Shown piece after piece: positions 1-48,572 of a stretch of DNA of 48,572 bases. The DNA is taken from NCBI GenBank assembly GCA_017883235.1, contig JADGNY010000005.1, positions 71,180 through 119,751 on the forward strand, written 5' to 3'. The first letter of the stretch is position 1; every line of letters starts with the position of its first letter. This DNA is from Thermoanaerobaculia bacterium. GTDB lineage: Bacteria > Acidobacteriota > Thermoanaerobaculia > Gp7-AA8. The notes under the pieces were generated by a model. It worked only from the letters and a program-made list of their open reading frames with translations. It was not told where the DNA came from and did not search any database. Both the position numbers and the translations under genes were made by a program.

Positions 1-2
1 CC

Positions 3-1505
<1,503 letters not shown>

Positions 1506-1527
1506 ACTTCACTAACAGCTCAACGGA

Positions 1528-1556
1528 AGGGCCGCCGTTTCGGCGGCCCTTTTTTT
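1528..1556 (+). terminator. Rho-independent terminator of ftsH
   Basis: A perfect 10-bp stem (1528-1537 with 1541-1550), a TTT loop and a seven-T run (1550-1556) start 23 nt after the ftsH stop. The T-run runs directly into the ATG of the next gene at 1557. Confidence 0.93.
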
Positions 1557-2219
1557 ATGAACATCGCGCTCTTCGATATCGACGGGACGTTGACGGCCAG
1601 CAACGAGATCGACTCGGAGTGCCGTGCCGACGCCTTCCGGGACGTCTTCGGATTCGAGCTCGATCGGAACTGGGATGCATACGAGCACACCACCGATCGC
1701 GGCATCGCCATGCAGGCGTTGCGGGAACGAGGCCGCGTGGCAACGGAGCACGATCTGTCGCTGGATCGAGCACGCTGCGTTCAACTCCTCACAAAGAGGA
1801 TGACCAACCTGCAGGAGATCGCCGGAGCAGGTGCATTCCTCGCGCAGCTACTTGCGCGCGATTGGCGCATCGCACTCTGCACCGGTGCCTGGGGCGATTC
1901 CGCGCGTCTCAAGCTGTCGCGAGCCGGACTCGACTTCGATCTGCCGCTGGCATCATGCGATTACGAAATCTCGCGGGAAGGCATCCTGCAACGTGGAATC
2001 GCACTGGTTGGAGGAGGCTCTCACGACACCGTGGTTTCGTTTGGCGACGCACCGTGGGACGTACGTGCGGCCCGCGCCCTCAAATTGCCATTCATCGGCA
2101 TTGCCTCCGGCTTGCGGGCCGAGGAGCTACGTCGGAGCGGTGCGGCCGAGGCCTTTGACGACTACCGCGATGCGGCGGCGGTGTTCGCGGCCATCGATCG
2201 CGTAATGCTTAACCGATAA
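1557..2219 (+). CDS. HAD-superfamily hydrolase (phosphatase-like)
   Basis: A 220-residue haloacid-dehalogenase-fold hydrolase, probably a phosphatase of small phosphorylated substrates. Motif I is FDIDGT (D7 nucleophile, D9 acid/base), motif II is the Thr in LCTGAW, a Lys in RLKLSRAG can serve as motif III, and motif IV is SFGDAPWD. A helical cap lies between motifs I and II. The start is set by motif I, since no upstream extension is possible. Its ATG follows the T-run of the ftsH terminator directly, so there is no Shine-Dalgarno sequence; either a leaderless transcript begins here or the gene depends on read-through. The 3' end (GCTTAAC at 2207) resembles the first half of an integron recombination site, so this gene could be the first cassette or the flank of the array that follows. 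Substrate is unknown. Confidence 0.85.
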   Translation: MNIALFDIDGTLTASNEIDSECRADAFRDVFGFELDRNWDAYEHTTDRGIAMQALRERGRVATEHDLSLDRARCVQLLTKRMTNLQEIAGAGAFLAQLLARDWRIALCTGAWGDSARLKLSRAGLDFDLPLASCDYEISREGILQRGIALVGGGSHDTVVSFGDAPWDVRAARALKLPFIGIASGLRAEELRRSGAAEAFDDYRDAAAVFAAIDRVMLNR

Positions 2220-2251
2220 ACTAATCACGCGGACTCAACTAAGAGTTAGCC
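2207..2251 (+). other. Possible attC-like site, left edge of cassette array
   Basis: GCTTAAC (2207-2213, fits RYYYAAC) overlaps the end of the HAD gene, and GTTAGCC (2245-2251, one mismatch to GTTRRRY) precedes the next gene. The outer boxes pair at 5 of 7 positions but I see no inner stem, so this is the weakest of the sites. It may be only a cassette boundary or a decayed site. Confidence 0.35.
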
Positions 2252-2269
2252 CGCCGAGGGACAGAGTTC

Positions 2270-2542
2270 ATGGCTCACGCCGCTGTAATCGTCGCAATCC
2301 TCATCGCAGAAGCGTTTGTCATACGCCTGTTCGGTCCAGCACCCGGCATGTTGATTCCACTCGTCGGGATTGCTCTAAATCTATTGTTCGTCGTGATGAA
2401 GGTAGGTAGAACGGGCGCATTCACCACCTGGGGGTTGGCCAAACATCAATCTACACAGGAGGAGCGTCTCCTTCAGCTTTATGGCCTCTCGCTCGTCGGG
2501 GGAGCATCCTGGAGCTTTGGGCGTTTCATGGCTAACTCATAG
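2270..2542 (+). CDS. Small integral membrane protein, cassette gene
   Basis: A 90-residue protein with two clear hydrophobic segments (about 3-22 and 25-46) and a third weaker one near 70-85 (LYGLSLVGGASWSF). I do not recognise a family. ATG at 2270 has a GAGGG sequence 11-15 nt upstream. It lies between two attC-like sites in the same orientation, and its last codons overlap the R'' box of the downstream site (GGCTAAC at 2530-2536, stop TAG at 2540). Size, orientation and lack of relatives fit an integron cassette gene. Function unknown. Confidence 0.7.
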   Translation: MAHAAVIVAILIAEAFVIRLFGPAPGMLIPLVGIALNLLFVVMKVGRTGAFTTWGLAKHQSTQEERLLQLYGLSLVGGASWSFGRFMANS

Positions 2543-2621
2543 GATGCACTTCACGCGACCGCTGTGCCGCTGCATCGCGGGGCTATACTTCAGGGTCACG
2601 GCTCGTGCTGGGCCGTTGGGC
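2530..2621 (+). other. attC-like recombination site 1
   Basis: R''-like GGCTAAC (2530-2536) overlaps the end of the upstream gene; R' GTTGGGC (2615-2621) fits GTTRRRY exactly and lies 8 nt before the next ATG. The 92-bp length is in the normal attC range. The inner region is rich in imperfect inverted repeats and holds TATACT (2584-2589) within a stretch (GCATCGCGGGGCTATACT) shared almost exactly with the site at 3354-3456. Confidence 0.6.
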
Positions 2622-2629
2622 GTCAACAC

Positions 2630-2830
2630 ATGAGCAAGTGGAACTACCGTGTGGTCCAGCGTGACGACCAGTTTGCAATTCACGAGGTCTTCTACGCGAA
2701 TGATGGCTCTGTCCAGAGCATGACTGCAGGCCCGGTCTTCCCGCGCGCCGAAACGCTCGTCGATCTGCGTGAAGAACTCGAGCGTTATCGCTCCGCCCTC
2801 GACAACCCGACACTCACTTACCTGCCATGA
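2630..2830 (+). CDS. Small conserved hypothetical protein (WNYRVV...HEVFY type), cassette gene
   Basis: A 66-residue soluble protein starting MSKWNYRVVQRDD with AIHEVFYANDG and a helical C-terminus (LVDLREELERYRSALD). I recognise this as a small protein type found in many bacteria that pairs a WNYR strand with HEVYY and a LEELREDLE helix; no function is known to me. ATG 2630 is chosen because homologues start just before WNYR, and because the upstream sequence is attC. The stop TGA ends at 2830 and the next R'' box starts 2 nt later (GCCCAAC, 2832). Confidence 0.75.
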   Translation: MSKWNYRVVQRDDQFAIHEVFYANDGSVQSMTAGPVFPRAETLVDLREELERYRSALDNPTLTYLP

Positions 2831-2831
2831 C

Positions 2832-2871
2832 GCCCAACTCGCACTGGCAACGTTGCTGCTGCAACAAGTGC
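2832..2871 (+). other. attC-like site 2 (R'' box plus hairpin)
   Basis: GCCCAAC (2832-2838) is a perfect RYYYAAC box right after the stop codon. It is followed by an imperfect hairpin GCACT...AGTGC (2841-2845 with 2867-2871) with a GCAACG/TTGC inner stem. I cannot find a convincing R' box before the next gene, so the site is incomplete or degenerate. Confidence 0.45.
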
Positions 2872-2915
2872 GCTGGCATTCCGCGCCGCTCGGGCGCAGG
2901 CCCGTCAGGTGCCTG

Positions 2916-3359
2916 GTGAAACGCGCAGCCAGTCTGGCTCTCGTTCTCGTACTCCTGTTCGCTTTCGGATGTCACCTCGACTCCATGGGTGAACGTAGGG
3001 AAATCCGATCCGCCCAGGATCTCGCCTGGGCTGCCAAACGGCTTGAGGCATATCGCGTTTCCCACAGCGCATTTCCCTCGGTGCACAGGAACGAACAACT
3101 CAGGCAAGCGCTTGGTGGCAATCCAATTCTCAGCGACGCCTGGGGAGTAGCCTTCCAGTACGAGGTGACCCGCGACGGCCAACACTACCGTCTTTCGTCG
3201 GCCGGCTCCGATAGGCAGTTCGAGACTCTGCCTCCCGTTCCGAATCGTCCCGTGCGAGAGGTGTTCCGCGATCTCACTCGCGACATCGTCGTCCAAGACG
3301 GCGACTTCCTACGCTTTCACGAATGCGCCACATACGCAGTCCGGAGAGCCGGCGACTAA
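2916..3359 (+). CDS. Putative lipoprotein with GspG-like (pseudopilin C-terminal) domain, cassette gene
   Basis: A 147-residue exported protein. From GTG 2916 it starts VKRAASLALVLVLLFAFGC, a short basic n-region, hydrophobic core and a lipobox-like AFGC, so a lipidated periplasmic or surface protein is likely. The rest (AKRLEAYRVSHSAFPS ... LSDAWGVAFQYEVTRDG ... YRLSSAGSD) follows the pattern of type II secretion GspG-like domains, here without the prepilin methylation helix. AGGTG lies 3-7 nt before the start as a weak ribosome site. The stop TAA sits inside the R'' box GACTAAC of the next attC-like site, typical of cassettes. Function beyond the fold resemblance is unknown. Confidence 0.7.
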   Translation: MKRAASLALVLVLLFAFGCHLDSMGERREIRSAQDLAWAAKRLEAYRVSHSAFPSVHRNEQLRQALGGNPILSDAWGVAFQYEVTRDGQHYRLSSAGSDRQFETLPPVPNRPVREVFRDLTRDIVVQDGDFLRFHECATYAVRRAGD

Positions 3360-3456
3360 CTCGCGGTTGCACCCGCACGAACCGCTGCGTTGTGCATCGC
3401 GAAGCTATACTTCAGTGCGCCGCGGTTCGTGCGGGTGAACCGCAGGTCCATTAAGC
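3354..3456 (+). other. attC-like recombination site 3 (best folded)
   Basis: R''-like GACTAAC (3354-3360) contains the stop codon of the upstream gene. Inside are two long arms, 3363-3385 and 3422-3443, complementary over all 22 bp with exactly one unpaired base (near 3369), the extrahelical-base feature of folded attC sites. R'-like ATTAAGC (3450-3456) has A for the canonical first G. TATACT (3406-3411) lies in the loop region. Length 103 bp. Confidence 0.68.
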
Positions 3457-3471
3457 GCTTGGCCTCATGTC

Positions 3472-3972
3472 ATGAAACGAGAAACGATAGTCTTCGCATG
3501 CGCCTTGCTCGCCGTAGTGTCGTGTGTGAGTACCTCGGTCGAATCACGGCTGGTTGAATACGAGGATGATCGAGGCCAGAAAGCAGCGGGTCGCGTCACT
3601 GAGTTCACAAGTATCGGGTACACGATTTCCGAGGTCGAGAACCGACGTCCGGCGCCATGGAAGAAGTACTACCGCGTCGGAACATGGCGGTACTGGTATC
3701 CAAGTGGTCACCTTCGTGCAGTCGTGAGTTACGACATTGGCGAATACCCCGAGTGCTGCGTAGCTGGTCCCTGCACAGCACGTTACGAACGTCTCCGTGG
3801 CCGCCCGCAGCTATTCACGGAAGAAGGAGAGCTAGTGGCTCTCCTGCACGCAAAATCGTCAGCGTGCATCCGCACCAATTGCACGAGCTGCGAGCTCGTC
3901 TCGCGGCCAAAGTACCTGCTTCCTCCGGACCTCGCTCCTGAGTGGAATCCAGGGGAACCTGATTCGCCGTAG
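3472..3972 (+). CDS. Putative lipoprotein with MORN/YwqK-like motif, cassette gene
   Basis: A 166-residue exported protein. MKRETIVFACALLAVVSC gives a signal peptide with a lipobox-like VVSC, so Cys18 would be lipidated. The middle part, YYRVGTWRYWYPSGHLRAVVSYDIG, resembles a MORN-variant (YwqK-type) repeat, and the C-terminal half is Cys-rich (ECCVAGPC, CIRTNCTSC). No enzymatic motif is seen. ATG 3472 directly precedes the signal peptide. It lies between two attC-like sites in array orientation. The Cys pairs suggest disulfides outside the cytoplasm (inference). Function unknown. Confidence 0.72.
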   Translation: MKRETIVFACALLAVVSCVSTSVESRLVEYEDDRGQKAAGRVTEFTSIGYTISEVENRRPAPWKKYYRVGTWRYWYPSGHLRAVVSYDIGEYPECCVAGPCTARYERLRGRPQLFTEEGELVALLHAKSSACIRTNCTSCELVSRPKYLLPPDLAPEWNPGEPDSP

Positions 3973-3982
3973 TGACGAAAGC

Positions 3983-4073
3983 GACTAACTCTGCGCACCG
4001 ACCTGGAGCCGCACGTTGCGGCCTCCAGAGCACGGTACAATCTGCTTGCGGCTCCAGGCCGGTGAGATTGGGT
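3983..4073 (+). other. attC-like recombination site 4
   Basis: R''-like GACTAAC (3983-3989) lies 10 nt after a stop codon. Arms 3996-4013 and 4047-4064 pair at 17 of 18 positions. R'-like ATTGGGT (4067-4073) again has A for G at its first position. The loop holds TACAAT (4036-4041). Length 91 bp. Confidence 0.65.
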
Positions 4074-4097
4074 CCGTGAGGCCGATTGGAGTCAGAC

Positions 4098-4777
4098 ATG
4101 TTCGGGTTCTTCAAGAAGACGGCCAACCCAGAATTCGCTGAGCTCGGGAACTCATGTTTGGCGACGTGCCCCTGTCGAACTGGAAGCCGCGGGACAGCCC
4201 TGATCGCGGAGCCGCACCCTGGATCCACTTCGAGTCGGCGCGCAACGCACTGGACCACGGAAACCGCGCCGGGGCAGTCTCAGCGCTTCGCAAGGTGGTC
4301 GATGCACCAAACCTTGAGTCCCGACAGTATCTGCAAGCTTGGCACGCTCTTCGGTCGCTTGGGATTCAGTGCGAGCCCGGCAGTGCGAAGCAAGTGCTGG
4401 GAGTCATTTTGGAGGTTCACTTGAAGGAGGGACTCGATACGCTCGCGGCCTACGCGGATGCTTCTGCGCGCTACATCAATCACGGCGGCCGGCTGATTGT
4501 TTGGGAGACGGCGGACAGCGAGATCTCCCGGCTGATTTCGAACCTCCTACACCAAGGGCAGCGCGTCGCTGATGCTATCGGTCCTTGGACGGATCCCCGC
4601 CGTCCCTCACCCCCGAAAAATCACGTTCGAATCAACATGCTGGCCCCATCGGGCCTGCACTTCGGCGAAGGCGCGTTCGCAGGGCTCAGTTCTGATTCGA
4701 TGGGGGGTCCTGTGATCGCCGCCGGAACTCTGCTGATGAAGGCGCTCATTGAGCGAGCCGGCACGGCAACGGCCTAA
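4098..4777 (+). pseudogene. Cassette gene, conserved hypothetical, split by a one-base frameshift
   Basis: Translation from ATG 4098, which has a good GGAG site 6 nt upstream, gives MFGFFKKTANPEFAELGN and then loses meaning; the remaining 207 codons (MFGDVPLSNWKP ... from 4154 to the stop at 4777) are open one base out of frame. Joined across 4143-4154 they give one ~226-residue protein, which I recognise as a type starting MFGFxKK with FGDVP, ESRxYLQAWHxLR and INMLxPSGLHFGxG. A single-base deletion in this genome, or an assembly error, is the simplest explanation. The 4154 ATG might still start a shortened product. The stop TAA lies in a perfect R'' box. Function unknown. Confidence 0.65.
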
Positions 4778-4811
4778 CGGCTCCAAGCCGATGAGCTTCG
4801 ATCCGTTAGCC
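4772..4811 (+). other. Short attC-like site 5
   Basis: GCCTAAC (4772-4778, perfect RYYYAAC, contains the upstream stop) and GTTAGCC (4805-4811) form the outer stem, extended to CCTAACGG/CCGTTAGC (7 of 8 bp). A symmetrical inner AAGC (4785-4788)/GCTT (4795-4798) pair is flanked by 6-nt spacers on both sides. At 40 bp it is shorter than usual attC sites. Confidence 0.6.
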
Positions 4812-4825
4812 GGTCGGAAGTTCGG

Positions 4826-5242
4826 TCAGCGCCCCGACGCTCGAATTACGAAGTCTCCACCTGGAGATGCGGCCTTCAGCAGGGCGTCGAGTCTCTCTAC
4901 CGTCGGTACCGCGTCACCGCGTTCGTACCGGGCGTAGGCGTTCCGCGAGGACGAACCAAGTCTGGTGGCCATGTCGCGAAGCGAGGTTCCGCTCGCCTCT
5001 CGCCGGCGCCTCAGCAACAGCGCCGTCATCGCCGCGGCGTTGTTTCCCGCAATCTCGAACGTTGTTGGGCTGAGTGGATACACCTGCGCTTCGAAGCCCT
5101 TCCGGTCAACCATCGTCTCCAGCCAGTCACCGATCATGGCAAGTGCTTCCTTCCGTGTCCGGCCCTGAGTCATCGCCTCGAGTATCGGAACCTCGGCCAG
5201 CCACCAGCGCCCATCTCGCACTACTCGTCCTTCAAATCTCAC
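4826..5242 (-). CDS. HicB-like antitoxin with XRE-type helix-turn-helix, reversed in the array
   Basis: A 138-residue two-domain protein on the strand opposite to the other cassette genes. The N-terminal part (VRFEGRVVRDGRWWLAEVP ... GRTRKEALAMIGDWLE) fits the HicB RNase-H-like antitoxin fold; the C-terminal part (TSLRDMATRLGSSSRNAYARYERGDAVPTVERLDALL) is an XRE helix-turn-helix. GTG at 5242 is chosen because HicB proteins start near this strand; an upstream TTG at 5293 is possible. No HicA toxin gene is adjacent, so it is an orphan antitoxin or stand-alone regulator. Reversed genes with their own promoters are known in cassettes, mainly toxin-antitoxin types. Confidence 0.75.
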   Translation of the reverse strand: MRFEGRVVRDGRWWLAEVPILEAMTQGRTRKEALAMIGDWLETMVDRKGFEAQVYPLSPTTFEIAGNNAAAMTALLLRRRREASGTSLRDMATRLGSSSRNAYARYERGDAVPTVERLDALLKAASPGGDFVIRASGR

Positions 5243-5296
5243 GGACCTTACTGTACACCGATCCGTGGTCCGCGCCGTCGATTCGCCGGCCAACCC

Positions 5297-5390
5297 GCAT
5301 TTCTCACACCCTCACTGGGATCGTCGCCACCCTGTTACTCGTCTCGACGAAAGGGCGTTGCAAGCGGTTCAGAGAGACTGTGAGAAATGC
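5297..5390. repeat. 12-bp inverted repeat around reversed gene's promoter region
   Basis: GCATTTCTCACA (5297-5308) is repeated inverted at 5379-5390, directly before the R'' box of the next attC-like site. A related CGGCATTTCTCA occurs at about 13109-13120 after the acyltransferase gene, next to a CTAAC. It may be a dispersed short element or an operator of the HicB/XRE gene. Confidence 0.5.
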
Positions 5391-5391
5391 C

Positions 5392-5453
5392 GGCTAACTC
5401 TGTGCGCATCCTGAGCGCGCTACTATTTCGCGTGCAACCCCAGGCAGTTGGGT
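5392..5453 (+). other. attC-like recombination site 6
   Basis: GGCTAAC (5392-5398) and a perfect R' GTTGGGT (5447-5453) bound a 62-bp site with GCGC-rich inner complementarity and TACTAT (5421-5426) in the centre. It ends 11 nt before the ATG of the next gene, as in the other sites. Confidence 0.58.
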
Positions 5454-5464
5454 GCTCGAAGCGC

Positions 5465-5737
5465 ATGGCGAAGAAGAAACGAAAACTCACGCGAGCGGAG
5501 AAGGCCGCGAAGGCGCGCCGCAATGCCGAGTTCGAGATCATCTTTGTGAACGGAACGCAGAAGAGAGTGCGGCGCCGTGGTCAGATCGAGGGAATGACCG
5601 TGGAAGAGTTCATTCGGGCGAACGCCGATCCAATCTGGCTGCATCAGAACGAGATGTGGGAGTACATGGAACCCGAACCGCCGGACGATGGCGCGGAATC
5701 AATCCCCGCCGGCGGTGAGGACGAGACACCATTTTGA
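5465..5737 (+). CDS. Small conserved hypothetical protein (NADPIWLHQNEMWEYM type), last cassette gene
   Basis: A 90-residue soluble protein. A strongly basic start MAKKKRKLTRAEKAAKARR is followed by a strand FEIIFVNGTQKRVRRR, then GMTVEEFIRANADPIWLHQNEMWEYM and an acidic tail. The NADPIWLHQNEMWE block looks like a conserved signature of a small bacterial family; I do not know its function. The Lys/Arg-rich start could bind nucleic acid (inference). ATG 5465 follows the R' box by 11 nt. No attC-like site is seen after its stop, so it either ends the array or its site is lost. Confidence 0.72.
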   Translation: MAKKKRKLTRAEKAAKARRNAEFEIIFVNGTQKRVRRRGQIEGMTVEEFIRANADPIWLHQNEMWEYMEPEPPDDGAESIPAGGEDETPF

Positions 5738-5764
5738 AGAAACCGCGACGATCGAGCCGAGTCG

Positions 5765-6184
5765 TCACCAGTACGACGCGACCCCCAAGCTTTGCATGCG
5801 CTTGCGCATCTTCTGGTCGAACGTGGCAACGGCATCGTACCGATTCGCGATTGCGACGGCCACCGTCGCCGCATCGGCCATTCCTGACAATCGCTCCGGC
5901 CAGTATTCGAAGGCCTTCTTCCACGGGCAGTCGTCGATCACGTTCACGCCAGGCAGGGCGATCATCTCGCGCAGAAGCGTTGCCACTTCGGTAGCCGGGC
6001 TGCCGTAGAAACTCTGCAGGACGTACGAGATCTCGAAGACGGCGAACTGCGTGACGACGGCGACGATCTCACCGTCAGCGGCGCGCTCGAGCAGAGCCTT
6101 TGCCATCGAGCGTTGCTTCTCGTTTCGGTCGACGAGGAACGAGACGAACACATTGGCGTCGACGACGATCTGCCGCGTCGTCAA
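5765..6184 (-). CDS. vapC: VapC-like PIN-domain ribonuclease toxin
   Basis: A 139-residue PIN-domain RNase, the toxin of a type II toxin-antitoxin pair that cleaves RNA when its antitoxin is lost. The TTG start at 6184 is chosen because it overlaps the antitoxin stop by 4 nt (TTGA) and places the first acidic residue early (IVVDAN, D9). The other Mg-binding acids are visible: E51 (VFEISY), D104 (GMADA) and D123 (TFDQK). It lies just outside the cassette array, in opposite orientation; such modules often stabilise mobile regions. Function by family is secure, RNA target unknown. Confidence 0.85.
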   Translation of the reverse strand: MTTRQIVVDANVFVSFLVDRNEKQRSMAKALLERAADGEIVAVVTQFAVFEISYVLQSFYGSPATEVATLLREMIALPGVNVIDDCPWKKAFEYWPERLSGMADAATVAVAIANRYDAVATFDQKMRKRMQSLGVASYW

Positions 6185-6411
6185 ACGCGGCCTCGCCGCT
6201 TGCGTGCTTCTTCGATCTCTTTCACAACGTCGCCGGAGGAGTTCTTGATGAAGCCCTCCCATCGGAAGAACGCCGGACGATCGGTGGTCACGGCGACTTT
6301 ACCGCCGCGGATCTCCCAGGTCAGCTTGTCACCCACGTCGAGATCCAGCACGTCGCGCACTTCTTTCGGCACGGTCGTTTGACCCTTGCTGGTCAGTGTC
6401 GAAGTCGGCAT
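6181..6411 (-). CDS. vapB: AbrB/MazE-type antitoxin of the VapC partner
   Basis: A 76-residue antitoxin. The N-terminal swapped-hairpin DNA-binding domain is typical (TSTLTSKGQTTVPKEVRDVLDLDVGDKLTWEI), and the C-terminal arm (GFIKNSSGDVVKEIEEARKRRG) would wrap the PIN toxin. ATG 6411 has AAGGA 9-13 nt upstream, and a TATACT hexamer (6431-6436 on the minus strand) with a TTGCGA 15 nt further upstream may be its promoter. Translation is coupled to vapC by a 4-nt overlap, and the complex probably represses this promoter (known for the family). Confidence 0.85.
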   Translation of the reverse strand: MPTSTLTSKGQTTVPKEVRDVLDLDVGDKLTWEIRGGKVAVTTDRPAFFRWEGFIKNSSGDVVKEIEEARKRRGRV

Positions 6412-6487
6412 CGTCTACGTCCTTACAAATAGTATAACAGCGTAAGGAGCCTCGCAACCACCAAGCACGGCGTCCGCGCCGGCGCGG

Positions 6488-6811
6488 ATGCTCTGTTTTG
6501 AGCCGGCCTCGTTGCGGTTCATTTCGACCGGCAGCCAGACCATCACCCTGACAAATCGGGAGCCGGTGCCGCTCCGCGTGGTCGACGTCGTGCCGATCGG
6601 CCGTCAAGGGCAGACCGTCTCGGGCTACGAGATCGAATCAAAGAAATGTCTGCGCGTGCTGGATGCCGGACAGCAGTGCACGTTCACGATCCGTGCGAGC
6701 CTGATCGCTTTGCAGACGCGAGAGACCATGCAACTGAATGTCTTTTATGACGATCCCATCACCGGCAGCAGACGGGCGGCGCGCTTCACCACAGCCTGCG
6801 GCGGTCGCTGA
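6488..6811 (+). CDS. Short Ig-like (choice-of-anchor D / ASPM-type) protein or fragment
   Basis: A 107-residue sequence LRFISTGSQTITLTNREPVPLRVVDVVP ... CLRVLDAGQQCTFTIRAS resembles the cores of HYDIN/ASPM-like immunoglobulin domains, with the usual late CxxxLxxGxxC pair. Such domains normally sit in larger secreted proteins. There is no signal peptide, and no Shine-Dalgarno sequence before ATG 6488, so this may be a remnant of a longer gene lost between the VapBC module and this point. Low confidence that it is expressed. Confidence 0.4.
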   Translation: MLCFEPASLRFISTGSQTITLTNREPVPLRVVDVVPIGRQGQTVSGYEIESKKCLRVLDAGQQCTFTIRASLIALQTRETMQLNVFYDDPITGSRRAARFTTACGGR

Positions 6812-6853
6812 GCTGCTCCTTGGTACGTTGCCGAAGGAGCTATCCTTGTCTCA

Positions 6854-7645
6854 ATGTCGTCACTTCCGCTCCGTCAACGAAAGATCATGCTACTGGCAGG
6901 TGTCGTCCTTGCCGGTACGATCGCCGTCATCGTCTACGGCCCGATTCCACAGCCGGAGGGCTATCACCTCTTCGCCGATCAACGCGGCTTCTTCGGGATT
7001 CCAAATTTCTGGAATGTCGTATCGAACCTCCCCTTTCTTGCAGTCGGGTTGGCGGGCTTCATCATCCTTCGCACTCGGCCCTCTCCCGGTGTTCTTCCGG
7101 CTCTGCGCCCCGCATATCTCACGTTCTTCCTTGGCACCGTCCTGGTGGCCTTTGGCTCTGGCTACTATCACCTCGCTCCGTCCGACGACAGCCTCGTCTG
7201 GGATCGGCTGCCAATGACGATCGCGTTCATGGCCTTCCTGGCCATCCTTATCGGCGAGCACATCGGCCCCGCAATCGGTGCCCGGCTCCTCCTACCGTTC
7301 CTGGCAGTGGGCCTCTTCTCCATTGTGTACTGGCGGCTTACGGCGCAGCACGGCTCCGGTGACCTACGGCCCTACGTACTCGTCCAGTTCCTCCCCATGC
7401 TTCTTGCTCCACTCCTGCTGCTTCTGTTTCCCTCCGCCCTCACACGCCCGGCGCTTCTGTGGGGCGTGCTCGTCGCCTATGGCTTTGCAAAAGTGTTCGA
7501 GGAGCTTGACGTCCCCATCTACCGCTTCGTCCGCGGAATCAGCGGCCACTCGCTCAAGCACATCATTGCCGCCGCCGGTACCTACTTCCTCGTCCTGGCA
7601 GCCACCAGGCGCGGCGTCCGAGCCGCGATCAGCATCCAAATCTGA
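6854..7645 (+). CDS. CREST-superfamily (alkaline ceramidase-like) membrane hydrolase
   Basis: A 263-residue protein with about seven membrane helices. It carries the CREST-type metal-site motifs: a Ser and His in GSGYYHLAPSDDSL, an Asp in VWDRLPMTIAF, and two His in GHSLKH near the C-terminus. The N-terminal loop GYHLFADQRGFFGIPNFWNVVSN is typical of bacterial ceramidase-like proteins. By family it would be a Zn-dependent amide hydrolase acting on a lipid such as a ceramide; the substrate here is inferred. A TANNNT hexamer (TATCCT, 6841-6846) ends 7 nt before the ATG; an AAGGAG lies 14 nt upstream, too far for normal use. The stop codon touches a palindromic repeat. Confidence 0.8.
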   Translation: MSSLPLRQRKIMLLAGVVLAGTIAVIVYGPIPQPEGYHLFADQRGFFGIPNFWNVVSNLPFLAVGLAGFIILRTRPSPGVLPALRPAYLTFFLGTVLVAFGSGYYHLAPSDDSLVWDRLPMTIAFMAFLAILIGEHIGPAIGARLLLPFLAVGLFSIVYWRLTAQHGSGDLRPYVLVQFLPMLLAPLLLLLFPSALTRPALLWGVLVAYGFAKVFEELDVPIYRFVRGISGHSLKHIIAAAGTYFLVLAATRRGVRAAISIQI

Positions 7646-7783
7646 ACCACAGAGGCACAGAGATCACAGAGAGCGCAAAGGATTAAGGCGGAAGGATGAA
7701 GGATGAATCAAACAAACGCATTCATCCTTCATCCTTCAGATTTCATTTTTTGCTCTCTCTGTGTCCTCTGTGCCTCTGTGGTT
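7645..7783. repeat. Palindromic dispersed repeat (AACCACAGAGGCACAGAG family)
   Basis: The two 18-bp ends, 7645-7662 and 7766-7783, are exact inverted complements, and the centre holds further mirrored GGATGAA/TTCATCC copies. It begins at the last base of the stop codon of the upstream gene. This type of non-autonomous palindrome is common in several phyla; no coding content. Confidence 0.85.
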
Positions 7784-7807
7784 AAGGCTTTTGACTTCTC
7801 ACCCTTC

Positions 7808-8110
7808 TCACCTCTGAAACGCGTACGACATTTGGATGAACAACTGCCTGCTCGCCAGCTTGTTGTCGGCGACATCGACGTCGCGCTCGTCGCCGAGGCC
7901 GACGAAGAGCACGGTTTGCCAGTTCAGTTTGTAGGCGAAGAAGAGCGACGACGTCACGTTGCCGCTGTGTTGATCGATCGAGTTGAGGAACAGCTCCTGA
8001 TTGTTGTTCGTCCGCACGTTCTGCACGATGCCGCGTACGTACATTCTCGAGTTGAGGGTGTACGTGGCCCGGATGCGCTCCACCTGCCCGCAGACAGACG
8101 AATCGTGTGA
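7808..8110 (-). pseudogene. Remnant of a DUF5916-type outer-membrane protein (C-terminal end)
   Basis: The minus-strand frame ending at 7808 reads RIRATYTLNSRMYVRGIVQN ... SLFFAYKLNWQTVLFVGLGDERD ... RQLFIQMSYAFQR, alternating polar/hydrophobic strands ending in an aromatic residue close to the terminus, like the last beta-strands of DUF5916 barrels. Only about 90 residues are recognisable; upstream sequence gives no related protein, no signal peptide and no ribosome site. The rest of the gene has been lost. The call rests on pattern only. Confidence 0.5.
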
Positions 8111-8265
8111 GCCAGGCCACCCGGCGGATTGTCTTCATGGTTCGTTGAGACGCATCGTGAAACCGAAAGTTAGCGTCCCGCCCTGCCTGATTCATTTCGT
8201 TGACCCCTCCGTTGTACGAAGTTGCTCGTAAGTTCAGCGGAAAGGTTTCAGTAAGTGCTGTGTGC

Positions 8266-8271
8266 TACTTT
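8266..8271 (+). promoter_or_regulatory. -10-like TACTTT, leaderless start of the amidohydrolase
   Basis: TACTTT ends 6 nt before ATG 8278 and no Shine-Dalgarno sequence is present. Transcription would begin at or next to the start codon. Confidence 0.4.
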
Positions 8272-8277
8272 TCCTCC

Positions 8278-9582
8278 ATGAGAACGACGATTGCCGCAGC
8301 CCTTCTCCTCGCCGCCTCCCATGCACTCGCGCAACCGAGCGCGCCCGCCACAGCACCGAAAGCGATCGTGCTCCGCGCCGCGCGGATGTTCGACGGCACC
8401 TCGGACAGCATCATTCAGCACGGCGCGGTGGTCGTGCAGGGCAACCGCATCGTCGCCGCCGGCGGTAGCGTGGCCATCCCCATGGACGCGCAGGTCATCG
8501 ATCTCGGCGACGTCACGCTCCTCCCCGGTCTGATCGATTCGCACGTCCATCTCACCGACCAGAGCGGCGAGAACTACTACCTCAACTATTTTCAAAGCCT
8601 GATGCGCCAACCGGCTGAGCAGGCTCTCCTGGCGACGACCTTCGCGCGCAAGACCATCGACGCCGGCTTCACCACCGTGCGCAATGTCGGCGCGAGCGAC
8701 TACATCGACGTCGGCCTGCGCAACGCCATCAACAACGGATGGGTGGTCGGCCCGCGCATGCTGGTGGCGGTCCACGCCATCAGCGCCACCGGCGGACATG
8801 GCGACGGCGACCCGATTCCGCCGTCGAAGGGCATCCCCTCGCTCGGCCCGATCGACGGCGTCTGCAACGGACCGGCGGAATGCCGCGCCGCGGTCCGCTA
8901 CCAGATCAAGTACGGTGCCGATGTCATCAAATTCATGCCCTCGGGCGGCGTGCTGTCACTCTCCGATCCGGTCGATGCGCCCGAGCTGTCGCAGGATGAG
9001 ATGAACGCTATCGTCGAGGAGGCGCATCACTGGGGCCGCAAGGTGGCCGCGCACTGCCACGGCGACGCGGCGGCGAAGATGGCGGTGATGGCCGGCGTCG
9101 ACTCGATCGAGCACGGGTCGTTCATCAAACCGGAGACGCTGGAGTTGATGCGCGAAAAAGGGGTCTACCTCGTCCCGACGCTGATGGCCGGCGATTGGCT
9201 GATGGCGCGCCTCGACAAGCTCCCGCCGCCAATCGCCGCCAAGGCCAAGTCCGCGATGGCCGCGCGCGACATCATGTTCCGGGCCGCCCTCAAGATCGGA
9301 GTAAAAATCGCCTTCGGCACCGACGCCGCCGTCTATCCCCACGGCCTGAACGGGCACGAGTTCGCCCTCCTGACCGGCCTGGGCATGTCCCCCGCCGCCG
9401 CCCTCCACTCCGCGACCACCGTCGCCGCCGCGCTCCTCGGCGTCGATGACCGCGCCACGCTCACCGCCGGCAAGCTCGCCGACATCATCGCCGTCCCCGG
9501 CAACCCGCTCGATGACATCAAGGTCATGGAGCGGGTGTCGTTCGTGATGAAGGATGGGGTGGTGGTGAAGGGGGGCAGATGA
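8278..9582 (+). CDS. Secreted amidohydrolase (imidazolonepropionase/prolidase-like)
   Basis: A 434-residue metal-dependent hydrolase. A signal peptide (MRTTIAAALLLAASHALAQ) sets the start at 8278 and predicts export. The amidohydrolase barrel is complete: a beta-sandwich entry (AIVLRAARMFDG), the HxH metal site in GLIDSHVHLTD, the metal-bridging Lys in DVIKFMPSGG, two further His in AAHCHGDAA and DSIEHGSF, the Asp in FGTDAAVYPHG, and the C-terminal sandwich (GKLADIIAVPGNPLDD). Relatives include Xaa-Pro dipeptidases and carboxypeptidase-like amidohydrolases, so a peptide or amide is the likely substrate. It stands alone between repeats. Confidence 0.9.
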   Translation: MRTTIAAALLLAASHALAQPSAPATAPKAIVLRAARMFDGTSDSIIQHGAVVVQGNRIVAAGGSVAIPMDAQVIDLGDVTLLPGLIDSHVHLTDQSGENYYLNYFQSLMRQPAEQALLATTFARKTIDAGFTTVRNVGASDYIDVGLRNAINNGWVVGPRMLVAVHAISATGGHGDGDPIPPSKGIPSLGPIDGVCNGPAECRAAVRYQIKYGADVIKFMPSGGVLSLSDPVDAPELSQDEMNAIVEEAHHWGRKVAAHCHGDAAAKMAVMAGVDSIEHGSFIKPETLELMREKGVYLVPTLMAGDWLMARLDKLPPPIAAKAKSAMAARDIMFRAALKIGVKIAFGTDAAVYPHGLNGHEFALLTGLGMSPAAALHSATTVAAALLGVDDRATLTAGKLADIIAVPGNPLDDIKVMERVSFVMKDGVVVKGGR

Positions 9583-9612
9583 TTGTGATGGCGCCGGGCC
9601 GCGATGCCTTAA

Positions 9613-9819
9613 CACTGTCATCCTGAGCCGCCGGAGCCGCGTAGCGCGAAGCGCGGCGCGGCGCAGGACGGTCGAAGGACCCCCAGACTGGTAACCGGGG
9701 CGGGCGGTGGTTGTCGACGTTCCACCGCCCTGTCCGGGTTATCAAGCTTGGGGTCCTTCGACCGTCCTCCGCCACTCCGCGCTTCGCGCTACAGGCTTCG
9801 GCGGCTCAGGATGACAGTG
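9613..9819. repeat. Palindromic dispersed repeat (GTCATCCTGAGC family)
   Basis: The left end CACTGTCATCCTGAGCCGCC (from 9613) is mirrored exactly at 9800-9819, with an inner GGACGGTCGAAGGACC/GGTCCTTCGACCGTCC pair. About 207 bp, non-coding, filling most of the gap between the amidohydrolase and ansA. A shorter relative lies inside dnaE2 at 19322-19435. Confidence 0.85.
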
Positions 9820-9850
9820 ATGTGAGCTCAGCGCGAGCGCGCGACAGAAC

Positions 9851-9856
9851 TATCAT
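9851..9856 (+). promoter_or_regulatory. -10-like TATCAT before ansA
   Basis: TATCAT ends 9 nt before ATG 9866; the nine bases between (TCCCCCTCC) contain no ribosome site. Fits a leaderless or near-leaderless transcript. Confidence 0.4.
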
Positions 9857-9865
9857 TCCCCCTCC

Positions 9866-10885
9866 ATGCGCAAGCGCGTCTACATCGCCTACACCGGCGG
9901 CACCATCGGCATGAAGCGAACCCGCGCGGGCTACGTCCCTGCCTCGGGGTACCTGCAGCAGCAGATGGATGCCATGCCGGAGCTGAAGCATCCGTCGATG
10001 CCCCTCTTTCACGTTCACGAATACGCCCCCCTGCTCGACTCATCGAACATGACGCCGCGCGAGTGGGTGGCCATCGCGCGCGACATCGGCGATCACTACG
10101 ACGGCTACGACGGCTTCGTCGTCCTGCACGGGACCGACACGATGGCCTACACGACCTCGGCGCTGCCGTTCATGCTGAACGGGCTCGGCAAGCCGGTCAT
10201 CGTCAGCGGCTCGCAGATTCCGTTGTGCGAGGTACGCAACGACGGGCGCGAGAACCTCATCACCTCGCTCCTCATCGCCGCGAACTACGACATCCCCGAG
10301 GTCTGTCTCTATTTTGGAGGGCGCCTGCTGCGCGGATGCCGGGCGGTGAAAGTCAGCGCGGACGGGTTCGCCGCGTTCGCCTCGCCGAATGTTCCGCCGC
10401 TGGGGACGGTCGGCATCGACATCGAGATCAACTGGGATCTGGTGCGGAAACCGCGTCCTCGGCAGAAGATGCGCGTCGAGGAGCTGGCCTCCCCCGTCGT
10501 CAGCGCGCTGCGGCTCTTCCCCGGCATCGCTCCGGAGCTCATCCGCAACGTGCTTCGGCCGCCGCTGCAGGGACTGGTGCTCGAGGCGTACGGCGTCGGC
10601 AACGGACCGGATCACGATCAGGCCTTCCTCGCGGCGCTCACCGATGCCACCAGCCGCGGCGTGGTCATCGTCGACTGCACGCAGTGTCTCGAGGGAACGG
10701 TCGATCTTGCCGAATACGCGGCCGGCTCGGCGCTGGCGCGCGCGGGCGTCATCAGCGGATTCGATATGACGGCCGAGGCGGCGCTGGCAAAGCTCTACTA
10801 CCTCTTCAGCCGCGGTTACGGGTTCGGAAAAGTGAAACGCGAGATGCAGCGCGATCTGCGGGGGGAGATGACGATCACGGACTAG
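9866..10885 (+). CDS. ansA: L-asparaginase, type I (cytoplasmic)
   Basis: A 339-residue enzyme converting L-asparagine to aspartate and ammonia. It matches the AnsA pattern throughout: first catalytic Thr in AYTGGTIGM (T10), the HGTDTMAYT block (T90, D91), SGSQIPL, the YGVGN segment and MTAEAALAKLYYL near the end. No signal peptide, so cytoplasmic. Length equals the usual type I enzyme. The stop codon TAG forms the first bases of a palindromic repeat, which is also seen at the stop of the gene ending at 42105. Confidence 0.96.
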   Translation: MRKRVYIAYTGGTIGMKRTRAGYVPASGYLQQQMDAMPELKHPSMPLFHVHEYAPLLDSSNMTPREWVAIARDIGDHYDGYDGFVVLHGTDTMAYTTSALPFMLNGLGKPVIVSGSQIPLCEVRNDGRENLITSLLIAANYDIPEVCLYFGGRLLRGCRAVKVSADGFAAFASPNVPPLGTVGIDIEINWDLVRKPRPRQKMRVEELASPVVSALRLFPGIAPELIRNVLRPPLQGLVLEAYGVGNGPDHDQAFLAALTDATSRGVVIVDCTQCLEGTVDLAEYAAGSALARAGVISGFDMTAEAALAKLYYLFSRGYGFGKVKREMQRDLRGEMTITD

Positions 10886-11043
10886 GCCGGCACGGCCGGC
10901 AGCGTTGGTTGCCCAAGGCTCGGCCAGCAGTGACGCAGGAACGTTTCTACCGCGCAGGCTCCTAGCGGCCTGCGCGGCAGAACGATAGCGGAAGATGGTG
11001 GCCGAGCCTTGGGCAACCAGCGCAGCCGGGCCGTGCCGGCCTA
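10883..11043. repeat. 161-bp palindromic repeat (GCCGGCACGGCCGGC family), full copy
   Basis: TAGGCCGGCACGG at 10883 is mirrored at 11031-11043, and GGTTGCCCAAGGCTCGGCC has its complement in the right arm, giving a long imperfect hairpin. The left half recurs at 42103-42184. In both copies the repeat begins at the stop codon of a gene. Its right edge abuts the decayed GWxTD gene. Confidence 0.85.
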
Positions 11044-11044
11044 G

Positions 11045-11728
11045 AATGGCGGGAACGCGTATACGACCTTTCTCACGCCGGCCGGCTGGACGCTGGCGCC
11101 GGACGAGAAGTGGATCGAGACTCCTGTCCGCTACCTTCTCACCCCGGCGCAGAAGAAGGAGTACGCGATGATGACGACGAACGCCGAGCGGGCGGCCTTC
11201 ATCGAGGCGTTCTGGAAGCAGCTCGATCCGACGCCGGCCACCGAGGAGAACGAATTCCGCCGCGAGCTCGAGCGCCGGATCGCTTTCGCCGACGTCACCT
11301 GGACGACGGACAAGCTGCCCGGCCGCCTCTCGGACCGCGCCGCCATCTTCGCCTTCCTCGGGATTCCGACGTATGCCGCTCAGGCAAACATCGGCACGAG
11401 CGACGACACCATGGCCGCGCTCCGTTCGGGAGGCAACGGAGACCTGGGGGATTACACCGGTAAGAGCAAGTTCGTTCCCGGAGGCACAGCCCCCCCGCCG
11501 AAACACTCCGATACCGACAACCTCGAGCAGGACTACAACCGCGGCAGCCGCGAATCGTGGATCTACCGCAAAGAGCGGCTTCCGAAAGGGATCGCCTTCC
11601 AGGAACTGCGCGTCAGTTTCGTCACGAAGCAAGGCTACGGCACAGCCGTCCTGCAGAAGGATCCCCAGCCGATGCAGGCCCTCGGCTTCGCCGCCGAAGC
11701 GGCGCGGAGAGATAAGCAGCTCAACTGA
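11045..11728 (+). pseudogene. GWxTD-domain protein, 5' end lost
   Basis: The open frame reads WIETPVRYLLTPAQKKEYAMM, then AERAAFIEAFWKQLDPTPATEENEFRRE and LERRIAFAD, the conserved core of GWxTD-domain proteins (a family common in Acidobacteriota and relatives, function poorly known). The reading frame runs back only to a stop at 11042, inside the end of the palindromic repeat, with no start codon before the domain and no signal peptide. The first ATG (11168) lies within the domain. The C-terminal part (RESWIYRKERLPKGIAFQELRVSFV) looks intact. I infer that insertion or rearrangement with the repeat removed the promoter and start. Confidence 0.6.
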
Positions 11729-11737
11729 GGTGGATCG

Positions 11738-11838
11738 GGAGACCGATGTGGCACAGACACTCTTGTCTGTGCCGGCTCTCGCCACGACTCAGATCGCAAG
11801 CCCTCAGGAGCGGTCGGCTGGGCCGGGGCACATATCGG
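11738..11838. repeat. Dispersed repeat (TGTGGCACAGACAC family), partial
   Basis: GGAGACCGATGTGGCACAGA followed by CACTCTTGTCTGTGCC and GATCGCAAGCCCTCAGG matches the copy at 42281-42405 closely, but the right arm is degenerate here (GGGGCACATATCGG). Starts 10 nt after the stop of the GWxTD remnant. Confidence 0.75.
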
Positions 11839-11935
11839 TACACGGGCATGCGCGCCGAATCATCCGGCACATCCTCCCCTGTTACCGGATGCCGCTTCAT
11901 TGTCTCGCCGTCCCACCTCACACCTCACACCCCAG

Positions 11936-11941
11936 TATCAT
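11936..11941 (+). promoter_or_regulatory. -10-like TATCAT, leaderless start of the acyltransferase
   Basis: TATCAT ends 6 nt before GTG 11948, with GCCCCC between and no ribosome site. This supports GTG 11948 as the real start. Confidence 0.4.
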
Positions 11942-11947
11942 GCCCCC

Positions 11948-13090
11948 GTGACCGTCACGCCGGAGCCCCACCGCGGCCGGATTCCGGAGCTCGACGGCAT
12001 CCGCGGGCTGGCCATCCTGCTGGTGCTGGTGTGGCACTACCTGCTCTGCGAAGTGGGCGCGCCGCCTGCGCTCTTCCGTTTCCTGAATCAGACCTGGAGT
12101 GGCGTCAACCTCTTCTTCGTCCTCTCCGGCTTCCTCATCGGCGGAATCCTGCTCGATCACCGCGAAGCGCCGAACTACTATCGCGTGTTTTACATCCGGC
12201 GGGTCTGCCGCATCCTGCCGATCTATCTTGTCTGGCTCCTGCTGTTCTACATCCTTCGCGGGCCGGTGTCGCGGCTCCCGCTCGGAACCGCCGCCGGCTG
12301 GCTCTTCGCCGATCCGCTGCCGTTCTGGTCGTACGCGACCCTCACCCAGAACTTTCTGCAGGGAAAGTACGGCGTGTGGGGGCCGAACTGGCTGGCCGTT
12401 ACCTGGTCGCTGGCGGTGGAAGAGCAGTTCTACCTTCTTCTGCCGCTGATCGTCCGGTTGATGTCTCCGCGCAGGCTGCCGATCCTTCTCGCGCCGTTCA
12501 TCCTGATGGCACCCGTTTTCCGATTTCTCTTCTTCGACCCGAAGATGGCGGTCGATCCGTCGTACGTGCTCCTGATCTGCAAGGCCGACGCGTTACTCCT
12601 CGGCGTCTTCTGCGCCTGGCTGGTGCGGCGCGATGGCGCGGCGGAACGAATCCGCGCAAAGACGCCGCTGCTGCGCATCCTGCTGCTGTCGTGTGGTGGG
12701 TTCGTCTGCCTGGCCGCGTATGTTCCGGAGACCGCAACGATCCGTGCGCTGAACGATTCGCTGCTCGCGATCGGCTATGCCGCGCTCATTCTGCTGGCGC
12801 TGTACACACCGCGGTCGCCGATCGCGCGGATGACGCGCGTGCGCTGGCTGCGCGCCCTCGGACTCATCGCATATGGCACGTATCTCATCCATCAGACCGT
12901 CATCGGTCTTGCCTTTGGCGCGGTTCGAGGACATTGGCCCTACATCACTGGGGCCGGCGATCTCCTCGTAATCCTCGGCGCACTCGCAATCACGATTGTG
13001 GCCGCGACGGTTTCCTGGCGCTGGTTCGAGAAACCGATCGTCGACTTCGGCCGCCGTTGGCGATACGCCGATCCGGCGGCCGTCGAGTGA
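11948..13090 (+). CDS. Acyltransferase family 3 membrane protein (OafA-like)
   Basis: A 380-residue integral membrane O-acyltransferase with about ten helices. Family motifs: ELDGIRGLAILLVLVWHYLL with the conserved Arg and His, FFVLSGFLIGGILL, the basic IRRVCRILP loop, WSLAVEEQFYLLLPL, and IAYGTYLIHQTVIGL near the end, closing with WRWFEKPIVDF. Such enzymes acetylate or acylate sugars of surface polysaccharide or glycans. GTG 11948 is chosen because homologues begin shortly before RIPELDGIRG. It stands alone, so its substrate cannot be read from neighbours. Confidence 0.92.
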   Translation: MTVTPEPHRGRIPELDGIRGLAILLVLVWHYLLCEVGAPPALFRFLNQTWSGVNLFFVLSGFLIGGILLDHREAPNYYRVFYIRRVCRILPIYLVWLLLFYILRGPVSRLPLGTAAGWLFADPLPFWSYATLTQNFLQGKYGVWGPNWLAVTWSLAVEEQFYLLLPLIVRLMSPRRLPILLAPFILMAPVFRFLFFDPKMAVDPSYVLLICKADALLLGVFCAWLVRRDGAAERIRAKTPLLRILLLSCGGFVCLAAYVPETATIRALNDSLLAIGYAALILLALYTPRSPIARMTRVRWLRALGLIAYGTYLIHQTVIGLAFGAVRGHWPYITGAGDLLVILGALAITIVAATVSWRWFEKPIVDFGRRWRYADPAAVE

Positions 13091-13518
13091 TCCGCATTGA
13101 TTCGCTAACCGGCATTTCTCAGGCCCTCGCCCGAAGTGTCAGACCTTCGTTTTCGCGCTTCGGTAGCGTCTTCATGACTGGGAAAAAGTGACCAGCGATC
13201 GCGGCTGCTCAACGTGAGCGGTCGCCAAGTGCCTGTGTCTCAATTGGTTGCAGACACGAAGAAGAGCAGAGGCGAGTCACCGGATCACGCGGTGAACCGT
13301 CCGCGTGCACGCCGAATCGACACCATCGCAGACGCGAGTGCCGAATTTCAGTTCCATCGTCGGGCATGGAAGGAACGCAAACGGCCAAAACTGGTAAGTC
13401 GGCGGACTCCGGGTGTCCGGAGGCAGTGAGCTGCCTTTCAGAGGCAGTGAGCTGCCTTTCGGAGACAGCGAGCCCGTCACCCATCCTGCATCCCTCCCAA
13501 TTGCATGAAAAACGCAGA
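13091..13518. other. Gene-free stretch with small repeats
   Basis: No convincing gene. It holds CTAACCGGCATTTCTCA (about 13104-13120), related to the inverted repeat near 5300 and 5385, a CTCCGG/CCGGAG hairpin (13407-13421), and two tandem copies of a 20-bp GAGGCAGTGAGCTGCCTTTC unit (13420-13439 and 13441-13460). Confidence 0.6.
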
Positions 13519-13547
13519 TTGACTTACGCTCCATTACCGCCTAAGTT
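13519..13547 (+). promoter_or_regulatory. Promoter of the imu operon with overlapping dyad
   Basis: TTGACT (13519-13524), a 17-bp spacer and TAAGTT (13542-13547) fit a sigma-70-type promoter 17 nt before imuA. The bases ACTTA (13522-13526) and TAAGT (13542-13546) form an inverted repeat with a 15-bp centre covering both promoter boxes, a possible operator for SOS-type control (inference; no known LexA consensus of this group was matched). Confidence 0.5.
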
Positions 13548-13564
13548 GGGTGTGCGACTTCCCC

Positions 13565-14464
13565 ATGGCCGTACACGCTCGCCGTCCCGACACGCAGTTC
13601 CAGCTTCTCGAAGCCCACCAGATCCCCAAATCGCTCGTTTCTCCACAAATGGTGGAGTCCGGCCAGTGCGAAGCCCTCCGCACCCTGCGGGCGAGCCTCG
13701 AGGCGTCGATCGCGGCGAAGCTGACCAGCGGTTCCGAGCTCGTCCGCGCCGTAGCACGCCAACGCCGCGAGGAGATCCTGCCGACGACGATCGAGCCCCT
13801 CGACGCGCTCCTCGGTGGAGGGCTGGCGCGCGGCAAGATGACCGAGCTGGCCGGCCGCGGCACGCGCTTCTCGATCGTCATGGCCACGCTGGCCGCCGCG
13901 ACGAGCATCGGCGAAGCGGCGGCGCTCATCGACGCCGGCGACTCCTTCGATCCGCAGCTCGCCGAGGCCGCGGGGGTCGATCTGCAGAGACTCCTGTGGG
14001 TACGGCCGCGGACGATGAAACAGACGGTGACCGCGGCGGAGATGATCGGCGCCACCGGATTTCAACTCGTCATCATTGATATAGGGTCTCGCCGCCCGCC
14101 CGGACGGCGCGTTCCCGACGCCACATGGGTCCGCCTGGCCCGCGTCGCCGAATCGCACGGGGCAACGATCCTCGTCTCTGCTCCCTACGCCCTGACCGGC
14201 ACGACCTCGGAGGCGATGGTGCTGGCGCACGCACCACGTGCGCGCTGGCTCGGCCACGGAAATTCACCACGCGTGCTGGCCGGCATCGAGACACGGCTGA
14301 CGCTGGAGAAACATCGGCGTCTGCGGCCGGGACAGAGTGCGACGGTGTTTTTTCGGTGTGAAGAGACGGTACCTGGAATCGGGGGTCGGGAGTCGGGGAT
14401 CGGGAGTCGGAGCGTTCTCTCCGACACCCGACTCCCGGCAAGCGACACCCGGAAAGCATCATGA
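13565..14464 (+). CDS. imuA: ImuA-type RecA-like protein of the translesion cassette
   Basis: A 299-residue RecA-fold protein that in characterised systems works with ImuB and DnaE2 in damage-induced mutagenesis. The core reads IEPLDALLGGGLARGKMTELAGRGTRFSI, where the Walker A position lacks the GKT, so ATP binding is doubtful as in other ImuA-like proteins; LVIIDIGSRR is the Walker-B-like strand. ATG 13565 is chosen over an upstream in-frame start at 13550. The last ~30 residues (GIGGRESGIGSR ... SDTRLPASDTRK) are encoded by a palindromic repeat, not by conserved family sequence. The stop overlaps the imuB start (ATGA). Confidence 0.85.
   Translation: MAVHARRPDTQFQLLEAHQIPKSLVSPQMVESGQCEALRTLRASLEASIAAKLTSGSELVRAVARQRREEILPTTIEPLDALLGGGLARGKMTELAGRGTRFSIVMATLAAATSIGEAAALIDAGDSFDPQLAEAAGVDLQRLLWVRPRTMKQTVTAAEMIGATGFQLVIIDIGSRRPPGRRVPDATWVRLARVAESHGATILVSAPYALTGTTSEAMVLAHAPRARWLGHGNSPRVLAGIETRLTLEKHRRLRPGQSATVFFRCEETVPGIGGRESGIGSRSVLSDTRLPASDTRKAS
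14378..14455. repeat. GGGAGTCGGG-family palindrome inside imuA 3' end
   Basis: Left arm GGGGGTCGGGAGTCGGGGAT (from 14381) and right arm CCGACACCCGACTCCCGG (14421-14438) form a hairpin. It is translated as the C-terminal tail of ImuA. Confidence 0.8.
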
Positions 14465-16140
14465 CCCGTCTGGCCTGCTTCTACGTTCCGATGTTCGTGC
14501 TCGCGGCGCGGCTGCGCAGCGAGCCCGATCTGCTCAACGAAGCGGTCGGCATCGTCGAAGGGAACGGCAGCAACGCGCATATCGTCGCGGCGACGCGGCG
14601 GGCGCGGAAGAAGGGAATCCAGCCCGGTCTGTCGCTCGCGCAAGCGCGCTCGCTCCTGCCGAAACTCATCGCCCGAGGCCGCGACTCCGAATGCGAGCGC
14701 ACGGCGCAGGAAGCACTGCTCGAAGTGGCGGAGACGTTTTCGCCGCGCGTCGAAGACGCCGGCGAAGGGCTGGTCTTTCTCGACGTGACGGGGATGGAGA
14801 GGCACTTTGAGGATTTCGGGAGCCGGGAGCCGGGAGTCGGGGGTCGGAGCGACGAAGCAGCAAACGAAGAGACAAACACTCCCCTCTCCGACACCCGACT
14901 CCCGACTGCCGACCCCCGCGCCCCCGAGCTCCGTCTGGCCCGCGCCGCGCTTCGCGCCTGCGATGCCATCTCCCTCCCCGCCCGCGTCGGTATTGCAGGC
15001 AGCAAGCTGGCCGCGCGCGTGGCCGCGGAGCTGCCGAAGTCGCCGACCGTCGTCGCATCGGGCGAAGAGGCGACATTCCTGGCGCCGCTGCCGCTGACAC
15101 GCCTCTCGCCCGAGCTCGAAGCGGCGGCGATGCTGCAACGCTTCGGCCTTTCGTCGATCGGCGACCTTGCCAGGCTTCCCGAAAGCGAGATCGCCAGCCG
15201 TCTCGGCGAGGTCGGGCGCGAGCTGCACTGGGCCGCCCGCGGCATCGATCCCCGCCCGCTCATGCCTCGCCCGCTACCGCCGGAGTTCCGCGAAGGGATG
15301 GAGTTGGAGTGGCCGCTGGTCGCCCTCGAGCCGTTCCTTTTCATCGCCAATGCCGCGCTGGATCGCCTGTCGAAACGGATGGAGATTCAGGGCTTCGCCT
15401 GCAAGCGTCTGGAGTTCACGCTGACTCTCGATCCCGATGGTTACGACGCCCGCGGCATCGATCTCCCGGCGCCGACGCGCGACGTGAAAACGATGCTGAC
15501 GCTGATGCGCCTCGATCTGGAGAAGACGCCGCCCGGCGCGCCGGTGGCCGGCTTCTCATTCGTCGCCCATCCCGACCGCCCGCGGCGCGCGCAGCTCTCG
15601 CTCTTCGGCCCGAGCGCCGTCTCGCCGGAAACGCTGGCGACGACGATCGCAAAACTGATCTCGATCCTCGGCGACGGCCGCGTCGGAATGCCGATGACCG
15701 TCGACGGCCATCTCCCCGAACGCTACGCGATCAATCTCTTTTCCCCTCCCCCGCCGCCCGATGTGCGGCGCACTCCGGCACGCGCCCGCGGTCTCCTGGC
15801 CGTCCGAACGTTCCGCCCGCCGATCCCGATCGAAGTGACGACGCGCGAGGCGGAAGGCGATGACGTGCAGATCGCGACGATCCGAAGTCTTGCGGACGTC
15901 ATCTCCGACACCCGCCCCCCGACTCCCGACTCCCGTCCCCGCGTCGAAGCCGGCAGCAAGGTCGAGATCGCCGGGACGGTCCGCATCTGTTCCGGTCCGT
16001 GGCGGGTGGAGGAAGGGTGGTGGAGCGACCGGCCCGATATCCGGGAGTACTGGGACGTTGAGCTCGAGCGCGGCGGCGTTTATCGCGTCTTCCGCGGCGG
16101 CGCCGCGGAGTGGTTCGTCGATGCCCGATACGAAATGTAG
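14461..16140 (+). CDS. imuB: ImuB-type Y-family polymerase-like protein
   Basis: A 559-residue protein of the DinB/Y-family fold that recruits DnaE2 to the replication clamp in known ImuB systems. The start TRLACFYVPMFVLAARL lacks the Asp of active Y-family polymerases. LVFLDVTGMERHF follows, then a thumb-like part (VGIAGSKLAARVAAEL) and a little-finger-like part with LSLFGPS. It is therefore most likely non-catalytic, as in ImuB. Two stretches are repeat-derived: about residues 120-154 (SREPGVGGRSDEAANEE ... LPTADPR) and about 482-495 (SDTRPPTPDSRPR). Both keep the frame open. Translation is coupled to imuA by ATGA. Confidence 0.87.
   Translation: MTRLACFYVPMFVLAARLRSEPDLLNEAVGIVEGNGSNAHIVAATRRARKKGIQPGLSLAQARSLLPKLIARGRDSECERTAQEALLEVAETFSPRVEDAGEGLVFLDVTGMERHFEDFGSREPGVGGRSDEAANEETNTPLSDTRLPTADPRAPELRLARAALRACDAISLPARVGIAGSKLAARVAAELPKSPTVVASGEEATFLAPLPLTRLSPELEAAAMLQRFGLSSIGDLARLPESEIASRLGEVGRELHWAARGIDPRPLMPRPLPPEFREGMELEWPLVALEPFLFIANAALDRLSKRMEIQGFACKRLEFTLTLDPDGYDARGIDLPAPTRDVKTMLTLMRLDLEKTPPGAPVAGFSFVAHPDRPRRAQLSLFGPSAVSPETLATTIAKLISILGDGRVGMPMTVDGHLPERYAINLFSPPPPPDVRRTPARARGLLAVRTFRPPIPIEVTTREAEGDDVQIATIRSLADVISDTRPPTPDSRPRVEAGSKVEIAGTVRICSGPWRVEEGWWSDRPDIREYWDVELERGGVYRVFRGGAAEWFVDARYEM
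14817..14921. repeat. GGGAGTCGGG-family palindrome inside imuB
   Basis: GGGAGCCGGGAGCCGGGAGT (14818-14837) pairs with the CCGACACCCGACTCCCGACT region (14888-14907). It interrupts the DVTG-to-VGIA region of the polymerase-like fold without breaking the frame. Confidence 0.82.
15903..15945. repeat. Single arm of the GGGAGTCGGG-family repeat inside imuB
   Basis: CCGACACCCGCCCCCCGACT followed by CCCGACTCCCG is one arm only, again in frame, in a linker before the C-terminal GSKVEIAGTVRI segment. Confidence 0.7.
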
Positions 16141-16148
16141 GTGAGCGA

Positions 16149-16496
16149 ATGAAAGACATCCATGGACGTGCGTTCGATTTTGCATGCAGCCTGGTGCGGC
16201 TTCACCGGATGACGACGACAAGCAAAGTGGCTGCGCCGCTGCTGCGCGAGCTGCTGCGCTTCGGCCTCTCGATCGGATCCATTCTCGAAGAAGCGGAATC
16301 GTTCCACGACAAAGCGGATTTCATCGCCCGCTGCCGCGTCTCCCTCCGCGAAGCCCGCAAGACGCTCTACTGGCTGCGGCTCCTCGATGCGACGAAAACG
16401 ATCAAGTCTCCGCGGCTTGCTCCGTTGACGAAAGAGGCGCGGGAGATTGTGGCGTCTTTGTCGGCAATCATCAGAAACGCCAACCTGCCGAAGTGA
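16149..16496 (+). CDS. Four-helix-bundle protein (23S rRNA IVS / S23 type)
   Basis: A 115-residue helical protein of the S23/four-helix-bundle family: IHGRAFDFACSLVRL, LLRELLRFGLSIGSILEEAESFHDKADFIARCRVSLREARKTLYWLRLL. Related proteins are encoded in 23S rRNA intervening sequences, as stand-alone genes and next to retroelement accessory genes; the biochemical role is unclear. ATG 16149 lies 8 nt after the imuB stop with AGGTG upstream. It is co-directional within the operon, between imuB and dnaE2, where no such gene is normally expected. Confidence 0.85.
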   Translation: MKDIHGRAFDFACSLVRLHRMTTTSKVAAPLLRELLRFGLSIGSILEEAESFHDKADFIARCRVSLREARKTLYWLRLLDATKTIKSPRLAPLTKEAREIVASLSAIIRNANLPK

Positions 16497-16515
16497 CTAC
16501 TCAGGGTATTTAACA

Positions 16516-19500
16516 TTGAACATTCAACATTTCCGCCTTCCCGCGGGCGCGCGAAAGGAGCGTGCCCGCAAACGCCCCTGGCACATCGTCAAAGCCCCAC
16601 CCCGCCCCTACGCCGAACTGCGGACCGCCTCCGCCTTTTCCTTCCTCGACGGCGCGAGCCTCCCCGAGGACCTCATTCACACCGCCGCGCAGAAAGACAT
16701 CCCGGCGATGGCGTTGATCGATACGAATGGCGTCTACGGTGCGCCGCGGTTTTATGGAGCGGCCAAGAAAACGGGCGTTCGGGCCATCGTCGGCGCCGAG
16801 GTTGTCGTCGACAACGACCTACCGGTGAAGGGGCTGACGCTCACGAGGATGGATGCGGCGCGGTCGAACGCGCGGGAGATGCGGCTTACGCTCCTCGTCG
16901 AAAGTCATGACGGCTATCGCAATCTCTGCAAGCTCCTCACGGCCGGCGCGCTCGGCCGGCCGAAAGGGGAAGCGCGGTTCACCTGGGACCTCATCGCGCA
17001 GCACGCCGGGGGGCTGCACTGCATCACCGGCGGTGACGAAGGGCCGCTTGTGCATGCACTGCGCAAAGGCGGCATCACCGAGGCGGAAACGGCGTTGCAC
17101 AGGATCAGCGGCATCTTCAGTGGGCGCACGCATATCGAACTGCAACGGCATCATCGCCGCGACGAAGAGCATCGCAACATCGCCCTCGTAGAGCTGGCGC
17201 GCCGTTTCCGGCTACCGATCATCGCCACGAATGGCGTCCGCTATGCGCGTGCCGAGGACAAAGAGCTGCATGACATCGTCACCTGCATCCGCGAAAGGCG
17301 CAATGTCGACAACGCCGGCCGGCTGCTCGGCGTCAATCGCGAGCGGCACATCAAGGATGCCGGCGAGATGGCGGCGCTCTTCGCCGACCTGCCCGAGGCG
17401 CTCGACGGCGCGTGGGAGCTCGCCAATACGCTCGACTTCACGCTGGCGAACCTCGGCTATCGTTTTCCCGACTACCCGCTGCCACCCGGCGAGTCGGCGA
17501 ATTCGTTCCTCCGCAAGATCGCCTGGAACGGCGCCACCATGCGCTTCCGGCCGCTCACTGCCAAAGCGCAGGCGCAGATCGAGAAAGAGCTGGCCACGAT
17601 CGAGAAGCTCGACCTGGCCGGCTACTTCCTCATCGTCTGGGACATCGTTCAGTTCTGCCAGCGCGAGAAGATCCTCGTGCAGGGACGCGGCTCGGCGGCC
17701 AACAGCGCGGTCTGTTACGCGCTCGGCATCACCGCGGTCGATCCCGTTTCGATGGAGTTGCTGTTCGAGCGGTTTCTCTCCGAGGAGCGTGGCGAGTGGC
17801 CGGACATCGACCTCGACCTCCCCTCGGGCGATCAACGCGAGCGCGTCATCCAGCACGTCTACCAAACATACGGCGTGCACGGCTCGGCCATGACCGCGAA
17901 CGTCATCACCTATCGCGACCGTTCGGCGGCGCGCGAGGTCGGCAAGGCGCTCGGCTTCTCACTGGAGCAGGCCGACAAACTCTCCAAGACCCTCGGCACC
18001 TGGAACTTCGGCGAGATCCGCGAGCGCGCCGAAACGATGCCGCGGGAGCTGGAAGCAGCGGGCTTCGATCCCACCGACTTGCGCGTGCAGCACTTCATGC
18101 GCCTGCAGATGCAGATCCAGAATCTGCCGCGCCACCTCGGGCAACACTCCGGCGGGATGGTCATGGCCAAAGGACGGCTCGACGAAGTCGTTCCGCTCGA
18201 ACCGGCGGCGATGCCGGGCCGTGTGGTCATCCAGTGGGACAAGGAAGATTGCGCGGACCTCGGCATCATCAAGGTCGATCTGCTCGGTCTGGGCATGCTG
18301 GCAGCGATCGAGGAGATGATCCCGCTGATCCGCACGAACGAGGGCATCGACGTCGACCTCGCCCATCTGCCGCAGGACGACAAGCGCGTCTACAAAATGC
18401 TCAATGAGGCCGACACGGTGGGCATGTTCCAGGTCGAGAGCCGCGCGCAGATGGCCTCGTTGCCGCGCAATGCGCCGGCGAAGTTCTACGACATCGTCGT
18501 ACAGGTGGCCATCATCCGCCCCGGCCCCATCGTCGGCGGCATGGTCAAGCCGTTCTTCGACCGCCGCCAGGGCAAAGCGCCGCTCGAATACCCGCATCCT
18601 TGTCTCGAGCCGATCCTCCGCCGCACGCTCGGTGTGCCTCTGTTTCAGGAGCAACTGCTGCGCATGGCCATGGTGGCGGCCGACTTCACCGGCGGCGAAG
18701 CGGAGGAGCTGCGGCGGGCCATGGGGTTCAAGCGGTCGATGGAGCGGATGGCCGAAATCGAAACGCGGCTCCGCTCCGGGATGACGAAGAACGGCATCGA
18801 TGGGCCGGCGCAGGATCAGATCGTCAAGTCGATCACCTCGTTCGCACTGTACGGGTTCCCCGAGTCACACGCGGCGAGCTTCGCGCTCATCGCCTACGCC
18901 AGCGCCTATCTGAAAGCGCATCATCCGGCGGCGTTCTACATCGCCCTGATGAACGCCTGGCCGATGGGTTTCTATCATCCGGCCACACTGATCAAGGACG
19001 CGGAACGGCACGGCGTCACGGTGCTTCCGATCGACGTCAGTCACTCCGGCTGGCATTGCCGCTGGGAAAACGGCGGTGTGCGCCTCGGCATGAAATTCGT
19101 GAAGGGACTGCGTGCGTCGGCGGCGGTTTCGATCGAAGCGGCCACGCCATTCCGCGATGCCGACGATCTGGCCATCCGCGCAAACCTGCGCGGCGATCAG
19201 CTCACGAAGCTCGCCTACGCCGGTGCGCTGGCATCCCTCGGCCTGCGTCGCCGCGCGTCACTCTGGCAGGCCGCGCAGGCCGCGAAACCGGCTGGTGAAC
19301 TGTTCGAAGAAACACAAACCCCTGTCATCCTGAGCCGCCGACACCCCGGAGGGGTCGAGGACGGCGAAGGATCCCCGGCTGAAACCGGCAACCGGACATC
19401 CGCGATTTCAGCCGGGGATCGGCTCAGGATGGCAGGCTCGTCCCCGCTTCAGGAAATGTCGCCCGCAGAGGAAACACTCGCCGATTACGCGGCGACCGAC

Positions 19501-19869
19501 CTGACCGCGGGCCCGCACCTGCTCACTCATTTCCGGCCGCAACTGACGCGCGACGGCGTCTACTCGGCGAAACAGTTGAAGAAACTGCCGAACGGGAAAC
19601 GGGTGGCCACCGCCGGCGCGGTCATCGTGCGCCAGCGGCCGGGGACCGCCAAGGGATTCGTCTTCCTGACACTCGAAGATGAAACGGGCATCTCACAGGC
19701 CATTGTGAAGCCCGACCTCTTCCGCGACCATCGCGCGCTGATCGTCGGCTCGCCGGGATTGATCGTCGAGGGGATTCTGCAGAACGAGGATGGACAATGC
19801 TCCGTCCGCGCGGATAAGTTCTGGTCACTCGACGGGGTTGGCGAAGTGGCCAGTCACGACTTCCACTGA
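16516..19869 (+). CDS. dnaE2: Error-prone DNA polymerase III alpha subunit DnaE2
   Basis: About 1117 residues, the catalytic partner of ImuA/ImuB. The PHP domain opens with YAELRTASAFSFLDGAS; the polymerase domain has VQGRGSAANSAVCYALGITAVDP and the catalytic WPDIDLDLPSG; LPRHLGQHSGGMVM and the helix-hairpin-helix part follow; an OB domain (GAVIVRQRPGTAKGFVFLTLEDETG) and the terminal SHDFH are typical of DnaE2 rather than DnaE1. The start is uncertain: TTG 16516 is the only start-type codon in frame just before the PHP domain, while an ATG at 16447 would overlap the preceding gene. A 38-codon palindromic repeat copy is embedded at 19322-19435 before the OB domain. Confidence 0.93.
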   Translation: MNIQHFRLPAGARKERARKRPWHIVKAPPRPYAELRTASAFSFLDGASLPEDLIHTAAQKDIPAMALIDTNGVYGAPRFYGAAKKTGVRAIVGAEVVVDNDLPVKGLTLTRMDAARSNAREMRLTLLVESHDGYRNLCKLLTAGALGRPKGEARFTWDLIAQHAGGLHCITGGDEGPLVHALRKGGITEAETALHRISGIFSGRTHIELQRHHRRDEEHRNIALVELARRFRLPIIATNGVRYARAEDKELHDIVTCIRERRNVDNAGRLLGVNRERHIKDAGEMAALFADLPEALDGAWELANTLDFTLANLGYRFPDYPLPPGESANSFLRKIAWNGATMRFRPLTAKAQAQIEKELATIEKLDLAGYFLIVWDIVQFCQREKILVQGRGSAANSAVCYALGITAVDPVSMELLFERFLSEERGEWPDIDLDLPSGDQRERVIQHVYQTYGVHGSAMTANVITYRDRSAAREVGKALGFSLEQADKLSKTLGTWNFGEIRERAETMPRELEAAGFDPTDLRVQHFMRLQMQIQNLPRHLGQHSGGMVMAKGRLDEVVPLEPAAMPGRVVIQWDKEDCADLGIIKVDLLGLGMLAAIEEMIPLIRTNEGIDVDLAHLPQDDKRVYKMLNEADTVGMFQVESRAQMASLPRNAPAKFYDIVVQVAIIRPGPIVGGMVKPFFDRRQGKAPLEYPHPCLEPILRRTLGVPLFQEQLLRMAMVAADFTGGEAEELRRAMGFKRSMERMAEIETRLRSGMTKNGIDGPAQDQIVKSITSFALYGFPESHAASFALIAYASAYLKAHHPAAFYIALMNAWPMGFYHPATLIKDAERHGVTVLPIDVSHSGWHCRWENGGVRLGMKFVKGLRASAAVSIEAATPFRDADDLAIRANLRGDQLTKLAYAGALASLGLRRRASLWQAAQAAKPAGELFEETQTPVILSRRHPGGVEDGEGSPAETGNRTSAISAGDRLRMAGSSPLQEMSPAEETLADYAATDLTAGPHLLTHFRPQLTRDGVYSAKQLKKLPNGKRVATAGAVIVRQRPGTAKGFVFLTLEDETGISQAIVKPDLFRDHRALIVGSPGLIVEGILQNEDGQCSVRADKFWSLDGVGEVASHDFH
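19322..19435. repeat. GTCATCCTGAGC-family palindrome inside dnaE2
   Basis: CTGTCATCCTGAGCCGCC at 19322 is mirrored by GGCTCAGGATGGCAG at 19421-19435, with an inner 15-bp pair (19370-19384 with 19406-19420). The 114-bp copy is a multiple of three and is read through as about 38 residues in a linker of DnaE2. Confidence 0.85.
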
Positions 19870-19887
19870 GACTGCGGCGGAGCTTTT

Positions 19888-20121
19888 TCATCCAGACGTT
19901 AGTAAACTTTGCCACAGGCAGTAGATGAGCCAATCGCGAAACCGATGTGGCACAGACTCTGTGCCTTGGGGCGGCACGAGCACCGCCTTCTGCAGTTTCT
20001 CGTGTATGGTCGGCATGACTTTGTCCACTAGGTCGAACGTGACCAGCCGCTTCCCGTTCTTCACCTCGATTTTCTGAGGATTGGAAGGCGAAGCGCTGCG
20101 CGCTTCGCCTTCCGCCATCAT
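19888..20121 (-). CDS. Short hypothetical protein, end made of repeat sequence
   Basis: About 77 residues. The ATG at 20121 overlaps the stop of the upstream secreted protein by one base (TGATG), so translation could be coupled. Residues IEVKNGKRLVTFDLVDKVMPTIHEKLQKAVLVPPQ look protein-like, but the first part is encoded by a GAAGGCGAAGCG palindrome and the last ~25 residues by the TGTGGCACAGAC repeat. It is probably a gene truncated by that repeat or a chance frame. Confidence 0.35.
   Translation of the reverse strand: MMAEGEARSASPSNPQKIEVKNGKRLVTFDLVDKVMPTIHEKLQKAVLVPPQGTESVPHRFRDWLIYCLWQSLLTSG
19921..19962. repeat. TGTGGCACAGAC-family repeat, short copy
   Basis: GTAGATGAGCCAAT followed by ACCGATGTGGCACAGACTC matches the left part of the copy at 42264-42405, including bases outside the hairpin. 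Only the left arm and a short return (TGTGCC) remain. Confidence 0.7.
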
Positions 20122-22484
20122 CACTGCTTCTTATCTTTCGGTACGGACACGGTCGTTTTGCCGGGCGCCGTCGGACACTTGACGGTGATCGTGTAGATGC
20201 GCCCGTTGCCGTTCCCGGCGCGCTCGGCGCGCAACAGCAGGTTATGCGAATCGACGATGACCCAGTCGGGAGCCGTATCGCCGTCGCCGGTACCGTTGAT
20301 CGGTTCATTGCTCGTCACCGAAACGCTGCAGACAGATGACGAGCTCGTCATCAGACGATGCGCGCTCGATGACGGCTCGTTGTACGCGAGCGTGACCGGC
20401 ACCAGCTTGTGATTCGCGCCGCCGCTCGCCGAGAGCACGGACGGCGACGGCGTGACGATGACGACTTCGCCGAACTTAGCGATCCAGCAGTCGCTACTCC
20501 CGTTGATCGTGGGAAAGAGGGCATTCAGCGTCGGGAAATTGGTCTGGGTCGTGTAGCCGCTAGCGTAGATACTGCCGGCCGCGTCGACGCCGACGCTCTC
20601 TGCGTATGAGCCGCCCGGGAATTCGCCGCCGAGATAGGTTGAGAAGTCAGTCGCGTCGCCGGCCGGTGAAAGGCGGGTGATGAATGCAGTGTCCAGGCTA
20701 GTCAGGAGATTCTGGACCGGGCTTGCGAGCGGGAAATTGGGCGAGCGCGTGACCCCGACAGCCACCGCGCGGCCGGTGGCGTCGACGGCGACGGCCCACG
20801 CGTCGTCATTGCCGGTGCCGCCGAGGTAGGTCGAGTAGACGACGGCGCCGTTCGGATCGAACTTCGTGACCACCGCGTCGTGGCACGGGACGAGATCGCC
20901 GCCTCCGCACGTCGTCTGGAACGCGCCGGCGGTCACCGGATAGTCGGACGAGTACGTGACGCCCGCGGCGTACGCGTTGCCCAGGTCATCGGCGGCCACG
21001 GCGTAGAACTCATCGTCGCCGCTCCCGCCGAAGTACGTCGAGTAGAGCAGCGCGCCCGTCGGGCCGAACTTGGCGATGTAGCCGTCGCGGATCCCGTTGA
21101 GCGCCGGCTGTGCGGCATTGAGTGTGGGGAAGTCGCTCGCCTTCGTGCTGGCGACGACATAGCTGTTGCCGAGCGCATCGGTCGCGGCGCCGAATGCGTC
21201 GCTGGCGTAGCCCGGGCTGCCGAAGTATGTCGAGAACAGCACGCCGTTCCCCGCGGCGTTCAGCTTGAACACCACCGCCGCGATGCTCGAAGGCATCACC
21301 GGCTGGTACGCGTTCACCACCGGGAAGTCGTGGGACTGCGTGTTCGCGACAACGAGCGCCTGGCCGAGCGGATCGACGACGATGGCGTCACCGCCGAACT
21401 CACATCCCGAGCCGCCGTAGTAGGTCGAGTAGAGCAGTTGCGATCCGTCGGAGGAGATCTTCGACACGAACAGTTCATTGCAGCCGGCATCGGTCGGCTG
21501 CACAGCGTTGACCATAGGAAAGTCGAGCGACGATGTCCAGCCGAGCACATAGACGTTCCCCGCCAGATCGGTGGCGATTCCGCGCGGATAGTCGAGCGAC
21601 GTGCCGCCGAAGTAGATCGAGAAGAGCAGCGTCTGGCCGTCGGGCGAGAACTTGGTGACAGAGATGTCGGAGCCGCCGCCGGGTGAGAACTGCAGTGTGC
21701 TCAGGCTCTTGATGCCGGGGTAGGCCGTGATGAACAGATTGCCCGCGGGATCAACGGCCGAGTGGATGTAGGCCTCGCCGCCGGGCCCTCCGAAATACGT
21801 CGAATAGATCAGCACCGGATCGATGGTCAACGGATGCCTGCGATCATAGCCGCCGATACGGAAGCGGATACGCGATCCGTCGACGACATATCGCCCGGCG
21901 ATCTCGCGCCGCGCGCCGTCGATGGTTTGATACACGACCGGCGCGTTCTGAATCACTTCGCGATCGCCGACGCGCAGATGGAGGCGCCCGCCGTCATCGA
22001 GCGCAACATGGTTCGCTCCGCGGAAGCGCAGTGCGATGCGCGACGGATCGGCACCCGGTGCGACCACGAGATCGTACTCGAGCTGCTTTCCGTTGCCGTA
22101 GTAGATGGCGTCGATGCCGGGCCAGACGCCGGCCTGCCGTACGCGCGCGAAGTTGGGGATGTTGTTCCTCCACTTCGCGTGATCGTTACCCATGAAATAG
22201 CTCGACTTCGCGCGAAGCTCGTCGATGGCCTCGATGCGTGAGCCGGCGTTGGCGCCGATCAACTGCAGACGCAGCGTGGCATCGTCGAGACGCAACGACG
22301 CGCCATGGCGGTCGATCACGACGCTGTACTGCTGACCGCGCGCGGCGTAGAGCACCCCGGGCACGAACTGGCCGTGATTGGCCTCGAACGAGAGCGGCCG
22401 GTCGTAGGCTGCGGCTGGAACCGCGGCCATGGCTGGAACTGCCAAAACCAGAAACAAGCACACAAGAATGTGCGTACGGAGCAT
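20121..22484 (-). CDS. Secreted SBBP beta-propeller repeat protein
   Basis: A 787-residue exported protein. MLRTHILVCLFLVLAVPAMA is a signal peptide; ATG 22484 has a GAGGGAG ribosome site. The N-terminal domain (PLSFEANHGQF ... KSSYFMGNDHAKWRNNIPNFARVR ... VWPGIDAIYYGNGKQLEYDLVVAPGADPSRIALRF) is the conserved module that precedes SBBP repeats, followed by about eight repeats of the type YSTYFGGxxxD ... AVDxxGNxYVxGxTxSxDFP. A short terminal domain (residues ~680-787) contains two Cys and a Ser-rich part. Role unknown; the same architecture occurs at 38530-42105. Surface or periplasmic location is inferred from the signal peptide. Confidence 0.88.
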   Translation of the reverse strand: MLRTHILVCLFLVLAVPAMAAVPAAAYDRPLSFEANHGQFVPGVLYAARGQQYSVVIDRHGASLRLDDATLRLQLIGANAGSRIEAIDELRAKSSYFMGNDHAKWRNNIPNFARVRQAGVWPGIDAIYYGNGKQLEYDLVVAPGADPSRIALRFRGANHVALDDGGRLHLRVGDREVIQNAPVVYQTIDGARREIAGRYVVDGSRIRFRIGGYDRRHPLTIDPVLIYSTYFGGPGGEAYIHSAVDPAGNLFITAYPGIKSLSTLQFSPGGGSDISVTKFSPDGQTLLFSIYFGGTSLDYPRGIATDLAGNVYVLGWTSSLDFPMVNAVQPTDAGCNELFVSKISSDGSQLLYSTYYGGSGCEFGGDAIVVDPLGQALVVANTQSHDFPVVNAYQPVMPSSIAAVVFKLNAAGNGVLFSTYFGSPGYASDAFGAATDALGNSYVVASTKASDFPTLNAAQPALNGIRDGYIAKFGPTGALLYSTYFGGSGDDEFYAVAADDLGNAYAAGVTYSSDYPVTAGAFQTTCGGGDLVPCHDAVVTKFDPNGAVVYSTYLGGTGNDDAWAVAVDATGRAVAVGVTRSPNFPLASPVQNLLTSLDTAFITRLSPAGDATDFSTYLGGEFPGGSYAESVGVDAAGSIYASGYTTQTNFPTLNALFPTINGSSDCWIAKFGEVVIVTPSPSVLSASGGANHKLVPVTLAYNEPSSSAHRLMTSSSSVCSVSVTSNEPINGTGDGDTAPDWVIVDSHNLLLRAERAGNGNGRIYTITVKCPTAPGKTTVSVPKDKKQ

Positions 22485-22727
22485 GAGACTCTCCCTCAAG
22501 TAGTTGAAGCGTTTATTGTGGAAACCGGACCCAGCGTGAGGGTATCACAGACCTCAGCTCGGCTCGGTGTGATCCGGATGAGTGCGCACCGACATGGGCG
22601 GCCCGAACGCGTCACGCAGCGTGGAGGAAGGAGCGGGTACCATCGTCTGGCTGGCGACGCTGTGTGCCTGCCACATTGGCCCCTGGCTTGCGGCGGCGGT
22701 CTAACCGGAGATCCTGACGCTCCCGGT

Positions 22728-24686
22728 TCAGCGTTGGTCCTTGCCCTTCCCACGCCTCAGCCATTCCAGATTGTCGCGGGCATGCTCGGCGCCGGGCCGC
22801 AACGCGAGCGCGCGTACGAACGCTTGCTCCGCTTCACGATCGAGCCCGATCTGCGCCAGCGACCAGCCGAGGTTCGTCCAGGCATCAGCGGCGTTGGGGT
22901 CGTAGCGGAGCGCCTCGCGATTCGATAGCGCAGCGTCAAGAAAAAGCTTGCCGCCGATCTGTGGCAATCCCTGGTCGAAGCACTCCTGGTAACCGCGGCA
23001 AGGGATGATCCCCGGAGTCACTCCGGCGAGAGCGGAAACTGCGTTGAGGTCGCGCGGATCGTAGGACAACGCCACGCGGGCCAGCCGCTCGACCTCCGAA
23101 GTGTTGCCTGCGGCCGCGTAGACCTTCATCAGGAGAGTGCGCGGCTCGGGCCGCGCCGGGTCGATCCGTGACGCCGCCGTCAGCTCGAAAATCGCCTCCG
23201 GCGCGCGGCCGGCGCTGATGAGCCAGCGGCCGTAGTAGTAATGAGCGTCGACGTCATTATTCAAGGCCAGCGCGCGCTTGAAGTGTCTCTCCGCGGCGGC
23301 GTCATTCGACAACGCCCCTTCGACAATCCCCAGATTGATCTCCAGCGGCGGATAGCCCGGATTCATTTTCTCCGCCCGCTCGTAGTAATTCTTTGCCACG
23401 GCGTAGTTGCCCTTCATCATCTGCGAAAGTCCGTAGCTGAATAGTGCCCGGCCATTTGCCGGACTCTTCTGGATGGTGTCCTTCCACAGTGTCTCCTCCG
23501 TCGCCCACGCTCTGTTCCGCACCATCGTTCCGGCGCCCAGCGCGAAGATGGCAGCCACCACGATGCATGCGAACACGCGCCGATGACCCGCCAGAATCAC
23601 GTCGAGCATGAAGACGACCGCCAGCGCCAGCCCCATGTACGGCAGAAAGACGCGATGCTCGTTCACCACCTCCGCGAGCGGATAGATGCTCGACGTGGGA
23701 ACGAGAGCAATGGCGTACCACGACAGCCCGAACGCCGCGGGACGCATGCCTTCGCGCCGCGACAGGGAGCGGATGAGAACCAGGAGCAGGGCGACGAAGG
23801 CGAAGCCGGCCAGGGCGCGTGGGTCGTACCAATTCTCGAACGCGGTCCAATCGGTATCGGCGGTCAGTCCGATCGGCAGGAAAAAGAGCCGCGTGTAGTG
23901 CATCCAGCCGAAGCCCTGCGTCAGGAAGTAGTGCCACTTCGAGTTGCCGCCGGGGATCCACTCCGGCGCGTTCATCCTGTTCAGCACGAAGAGGAGAGCG
24001 GCACCGGTCAGGAACGAGGGCACGACCGCGGCCCAGGTCCCTTTCTTCCTGACGCTCCGCCCTTCGATAAGGATCAGGTAGACGAGGAGCAGCGGCGCGA
24101 AGATGACGATCTGCGCCTTGGCCAGCGCGCCGATGGCGATGGGGATCAGGTAGAGATGCCATCGCCGCGACCGCGGCGAGAACTGAATGAGCAGAAACGC
24201 GGCCAGCGTAGCGATCGCGGAGAGCTCTTCCGACCGCGCGGAGATCAGGTTCATCGTCTCCGTGTTCACCGTGTGGATCGACGCAATCGTGGCCGCTGCC
24301 AGCGCGATCCATCCATTGCACGGTGATGGACGCGCGACGTCGAGCGCTTTCAGAAAGAAGACCACCAGCATCGCCCAGATCACTAGCAGCAGAACGATCT
24401 GAGTGACATGGAACGCCACCGGATTGAGCGAGCCGGAGATCGCGAAGTCGACGGCATAGGTCAGCGTTACCAGCGGCCGATAGGTGGCGTGGTCGGCGCG
24501 CGTGCTGAAGGTGTGGGCGTCGCGGAAGAACAGCGGTATGTGGCGGAGACTGCGGATGAAGACGTTGTTGACGATGACGTGTCTGTCATCGAAGTGAAAT
24601 GCATTGTGGAGCGAGTTGCTGTAGACAAATACGATTGCGGCGGCCGCAAGGGCCGCCGCAATGAGGAATTGCCGGGACGCGCGCAT
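22728..24686 (-). CDS. TMTC-like GT-C membrane protein with TPR domain
   Basis: A 652-residue protein. The first two thirds hold about ten membrane helices and the GT-C signature of an acidic pair in the first outer loop (NAFHFDDRHVIVNN, D33-D34), followed by YRPLVTLTYAVDFAI; from about residue 410 there are tetratricopeptide repeats (SYGLSQMMKGNYAVAKNYYERAEKMNPGYPP ... AWTNLGWSLAQIGLDREAEQAFVRAL). This arrangement is that of TMTC-type protein O-mannosyltransferases, which use a polyprenyl-phosphate sugar to glycosylate Ser/Thr outside the cytoplasm; activity here is inferred. It starts 18 nt after the secreted protein gene on its right, so the two are probably co-transcribed. Confidence 0.8.
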   Translation of the reverse strand: MRASRQFLIAAALAAAAIVFVYSNSLHNAFHFDDRHVIVNNVFIRSLRHIPLFFRDAHTFSTRADHATYRPLVTLTYAVDFAISGSLNPVAFHVTQIVLLLVIWAMLVVFFLKALDVARPSPCNGWIALAAATIASIHTVNTETMNLISARSEELSAIATLAAFLLIQFSPRSRRWHLYLIPIAIGALAKAQIVIFAPLLLVYLILIEGRSVRKKGTWAAVVPSFLTGAALLFVLNRMNAPEWIPGGNSKWHYFLTQGFGWMHYTRLFFLPIGLTADTDWTAFENWYDPRALAGFAFVALLLVLIRSLSRREGMRPAAFGLSWYAIALVPTSSIYPLAEVVNEHRVFLPYMGLALAVVFMLDVILAGHRRVFACIVVAAIFALGAGTMVRNRAWATEETLWKDTIQKSPANGRALFSYGLSQMMKGNYAVAKNYYERAEKMNPGYPPLEINLGIVEGALSNDAAAERHFKRALALNNDVDAHYYYGRWLISAGRAPEAIFELTAASRIDPARPEPRTLLMKVYAAAGNTSEVERLARVALSYDPRDLNAVSALAGVTPGIIPCRGYQECFDQGLPQIGGKLFLDAALSNREALRYDPNAADAWTNLGWSLAQIGLDREAEQAFVRALALRPGAEHARDNLEWLRRGKGKDQR

Positions 24687-24704
24687 CGCGTCGATCGTGA
24701 GCCG

Positions 24705-25391
24705 TTACCGGTTGAAGCAGATCACGCCGGCGGCCGCGAAGCCGCGGTCTCTGCCGGCGGCGCCGTTGCCGTTATCGCCCGTGTGCAGGAAGACGAGATA
24801 ACGCGTATTCGGATTCAGCGGCGGGAAAAATCCCGTGTAGCTGAGCTGACCGAAGACCGGGTACGAGGTGTTGGTATCTTCGTTTGCAAGGATCCGGTTG
24901 CCCGCCTCGTAGGCGTTGAACCACGTCAGGCCGATCGTCGACGGAGGCGGCTGCAGCGTCGAGGACGAAGAGCGCGAAACAGGCAGGAGCGAATAGAAGA
25001 CGTCGATGCTGTGGGGGATGAAGTTCGGGTTCGCGATTCCAACGCCGATGACGCCGGCAAGGTCGGGGCTGGGAACGCTGAAGTCCTCCGGAGCGGTGAA
25101 CTTGTTCGGCGTGAACTGAATGCCGGCGCCGGTATAGAGGTAGGCGTTGCTGGCGGTCACCCAGGTGGAGCCGGATTGATTGTCATCACCCAGCTTCCAG
25201 TGGAAGCATTGCGAAGAACTGGCCGGGCCGGTGGGCGCGCCCGGGCCGTCGAGGGCAACGACGGTCTTGACGCCGGCCGTGTTGCCGACGGGACCAACCG
25301 CTCCGGCCGGAGCGGCAGCACTGGCTCCGACCGCGATGAGAACAATGACAGCCATCATGATCGCTAGGCGCACATTTCTAAGGTTCTGCAT
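24705..25391 (-). CDS. Secreted hypothetical protein with Gly/Pro-rich N-terminus
   Basis: A 228-residue exported protein, family not recognised. MQNLRNVRLAIMMAVIVLIAVGASAAAPAG is a signal peptide; ATG 25391 has AAGGAGAG 4-11 nt upstream. After a short Gly/Pro-rich stretch (GAVGPVGNTAGVK ... GPGAPTGPASSSQ) come strand-rich segments (FHWKLGDDNQSGS, LNPNTRYLVFLHTGD) with two Cys near the ends (QCFHW, VICFNR) that could bridge. It precedes the TMTC-like gene by 18 nt and may be a substrate or partner of it (inference). Confidence 0.72.
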   Translation of the reverse strand: MQNLRNVRLAIMMAVIVLIAVGASAAAPAGAVGPVGNTAGVKTVVALDGPGAPTGPASSSQCFHWKLGDDNQSGSTWVTASNAYLYTGAGIQFTPNKFTAPEDFSVPSPDLAGVIGVGIANPNFIPHSIDVFYSLLPVSRSSSSTLQPPPSTIGLTWFNAYEAGNRILANEDTNTSYPVFGQLSYTGFFPPLNPNTRYLVFLHTGDNGNGAAGRDRGFAAAGVICFNR

Positions 25392-25555
25392 CTGACTCTC
25401 CTTAAACAGTGTGGCGAGAGACTGAACCTCCTGACCGCTGCCGCGCGATCTCTCTAATCGCAAAGACAGCCTCCTCGGCCAGGTAAATAAAGTGAAGGGG
25501 AATTGCTGAAAAACGGACCGCCATGAGGCTAGACCAACCGTCATTAATTTACAAG

Positions 25556-26239
25556 TTATCCAAAGAAACGAACGCGCAGGACGGTCGCCGCGATACGCAG
25601 AGTGTCCCTTACGGCCCGGTAATGGCTGGTCGTGATCCCGTCGACGAAACCCATTTCGATGGGCGTCATAGCCACCTTGAATCCTGCCCGCCCGCCCCGC
25701 ACGATGACTTCGCTATCCATGTCAAATCCCTCCGCGCGAAGGGGACAGCTCCGAAGCAGCCGCGCTGAATACAACCGGAAGCCGCACTGCGAATCGGTGA
25801 CCGCGGTTCCCGACAGCATGGCGATGGCCCAGGTGGAAAAACGGTTGGCGCGCCGCCGCCGGGGAAGCATCTGGGCGAAGAGATGGGAGCGGCCGCCGAT
25901 GACCATGTCCGCACCGCTCTCCGCGCGGCAGCGCAGGAGCTTCGGGATCTCGCTGGGAAGATGCTGGCCGTCCGCATCGACGCCGATGACGCCGTCGAAC
26001 CCGCGCGTGAGCGCCCACTCGAAACCGCTCTTCATCGCGCCACCCTTGCCACGCCGCCGGGGATGGCGAAGCACGATGGCCCCGGCATCCGCGGCCATCG
26101 CGGAGGTGGCATCGATCGAACCGTCATCGACCACGACGACGTCCGGCAACTGTGCGAAGCACCCACGGACCACGGCACCGACGCTCGTTTCCGCGTTGAG
26201 CGCCGGAATGACGACGGCGAATCGCTCAGTCACCGGCAA
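25556..26239 (-). CDS. Family 2 glycosyltransferase (dolichyl-phosphate-sugar synthase-like)
   Basis: A 227-residue GT-A glycosyltransferase. RFAVVIPALNAETSVGAVV opens the fold, VVVVDDGSIDAT binds the nucleotide, GVIGVDADGQHLP is the DXD-type metal site, and QCGFRLYSARLL with FDMDSEVIVR follows the pattern of polyprenyl-phosphate mannose/glucose synthases. There is no C-terminal membrane domain, so it is the short soluble type. The start is TTG 26239 or GTG 26233; no ATG is available. It lies between the giant C25 protein and the TMTC-like cluster on the same strand, and could make a lipid-linked sugar donor (inference). Confidence 0.88.
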   Translation of the reverse strand: MPVTERFAVVIPALNAETSVGAVVRGCFAQLPDVVVVDDGSIDATSAMAADAGAIVLRHPRRRGKGGAMKSGFEWALTRGFDGVIGVDADGQHLPSEIPKLLRCRAESGADMVIGGRSHLFAQMLPRRRRANRFSTWAIAMLSGTAVTDSQCGFRLYSARLLRSCPLRAEGFDMDSEVIVRGGRAGFKVAMTPIEMGFVDGITTSHYRAVRDTLRIAATVLRVRFFG

Positions 26240-26264
26240 TGGGGTCGATTCCCGCGGCCGCGAG

Positions 26265-26297
26265 CTCCCTCTCCCCGCATCGAGCGGGAAGAGGGAG
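26265..26297. repeat. Hairpin after the C25 peptidase gene
   Basis: CTCCCTCTCCCCGC (26265-26278) and GCGGGAAGAGGGAG (26284-26297) form a 14-bp stem with one mismatch and a 5-nt loop, between the giant gene and the glycosyltransferase. No T-run follows on either strand; it may still act as a processing or attenuation hairpin. Confidence 0.6.
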
Positions 26298-26305
26298 ACT
26301 TGCTG

Positions 26306-29300
26306 TTAGCGGAGCTTCATGGTCGGATCGCCGAAGAAGATCCACGACTTGCGAATGTCCGGATCGGCGGCCACGAGTTTCGCGCGCGCCACGGCCTGAC
26401 CGAGCGTGAGTTTGTCAGGGCCGAAAAGCTGCCGGAAGAGCTCACGTCCCATCAGGGCCTGTTGATCGGGCAGGGTCAGCGCCGACGACGCCCACACGGC
26501 CACCGCGCCGCCGTTTGGCGCTTTCAACAACGCCTCGGCCAGACTCACCGAAAAGACATCATGGAACAGGCCGTTCAGGCAGTCCAGGGTCACGACTACC
26601 GGCAGCCGGCTGCCGTTGGTCAGCGTCGCCGCGTCCGTTGACGAGAACACGTAATCGGCCCAGATCTCGACCGAAGCATGACCGATATACGTGGCGAGCA
26701 GAGAGCCATTGTTCATCGCGGTCATGATGTCGTTGTGCGCCGAAGAGGTCGTGGCGAAGTCAATGGTCTGGCTGGTGAGCGACGACGGCAACAGCTTGGC
26801 AAGCGATACCGCCACGGAGCCGAAGTCGAAGTCGGCGGCGTGGTCGGCGATGAAGAGAGCCTTCCCGGCCCACGCGCCGCTCGGCGTGCCGCGTGACGCA
26901 ATCTTGCCGATGACCAGCGCCGCTTCGTCCGGTGTGCGCACCGGGATGCGGCCGACCGGGATGTCGGCGATGCCGTCATTGTTGAAGTCGGTGAACCAGT
27001 CATCGGAGGCCGTCTTGAGGAGGGTGGTGTCGACCTGTTTGGTTGGGACAAAGTCGAACGTTCCCTGGGCCAGATAGTCGCGCGGGTCAAAGCTGGCATC
27101 ACCGAGAAGCATGAAGGCGCCCGGTGCACGCTTCCAGCTCGCGGCAAGCTGGAAGAACGAGCGAATCGCTTCCGGCGAGCGGATGCCGAAATTGAACTCA
27201 TCGTAGAGATCATCGACGTCGACGATCGCGGTATTGGTTCCTTCTTTGTCGCGAACCGACTTCAACGTCCCCGCGGCGGGGATGAACAACTTGTTGCTGA
27301 CGATGTAGAAGTCAGCGGGCCCCTTCGCGCCGTTGCTGTTGCCGTTGGTATCGCTCCACGACGACGGCGTGTTCGCCGCCATTTCGCCAGGCGCGAGCAG
27401 GCGTGAGGCGTCAAAGGCCATCACCGTACGTGTAGCACCGGGGAATGTCGTGAACGTCGCGGCGAACCCTCCCTGCGGATCGACAGCGACCGTCGTCTGG
27501 AGCTCGGTGGGGTGTTGCGCGTCGGTGACATCGAGCGCGCGCACGGCGTTCGAGCCGAACCCGCCGATGGTCACGGCGCGGCCTCCGGCCAGATTCACGT
27601 CGAGCGCGCCATTGTCGGCGCGAAGGAGATGCTGATACGTCAGACGGGACTTCACCACCACGCTGACGTCCTCTTCGCCGTTCAGCGATGTCAGCGCAAC
27701 ACTGTTCGTGCCGGCGGTCAGCCAGGCCTGTGGAACGGTGAAGGTGAACGTCTGCAAGGTGAGCCGCGGCAGCGTGACGGTACCGAGGCTGCGGCCATTG
27801 AATGCCACGTCGATCGTGTGCGACACATCGGTCGCGCCGAGGATCACCAGATCCATGGTGGCGTTGCCGCCGTACGACGCATCGAAGTTGCTGCTGACCG
27901 TCAACGGCTCTGTGCCCGACTCACTCGTGATGAGCGTGCCGAAGAAAACGTCGTCGAGGGTCGAGATGGGGTTGAAGATGCTCCGCTCGATTCGCTCGAA
28001 CGTGAAGGGGACGCTGCCGGTGATGGGATCGCCGCCTTTCACCTTGGAGACGGTGACACGGCCGCCGCCGTTGCCCTTCGACGAGCGCAGCCAGTACGTG
28101 CGTGCGCCGGTGGAGACCGCATCGAGCGGGTATCCGTAGAACTCGATGGCATCGTTCGGATCGAACTTTCCGTCACCACCGTCGTCGACAGTGATCGACT
28201 GGTCGGTGCCGAGCATCGACAGCGAAATCGCGCGCGGATCGGTACCCGGGTCGTAGCCAGCCGCCGCCATGGCCGACCGCGTAAGGCGATACCACCCTTC
28301 CTGGGCGACATAGATCTTCAGGCCGTTGTCCGCGGCCAGTACGAGTTGCTGTTTGTACTGCGCCGGAGTGGCCGGCTCCTGCGCCGTGGCATGAGCGGCG
28401 CCGAAACCGTCGGGAGGCGTGAAGACATAGCCGCCCGCGCCGAGACCCGAAAGCGGCGAGGTATTCGGCGGGTTGGAGACGGTCCCCGATACAGGCAGGA
28501 CCGGTCCATGCATCGTGTGATGGCCAGCGGTATCGACATCCTCGAGCCAGTACTGCGCAAAAGTCCCTGGGGCGAGCTTGTCGTTGAAGCGGTAGACGTG
28601 ACCCGCCTCGCTATCGTGCTTCTTCGACCGCAGCGCCGTCCCGGCGATGAGATTCTTGCTGATCTTCGTCTGCTGTCCGGCCACGGTGCGATACAGATTG
28701 AAACCGAGGTTGTCGAACTCGTAACTCGTCTGCCACGCGATCTGGACGTTGCTCTTGTCCTGCGTGACCGTGAAGTCGCGCAGATGGACCAGCGTCACAG
28801 CGAGAACGGTGACGTTGGCTGTGGACGAGTCATTGCTCGGAACAGAGTCGACCTCCGTCCGCGTGACCGTCGCTGTATTCGTCACGGTACCCGTGGCGTT
28901 GGCCTGCACGATAACGTCGACGAACCCGGAGTTGCCGACCTCGAGCGTTCCGAGCGTGCAACTGATCGTCGTCGTACCGGAACAGGAACCGATGCTCGGG
29001 TTTGCGGAAACGAGACCGACCGTTCCCGGTAGCGGATCGTTGATCGTTACATTCGTGGCCACGGCCGGCCCGTTATTCGTGACCGTCAGGCGATAGGTGA
29101 TGTACTGGCCTTGGCCGACGGGATTGGGCGAGCCGGTCTTGACGATGCCAACGTCCGCGCTGTTGCGCGCGACCACCAGGTTCGTCGTTGAGGCACTGTT
29201 GTTCCCCGGGATATTGTCGGTCGAGGCGGTCGTGATCGAGGCATTGCAAGTCAGCGTCGTTCCGGCCGCCGTGGCCGGGCTCACCTGAACGACCGGCGAG

Positions 29301-32300
29301 AAGGTAGCGCTGGCGTTGGCGGCAAACGAGGCGATGGTGCAGGTGATGGTTCCGCCGGAGCCGACGGCCGGCGTGGCGCATGACCATCCGGCCGGGGGGG
29401 TGAGCGATTGGAAAGTCGTCCCAGCCGGCAACGGAATCGAGACGGAATCGGTCGTCGCTGCTGCCGGACCGTTGTTGGTGGCCACCACCGTGTATGTGTA
29501 GTTCTCGGCAGGGTAGACCGGATTCGGACTGTTGGAAATCGTGACCTGGACATCGCCGGAGCCGGCCGCAACGACCGTGGCCGAGACGCTGGCCGTGTTG
29601 TTCGGCAGATACGGGTCGCGCGAGCTGCTCGACACCGTCGGCGTGGCCGTGATCACCGTTGTGCCAGGAGTCACACCGACAGAGTTCACTTTCACGGTCA
29701 TCGGGAAACTAACCGACGCCCCCGAAGCGAGCGTTGCGCCGCTGCAGTTGATCGCACCCGTGTAGCCGACGCCCGGAGCAGCCGGCACGCACGTCCAGCC
29801 GGGAGGAATCGTGAACGACTGCAGCGTGGTGTTCGCCGGTACATTGATGCTGTAGGTCGGCACATTCGCCGTGAAGCTGCCGAGATTCGACACCGTTTGC
29901 GTATAGTTGATGTTCCCGCCCGGGACCGGCACATTCGTGTCCTGGGTAATCGTCACCGCCATGTCGGCGAATTTGTCGGCATCGAAAGCAGCCTCCATGA
30001 TCGTCGTGGCAGTGGCCTTGTTGTTTGCCGGGTTCGAGTCCGGTGTGTTGCTGGAAACGGAGTTTGTCTCCGACATGACATAGCCCGCGGGAGCGCCACC
30101 GGACGTGTTGACGACCAGCGAGAAGTTCGCGGTCGCGGCATTGGCAAGAGTGGGAGTCGTACAGACGACCACCCCCGTCCCGCCGACTGCCGGCAATACG
30201 CACGTCCAGCCGCCTGGCACCGACATGGAAACGAACGTCGAGCCGGCGGGAATGGGAGCCATGTAGGCGACGCCGTCGGCAGGGCTCGGACCGTTGTTGG
30301 TCACGGTCTGCGTGTACGTGAGATTGTTTCCCGCCTGCACGGCACCAGGAGCAACGTTCGTCACCGCCAGATCGGCGATCGCGCACGAGGCCCCATCGCC
30401 ACCGGGGAGGACGTTGTTTCCGGCGATCAGCTGAACATTTCCGACGGCGCCGGGCTGGGCGTCGTAGTCATCGAGAGCGGCCGTAGTCACACCGTTGATT
30501 CCGCCGGAGACGCTGGTCGAGGTGGGCGCGCTGGACAGCAGGATGAACCCGCCGCCGCCGCCGCCGCCGGGGCCGTGACGCTCGCCGGGATCGCCGGCCG
30601 GTGGCTGCAAGATCCACGCGCTGCCGCCGTTGCCGCCGTTGGCCTGCACGTTGAGCTGCGTCGTGGCGCCCTTGAGCGCGCCCACTTGCACGGTAAAGAG
30701 AACTGAGCCGCCGGCGCCGCCGCCGCCCGAGCCGTCGCGGCCGGTGTTGTAAGCATTGAAGCCGTTCGCGGTCAGCGTTGCCGTACCGGTTGCCTGCAAC
30801 GCCCGAATGATGATGATGCCTCCGCCATTCGCGCCGCTGCTGTAGTAACCGTTCGCAGAAGCTGCTGTGCCCGGACCAGCGTTATCGTCGGCCAGGACGT
30901 TCCCTGTCGCATCGGCGGCCGATCCGTTGTTCGTCGTGCCGGCACCGCCGCCGCCGCCCATGGTGATGCGGGTGAGTTTGGGTGTGATCGTGCTGCCACC
31001 CTGACCGCCGGAAGGATGGTTGCTGTTCCAGCTATTACCGCCCGGGCCTCCGCTTCCGCCGTTACCGCCACCACCGCCGCCGCTGTTATCGCCGTTATCG
31101 ACGGCTGGGTTTCCGTCCGTCGAGCCTCCGCCCGCATTGGCCGGCGCACCCCTTCCGAAGCTGCCGTTCACGTAGCCTTCGACGCCCGTGTCGAATGGTG
31201 CGTTGACTCCTGGAGCGCCAATGGCCGATCCGCTCTGGTACACCCAACGCGGCGTTCCAGCGATCCCCTCGCCCTTCGATCCGTTCGCCGTATTGATCGA
31301 CAAGGCCGCATTGGGGGCGAGCGTTCGGAAATCGGTGAAGACGTCTGCCGCGGTCGACGGGACGGGACCGCTTTTCAGCTTGATGCCGCCACCACCACGG
31401 AATCCGAGACCGTCTACAGAAACCGTCGCACCTCCAAGCGCCATCGTGCCGCTGACATCGATCGCCAGGACGCCGCCAGTCGCGCCGTTCCATGGCAGTG
31501 CAGTCAACGTCGAGCCGAGCGTCGCGGTGCTGTACTGCGGGACGCGGATGACCTGGAACGTGCGCTGTCCTTGGGTTGTCGTCGCTGCAAACGCCTGCGC
31601 TGTGTATGTGTAGAGCAGACCGCCGCCGGCACCGCCGCCTGCGATGGTGATCGTGCCGCCCGCCGCCGCAATCCCGCCCCCGGGATTCGTGGCCGTGACG
31701 ACGGCGTACTCCCATCGGCCGGCGTTGTTCAGAGCCGTGGCCGCACCGCTGCCGGTACCGGTGGCGCGGGTGGAGCCTGTGCCTTCACCGTACGTTTCGT
31801 CATTCGTCGTATCGAAGGCCGCGTCCTGCATCTGCATGACCATGACGAGATCGCCGGTGGCGAGGTTGACGAGGGCACCGTTTGTATTACGAGTGCCCAC
31901 GACGATGCTCGTCCCGCCTGCGTTCACCGTCGTCGTGCCCGGCCAGTAGTCGTTCTTGATGCCGCCGAGGTTGCCGCCGACGCCATCCTTGCCCGGCGTC
32001 GCGCAGATCTTGGCTTCGGTAAGCGTGTTGATCGTTTCCGAGAAGTTGGTCTTTACGTTTCCGTTCCAAGCCACCGTTGCCGTGTTGGAAATGGTTCCGG
32101 CCGTATTGGCGATGACCGTGATGGTGATCGGCGCTGAGGTCGCACCTGCCGCCAGAGTGCCGATGTTGCAGGTGACCGGTGCCGATCCCGCGCAGCCGGT
32201 CTGCAACTCGAACGTCGCGCCGACGGGGATGGCGTCGGTGATGATCACGTTCAGGACACTCGCTGCACTGTAGTTCGTTGCCTGCAGCGTATAGGTGATC

Positions 32301-33742
32301 GAGTCGCCGAGCTTGATGACGTCCGAGGTAGTGGTCTTGCTCAGTGCCACCGAAACCGCCTTCAGCGGAATCGCTTCGATGGCCCAGTTGGCGGATGTGG
32401 TATTCCAGGCCATGGCGATGTTCGTGTAGCCGCGCGCGCCGCTGCTCCCCGAGGCGAAGGCCGGCGCGGCCGTATTCGTGTTCCAGCGGATATCCTGATT
32501 GAGGTTCGTGACCAGCGCCGTGTTGCCGGCGAATCCAACGACGTCGACGACGTAGTCATAGGGCGTGTTCGCCGTCGTGACCGTGGCAGTCGCGCTGCTT
32601 CCGTTTGCGCCGGCGACCGTTCCGGTTGGCCCAAACTGGTCGACGCCGCTGAACGTCTGCGCACCGGCGGTAACGGCCAGCGTGCGATTGGCGGTATTCG
32701 TCACCGTTACGTTGATCGTGTTCGTACCGCTGGCGGGATTCGCTAAACCCCATAGCTCGGTGCGTACCGAGGTCCCTCGCGTTTGCCCGCCGAGCAACAC
32801 CATTGGCGTACCGCCGTACGTGACACCGCTGACGCCCAGATTCGCCCCGACCGTACCGCCGTTAAGGTTGATCGACACGCCGACGACGACGTAGCGATTC
32901 GCGGCGGTGGTGGTCGTGTGGGTCCAGCTCACCACGAAGGGATTTGTGTTCCCCGTCAGACCTGTCGTTGCGCGGCTGGCGGCGTCGAACAGAATCTGCG
33001 GACTGGCCGACTGCAACGGAACGGCGACCTCGGCCCACGCCTGGGCAACACCAGTAGCGGTCCATCCCATCGCCGCATTCGCGGCACCGGTCCTGGTACC
33101 TGAGGCGCCGGAAAAGGCCGGCGCGCCGCTGGTCTGATTGAAGGTGTTGGTCTGCCCGGATGCCGGCGTCAGCGCGACGTTGTTGTTGTATGCGACAGAG
33201 TCGACCACGTAGTCGAACACGCCGTTGGCGGTGGTCACCGACGGCGCGAGGGTCGTGCCCGTCGCTGTGACAGCCGCTCCGTTTGGCGCCGTCTGAAACA
33301 CGTTGCTGAACGATTTCGCGCTCGCGATGACGACGGTGTTCGTTCCGCCGCCCCCGTTGGCGACCGTCACCGTGATCTGGTGAGTTCCGGATGTCGGATT
33401 GGCAAGGCCGTAGATTTCGGCACGATCGATGGTTCCGTTGTTGACGCTGCCCAGGAGCGTCATCGCCTGCTTGGGACCACCGACTTCGGTTCCGAAGACG
33501 ACAGCGCCGGTCTGCGCGCCGCCGTTTTTCTCGATCGCCACGCTCACGGTGAGGTACGGTTTCTTGGCCGTTCCAATCGTGTGATTCCAGGATACGGGGA
33601 TTGAAGCGGCCGTCGACACGGTTGCCGTCGCGGCATTCGAAGCGGCGTCGAAGACCACCTGAGCCGTGGCCGGAGCGGCGCACAGGAGCGCAAACACAAC
33701 CGGAACGACGAATGACCGGACGAAACGAATCGACTGCCTCAT
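26306..33742 (-). CDS. Giant secreted C25 (gingipain-like) cysteine peptidase with DUF11 repeats
   Basis: About 2478 residues. A signal peptide (MRQSIRFVRSFVVPVVFALLCAAPATAQ) and a GAGGAG site fix ATG 33742. Order: two related ~210-residue beta modules (FDAASNAATATVS and FDAASRATTGLTG), one DUF11 domain (~480), a Gly-rich region (about 580-1110, with GGGGGGNGGSGG near 890), four DUF11 domains (about 1120-1645), an Fn3-like segment (TSYEFDNLGFNLYR, ~1670), a C25 propeptide-like part, and the C25 peptidase with candidate catalytic His in TYIGHAS (~2354) and Cys in TLDCLNG (~2388). It ends at GDPTMKLR with no sorting domain visible. Gingipain-family enzymes process surface proteins; here secretion route and substrates are unknown. 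Confidence 0.88.
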   Translation of the reverse strand: MRQSIRFVRSFVVPVVFALLCAAPATAQVVFDAASNAATATVSTAASIPVSWNHTIGTAKKPYLTVSVAIEKNGGAQTGAVVFGTEVGGPKQAMTLLGSVNNGTIDRAEIYGLANPTSGTHQITVTVANGGGGTNTVVIASAKSFSNVFQTAPNGAAVTATGTTLAPSVTTANGVFDYVVDSVAYNNNVALTPASGQTNTFNQTSGAPAFSGASGTRTGAANAAMGWTATGVAQAWAEVAVPLQSASPQILFDAASRATTGLTGNTNPFVVSWTHTTTTAANRYVVVGVSINLNGGTVGANLGVSGVTYGGTPMVLLGGQTRGTSVRTELWGLANPASGTNTINVTVTNTANRTLAVTAGAQTFSGVDQFGPTGTVAGANGSSATATVTTANTPYDYVVDVVGFAGNTALVTNLNQDIRWNTNTAAPAFASGSSGARGYTNIAMAWNTTSANWAIEAIPLKAVSVALSKTTTSDVIKLGDSITYTLQATNYSAASVLNVIITDAIPVGATFELQTGCAGSAPVTCNIGTLAAGATSAPITITVIANTAGTISNTATVAWNGNVKTNFSETINTLTEAKICATPGKDGVGGNLGGIKNDYWPGTTTVNAGGTSIVVGTRNTNGALVNLATGDLVMVMQMQDAAFDTTNDETYGEGTGSTRATGTGSGAATALNNAGRWEYAVVTATNPGGGIAAAGGTITIAGGGAGGGLLYTYTAQAFAATTTQGQRTFQVIRVPQYSTATLGSTLTALPWNGATGGVLAIDVSGTMALGGATVSVDGLGFRGGGGIKLKSGPVPSTAADVFTDFRTLAPNAALSINTANGSKGEGIAGTPRWVYQSGSAIGAPGVNAPFDTGVEGYVNGSFGRGAPANAGGGSTDGNPAVDNGDNSGGGGGGNGGSGGPGGNSWNSNHPSGGQGGSTITPKLTRITMGGGGGAGTTNNGSAADATGNVLADDNAGPGTAASANGYYSSGANGGGIIIIRALQATGTATLTANGFNAYNTGRDGSGGGGAGGSVLFTVQVGALKGATTQLNVQANGGNGGSAWILQPPAGDPGERHGPGGGGGGGFILLSSAPTSTSVSGGINGVTTAALDDYDAQPGAVGNVQLIAGNNVLPGGDGASCAIADLAVTNVAPGAVQAGNNLTYTQTVTNNGPSPADGVAYMAPIPAGSTFVSMSVPGGWTCVLPAVGGTGVVVCTTPTLANAATANFSLVVNTSGGAPAGYVMSETNSVSSNTPDSNPANNKATATTIMEAAFDADKFADMAVTITQDTNVPVPGGNINYTQTVSNLGSFTANVPTYSINVPANTTLQSFTIPPGWTCVPAAPGVGYTGAINCSGATLASGASVSFPMTVKVNSVGVTPGTTVITATPTVSSSSRDPYLPNNTASVSATVVAAGSGDVQVTISNSPNPVYPAENYTYTVVATNNGPAAATTDSVSIPLPAGTTFQSLTPPAGWSCATPAVGSGGTITCTIASFAANASATFSPVVQVSPATAAGTTLTCNASITTASTDNIPGNNSASTTNLVVARNSADVGIVKTGSPNPVGQGQYITYRLTVTNNGPAVATNVTINDPLPGTVGLVSANPSIGSCSGTTTISCTLGTLEVGNSGFVDVIVQANATGTVTNTATVTRTEVDSVPSNDSSTANVTVLAVTLVHLRDFTVTQDKSNVQIAWQTSYEFDNLGFNLYRTVAGQQTKISKNLIAGTALRSKKHDSEAGHVYRFNDKLAPGTFAQYWLEDVDTAGHHTMHGPVLPVSGTVSNPPNTSPLSGLGAGGYVFTPPDGFGAAHATAQEPATPAQYKQQLVLAADNGLKIYVAQEGWYRLTRSAMAAAGYDPGTDPRAISLSMLGTDQSITVDDGGDGKFDPNDAIEFYGYPLDAVSTGARTYWLRSSKGNGGGRVTVSKVKGGDPITGSVPFTFERIERSIFNPISTLDDVFFGTLITSESGTEPLTVSSNFDASYGGNATMDLVILGATDVSHTIDVAFNGRSLGTVTLPRLTLQTFTFTVPQAWLTAGTNSVALTSLNGEEDVSVVVKSRLTYQHLLRADNGALDVNLAGGRAVTIGGFGSNAVRALDVTDAQHPTELQTTVAVDPQGGFAATFTTFPGATRTVMAFDASRLLAPGEMAANTPSSWSDTNGNSNGAKGPADFYIVSNKLFIPAAGTLKSVRDKEGTNTAIVDVDDLYDEFNFGIRSPEAIRSFFQLAASWKRAPGAFMLLGDASFDPRDYLAQGTFDFVPTKQVDTTLLKTASDDWFTDFNNDGIADIPVGRIPVRTPDEAALVIGKIASRGTPSGAWAGKALFIADHAADFDFGSVAVSLAKLLPSSLTSQTIDFATTSSAHNDIMTAMNNGSLLATYIGHASVEIWADYVFSSTDAATLTNGSRLPVVVTLDCLNGLFHDVFSVSLAEALLKAPNGGAVAVWASSALTLPDQQALMGRELFRQLFGPDKLTLGQAVARAKLVAADPDIRKSWIFFGDPTMKLR

Positions 33743-33992
33743 ACCAAACTCCTCTGATGCTGTTGCCCGATACGGGGAGGTAGGCGCGTACAGATGCGCG
33801 GTGTCCTGGCTGACGGCGTCATGCACATTCACAGCGTGATTTCCCCTCGCGACCGACTTCAGCGCAAACATGTTATTAGCGGTAGCGTTGGTAACACATA
33901 TCTACCCACGCAAAAATTTCGTCACGGCCCAAGCCGCCGGGCTCGGCCGGCGGATCGCTGTGTCTCATCAAATTGTTTGTAGAACCGAAGCT

Positions 33993-34409
33993 TTATTGCT
34001 GAAACCGAACTCGCAGCCGGCGGACGAGCACCGCTGCAAAACATATTATTGTCGCACTTTTCGGGCCCGTTTTGCGAACATTTGTGGACCCGTCAACCTG
34101 CGCGACGCGCCCGAGAACCTCCGCGGGACCGACCGGGGGATCGCTCCAAAACGAGTTATCACCGCGCGTTGTGATCCGCGGAGAACCGCCGCGCTCGCTG
34201 ATGCGCACGACGCGATGGGCGGTCAATCCCCGATCCGTCGCCGTCAGAACGACGTCGCCGCGGCGCAGCTCCGACATCCCGCACGGGACGATATGCAGAT
34301 AGTCGCCACTGCGGATAGCCGGATACATGCTGTCACCGGAAGCAAGGAAACGGGCGGTGTGCCCCGCCGCAAGAAGCTCGCGCAGGGTCGGCTCGAATTC
34401 GCTCATGCC
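33993..34409 (-). CDS. S24/S26-type peptidase (signal peptidase-like) of the RiPP cluster
   Basis: A 138-residue peptidase domain. The catalytic Ser lies in ASGDSMYPAIRSGD (S26), and the second catalytic position is His in TAHRVVRI (H64) instead of Lys, as in the Ser/His S26B signal peptidases; RGDNSFWSDP is the conserved third box. No clear membrane helix precedes the Ser, so it is a minimal, possibly cytoplasmic form. The ATG at 34409 overlaps the end of the kinase-like gene. Peptidases of this type occur beside PqqD and HprK-like proteins in peptide-modification clusters; removing the leader peptide of the precursor at 35300 is a reasonable role (inference). Confidence 0.75.
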   Translation of the reverse strand, partial: GMSEFEPTLRELLAAGHTARFLASGDSMYPAIRSGDYLHIVPCGMSELRRGDVVLTATDRGLTAHRVVRISERGGSPRITTRGDNSFWSDPPVGPAEVLGRVAQVDGSTNVRKTGPKSATIICFAAVLVRRLRVRFQQ

Positions 34410-35278
34410 GCGCTCCGAATGCAGTCGATGACGCTCCGGTCCGGCAGAAAGCGGAGGGCGCGCACAGGGAGATCGCGAACGATTCGATCGAGGCATTCCA
34501 GGGTGAAGGCAACCGCGCCGGCATCGTAGAACGGCGGAAAGGTGCAGCCGAAGAGCGTTGCAGCCGCCTGCGCTGGCGGAAGGGAGACCAGCTCCGTTCG
34601 CGACGCCTGCACGAGGAGATGGATCGCGCCGAGCGGCGCAGAAACTGGAGACGAAAGTTTCGCCTCGCCGTGCCACGGAGTACCGAACATCCTCCATTCA
34701 CCATCGACGAAGCGGACGATCACGCGGTCGTCGCTGACGATTTCGTAATCGCCCTCGGACAGCCAGACCTGCGCGGTCGTCGTCTTTCCGGCGCCCGACT
34801 GTCCGACGAAGAGCTGCCCGCGGCCGTCGCGGTCGATGATGCCGCAGCCGTGCAGTTCCACACCGCGGCCGCGGCCGAGGAGATGCGCGACCATCACCTC
34901 GTCGAGCGGATAGTCGAGCGCGTGCATCTCGTCCGTGACGACATCCCGCCGCATGAGGATGCGTCCTTCGCGAAGGTCGCGATCGAAGAACGCCACTTTG
35001 TACGGCACGTCGCCGCCGAGGTCGCTGGAACAATCGATACGCAGGCCACCGCCATCCTCGAAGGCGCGCCAGACCCCACCGGAATCGAACAAAAGGCGGC
35101 CGGGCGGCGGCAGAGCATCAGGCATCGCATCGATCGTGACCGTGACGTCCGCATCGGCGGATGAAGTGATCGCGAAGCGGCTGGCCGTCTCAGACAGCGG
35201 GCAGCGAAGCGACTCATCCGCATAGCGGATGCGGATGGAAATGCCGGCGATGCAAAGAACTTCACTCGCGGAGCTCAT
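34403..35278 (-). CDS. HPr kinase-like ATPase of the RiPP cluster
   Basis: A 291-residue protein with an HprK-like C-terminal domain: P-loop GQSGAGKTT (159-167), SDDRVIVRFVDGEWRMFGTPWHGEA carrying the kinase-type Asp and His, and a helical end. The N-terminal half (FDSGGVWRAFEDGGGLRI ... RILMRRDVV) is the domain usual in HprK-related proteins of RiPP clusters rather than of carbon-catabolite HprK. It may phosphorylate a peptide or another cluster component, or act as an NTP switch; none of this is proven. Starts 21 nt after the precursor stop and overlaps the peptidase gene, so it belongs to the same operon. Confidence 0.8.
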   Translation of the reverse strand: MSSASEVLCIAGISIRIRYADESLRCPLSETASRFAITSSADADVTVTIDAMPDALPPPGRLLFDSGGVWRAFEDGGGLRIDCSSDLGGDVPYKVAFFDRDLREGRILMRRDVVTDEMHALDYPLDEVMVAHLLGRGRGVELHGCGIIDRDGRGQLFVGQSGAGKTTTAQVWLSEGDYEIVSDDRVIVRFVDGEWRMFGTPWHGEAKLSSPVSAPLGAIHLLVQASRTELVSLPPAQAAATLFGCTFPPFYDAGAVAFTLECLDRIVRDLPVRALRFLPDRSVIDCIRSAA

Positions 35279-35299
35279 TCTGGGAACGTTACCGCCGGA

Positions 35300-35470
35300 C
35301 TACGATCCGGGAACGCTGCAAGCCGAAGAGCCGCGGCAACCCAATTGGAAGGGACCGCTGGACGCGTTCGTCTTGCAGAATCCGAGGACCGCTTCGTCCG
35401 GACGGAGCGGAAAGCGCTTCGCCTCGGGCTTCTCGTACTTCTTCTTCTCGTTGCCTGTCTGCTGTTGCAT
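35300..35470 (-). CDS. Putative RiPP precursor peptide (56 residues, three Cys in the core)
   Basis: MQQQTGNEKKKYEKPEAKRF, then PLRPDEAVLGFCK and a Gly/Ser/Cys-rich end with C32, C45 and C51 (FQLGC, SSACSVPGS). The charged N-terminal leader with YEKPE...L.PDEAVLG.CK and the small-residue core have the look of radical-SAM-modified peptides; I have seen similar KPE/EEAVL.CK leaders but know no named product. The ATG at 35470 has GGAAGGGG about 6 nt upstream; an ATG two codons earlier (35476) is too close to it. It sits 16 nt after the radical SAM gene and 21 nt before the kinase-like gene. Coding status rests on position, ribosome site and composition. Confidence 0.72.
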   Translation of the reverse strand: MQQQTGNEKKKYEKPEAKRFPLRPDEAVLGFCKTNASSGPFQLGCRGSSACSVPGS

Positions 35471-35486
35471 GGTCATCCCCTTCCGA

Positions 35487-36770
35487 CTAAAGAGCCACCG
35501 CGCTGGTAATGGAACAGCTTCCACAACTTCCCGTGCCGCATCCGCCCGCGGCAGGACGGGCCGCCGGCTCGTACGGTATGGCCGCAATCCGTTCCGCCTC
35601 TCCCGACTTCAATGCCTCGGCCGCCGAACGAACGAGCTCGTATCCCGTCCCTTCCTTGCAGTACTCGCAATCCCCGTGGGGCCGCACGGGGATGTCGAGA
35701 GTCTCGGCACGAAGGTGCGCCACCTGGCAGAGGAAGTCGACGGGCGACTCCGCGTCTCCGTTCTCGAGCTCGCCGTTTGCCGCGCACATCCCGCACATCG
35801 ACTTGAGGCCGCAGCCGTTGCACTTCGTCGGCCGGGTGGTCTTCCGCGTGCGCACGGCCAGGAGGTACTTCTCCCATCCTTCCCGGAAGTTGCCCTCGCG
35901 GACGTTGTAATGGTCGACGTGCGAGAGCACGCAGATCGAAAGGTCGCCATACGGATCGACGGCGAAGGAGTTGAGCCCGCCGCCGCACTCGTAAATCTGA
36001 CGCGGCTCCCCTTCGATCAAAACGGGCGACCCATGATCGCGTGCCAGCCGCCGCCATTCGGAAACGCGCTCGAGGTTCTCGAGATCGAGCTGCACGATCT
36101 CCGAGGGCTTCAGCCGCACCGCCAGCGGACTGGCCGAGCAGTCGATGCGCGGGTTGATCATGGCGTCGAAGGTGAACTCGACGCCGCGGTCCGTGGCCAT
36201 CTGCCTCATGAGCGGAATCTCGTGCTTATTGATCGAAAGCGCCACCGTCTTCAGTTTCAGCGGCAGCTTTCGCTCCAGCAGCAGGTCGATTCCGCGAAGG
36301 CAGCGGTCATACGATCCCGGGATTCCGGTCAGTTTTTCGTAGGTTTCCTTCGTGCCGCCGTAGAGCGTGATCTCCATCGTGAACGGCCGCAGGTCGGCCA
36401 GAAAGTCGGCGATCTTCTCCGTGATCAGCGTCCCATTGGTGAAGAGCGTGATGAGGAAGCCTTTGCGCTTGGCATAGGCGTAAATATCGAGGAAGTCGCG
36501 CCGCGCGAAAATCTCGCCGCCGGAGAAGAGCAGCCACAGGCAACCGAGCTCGGCCAGCTCATCGAGCAGCCTCTTGTGCTCGTCGAGCGACATCTCGCGG
36601 GCACGAGCCACGAAATCGCCCATCGGGAGGTTGTTGTAGCAGTGTTTGCACTCCAGCGGGCAGCGGTTGGTGACCTCGATCGTGCCATTGACCGGTACGC
36701 GCAGCGGCTCGGCCCTGCCGTGGACGGCGAGGCTGAAGTCTAAATAGGTGCCGGTTTCCATTGCGCTCAT
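35487..36770 (-). CDS. Radical SAM/SPASM peptide maturase
   Basis: A 427-residue enzyme. EVTNRCPLECKHCYNN holds the CxxxCxxC cluster (C37, C41, C44) for the 4Fe-4S centre that cleaves S-adenosylmethionine; LLFSGGEIF is the SAM-binding GGE motif. The SPASM domain starts near YECGGGLNSFAVDPYGDLSIC and continues with KCNGCGLKSMCGMCA and FLC, enough Cys for two auxiliary clusters. An unusual tail, GGCGTGSCGSCSITSAVAL, adds three Cys and looks like a peptide core itself. Enzymes of this type install thioether or C-C links on ribosomal peptides. The start (ATG 36770) overlaps the PqqD stop by 4 nt. Confidence 0.93.
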   Translation of the reverse strand: MSAMETGTYLDFSLAVHGRAEPLRVPVNGTIEVTNRCPLECKHCYNNLPMGDFVARAREMSLDEHKRLLDELAELGCLWLLFSGGEIFARRDFLDIYAYAKRKGFLITLFTNGTLITEKIADFLADLRPFTMEITLYGGTKETYEKLTGIPGSYDRCLRGIDLLLERKLPLKLKTVALSINKHEIPLMRQMATDRGVEFTFDAMINPRIDCSASPLAVRLKPSEIVQLDLENLERVSEWRRLARDHGSPVLIEGEPRQIYECGGGLNSFAVDPYGDLSICVLSHVDHYNVREGNFREGWEKYLLAVRTRKTTRPTKCNGCGLKSMCGMCAANGELENGDAESPVDFLCQVAHLRAETLDIPVRPHGDCEYCKEGTGYELVRSAAEALKSGEAERIAAIPYEPAARPAAGGCGTGSCGSCSITSAVAL

Positions 36771-37069
36771 GGTTTCGCCTCGATCGCCGCGCCGATCAGA
36801 TCCGCTGCCTCCATCGTGCCGAGAAGCTCGTCGAGGTCGGCACGGACGACACCGTCATCGGCATCGTACTCGTTGCAGATCTCGGCGACGATGGCATCGA
36901 TGTCGCGGTTACCGTCGAGGAGAGCCCAGATTCGCGCCGCCACGGGGGTGAAGACGAAGACCGAATCGAGATCGCCGACGTGATTGCGGATCGGCACGAG
37001 GATGCTCTCACTGCCTACCTGCCGCAGCGCAAATTCACCGCGGTGCGCAAACACCCGTCTGTCCGTCAT
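36767..37069 (-). CDS. PqqD-family peptide chaperone (RiPP recognition element)
   Basis: A 100-residue PqqD-like winged-helix protein that binds leader peptides and delivers them to a radical SAM enzyme. FALRQVGSESILVPIRNHVGDLDSVFVFTPVAARIWALLDGNRDIDAIVAEICNEYD shows the expected beta-hairpin, the IW.LLDG turn and the helix-turn-helix, followed by VVRADLDELLGTMEAADLI. ATG 37069 is preceded by an in-frame TTG that is less likely. It is the first gene of the minus-strand cluster; the 127-nt gap to the divergent exporter gene holds the promoters of both. Confidence 0.88.
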   Translation of the reverse strand: MTDRRVFAHRGEFALRQVGSESILVPIRNHVGDLDSVFVFTPVAARIWALLDGNRDIDAIVAEICNEYDADDGVVRADLDELLGTMEAADLIGAAIEAKP

Positions 37070-37181
37070 CAATTGTCGCCCATCCGGTCCCGCCGGTCAT
37101 TGTCACACGCGCGTGTGCGTGCGGCAACTCCTGAGCATCTGACCCGACGCTTTCATGATGCATATTATTTGACCCGGAGTC

Positions 37182-37187
37182 TACAAT
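37182..37187 (+). promoter_or_regulatory. -10-like TACAAT before the AI-2E family gene
   Basis: TACAAT ends 8 nt before ATG 37196; the bases between (TCAAAAAG) contain no ribosome site. Fits a leaderless transcript. Confidence 0.4.
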
Positions 37188-37195
37188 TCAAAAAG

Positions 37196-38287
37196 ATGAG
37201 CACGAATCCGTTCCCCGTCGCGCCGCCCGCCGCGGTCGAGGCTGATGACGCTCCGCCGATTGCCCCCCGAGGGCGCCCCTCCAACGAGGACATCGCCGCG
37301 TGGGTGATCTTCGGGGGACTGCTTCTTTACATCCTGATGCGGCACCTTGTCTCCGGCGTGGTCGGCGGCCTGGTGCTCTATCTCGTCCTCGATCGCCTCT
37401 CGCAATCATTCTCGAAGCGCATGCCGGGGAAGACGGCACGGCCGCTGGCGCTCATCCTCGTCACGCTCGTCGGCGGCGGGCTCATCTTCGGCGTCGTCGC
37501 TCTGCTCATCTCCTTCGCCCGGCACCATGCCGACAACATCCCGGCCATCATGACCAAGATGGCCGACATCCTTCAGTCGACGCGCGCCTGGCTCGGCGAC
37601 TACGGCGAGCAGCTCATCCCCGAGGTCATGACCGACGCGGAGACGATCAAGGCCGCGCTCGCGGTCTGGCTCAAGGAACACGCGGAAACGCTCAAACTCG
37701 CCGGCAGTTCGTTCAGTTACGGCATCCTGCACATGGTCATGGGCATGCTGCTGGCGGTGCTCGTCTTCTTCCGGCACGCCACGCATCATCCCGACCGCCG
37801 TCCCGGGACGCTCAGCGAAGTGCTGGAAGAGAAGGTCGAGCACTTCACGCGCGCCTTCGCCCAGATCGCTACCGCGCAGGTGAAGATCTCCGTGCTGAAC
37901 ACGGCCCTGACGGCGCTCTATCTGCTGGTCGTGCTGCCGCTCTTCGGTCAGCACATCCCGTTCGCCACGACGATCGTCTTCGTGACCTTCGTCTGCGGAT
38001 TGATCCCGATCCTCGGCAATCTGATCTCCAACACCGTGATCGTGATCCTCTCCCTCGGCATCTCGCCCGGGACGGCCATCGCCTCGCTCCTGTTCCTCAT
38101 CATCATCCACAAGCTCGAGTACCTGACCAACTCCCGCATCGTCGGCGGCGAGACCGACTCCCAGGCCTGGGAGATCCTCATGGCCATCCTGATCGGCGAG
38201 ACCGCTTTCGGCATCAGCGGCGTGGTCATGGCGCCGATCATGTACGCGTTCGTCAAACGCGAGCTGCGCGCGCGCGGGCTGGTATAG
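37196..38287 (+). CDS. AI-2E/TqsA-PerM family membrane transporter
   Basis: A 363-residue polytopic protein of the AI-2E exporter family (members export autoinducer-2 or exchange ions; the substrate here is unknown). Two N-terminal hairpins of helices (WVIFGGLLLYILMRHLVSGVVGGLVLYLVLD and LALILVTLVGGGLIFGVVALLI) are followed by a polar domain (HHADNIPAIMTKMADIL ... HFTRAFAQIATAQVKIS), then further helices with FVCGLIPILGNLISNTVIVIL and GISGVVMAPIMYAFVKREL, typical of the family. It is divergent from the RiPP cluster; there is no other transporter near that cluster, so a role in peptide export is conceivable but unsupported. Confidence 0.88.
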   Translation: MSTNPFPVAPPAAVEADDAPPIAPRGRPSNEDIAAWVIFGGLLLYILMRHLVSGVVGGLVLYLVLDRLSQSFSKRMPGKTARPLALILVTLVGGGLIFGVVALLISFARHHADNIPAIMTKMADILQSTRAWLGDYGEQLIPEVMTDAETIKAALAVWLKEHAETLKLAGSSFSYGILHMVMGMLLAVLVFFRHATHHPDRRPGTLSEVLEEKVEHFTRAFAQIATAQVKISVLNTALTALYLLVVLPLFGQHIPFATTIVFVTFVCGLIPILGNLISNTVIVILSLGISPGTAIASLLFLIIIHKLEYLTNSRIVGGETDSQAWEILMAILIGETAFGISGVVMAPIMYAFVKRELRARGLV

Positions 38288-38529
38288 CTCGGCCTGGCGA
38301 ACTGCCGCACCACGCCGAACCGCGCCGCGTCTCCCGGCGGCCGTCTTCGTTTTCACCCTCGGCGCGTGTACGCCAGTATTTTCAGGATAGCCATGCGCCG
38401 TGTCGCGATAGGCGGCATTACTTCCTGACGTTGGCACTGAAATATGATGTGCTGGTAATTAGTTATTGCGTCCAACCGCATCCAACCAAAGCCCAACGTC
38501 CTTCCAATTCAAACACTGAGGAGATTCCT

Positions 38530-41500
38530 TTGTCTCATTCGTCAAGATTCGTCTGCGTATTGGCTGCTGCCGTGATGTTCGCGGCGGTGTTTCCAGCGTC
38601 TGCCCTGACGCCCGCGGCTCACGGCAGCCTGGCGGGCGCCTACGGCAAGCTACCCCTCACCTTCGAGATCAACAACGGACAAACCGACCCCGCGGTCAAA
38701 TTCCTCAGCCGGGGAAAAGGCTACTCCCTCTTCCTCACTCCGGCCGGCGCGACCCTCCGGTTGAATGGCAGGAACGAGACGTCCGTCGTGCGCTGGCAGA
38801 CTGTCGGCGGCAACCGCAATCCGCTCATGATGGGAGTGGACCCTCTTGCCACGAAGAGCAACTACTTCATCGGCGATGACCCGAAGAAGTGGCATGCGGA
38901 TGTCCCCAATTACGCGAAGGTGCGGGCCGAGCGGGTCTATCCCGGTATCGACCTCGTCTATCACGGCAACCGGCGGCAGGTGGAGTACGACTTCGTCGTC
39001 GCGCCGAAGGCGAATCCCAACCGTATCCGCCTCGCCTTCAAGGGCATCGAATCGATGCGGATCGGAGAGCACGGCGATCTGATCCTGCACACAGCCAACG
39101 GCGACCTGATGCAGCCACGCCCGCTCGTTTACCAGGAGATCGATGGCAAGCGGCAGGTGATTGAAGGCAGCTACGCATTACTGCCGAAGAATGAAGTCGG
39201 CTTCGCACTCGGACAATACGACCGCAACCGGCAGCTCACCATCGATCCCGTCCTGCTGTATTCCACATTCCTTGGCGACACCGACCTCGATGAATGTCTC
39301 GCCATCGCGGTCGACAGCTCCGGCAATGCATATCTTACCGGCCTCGTCGCATCGACCTCGTTCCCCGGCGTCACCGGCAGCTCGATCCAGCCATCGAACG
39401 GCTTCGACTATGACGCCTTCGTCACGAAAATCAACGCCGTTGGCACGGCCATCGTCTATTCGACGTTCCTGGGAGGTAACGGCGGCAACGAATACGGTCT
39501 TGGGATCACAGTCGACAGCTCGGGCAATGCGTACATCACGGGCGCAACGAACTCGACCAACTTCCCTGGTACGAGCGGCAGCTCGATCCAATCCTCCTTC
39601 GGCGGCGGCGTCCGGGACAGCTTCGCCACGAAGATCAACGCGGCCGGCTCGGCGATCGTTTACTCGACCTACCTCGGCGGCAGCGACGACGATCTGGCCT
39701 GGGGCATCGCCGTTGACAGCTCGGGCAATGCCTACGTAGCTGGCGATACCGGATCCTCCACCTTTCCCGGCGTCACCGGCAGCTCCATCGAGCCGACGAA
39801 CAACGGCGGCGCTTTCGTGACGAAGATCAACGCCGCCGGCACTGCCACCGTCTACTCGACATTCTTCGGCGGCACGGCCGGAGCCAGCCTCGCCAGCATC
39901 GCAGTCGACAGTTCGGGCAACGCATATGTCGGCGGTTACACGGGATCGAGCGGTTTCCCGGGCATCAGCGGCAGTTCGCTTCAGTCCACCTTCGCCGGAG
40001 GCGGCGGCGACGGCATTATCTCGAAGATCAACGCCACTGGAACGGCCATCGTCTGGTCGACGTACCTCGGCGATACCGGTTTCGACGAGATTGCGGGGAT
40101 CAAAATCGACGGGGCGGGCGACATCTACGTGGCGGGCAACACCGACTCCACCTCGTTTCCAGGTGTCACCGGGAGCTCCATCCAATCGAGCAATGCCGGC
40201 GACCACGACGCGTTCGTGACAAAGATCAATGGTGCGGGCACAGCGATCGTGTACTCCACGTTCGTCGGCGGCAATGACCTGGATGTCGTGTCGTACGGCG
40301 CGTTCGCGATCGATTCCTCAGGCAACGCCTACGTCGGAGGCGGAACATTGTCGACGACCTTCGCAGGCATCACCGGCAGTTCGATCCAGCCGTCAAACGC
40401 TGGCAGCTCCGACGCGTTCATTACCAGAATCAATGCGGCGGGCACCGCATTCGATTTCTCAACGTTCCTCGGTGGCGCCGGTGACGAAACCATCGCCGGC
40501 ATCGCAACCGATGGTTCCGGCAACGTGTATGTAGCCGGCTACAGCTCCTCGACGGATTTCCCCGTGACCGCGGGCTCGATCCAGACGACCTACGGCGGCG
40601 GAGACGTCGATGGCTTCGTGGTGAAGATCGGCCCTCCGGGATCCCCTGTGATCAGCAGCATCAGCCCGTCCACCGGCCGCACCGGCGATCAGATCACCAT
40701 CACCGGCACCGGCTTCGACAACGTGCAGGGCAGCGGCAACGTCTGGCTCGGCAGCAACTACGCCGGCAGTGTCGTGAGCTGGAGCAACACACAGGTCGTG
40801 GCCACGATCGCGTCGGGCGTTTCGTCCGGCGTCGCCCAGATCTACCAGAGCGGGGTCTGGAGCAACACCGCCAGCCTGACGGTGGTCACGCCGCACATCA
40901 CCAGCATCAGCCCGTCGAGCGGCTACCCGGGCGACCAGATCACCATCACCGGCACCGGCTTCGGCTCGTCGCAGGGCAGCGGGAACGTCTGGCTGGGCAG
41001 TACCTACGGCACCGTGGTGAGCTGGAGCGACACGCAGGTGGTGGCCAGCATTGCATCCAACGCCACGTCCGGCGTGGCGCAGATTCTCCAGAACGGTGTG
41101 TGGAGCAACACCGTCAGCCTGACGGTGGTCAGACCGACCATCACCAGCATCAGCCCGTCGACCGGACGGGCCGGCGATCAGATCACCATCACCGGCACCT
41201 CCTTCGGATCGACACAAGGCAGCGGCAACGTCTGGCTCGGCAGCACCTACGGCACGGTGGTGAGCTGGAGCAACACACAGGTCGTGGCCACCATCGTCTC
41301 CGGCGCCACGTCCGGCGTCGCCCAGATTTACCAGAACAGCATCTGGAGCAACACCCTCAGCCTGACCGTGGTCACGCCGCACATCACCAGCATCAGCCCG
41401 TCGAACGGCTACCCCGCGGACCAGATCACGATCACCGGCACCGGCTTCGGATCGACTAAAGGCAGCGGCAACGTCTGGCTCGGCAGCACCTACGGCACGG

Positions 41501-42105
41501 TGGTGGGCTGGAGCGACACGCAGGTCGTGGCCAGCATCGCTTCCAACGCCACGTCCGGAGTGGCGCAGGTTCTCCAGAACGGCGTGTGGAGCGATACCGT
41601 CAGCCTGACGGTGGTCAGGCCGACTATCACCAGCATCAGTCCGTCGAGCGGCCGCGCGGGAGACCAGATCACCATCACCGGCACCTCCTTCGGAGCGTCG
41701 CAAGGCAGCGGCAACGTCTGGCTTGGCAGCACCTACGGCACGGTGGTGAGCTGGAGCGACACGCAGGTCGTGGCCACCATCGTCTCCGGCGCAACGTCCG
41801 GCGTCGCCCAGATCTACCAGGCCAGCATCTGGAGCAACACCATCAGCCTCACGGTCGTCACCCCGTCGATCACCGGCATCAGCCCGAATCACGGCACGAC
41901 GGGCACGCAGGTCACCATCACCGGCACCGGCTTCGGAACGACGCAAGGCGGCGGCCACGTCTGGCTCGGCAGCACCTACGGCACGGTGGTGAGCTGGAGC
42001 GACACGCAGGTCGTCGCCAGCGTGGCATCGGGCGCCTCCGGCGGCGTCGCGCAGATCCTCCAGAACGGCGTCTGGAGCAACACCATCAGCTTCAGCGTCC
42101 CCTAG
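38530..42105 (+). CDS. Secreted SBBP beta-propeller protein with six IPT/TIG repeats
   Basis: A 1191-residue exported protein. The TTG start at 38530 follows a GAGGAG site by 6 nt and gives a signal peptide (SSRFVCVLAAAVMFAAVFPASALT). The next ~230 residues (LTFEINNGQTDPAVKFLSRGKGYSLFL ... KSNYFIGDDPKKWHADVPNYAKVR) are the module shared with the protein at 20121-22484; about eight SBBP repeats follow (IAVDSSGNAYVTGxxxSTxFPG). From about residue 705 there are six IPT/TIG immunoglobulin-like repeats of 81 residues (ITSISPSxGxxGDQITITGTxFG ... SLTVV). The last repeat ends the protein, with no anchor. Adhesion or scaffold roles are guesses; function unknown. Confidence 0.9.
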   Translation: MSHSSRFVCVLAAAVMFAAVFPASALTPAAHGSLAGAYGKLPLTFEINNGQTDPAVKFLSRGKGYSLFLTPAGATLRLNGRNETSVVRWQTVGGNRNPLMMGVDPLATKSNYFIGDDPKKWHADVPNYAKVRAERVYPGIDLVYHGNRRQVEYDFVVAPKANPNRIRLAFKGIESMRIGEHGDLILHTANGDLMQPRPLVYQEIDGKRQVIEGSYALLPKNEVGFALGQYDRNRQLTIDPVLLYSTFLGDTDLDECLAIAVDSSGNAYLTGLVASTSFPGVTGSSIQPSNGFDYDAFVTKINAVGTAIVYSTFLGGNGGNEYGLGITVDSSGNAYITGATNSTNFPGTSGSSIQSSFGGGVRDSFATKINAAGSAIVYSTYLGGSDDDLAWGIAVDSSGNAYVAGDTGSSTFPGVTGSSIEPTNNGGAFVTKINAAGTATVYSTFFGGTAGASLASIAVDSSGNAYVGGYTGSSGFPGISGSSLQSTFAGGGGDGIISKINATGTAIVWSTYLGDTGFDEIAGIKIDGAGDIYVAGNTDSTSFPGVTGSSIQSSNAGDHDAFVTKINGAGTAIVYSTFVGGNDLDVVSYGAFAIDSSGNAYVGGGTLSTTFAGITGSSIQPSNAGSSDAFITRINAAGTAFDFSTFLGGAGDETIAGIATDGSGNVYVAGYSSSTDFPVTAGSIQTTYGGGDVDGFVVKIGPPGSPVISSISPSTGRTGDQITITGTGFDNVQGSGNVWLGSNYAGSVVSWSNTQVVATIASGVSSGVAQIYQSGVWSNTASLTVVTPHITSISPSSGYPGDQITITGTGFGSSQGSGNVWLGSTYGTVVSWSDTQVVASIASNATSGVAQILQNGVWSNTVSLTVVRPTITSISPSTGRAGDQITITGTSFGSTQGSGNVWLGSTYGTVVSWSNTQVVATIVSGATSGVAQIYQNSIWSNTLSLTVVTPHITSISPSNGYPADQITITGTGFGSTKGSGNVWLGSTYGTVVGWSDTQVVASIASNATSGVAQVLQNGVWSDTVSLTVVRPTITSISPSSGRAGDQITITGTSFGASQGSGNVWLGSTYGTVVSWSDTQVVATIVSGATSGVAQIYQASIWSNTISLTVVTPSITGISPNHGTTGTQVTITGTGFGTTQGGGHVWLGSTYGTVVSWSDTQVVASVASGASGGVAQILQNGVWSNTISFSVP
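40645..42105 (+). repeat. Six tandem 243-bp coding repeats (IPT domains)
   Basis: Units begin near 40645, 40891, 41134, 41377, 41620 and 41863; the first carries one extra codon. Units 2 and 4 and units 3 and 5 are most alike (GYPxDQ ... LQNGVWS versus GRAGDQ ... IYQxSIWS), with alternating VVTPHI/VVRPTI joints, so the array grew by duplication of a two-domain, 486-bp block. Confidence 0.88.
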
Positions 42106-42184
42106 CCGGCACGGCCGGCAGCGTTGGTTGCCCAAGGCTCGGCCAGCAGTGACGCAGGAACGTTTCTACCGCGCAGGCTCCTAG
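42103..42184. repeat. GCCGGCACGGCCGGC-family repeat, left half only
   Basis: Nearly identical to 10883-10965, beginning at the stop codon TAG of the SBBP/IPT gene and ending at CAGGCTCCTAG, the midpoint of the full element at 10883-11043. Confidence 0.85.
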
Positions 42185-42207
42185 GTTCATCGAATATCGA
42201 CTTAATG

Positions 42208-42235
42208 AAACGGCGGCCGCGAGGCCGCCGTTTTT
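42208..42235 (+). terminator. Rho-independent terminator
   Basis: CGGCGGCC (42211-42218), loop GCGA, GGCCGCCG (42223-42230) and five T follow the half repeat; it terminates the SBBP/IPT transcript. Confidence 0.9.
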
Positions 42236-42263
42236 CATTCCCCGGACACGTGCTACTACAGAT

Positions 42264-42405
42264 AGTAGATGAGCCAATAAGGAGACCGATGTGGCACAGA
42301 CACTCTTGTCTGTGCCGGTTCTCGCCAGACTCGAGATCGCAAGCCCTCAGGGGCGGGTGGCTCTGGCCGGGGCACAGACAAGAGTGTCTGTGCCACATCG
42401 GTCCC
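42264..42405. repeat. TGTGGCACAGAC-family palindrome, full copy
   Basis: GGGACCGATGTGGCACAGAC-type ends (from 42281 and up to 42405, inverted) enclose ACTCTTGTCTGTGCC/GGCACAGACAAGAGT arms. The preceding AGTAGATGAGCCAAT (42264-42278) is shared with the copy at 19921, so the element is longer than the hairpin. Confidence 0.85.
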
Positions 42406-42518
42406 TTCACCTTCGATGAATCATAGCTGTTGACCTGCGTCACAACCTGACGCCGCGCGATGCCTTATCTTGCCCCCACGTCTCTCTCTCACCCAACCGC
42501 ATCCGGAGGTTATTGAGC

Positions 42519-43382
42519 ATGCATCGATTCCGCTCGTTCCTGGCTCTCGTTCTACTCGCCTTCTCCATCCCCGCGCTCGCTGCCGGCGGCAAGGTCGACG
42601 GCTCGCTCACCGCGAACGGCAAGACGTTCGCGCTCAAACATGCATACGCGCAGACGAAGAAAGATCCGTTCGACAAGAAGAAGAGCGTGATCGAGGTGAT
42701 CGTCACCGATCAGGAGCTCTCCCCTGCCGCTGCCTCCGACGAGTTCGAGCTCATGAAGGCGCAGGACAAGCAGCAACTGAGCGGCTTCACGGCCACGATC
42801 GACGCCGACAAGGCGGTCATCAGCGCCACCGTCTTCAGCCCCGCCTTCAAGAAGATGAAGCAGTTCTCCGGCGTCGGGATGCAGAAGGCAGACCTGACGG
42901 CGATGACCGGCGAGCGCATCGCCGGCTCGATCACGATGGCCAAGCCGGACGACTTCTTCGATGAGAAGTATCAGTACAACGCTACGTTCGATCTTCCCGT
43001 CGGCAAGCCCGCCGGTCCCCCGCCACCGTCCGTCCTGAAGGGGACACCGCTCCCCGCCGGCGGCGGCGAGCCCGGCAAGGCGTACATGGCCTACCTCAAG
43101 ATCCTCGCCGGCGGCGACATGAAGGCCTTCCTCGGCAGCGTCGCCGCGGCGCGCGCAAAAGATGCGTCATCCGATCCCGACTTCAAGAAGATGTTCCCAC
43201 TCATTCAGGCGATGCAGTCGAAGGACATCAAAGTCACCGGCGGCGCCATCGACGGCAACCACGCCACCCTCCTGGCAACAGGAAAGGACGACGACCAGGT
43301 TTCCAACGGCACCATTACCATGGTCAAAGAAGGCGGCGCATGGAAAGTGGAGAAAGAGGCGTGGAAGACGAGTAGCGAATAG
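42519..43382 (+). CDS. Secreted hypothetical protein, two-domain
   Basis: A 287-residue exported protein. MHRFRSFLALVLLAFSIPALAAGG is a signal peptide; GGAGG about 11 nt before ATG 42519 is its ribosome site. The first domain (GSLTANGKTFALKHAYAQTKKDPFDKKKSVIEVIVTDQEL) is a pattern I associate with secreted proteins of Acidobacteriota and relatives; a PPPP linker leads to a second domain (MAYLKILAGGDMKAFLGSVAA ... HATLLATGKDDDQVSNGTITMVKEGGAWKVEKEAW) that looks like a DUF4878/NTF2-like fold. No catalytic residues are evident. It is monocistronic, followed by a minisatellite. Confidence 0.78.
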   Translation: MHRFRSFLALVLLAFSIPALAAGGKVDGSLTANGKTFALKHAYAQTKKDPFDKKKSVIEVIVTDQELSPAAASDEFELMKAQDKQQLSGFTATIDADKAVISATVFSPAFKKMKQFSGVGMQKADLTAMTGERIAGSITMAKPDDFFDEKYQYNATFDLPVGKPAGPPPPSVLKGTPLPAGGGEPGKAYMAYLKILAGGDMKAFLGSVAAARAKDASSDPDFKKMFPLIQAMQSKDIKVTGGAIDGNHATLLATGKDDDQVSNGTITMVKEGGAWKVEKEAWKTSSE

Positions 43383-43413
43383 CGGTGAGTCTCGACGAAA
43401 CAGAGTCGTGCTC

Positions 43414-44119
43414 GATGCCGCTCGGCGCCGGCTCCGATGCCGGGTAGTGCCGGCTCGATGCCGGGAAGCGCCGGCTCGATGCCGGGAGTCCCGGCTCGAT
43501 GCCGGGAAGCGCCGACTCGATGCCGCGTAGCGCCGGCTCGATGCCGCGTAGCGCCGGCTCGATGCCGGGAAGCGCCGTCCCGATGCCGGGAGGCGCCGGC
43601 TCGGTGCCGGGAGGCGCCGGCTCGGTGCCGGGTAGCGCCGGCTCGGTGCCGGGTAGCGCCGCCTCGATGCCGGGTAGCGCCGGCTCGATGCCGGGTAGTT
43701 CCGGCTCGATGCCGGGTAGCTCCGGCTCGATGCCGGGTAGCGCCGGCTCGATGCCGGGTAGTTCCGGCTCGATGCCGGGTAGCTCCGGCTCAATGGCGGG
43801 TAGCCCCGGCTCGATGCCGGACAGCGCCGGTTCGAGGCCGGGCAGCTTCGACTTGAGGCCGGACGGCCCCGACACAAGGCCGGACGGCCCCGACACGAGG
43901 CCGGACGGCCCCGACACAAGGCCGGACGGCCCCGACACAAGGCCGGACGGCCCCGGCACGAAGCCGGACGGCCCCGACACGAGGCCGGACGGCCCCGACA
44001 CAAGGCCGGACGGCCCCGACACGAAGCCGGACGGCCCCGACACGAAGCCGGACGGCCCCGACACGAAGCCGGACGGCCCCGACACGAAGCCGGACGGCCC
44101 CGACACGAGGCCGGACTGA
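43414..44119. repeat. 21-bp minisatellite, about 34 units
   Basis: Units of the form GATGCCGGGTAGCGCCGGCTC change through intermediate units near 43820-43860 into GAGGCCGGACGGCCCCGACAC, so it is one array with two sub-families. Both unit types contain a short palindrome (GCCGG...CCGGC, GGCCGGACGGCC). Around 43660-43790 a three-unit block (AGCGCC, AGTTCC, AGCTCC variants) is itself duplicated. Because 21 is a multiple of three, several frames on both strands stay open (heptads such as MPGSAGS or PDGPDTK), but none has a ribosome site or other protein features. Confidence 0.92.
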
Positions 44120-44237
44120 AAAGTGGGGCGCGTTCCAGGAAAACTTCTCGAAAGCGACAGGAGGCCGCGCAGTGGTCAGCACGCTGCATTCCCCGCCCGA
44201 GCCGCGCGCCGGAGCGTACGTCCGTAGCGGAAACCAG

Positions 44238-44372
44238 AACGGAGCGCTGGCGTCTCGCCGGCTGGCCGGGCGTGCGTCCCGCCGCCCGAGGTTACGAGTG
44301 AATGTATGGAGTCTTGCCAGACCGGGGGCGAGACGCCCCCGCGCCAGCCGGCGAGGACGCCAGCGCTCCGTT
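44238..44372. repeat. Palindromic dispersed repeat (AACGGAGCGCTGGCG family)
   Basis: AACGGAGCGCTGGCGTCTCG at 44238 is mirrored at 44343-44372 with few mismatches. It ends 3 nt from the stop codon of the minus-strand fusion gene. Confidence 0.82.
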
Positions 44373-44375
44373 AGG

Positions 44376-44951
44376 CTACCGATCCATCTTCGCCGCAAGC
44401 ACAAAGTCGGCGCGCGTGAGCCCGTCCACTTTGTGCGTCCAGATCTTCACCCCCACTTTTCCCCACGACAGGTAGATGTCGGGATGGTGCCCTTCCTCCT
44501 CGGCGATGGCGCCGATGCGGTTGGTGAAGGCGAGGGCCTGGGCGAAGTCGGGGAAGGTGAACTCTTTCTCGAGATGATGCTCGTCGACGACGCGCCAGTC
44601 GCCGCCGAGCGTCCGCGCCAGCTCGGCCAGCTCCTTCCCTTTCATCGCCGGAATGCCTCCGCTGCAGGGGATGCATTTCTCGTCCGCCAGGGCCCGCTGC
44701 GGCTCCCGCTTGCGGATCCAGGCCGCGAGCTCGTCGGCGGTGACGCGATGGCGGAATGCTTCCTTACCATCGACATAGATGACCGGTACGTCGTCCGTGA
44801 ACTTCGCGCGCAGCGCCGGATCCTCGTCGATATCGACCAGGGTGATCGAGAGCGGCAACTGGTGCAGAACCACCGCCGCGCGCACGGCGGCCTCCGCGGC
44901 ATCGCAGAGCGAGCAATCGTGGCGGGTGTAGAAAGTCACTTCATGGGTCAT
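44376..44951 (-). CDS. Glutaredoxin-like domain fused to pterin-4a-carbinolamine dehydratase
   Basis: A 191-residue fusion. Residues 1-82 are a thioredoxin-fold glutaredoxin-like (DUF836-type) domain: EVTFYTRHDCSLCDAAEAAV with a CxxC, then ITLVDIDEDPALRAKFTDDVPVIYVDGKEAFR. From about residue 92 (KCIPCSGGIPAMKGKE) a complete carbinolamine dehydratase follows, with the active-site EGHHPDIYLSWGKVGVKIWTHKVDGLT and the terminal DFVLAAKMD. That enzyme recycles tetrahydrobiopterin in aromatic amino-acid hydroxylation and also serves as a dimerisation cofactor. The dehydratase normally stands alone starting at the CxxCxGG part, so the redox domain is an addition. Divergent from the SDR gene, 29 nt apart. 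Confidence 0.87.
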   Translation of the reverse strand: MTHEVTFYTRHDCSLCDAAEAAVRAAVVLHQLPLSITLVDIDEDPALRAKFTDDVPVIYVDGKEAFRHRVTADELAAWIRKREPQRALADEKCIPCSGGIPAMKGKELAELARTLGGDWRVVDEHHLEKEFTFPDFAQALAFTNRIGAIAEEEGHHPDIYLSWGKVGVKIWTHKVDGLTRADFVLAAKMDR

Positions 44952-44980
44952 CGCATAAACTCCGCCGCCGAGGATACCTG

Positions 44981-45754
44981 ATGGACGTGAAAACAAACGC
45001 GACACTCGATCTGGGCGGCAAGACTGTGGTCATCACGGGCGCCTCCCGCGGCATCGGCGCGGAGACCGCGCGGCGGATGGCGGCGGCCGGTGCGCGGGTC
45101 GTGGTCAACTACCACGGCAGCGAGGCGGCGGCGAATGCGGTGGTGAAGGAAATCGGCGATCAGGCGATCGCCATGCGCGCCGACGTAGCCGATCCGGCGG
45201 CAGTGAAACGGCTGATCGAAGCGGTGGTGACGCGTTTCGGATCGATCGACGTGCTCGTCAACAACGCCGCCATCTTCGAATACAACCCATTCGACGGCGA
45301 TGATTACGAAGCGTGGCAGAACGGCTGGCGGCGCACGTTCGACCTGAACGTCTTCGCCGCCGCGAACGCCGCCTGGCTGGCCATGCGTGCCATGCGCCAG
45401 AGCGGTGGCGGAAAGATCATCAACGTCGCCTCGCGCGCGGCCTGGCGCGGCGAGACCGAGTTCGCCGACTACGGCGCGTCGAAAGCGGCCCTGGTCAACC
45501 TCACCCGCTCGATCGCCCGCGCCTGCGCCAAAGACAACATCGTCGCCAGTTGCGTCGCCCCCGGCTTCATCGAGACGGAGATGGCCAAGCCGGAGCTGGA
45601 AGCGCATCGCGAGGAGATCCTCAGCCAGATCCCCCTGCGACGGGTCGGAAGCGTCGGCGATGTGGCCGGCGTCATCCTCTTCCTGGCCTCGCCGATGGCG
45701 GATTACCTGAACGGCGTGACGATCGATATCAATGGGGGGTCGTGGTTTCAGTAG
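44981..45754 (+). CDS. Short-chain dehydrogenase/reductase (FabG-like)
   Basis: A 257-residue classical SDR. VVITGASRGIG is the Rossmann cofactor site, ADVAD and VLVNNAAIFEYN follow, and the catalytic residues are the Ser of INVASRAAW and the Tyr/Lys of YGASK; FIETEM and the terminal GVTIDINGGSWFQ match the family. VVVNYHGSEAAA after the second strand suggests NADP preference. Oxidises or reduces an alcohol/ketone; possible relatives are pteridine reductases and 3-oxoacyl-ACP reductases, and divergence from a pterin dehydratase gene makes a pterin substrate worth considering (inference). GAGG upstream of ATG 44981 supports the start. Confidence 0.9.
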   Translation: MDVKTNATLDLGGKTVVITGASRGIGAETARRMAAAGARVVVNYHGSEAAANAVVKEIGDQAIAMRADVADPAAVKRLIEAVVTRFGSIDVLVNNAAIFEYNPFDGDDYEAWQNGWRRTFDLNVFAAANAAWLAMRAMRQSGGGKIINVASRAAWRGETEFADYGASKAALVNLTRSIARACAKDNIVASCVAPGFIETEMAKPELEAHREEILSQIPLRRVGSVGDVAGVILFLASPMADYLNGVTIDINGGSWFQ

Positions 45755-45764
45755 CGCGGGGGCT

Positions 45765-46163
45765 TCACTTCACCCTTGTCAGCACCCGCGTCCCCACCCT
45801 CACCAGCGCGTTCTCGCGCTCGATGCCGTGGCGCTTGTCGAGGACCGACTGTCGGATCACGCGCATCATCTGGTCGAACTGATCCTCGACGCGGTCGATC
45901 GCTTCGCGGGCGCCCTCGATGGACCGCTGCATGTTCAGGATCACCTCGACGCCGGCCAGGTTCACGCCGAGGTCGCGCGTCAGAGCCAGGATCATCTCCA
46001 GTTTGCGGATCTCGCTCTCGCCGTAGAGACGGGTATTGCCTTGTGTGCGGGCCGGCTTGATCAGCCCTTCCCGCTCGTAGAGGCGTAGCGTCTGCGGATG
46101 AATGTTGTACCTCTCGGCGATCACCGAGATCATTACGTATCCATCTGCGCGTCGGCGGGACAT
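45765..46163 (-). CDS. hspR: HspR-type MerR family heat-shock repressor
   Basis: A 132-residue MerR-family regulator. VMISVIAERYNIHPQTLRLYEREGLIKPARTQGNTRLYGESEIRKLEMIL is the winged helix typical of HspR, followed by a coiled-coil dimerisation helix (IEGAREAIDRVEDQFDQMMRVIRQSV). In actinobacteria HspR lies in the dnaK operon and represses it, using DnaK as co-repressor; here it directly follows dnaK on the same strand, so the same loop is likely. I did not find a clear HAIR-type operator (CTTGAGT-N7-ACTCAAG) before dnaK by eye. Confidence 0.88.
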   Translation of the reverse strand: MSRRRADGYVMISVIAERYNIHPQTLRLYEREGLIKPARTQGNTRLYGESEIRKLEMILALTRDLGVNLAGVEVILNMQRSIEGAREAIDRVEDQFDQMMRVIRQSVLDKRHGIERENALVRVGTRVLTRVK

Positions 46164-46201
46164 GGTGTTCGTTTACTCGGTTACTGAGTTGCTGGGTTGC
46201 T

Positions 46202-46236
46202 GCGTTGCTGGGTGCCCACTTAGCAGCCCAGCAACG
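46202..46236 (-). terminator. Hairpin between dnaK and hspR
   Basis: GCGTTGCTGGGT (46202-46213) pairs with AGCCCAGCAACGC (46224-46236), a stem of about 12 bp with few mismatches. There is no T-run on the minus-strand side, so it is more likely an attenuator or RNA-processing hairpin lowering hspR relative to dnaK than a full terminator. Confidence 0.5.
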
Positions 46237-46247
46237 CAACCAGGGTT

Positions 46248-48170
<1,923 letters not shown>

Positions 48171-48267
48171 TATGTTTTTCTCCTAGTGACACTTACCGCG
48201 ACCTTAGCGCGATGTCATCAGATTCTCTGGCTTACGAAACCTGAGCGTAGCACAGTGATATTCCTTG

Positions 48268-48373
48268 CGGGAGTCGGGAGCCGGGAGTCGGGGGTCGGAG
48301 AGGAGGCGGCTCGCTGACTGGTGCCGGGCCGATACCGCATCTCCGACCCCCGACCCCCGACTCCCGACTCCCG
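48268..48373. repeat. GGGAGTCGGG-family palindrome, intergenic copy
   Basis: GGGAGTCGGGAGCCGGGAGT and GGGGGTCGGAG (48269-48300) are mirrored by CTCCGACCCCCGACCCCCGA and CTCCCGACTCCCG (48341-48373). The same family occurs inside imuA and imuB. It lies between dnaK and the divergent Bax-inhibitor gene. Confidence 0.85.
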
Positions 48374-48435
48374 TTCGACACGCAATGCCCGTACCTCACC
48401 TCGCGTTATCATCGCCGTCCAACGGAGGGTTCTCG

Positions 48436-48572
48436 ATGCTTCCCAATTTTTCTCAGCAGCAACCGGCGTGGATCTCGGCGAGCACGGCGGAGATGGAACA
48501 GCGGACGCGGGCGTTTGTCCGCTCGGTCTACGCATGGATGTTCGGCGGGCTTTTGCTTACGGCGTTCGCGGC
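48436..48572 (+). CDS. Bax inhibitor-1/YccA family membrane protein (3' part missing)
   Basis: The first 45 codons of a protein cut by the window end. MLPNFSQQQPAWISASTAEMEQRTRAFVRSVYAWMFGGLLLTAFA matches the start of the Bax inhibitor-1/TMBIM family, where a short soluble N-terminus leads to R.F...VY.WM..GL.LTA and the first membrane helix. GGAGGGT 5-11 nt upstream of ATG 48436 and a TATCAT at about 48410 fit a normal promoter and ribosome site. Members form pH-sensitive Ca2+ leak channels. Identification rests on the N-terminal motif only. Confidence 0.72.
   Translation, partial: MLPNFSQQQPAWISASTAEMEQRTRAFVRSVYAWMFGGLLLTAFA

Follow-up and report, generated by a model that had tools for sequence, protein, structure and literature searches.

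Hairpin-forming repeats inserted in frame in a mutasome operon of Thermoanaerobaculia are probably tolerated as disordered neutral linkers

Results

Repeat elements within imuA, imuB and dnaE2

The window analysed here is a 48,572-nt stretch of the genome of a soil Thermoanaerobaculia bacterium (G000), whose nearest named relatives are Acidobacteriota/Thermoanaerobaculia metagenome-assembled genomes. It contains a mutasome operon (Table 1) in which imuA, coding for a RecA-like protein, overlaps imuB (IMS) by the sequence ATGA and dnaE2, for the error-prone polymerase, follows; the dnaE2 start is that given by our own gene finder, with homology from ~16594. Between imuB and dnaE2 is a gene of the PF05635 family (23S rRNA-intervening/four-helix bundle), possibly a fourth operon member. 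Similar genes (42-97% identity) accompany the mutasome in G001, G005, G007, G009, G012, G015 and G016; in G002 no such gene was found.

Table 1. Genes and repeat elements in the window.
Feature	Positions	Strand	Details
imuA (RecA-like)	13550..14464	+	PF00154, E 4e-10; partial match to NCBIfam ImuA model
imuB (IMS)	14461..16140	+	PF00817, E 1e-19
PF05635 gene, 115 aa	16149..16496	+	9-bp gap to imuB, ~20-bp gap to dnaE2
dnaE2 (error-prone polymerase)	16516..19869	+	PRK05672 error-prone DNA polymerase, 1202 bits
Family A, two-armed, ImuA C-terminal tail (GIGGRESGIGSRSVLSDTRLPASDTR)	14378..14454	+	arms ~14380-14412 and ~14418-14454; fold z -4.7
Family A, two-armed, ImuB loop 1 (after MERHF)	14814..14926	+	arms 14817-14849 and 14886-14918; inverted repeat I21
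Half family A (right arm only), ImuB linker 2 (SDTRPPTPDSRP)	15899..15943	+	sequence
Family B palindrome, 110 bp, DnaE2 linker between helix-hairpin-helix and OB domains	19324..19433	+	fold z -6.5
Intergenic family A copy (reference)	48268..48373	+	inverted repeat I6, 39-nt arms, 90%
Intergenic family B copy (reference)	9617..9815	+	GTCATCCTGAGC at 9617, GCTCAGGATGAC at 9804; inverted repeat I2
Family D repeat, 80 nt, two copies 31 kb apart	10886..10965 and 42105..42184		100% identical
Tandem array, ~25 copies of a 21-bp unit	43379..44134		inside an ORF without Pfam match

Family A consists of two convergent, inverted arrays, each of about four units of the heptamer GGGAGTC (with variants GGGAGCC and GGGGGTC), and family B is a palindrome of the type GTCATCCTGAGC...GCTCAGGATG. 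Examination of the sequence confirmed the original prediction that such repeats lie in frame in the C-terminus of imuA, in two loops of imuB and in the pre-OB linker of dnaE2. The intergenic copies that had been reported alongside them also exist, with the positions given for them (9613 and 48268) off by 4 and 1 nt, respectively. Single-strand folds of the copies were much stronger than those of shuffled sequence (z -4.2 to -8.5), and a search against Rfam gave no match anywhere in the window. The window also holds a family D repeat and a 21-bp tandem array (Table 1).

Empty, filled and re-filled sites in relatives

We compared the insert-bearing genes, where found, with those of two congeners (G001 and G002) and 15 further genomes of the same family. 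The A and B elements are common to G000 and G001, and alignment of imuB and dnaE2 showed a presence/absence pattern, with most same-family sites empty. The DnaE2 insert is present in G000 and G001, and the site is cleanly empty in G002 and most of the family, with just 24 bp from GELFE to SPL in G002 and G016; ImuB loop 1 is likewise empty in most same-family genomes, G016 having just 15 bp from MERHF to LAKAAIR. The ImuA tail is variable or missing in relatives. Measured against a congener's empty site, the insert lengthens DnaE2 by 108 bp, or 36 codons, rather than the 114 bp and 38 codons originally proposed, and all measurable differences in orthologous spans between fixed protein anchors were multiples of 3.

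Some of these sites are occupied by other, unrelated families. The ImuB loop carries a GTAG-type palindrome (family E) in G002, other heptamers in G010 and a family C palindrome of the GGCACAGACA...TGTCTGTGCC type in G006. In DnaE2 there are arrays of (CACTCAG)n and of (ATGCAGA)n in G005 and G014, and heptamers in G010. In threonine synthase (ThrC) of G002, an E palindrome stands at the site with the right A arm (CTCCCGACTCCCG) remaining beside it, an arrangement indicating that one repeat is nested in, or has replaced part of, another. The overall pattern indicates lineage-specific insertions, with the same sites reused by different families.

Predicted disorder and relaxed selection

That the inserts would behave as neutral, disordered linkers found support in both structure models and codon changes. 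In the AlphaFold model of ImuB, pLDDT falls below 50 at residues 124-149, which covers most, not all, of insert 1 (~ residues 119-151), and at 480-487 and 490-499 (insert 2), as well as at 377-385 and 436-445 outside the inserts. For DnaE2 (1091 residues modelled), the sole stretches listed with pLDDT<50, 905-939 and 941-946, correspond to the insert.

Codon changes between G000 and G001 were pooled for ImuA, ImuB, DnaE2 and ThrC and evaluated by Fisher tests. Changes at codon positions 1:2:3 were 47:22:43 in the inserts versus 198:127:778 in the rest of the genes (P 3e-11), and synonymous:nonsynonymous codons were 20:54 versus 669:244 (P 3e-15). These ratios indicate that purifying selection acts on the host genes, whereas the inserts evolve without amino-acid constraint. 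From frame keeping, together with purifying selection on the flanks, we infer that the inserts are translated.

Genome-wide distribution and host genes

The repeats are abundant in the genome: the 14-mer GGGAGTCGGGRGTC gave 229 matches versus 0 for its reversed control, and GTCATCCTGAGC gave 67 versus 1. Overlap with genes was assessed in 1.56 of the 6.92 Mb (22%) of this fragmented assembly (246 contigs), in which a simple hexamer gene finder called 1378 genes (83% coding); the sampled contigs were largely those first met in repeat searches, so that repeat density may be overestimated, with little effect on the coding/intergenic split. Using 13 seed groups and counting an element only with at least four seeds, we found 402 strong elements, compared to 2 with reversed seeds; single 12-mer matches in genes were dismissed as chance. 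Though the sample is 83% coding, 346 of the 402 elements were intergenic and only 20 lay within genes, so that there is either strong selection against insertion into coding DNA or avoidance of it. Family A was over-represented in genes (10/46, versus 10/356 for the other families in this sample; P 1e-5). Stop-free frames are insufficient as the cause of this excess, because families R2 and R11, with on average 4.93 and 5.0 open frames of six, are similarly open to family A (5.15).

Around 16 genes in the sample are hosts, and about a dozen besides the mutasome genes carry in-frame copies. Outside the operon these include threonine synthase, maltooligosyltrehalose synthase, glycogen debranching enzyme, an M56 peptidase, TilS, 2-oxoglutarate dehydrogenase (OGDH), an HI0933-like oxidoreductase, NuoCD, a NadD-like nucleotidyltransferase, a sulfatase and an AddB-like PD-(D/E)XK nuclease with four elements from four families, names finer than the Pfam family coming from our reading of the sequences. 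The replicative polymerase DnaE1 was picked as a control blind to inserts, whereas AddB and ThrC were picked for having them. In G000, DnaE1 (L308, contig C65; split across two contigs and outside the 1.56-Mb sample) has an in-frame E element in the linker that follows the helix-hairpin-helix region, and an A element later in the gene; in DnaE1 of G002 (L295, contig C73) the GTAG palindrome E likewise lies in frame within a linker, with an A-type segment later in the gene, and that of G011 has repeats and a B-type segment. The view that other long genes lack the repeats thus holds within the window, but not in the genome.

Within 5.3 kb of coding sequence the operon holds 4 elements (P about 0.001 under uniform scatter), a density reached at two places, the operon itself and the AddB-like gene. 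It is locally dense, not uniquely so, and the idea of a concentration in a mutagenesis operon did not stand, as metabolic and essential-type genes are hosts too. Sites differ in tolerance, and the mutasome is not unique.

Comparison with known repeat systems

Rickettsia palindromic elements (RPE) are described as palindromes of ~100-150 bp in several families, found between genes and in frame within unrelated conserved genes, and regarded as neutral or slightly deleterious (PMC2229807, PMC10969869). The palindromic repeats studied here similarly occur both between genes and in frame within them, and are missing from most orthologues, as for recent insertions; they differ in sequence and phylum, and family A is made of heptamer arrays. 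The proposed resemblance to RPE, with in-frame palindromes in tails and linkers, was upheld, the segments being absent at the protein level from most homologues. By inspection of copies, neither the CGTC end tag of RPE-4/6 nor a GTAG tag is present on families A and B.

Repetitive extragenic palindromes (REPs) tagged with GTAG or CGTC have been noted in genes for DNA synthesis and repair, dnaE2 among them, and in dnaE of R. conorii, with the speculation that REP-tagged repair genes may act as mutators (Di Nocera 2013; PMC3733652); in the part compared, Acidobacteriota are not among the hosts listed for GTAG repeats, which are Proteobacteria, Cyanobacteria, Chloroflexi and the PVC group. The E palindrome found in DnaE1, ImuB and ThrC starts with GTAG, forms a hairpin and occurs in inverted pairs (GTAGGTCGGACTCTC; 42 sites in G000 and 92 in G002, many paired +/-), and is, by sequence, a GTAG-type REP. 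G000 has nine Y1_Tnp matches, some with C or R1 repeats nearby. Such C or R1 palindromes neighbour the partial, RAYT-like Y1_Tnp genes L225, L226 and L227, which suggests that these two families are RAYT-mobilised REPs. No E-type hairpin was found within 1.5 kb of Y1_Tnp genes in G000, and a RAYT link for family A was rejected, there being no A copy within 1.5 kb of any of the nine.

Family A has the typical features of the G-quadruplex (G4)-forming GGGNATC heptamers known from Xanthomonas and Nostoc (Rehm 2015; PMC4692102). Those arrays have a mode of four units and are mostly intergenic; in Xanthomonas they are often in inverted pairs, and 7-11% are intragenic. Family A likewise comprises G-rich heptamer arrays with a mode of four units (four perfect units in 39/92 arms) and frequent inverted pairs (32/46, both in the 1.56-Mb sample), but its unit is GGGAGTC with variants rather than GGGNATC, and 10/46 copies are intragenic. 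G-quadruplex formation by family A is predicted at the level of the motif. The compared portions of the RPE, GTAG REP and heptamer-repeat papers report no case in Acidobacteriota, and our literature search turned up Di Nocera 2013 alone for repeats in dnaE2 and nothing for imuB.

Discussion

The segments within imuA, imuB and dnaE2 are, very probably, dispersed hairpin-forming repeats inserted in coding sequence and tolerated as disordered neutral linkers. About a dozen abundant repeat families in the genome would insert into coding sequence and most such insertions would be purged, the survivors being those that keep the frame, have no stop in the host frame and are placed in loops, linkers or tails. 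On translation the surviving inserts would give disordered peptides, whose sequence would from then on be free to drift, with the imuA/imuB/dnaE2 operon as one tolerant host among many and full-length, insert-bearing proteins presumably made and active. The GTAG palindrome E may move by RAYT-type transposition, and heptamer family A may spread where replication slips or switches template at G4/hairpin arrays. Selfish or structure-prone DNA akin to Rickettsia palindromes or REPs is the best reading of what was observed here: dispersed copies that are lineage-specific, keep the frame, lie in regions of predicted disorder, are under relaxed selection, have many hosts and re-use the same sites.

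Repair and replication genes might instead be preferentially hit, with insertions changing their activity in a mutator or adaptive manner. Repair genes (imuA, imuB, dnaE2 and addB-like) do make up 4 of the ~16 sample hosts, DnaE1, outside the sample, has two elements, and many REP-tagged repair genes, dnaE2 among them, were noted by Di Nocera et al. (PMC3733652); yet three of the four repair hosts are the operon that prompted the study, the other hosts are mainly metabolic, and the inserts, in regions of predicted disorder, have no amino-acid constraint. We consider this explanation unlikely, though there may be a modest repair-gene bias, hosts having been classed by function within the sample only. 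It also seems improbable that repeats independently and repeatedly enter the same linkers of DnaE2, ImuB, AddB-like and DnaE1 proteins across the family through repair/replication-coupled insertion or a linker-length effect on polymerase fidelity. A role at the RNA level, in which G4 or hairpin structures adjust either the translational coupling or the stability of the imuA-imuB-dnaE2 message, would accord with the strong predicted folds, with the ImuA-tail copy ending about 7 nt upstream of the imuB start and with a four-G-tract motif in 42/46 sampled A copies. Element positions and families nevertheless vary among relatives, most of which have no element there, and the same elements are present in unrelated genes, making such a role very improbable.

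Since the same repeats occur in many other genes, they are best viewed as tolerated clutter of a known kind, not a speciality of the mutagenesis operon. REP-tagged dnaE2 and other repair genes have been known since 2013 (PMC3733652); what is new is the phylum, the same-site turnover including nested insertion, and the direct neutrality test. Annotators should be alert to translated repeats in the form of peptides like SGVGSRESGVG...SDTRLPTPDSRLP. Our analysis extends protein-coding palindromes to a little-studied class of Acidobacteriota and provides a natural replicate of the older claim that the presence of repeats in repair genes is no accident. Because sites in relatives may be empty, filled or re-filled, neutrality can be tested directly, and the outcome favours tolerance over function.

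Follow-up and report, generated by a model that had tools for sequence, protein, structure and literature searches.

A predicted RiPP cassette combining a radical SAM enzyme, an HprK-like kinase and an S26-type peptidase in Acidobacteriota, and its linkage to a giant C25 protein

In the current analysis of a window of 48,572 nucleotides from a Thermoanaerobaculia bacterium, we have identified a cassette of five genes followed by the gene of a giant protein, which together probably constitute a RiPP locus. A precursor peptide would be modified by a radical SAM enzyme (rSAM) under the guidance of a RiPP recognition element (RRE), phosphorylated at its C-terminal Ser and freed of its leader by an S26-type peptidase, with a C25 peptidase acting on or with the product. 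The analysis shows which genes are present and in what order, how conserved they are, their catalytic residues and folds, the linkage and the purifying selection; the chemistry of every step, the site of leader removal and the part played by the C25 protein are predictions. If true, this pathway joins radical SAM modification with RRE-guided phosphorylation of a C-terminal Ser, which have not been met together in the literature searched. It also predicts a widespread undescribed RiPP family; 46 of 396 genomes sampled from the phylum have a precursor homologue, as do some loci carrying other labels. The features of the locus are as follows.

36767-37069, minus strand: PqqD-like discrete RRE, 100 residues, ATG at 37069 (Pfam PqqD, E=2e-14)
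35487-36770, minus strand: radical SAM/SPASM peptide maturase, 427 residues (Pfam Radical_SAM, E=1e-21)
35300-35476, minus strand: precursor peptide, 58 residues, or 56 from the ATG at 35470; predicted core FCKTNASSGPFQLGCRGSSACSVPGS
35381-35437, minus strand: leader segment Y14-G32, running from YxxP (Y14, P17), the motif for RRE binding, to the invariant VLG (30-32) preceding xCK
35303-35305, minus strand: codon of the C-terminal Ser (S58), the predicted kinase target
34403-35278, minus strand: predicted HprK-like peptide serine kinase, 291 residues, H143-K165-D183-D184
33993-34406, minus strand: predicted S26 archaeal-type signal-peptidase-like leader peptidase, 137 residues, S26-H64-D83
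26306-33742, minus strand: giant secreted protein, about 2478 residues, probable ATG at 33742, with a signal peptide, five DUF11 repeats and a C-terminal Peptidase_C25 domain

ORF and sequence analysis of the window confirms the five minus-strand genes of the original prediction in their positions, with the overlaps and short gaps claimed for them. The PqqD-like and rSAM genes overlap by 4 nt, as do the HprK-like and S26-like genes; the rSAM stop is followed by the precursor start after 10 nt (start 35476) or 16 nt (second ATG, 35470), and a gap of 21 nt separates the precursor from the HprK-like gene. The cassette was compared across 80 named public loci encoding a relative of the rSAM protein. 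Co-occurrence of all five genes with the rSAM gene, proposed earlier as a check, is found in a single order, PqqD-rSAM-precursor-HprK-S26, with the PqqD-like gene first, at 58 of the 80 loci, and several of the remaining loci are cut by contig ends. The five genes are not a chance collection, since a precursor homologue is encoded at 77 of the 80 rSAM loci and the order is mostly unchanged. Homologous loci lacking the precursor ORF, or a leader without conservation, had been named as evidence that would count against a RiPP cassette; the frequency of the precursor and the invariance of its leader columns point the other way. The precursor has not been found by profile or by eye at L131, L149 and L157; the last two loci are rearranged or truncated and L131 may be frame-shifted. 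The cassette appears widespread in Acidobacteriota. The precursor is also encoded at loci labelled Myxococcales, Desulfobacterales and others.

The precursor shows the general features of RiPP precursors, being short, with a conserved leader and a variable core, and lying beside modifying enzymes in independent genomes. The leader in the window contains a YxxPxA motif and LRPDEAVLG, and the consensus among relatives is YxxP...LRPEEAVLGxCK, with invariant columns Y14, P17, L24, V30, L31, G32, C34 and K35 in 78 sequences. It fits the published RRE motif [Y/W]xxPx[L/V/I/A/F/Y]; the PqqD-like RRE would bind the YxxP motif and present the precursor to the three enzymes. Three Cys are conserved, and the core is variable apart from Cys, Gly and the C-terminus. 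The 56-residue form has a calculated mass of 6043.955 Da without modification. The precursor ORF has a Ka/Ks of about 0.14 against the nearest relative, a value similar to that of the neighbouring genes, and is therefore under purifying selection. No curated NCBIfam or Pfam family was reached by the precursor, which has one weak match to a single-member model.

The rSAM protein has the CxxxCxxC motif at residues 37, 41 and 44 and SPASM Cys at 262, 280, 317, 320, 326, 329 and 348, and these Cys ligands are invariant among the relatives. The folds closest to its structure model, which is moderately confident (pLDDT 78), are SkfB, MoaA, PqqE and SuiB, the nearest being peptide maturases. The three conserved core Cys would most likely receive at least one crosslink from this enzyme. 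Judged by the modelled fold, a Cys thioether to an alpha, beta or gamma carbon would be compatible with these residues.

The His-Lys-Asp-Asp motif of the HprK-like protein is conserved in 94-100% of the relatives, and its AlphaFold model (pLDDT 94) has the PEPCK/HprK fold (Z 13.5 over 240 residues, rmsd 5.1). The same motif has been reported in lasso kinases phosphorylating a C-terminal Ser. The motif, the fold and a C-terminal Ser in the cognate precursors (Ser in 114 and Thr in 3 of 117 distinct precursors) are the features of PadeK-type kinases. The original suggestion that the peptide is possibly phosphorylated can be sharpened accordingly in its target, the kinase being predicted to act on the side chain of this Ser, as do PadeK and ThcoK on phosphorylated lasso peptides. 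It is rather improbable that the product is an rSAM RiPP whose kinase targets other core Ser/Thr, the C-terminal GS then being retained for recognition or export. In favour of this reading, Ser/Thr residues are plentiful in the core, and the kinase of the nearest known module, LppK, acts on S3 close to the core start and not on the C-terminus (PMC13381572). Against this, the last residue is Ser or Thr in all 117 precursors while no other core Ser/Thr column is invariant, and the lasso kinases with the same motif target exactly the last residue. Conservation of the C-terminal Ser could have another cause, such as recognition by the rSAM enzyme or the peptidase. Kinase and C-terminal Ser are inseparable in the present loci, because no kinase-less cassette whose precursor has lost the Ser/Thr has been found among them. 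The Thr-ending precursors occur at L085 (no kinase detected), L100 (kinase present) and L120 (an orphan).

The S26-like protein matches NCBIfam sigpep_I_arch (E=5e-12, below the cut-off) and Pfam Peptidase_S24 (E=2e-6). The Ser and His expected of an S26-type protease are conserved, and so is the third catalytic residue, Asp (99-100% for the triad among relatives). The triad is equivalent to S29/H68/D93 of LppS, which a 2026 paper describes as an archaeal-type signal-peptidase-like (SpI), RRE-dependent leader peptidase (PMC13381572). The S26 protein probably cuts off the leader after the invariant V-L-G, at G32, so that about 26 residues would remain as the core, with a calculated mass of 2547.130 Da before other modifications. 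This would extend beyond Bacillota the SpI-type leader peptidases, which have been recognised in RiPPs only since 2026.

The original prediction described a five-gene cluster ending at 33993. The five genes are real, but the cluster extends past this position, since it continues with the giant C25 gene, which had been missed and whose fusion with the S26 domain is frequent. This gene is co-directional with the cassette and lies 250 nt downstream. Its product matches DUF11 (E=5e-73) and the gingipain-type Peptidase_C25 family (E=4e-72; 244 bits against a Pfam cut-off of 23), and the His and Cys motifs of the catalytic dyad are present (GHAS at 2397, DCLNG at 2430). A giant C25 homologue is encoded at 43 of the 49 loci with enough flanking sequence, and at 34 of the 49 it is fused to the S26 domain. 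C25 proteins are uncommon, occurring in 24 of 61 relatives with at most four per genome, yet 10 of the 12 genomes with a cassette have one close to it. The giant C25 gene is the sixth part of the conserved neighbourhood. The fusion offers a first functional lead for the DUF11/C25 giant proteins.

The giant Sec-exported peptidase, often one polypeptide with the S26 domain, may have the product as its substrate or partner outside the cytoplasm. A more specific proposal defines a RiPP class of rSAM-crosslinked three-Cys peptides with a C-terminal phosphoserine, whose leader peptidase is physically part of the giant Sec-exported gingipain-like protein and whose release is coupled to displaying the protease on the surface, activating it or inhibiting it; we regard it as speculative and unlikely in this full form. 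Equally unlikely is that the peptide is no diffusible natural product and serves as a cofactor or maturation factor of the C25 protein, whether an rSAM-modified activator, a propeptide-like inhibitor or a covalently attached group. The linkage in most relatives and the fusion argue for such a role, as does the usual absence of a dedicated transporter, an ABC exporter cluster (MsbA-like transporter) being near the cassette in 11 of about 130 loci. The variability of the core is, however, more natural-product-like. Moreover, C25 is missing or unlinked in some genomes with the cassette, among them G016, which has the five genes with no C25 gene nearby, and many C25 genes are found without a cassette.

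In the literature searched on rSAM with HprK and SpI, on rSAM with C25, and on sactipeptides or ranthipeptides with a kinase, no such cluster is described, and none of the described peptide families searched was seen to unite these parts. The earlier statement that no characterised product has this gene set holds for the full set; the sub-module of RRE, HprK and SpI peptidase was characterised in 2026 in the linear polyphosphorylated peptides (LPPs; lppA/B/K/S/N; Popov et al. 2026, PMC13381572). The LPPs, mostly from Bacillota, share with the cassette a discrete RRE, an HprK-like kinase, a Ser-His-Asp SpI leader peptidase of archaeal type and a YxxP leader. They differ in having no radical SAM enzyme (the word 'radical' is absent from the paper) and, in the sections covered, no described C25 partner; the cassette has both. 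Of the LPP consensus YxxPxVLxHQxIxFETxxS with core Ser3, as given there, the cassette precursors share YxxP only, followed by LRPEEAVLGxCK. Neither the NTP transferase nor the MsbA-like transporter of the LPPs was found next to the cassette in the window.

The phosphorylated lasso peptides (paeninodin with PadeK/ThcoK, and pseudomycoidin) have in common with the cassette an RRE, a His-Lys-Asp-Asp HprK-like kinase and a strictly conserved C-terminal Ser, and with some of its relatives an NTP_transf_5 gene. The cassette lacks the lasso macrolactam cyclase and B2 peptidase and has the radical SAM enzyme, the SpI peptidase and a three-Cys core instead. Matches to the Asn_synthase-like cyclase and the B2 transglutaminase-like peptidase lie on other contigs of the genome (C88 and others), with none on the window contig (C56). 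SynChlorMet unites the same three enzyme classes (HprK-like ScmC, PqqD-like ScmD, radical SAM ScmE/F), with two rSAM genes against one in the cassette. The sactipeptide and ranthipeptide maturases SkfB, CteB and PapB share the rSAM/SPASM fold and a Cys-containing precursor; in the cassette the RRE is separate and not N-terminally fused, a kinase and an SpI peptidase are added, and Cys thioethers are conjectural.

That the cassette is a low-scoring member of the SynChlorMet, GeoRSP, sactipeptide or lasso systems is very improbable. Its proteins do match ScmC (30.8 bits), ScmD (22.5), ScmE (85.3) and ScmF (46.4), and the rSAM and PqqD-like proteins match GeoRSP models (65.1 and 22.5 bits). All these scores are far below the curated cut-offs, which are 125, 100, 400 and 400 bits for the ScmC to ScmF models and 400 and 100 for the two GeoRSP models. 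The missing lasso enzymes and the precursor's lack of a curated match beyond the weak one also argue against it. Membership is ruled out at the cut-offs of the models; distant common ancestry with these systems is possible.

The cassette in the window is flanked by the C25/DUF11 gene and an AI-2E family gene, with no transporter found beside it. The divergent AI-2E gene had been put forward as an export route. Only close relatives (the window, G001, G002, G012 and G016) have it in the vicinity of the cassette, and it is therefore not part of the system. An NTP transferase was likewise rejected for the window, where the NTP_transf_5 protein of the genus relatives has no match; only some relatives have such a gene close to the cassette, and the best PF14907 match of the genome lies on another contig (C203).

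The five minus-strand genes of the original prediction are present in the window at the coordinates claimed for them, and overlap or are separated by gaps of at most about 20 nt. The principal features are listed below.

33993-37069, minus strand: five-gene cassette (PqqD-like, radical SAM/SPASM, Cys-containing precursor, HprK-like kinase, S26-like peptidase)
26306-33742 (probable start), minus strand: gene of a giant secreted protein with a signal peptide MRQSIRFVRSFVVPVVFALLCAAPATAQ, five DUF11 repeats and a C-terminal Peptidase_C25 domain
37196-38284, plus strand: divergent AI-2E family transporter gene, which adjoins the cassette in genus relatives and is nearby in some family members only

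Searches in Pfam and NCBIfam have assigned PqqD (E=2e-14) and Radical_SAM (E=1e-21, with a weak SPASM match) to the first two proteins. The kinase has a sub-threshold HPr kinase C-terminal match, the S26-like protein matches Peptidase_S24 and archaeal-type signal peptidase I (E=5e-12, just short of the cut-off), and the precursor matches no family in either database.

The radical SAM (rSAM) gene is encoded at strong E-values in 12 of 61 related genomes, all of which have a precursor homologue, adjoining the rSAM gene in nearly all. A wider scan with the rSAM alignment against one genome per species has identified 80 named loci, mostly of Acidobacteriota, with Myxococcales, Deltaproteobacteria, Desulfobacterales, Nitrospirae and further groups also represented (MAG labels as given). 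All five genes occur in the order PqqD-rSAM-precursor-HprK-S26 at 58 of these, the S26 match being a fused form in many. Homologous loci lacking the precursor or a conserved leader would speak against a RiPP-like cluster; since the precursor is found at 77 of the 80 loci, with invariant leader columns, the gene order is mostly kept and the precursor Ka/Ks is about 0.14 against the nearest relative, the proposal of such a cluster stands. With weak matches counted in, a profile built from 11 precursors identifies members of the family in 46 of the 396 phylum genomes. At one rearranged locus (L190/L042, G027:C111) the precursor and kinase genes point away from those for PqqD and rSAM, and the C25 gene still lies downstream of the kinase.

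The precursor comprises 58 aa (or 56 aa), with Y14, P17, L24, V30, L31, G32, C34, K35, C47, C53 and S58 invariant in 78 sequences. Its Y14-x-x-P17-x-A19 matches the motif [Y/W]xxPx[L/V/I/A/F/Y], which is bound by the RiPP recognition elements (RREs) of lasso and linear polyphosphorylated peptides (LPPs) according to PMC13381572. The position directly after VLG is variable (F, N, H, S, A, G). Because of this variability, and as V-x-G has the residues that signal peptidases usually prefer at -3 and -1, leader cleavage is placed putatively after G32. The predicted core is then 24-29 residues long and nearly always has at least three Cys. Of 117 distinct sequences, divergent ones included, 114 end in Ser and 3 in Thr.

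A divergent precursor branch in several phylum genomes (L106-L120) has WxxP replacing YxxP, in the pattern KKKWxxPxLIVLVRxRPEEAVL..CK...S, and its cassette enzymes are often distant or duplicated; this is a parallel to reports that Bacillota RREs discriminate between W and Y. An orphan precursor of the same family (L082, G379:C96:2000-18000, at 8049-8216), with no cassette enzymes detected nearby, is possibly processed in trans, the genome encoding two full cassettes elsewhere (L088, L099).

In LPPs the leader is removed with RRE assistance by LppS, a SpI-like peptidase of the archaeal type that has S29, H68 and D93. The equivalent S26, H64 and D83 of the window S26 protein are 99-100% conserved, and this homology supports well its predicted role as leader peptidase. 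The RRE-kinase-SpI module is common to the cassette and LPPs.

PadeK/ThcoK-type kinases, which need a His-Lys-Asp-Asp motif, add phosphate to the C-terminal Ser of lasso peptide precursors (PMC9266682); the cassette likewise combines a C-terminal Ser with an HKDD kinase. The corresponding H143, K165, D183 and D184 are 94-100% conserved in 78 sequences, and the AlphaFold model (pLDDT 94) has a PEPCK/HprK fold (Z 13.5 over 240 residues, rmsd 5.1). The motif and fold, combined with the invariant Ser at the precursor C-terminus, make phosphorylation of that residue the best reading of the kinase's role. Caution is however suggested by LppK, the LPP kinase, which phosphorylates Ser3 of its core.

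The cluster-binding Cys of the rSAM protein are all present and invariant. Its nearest solved structures are PqqE and SkfB by sequence, and SkfB, MoaA, PqqE, SuiB and CteB by fold (model pLDDT 78). The reason for considering modification at Cys plausible is that the conserved residues of the core are mainly Cys. The rSAM protein also carries a Cys-rich C-terminal tail (GGCGTGSCGSCS, window 35487-35560) that looks like a core peptide or metal site; similar C-x(3-5)-C-x2-C tails occur in about 24 of 81 rSAM relatives (L121-L198).

The Peptidase_C25 domain of the giant protein contains GHAS and DCLNG. In many relatives the S26 stop-to-stop frame runs on for 1000-1940 aa into its homologue. The sequence extends 5.5 kb or more past the kinase at 49 named loci; of these, 47 have S26, 43 a giant-protein match and 34 an in-frame S26 fusion. 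C25 domains are uncommon (any in 24 of 61 relatives, at most four per genome), and one lies within about 11 kb of the cassette in 10 of 12 cassette genomes, on the opposite strand in G012; of the other two, G028 has the locus cut by a contig end and G016 has none. Gene fusion and linkage argue for a functional tie of this protein to the cassette, in which it may process, release or display the peptide or be regulated by it.

The combination of rSAM, PqqD and HprK is shared with SynChlorMet-type cassettes of NCBIfam, the cut-offs of whose models are not reached by the cassette proteins. No description of the full gene set, the precursor or the C25 partner was found in the open-access literature searched, and we therefore consider the set a probable new combination of known parts with predicted chemistry.

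NTP_transf_5, a family whose step follows that of the kinase in pseudomycoidin and which belongs to LPP clusters, is encoded near the cassette or its relatives at 24 loci; at 11, an MsbA-like ABC transporter is nearby. No gene of either kind was found next to the window cassette, the transporter search being confined to the cassette flanks. The AI-2E gene is a neighbour in close relatives only. Two large proteins that carry DUF7948 and SBBP beta-propeller repeats are encoded on either side of the region (20121-22499, minus strand; 38500-42105, plus strand), the latter having six TIG domains in addition and its gene looking inserted relative to the genome G001. Elsewhere in the source genome, Asn_synthase-like and Transglut_core3 genes lie side by side (G000:C88:54858-56542), likely a separate lasso peptide cluster.
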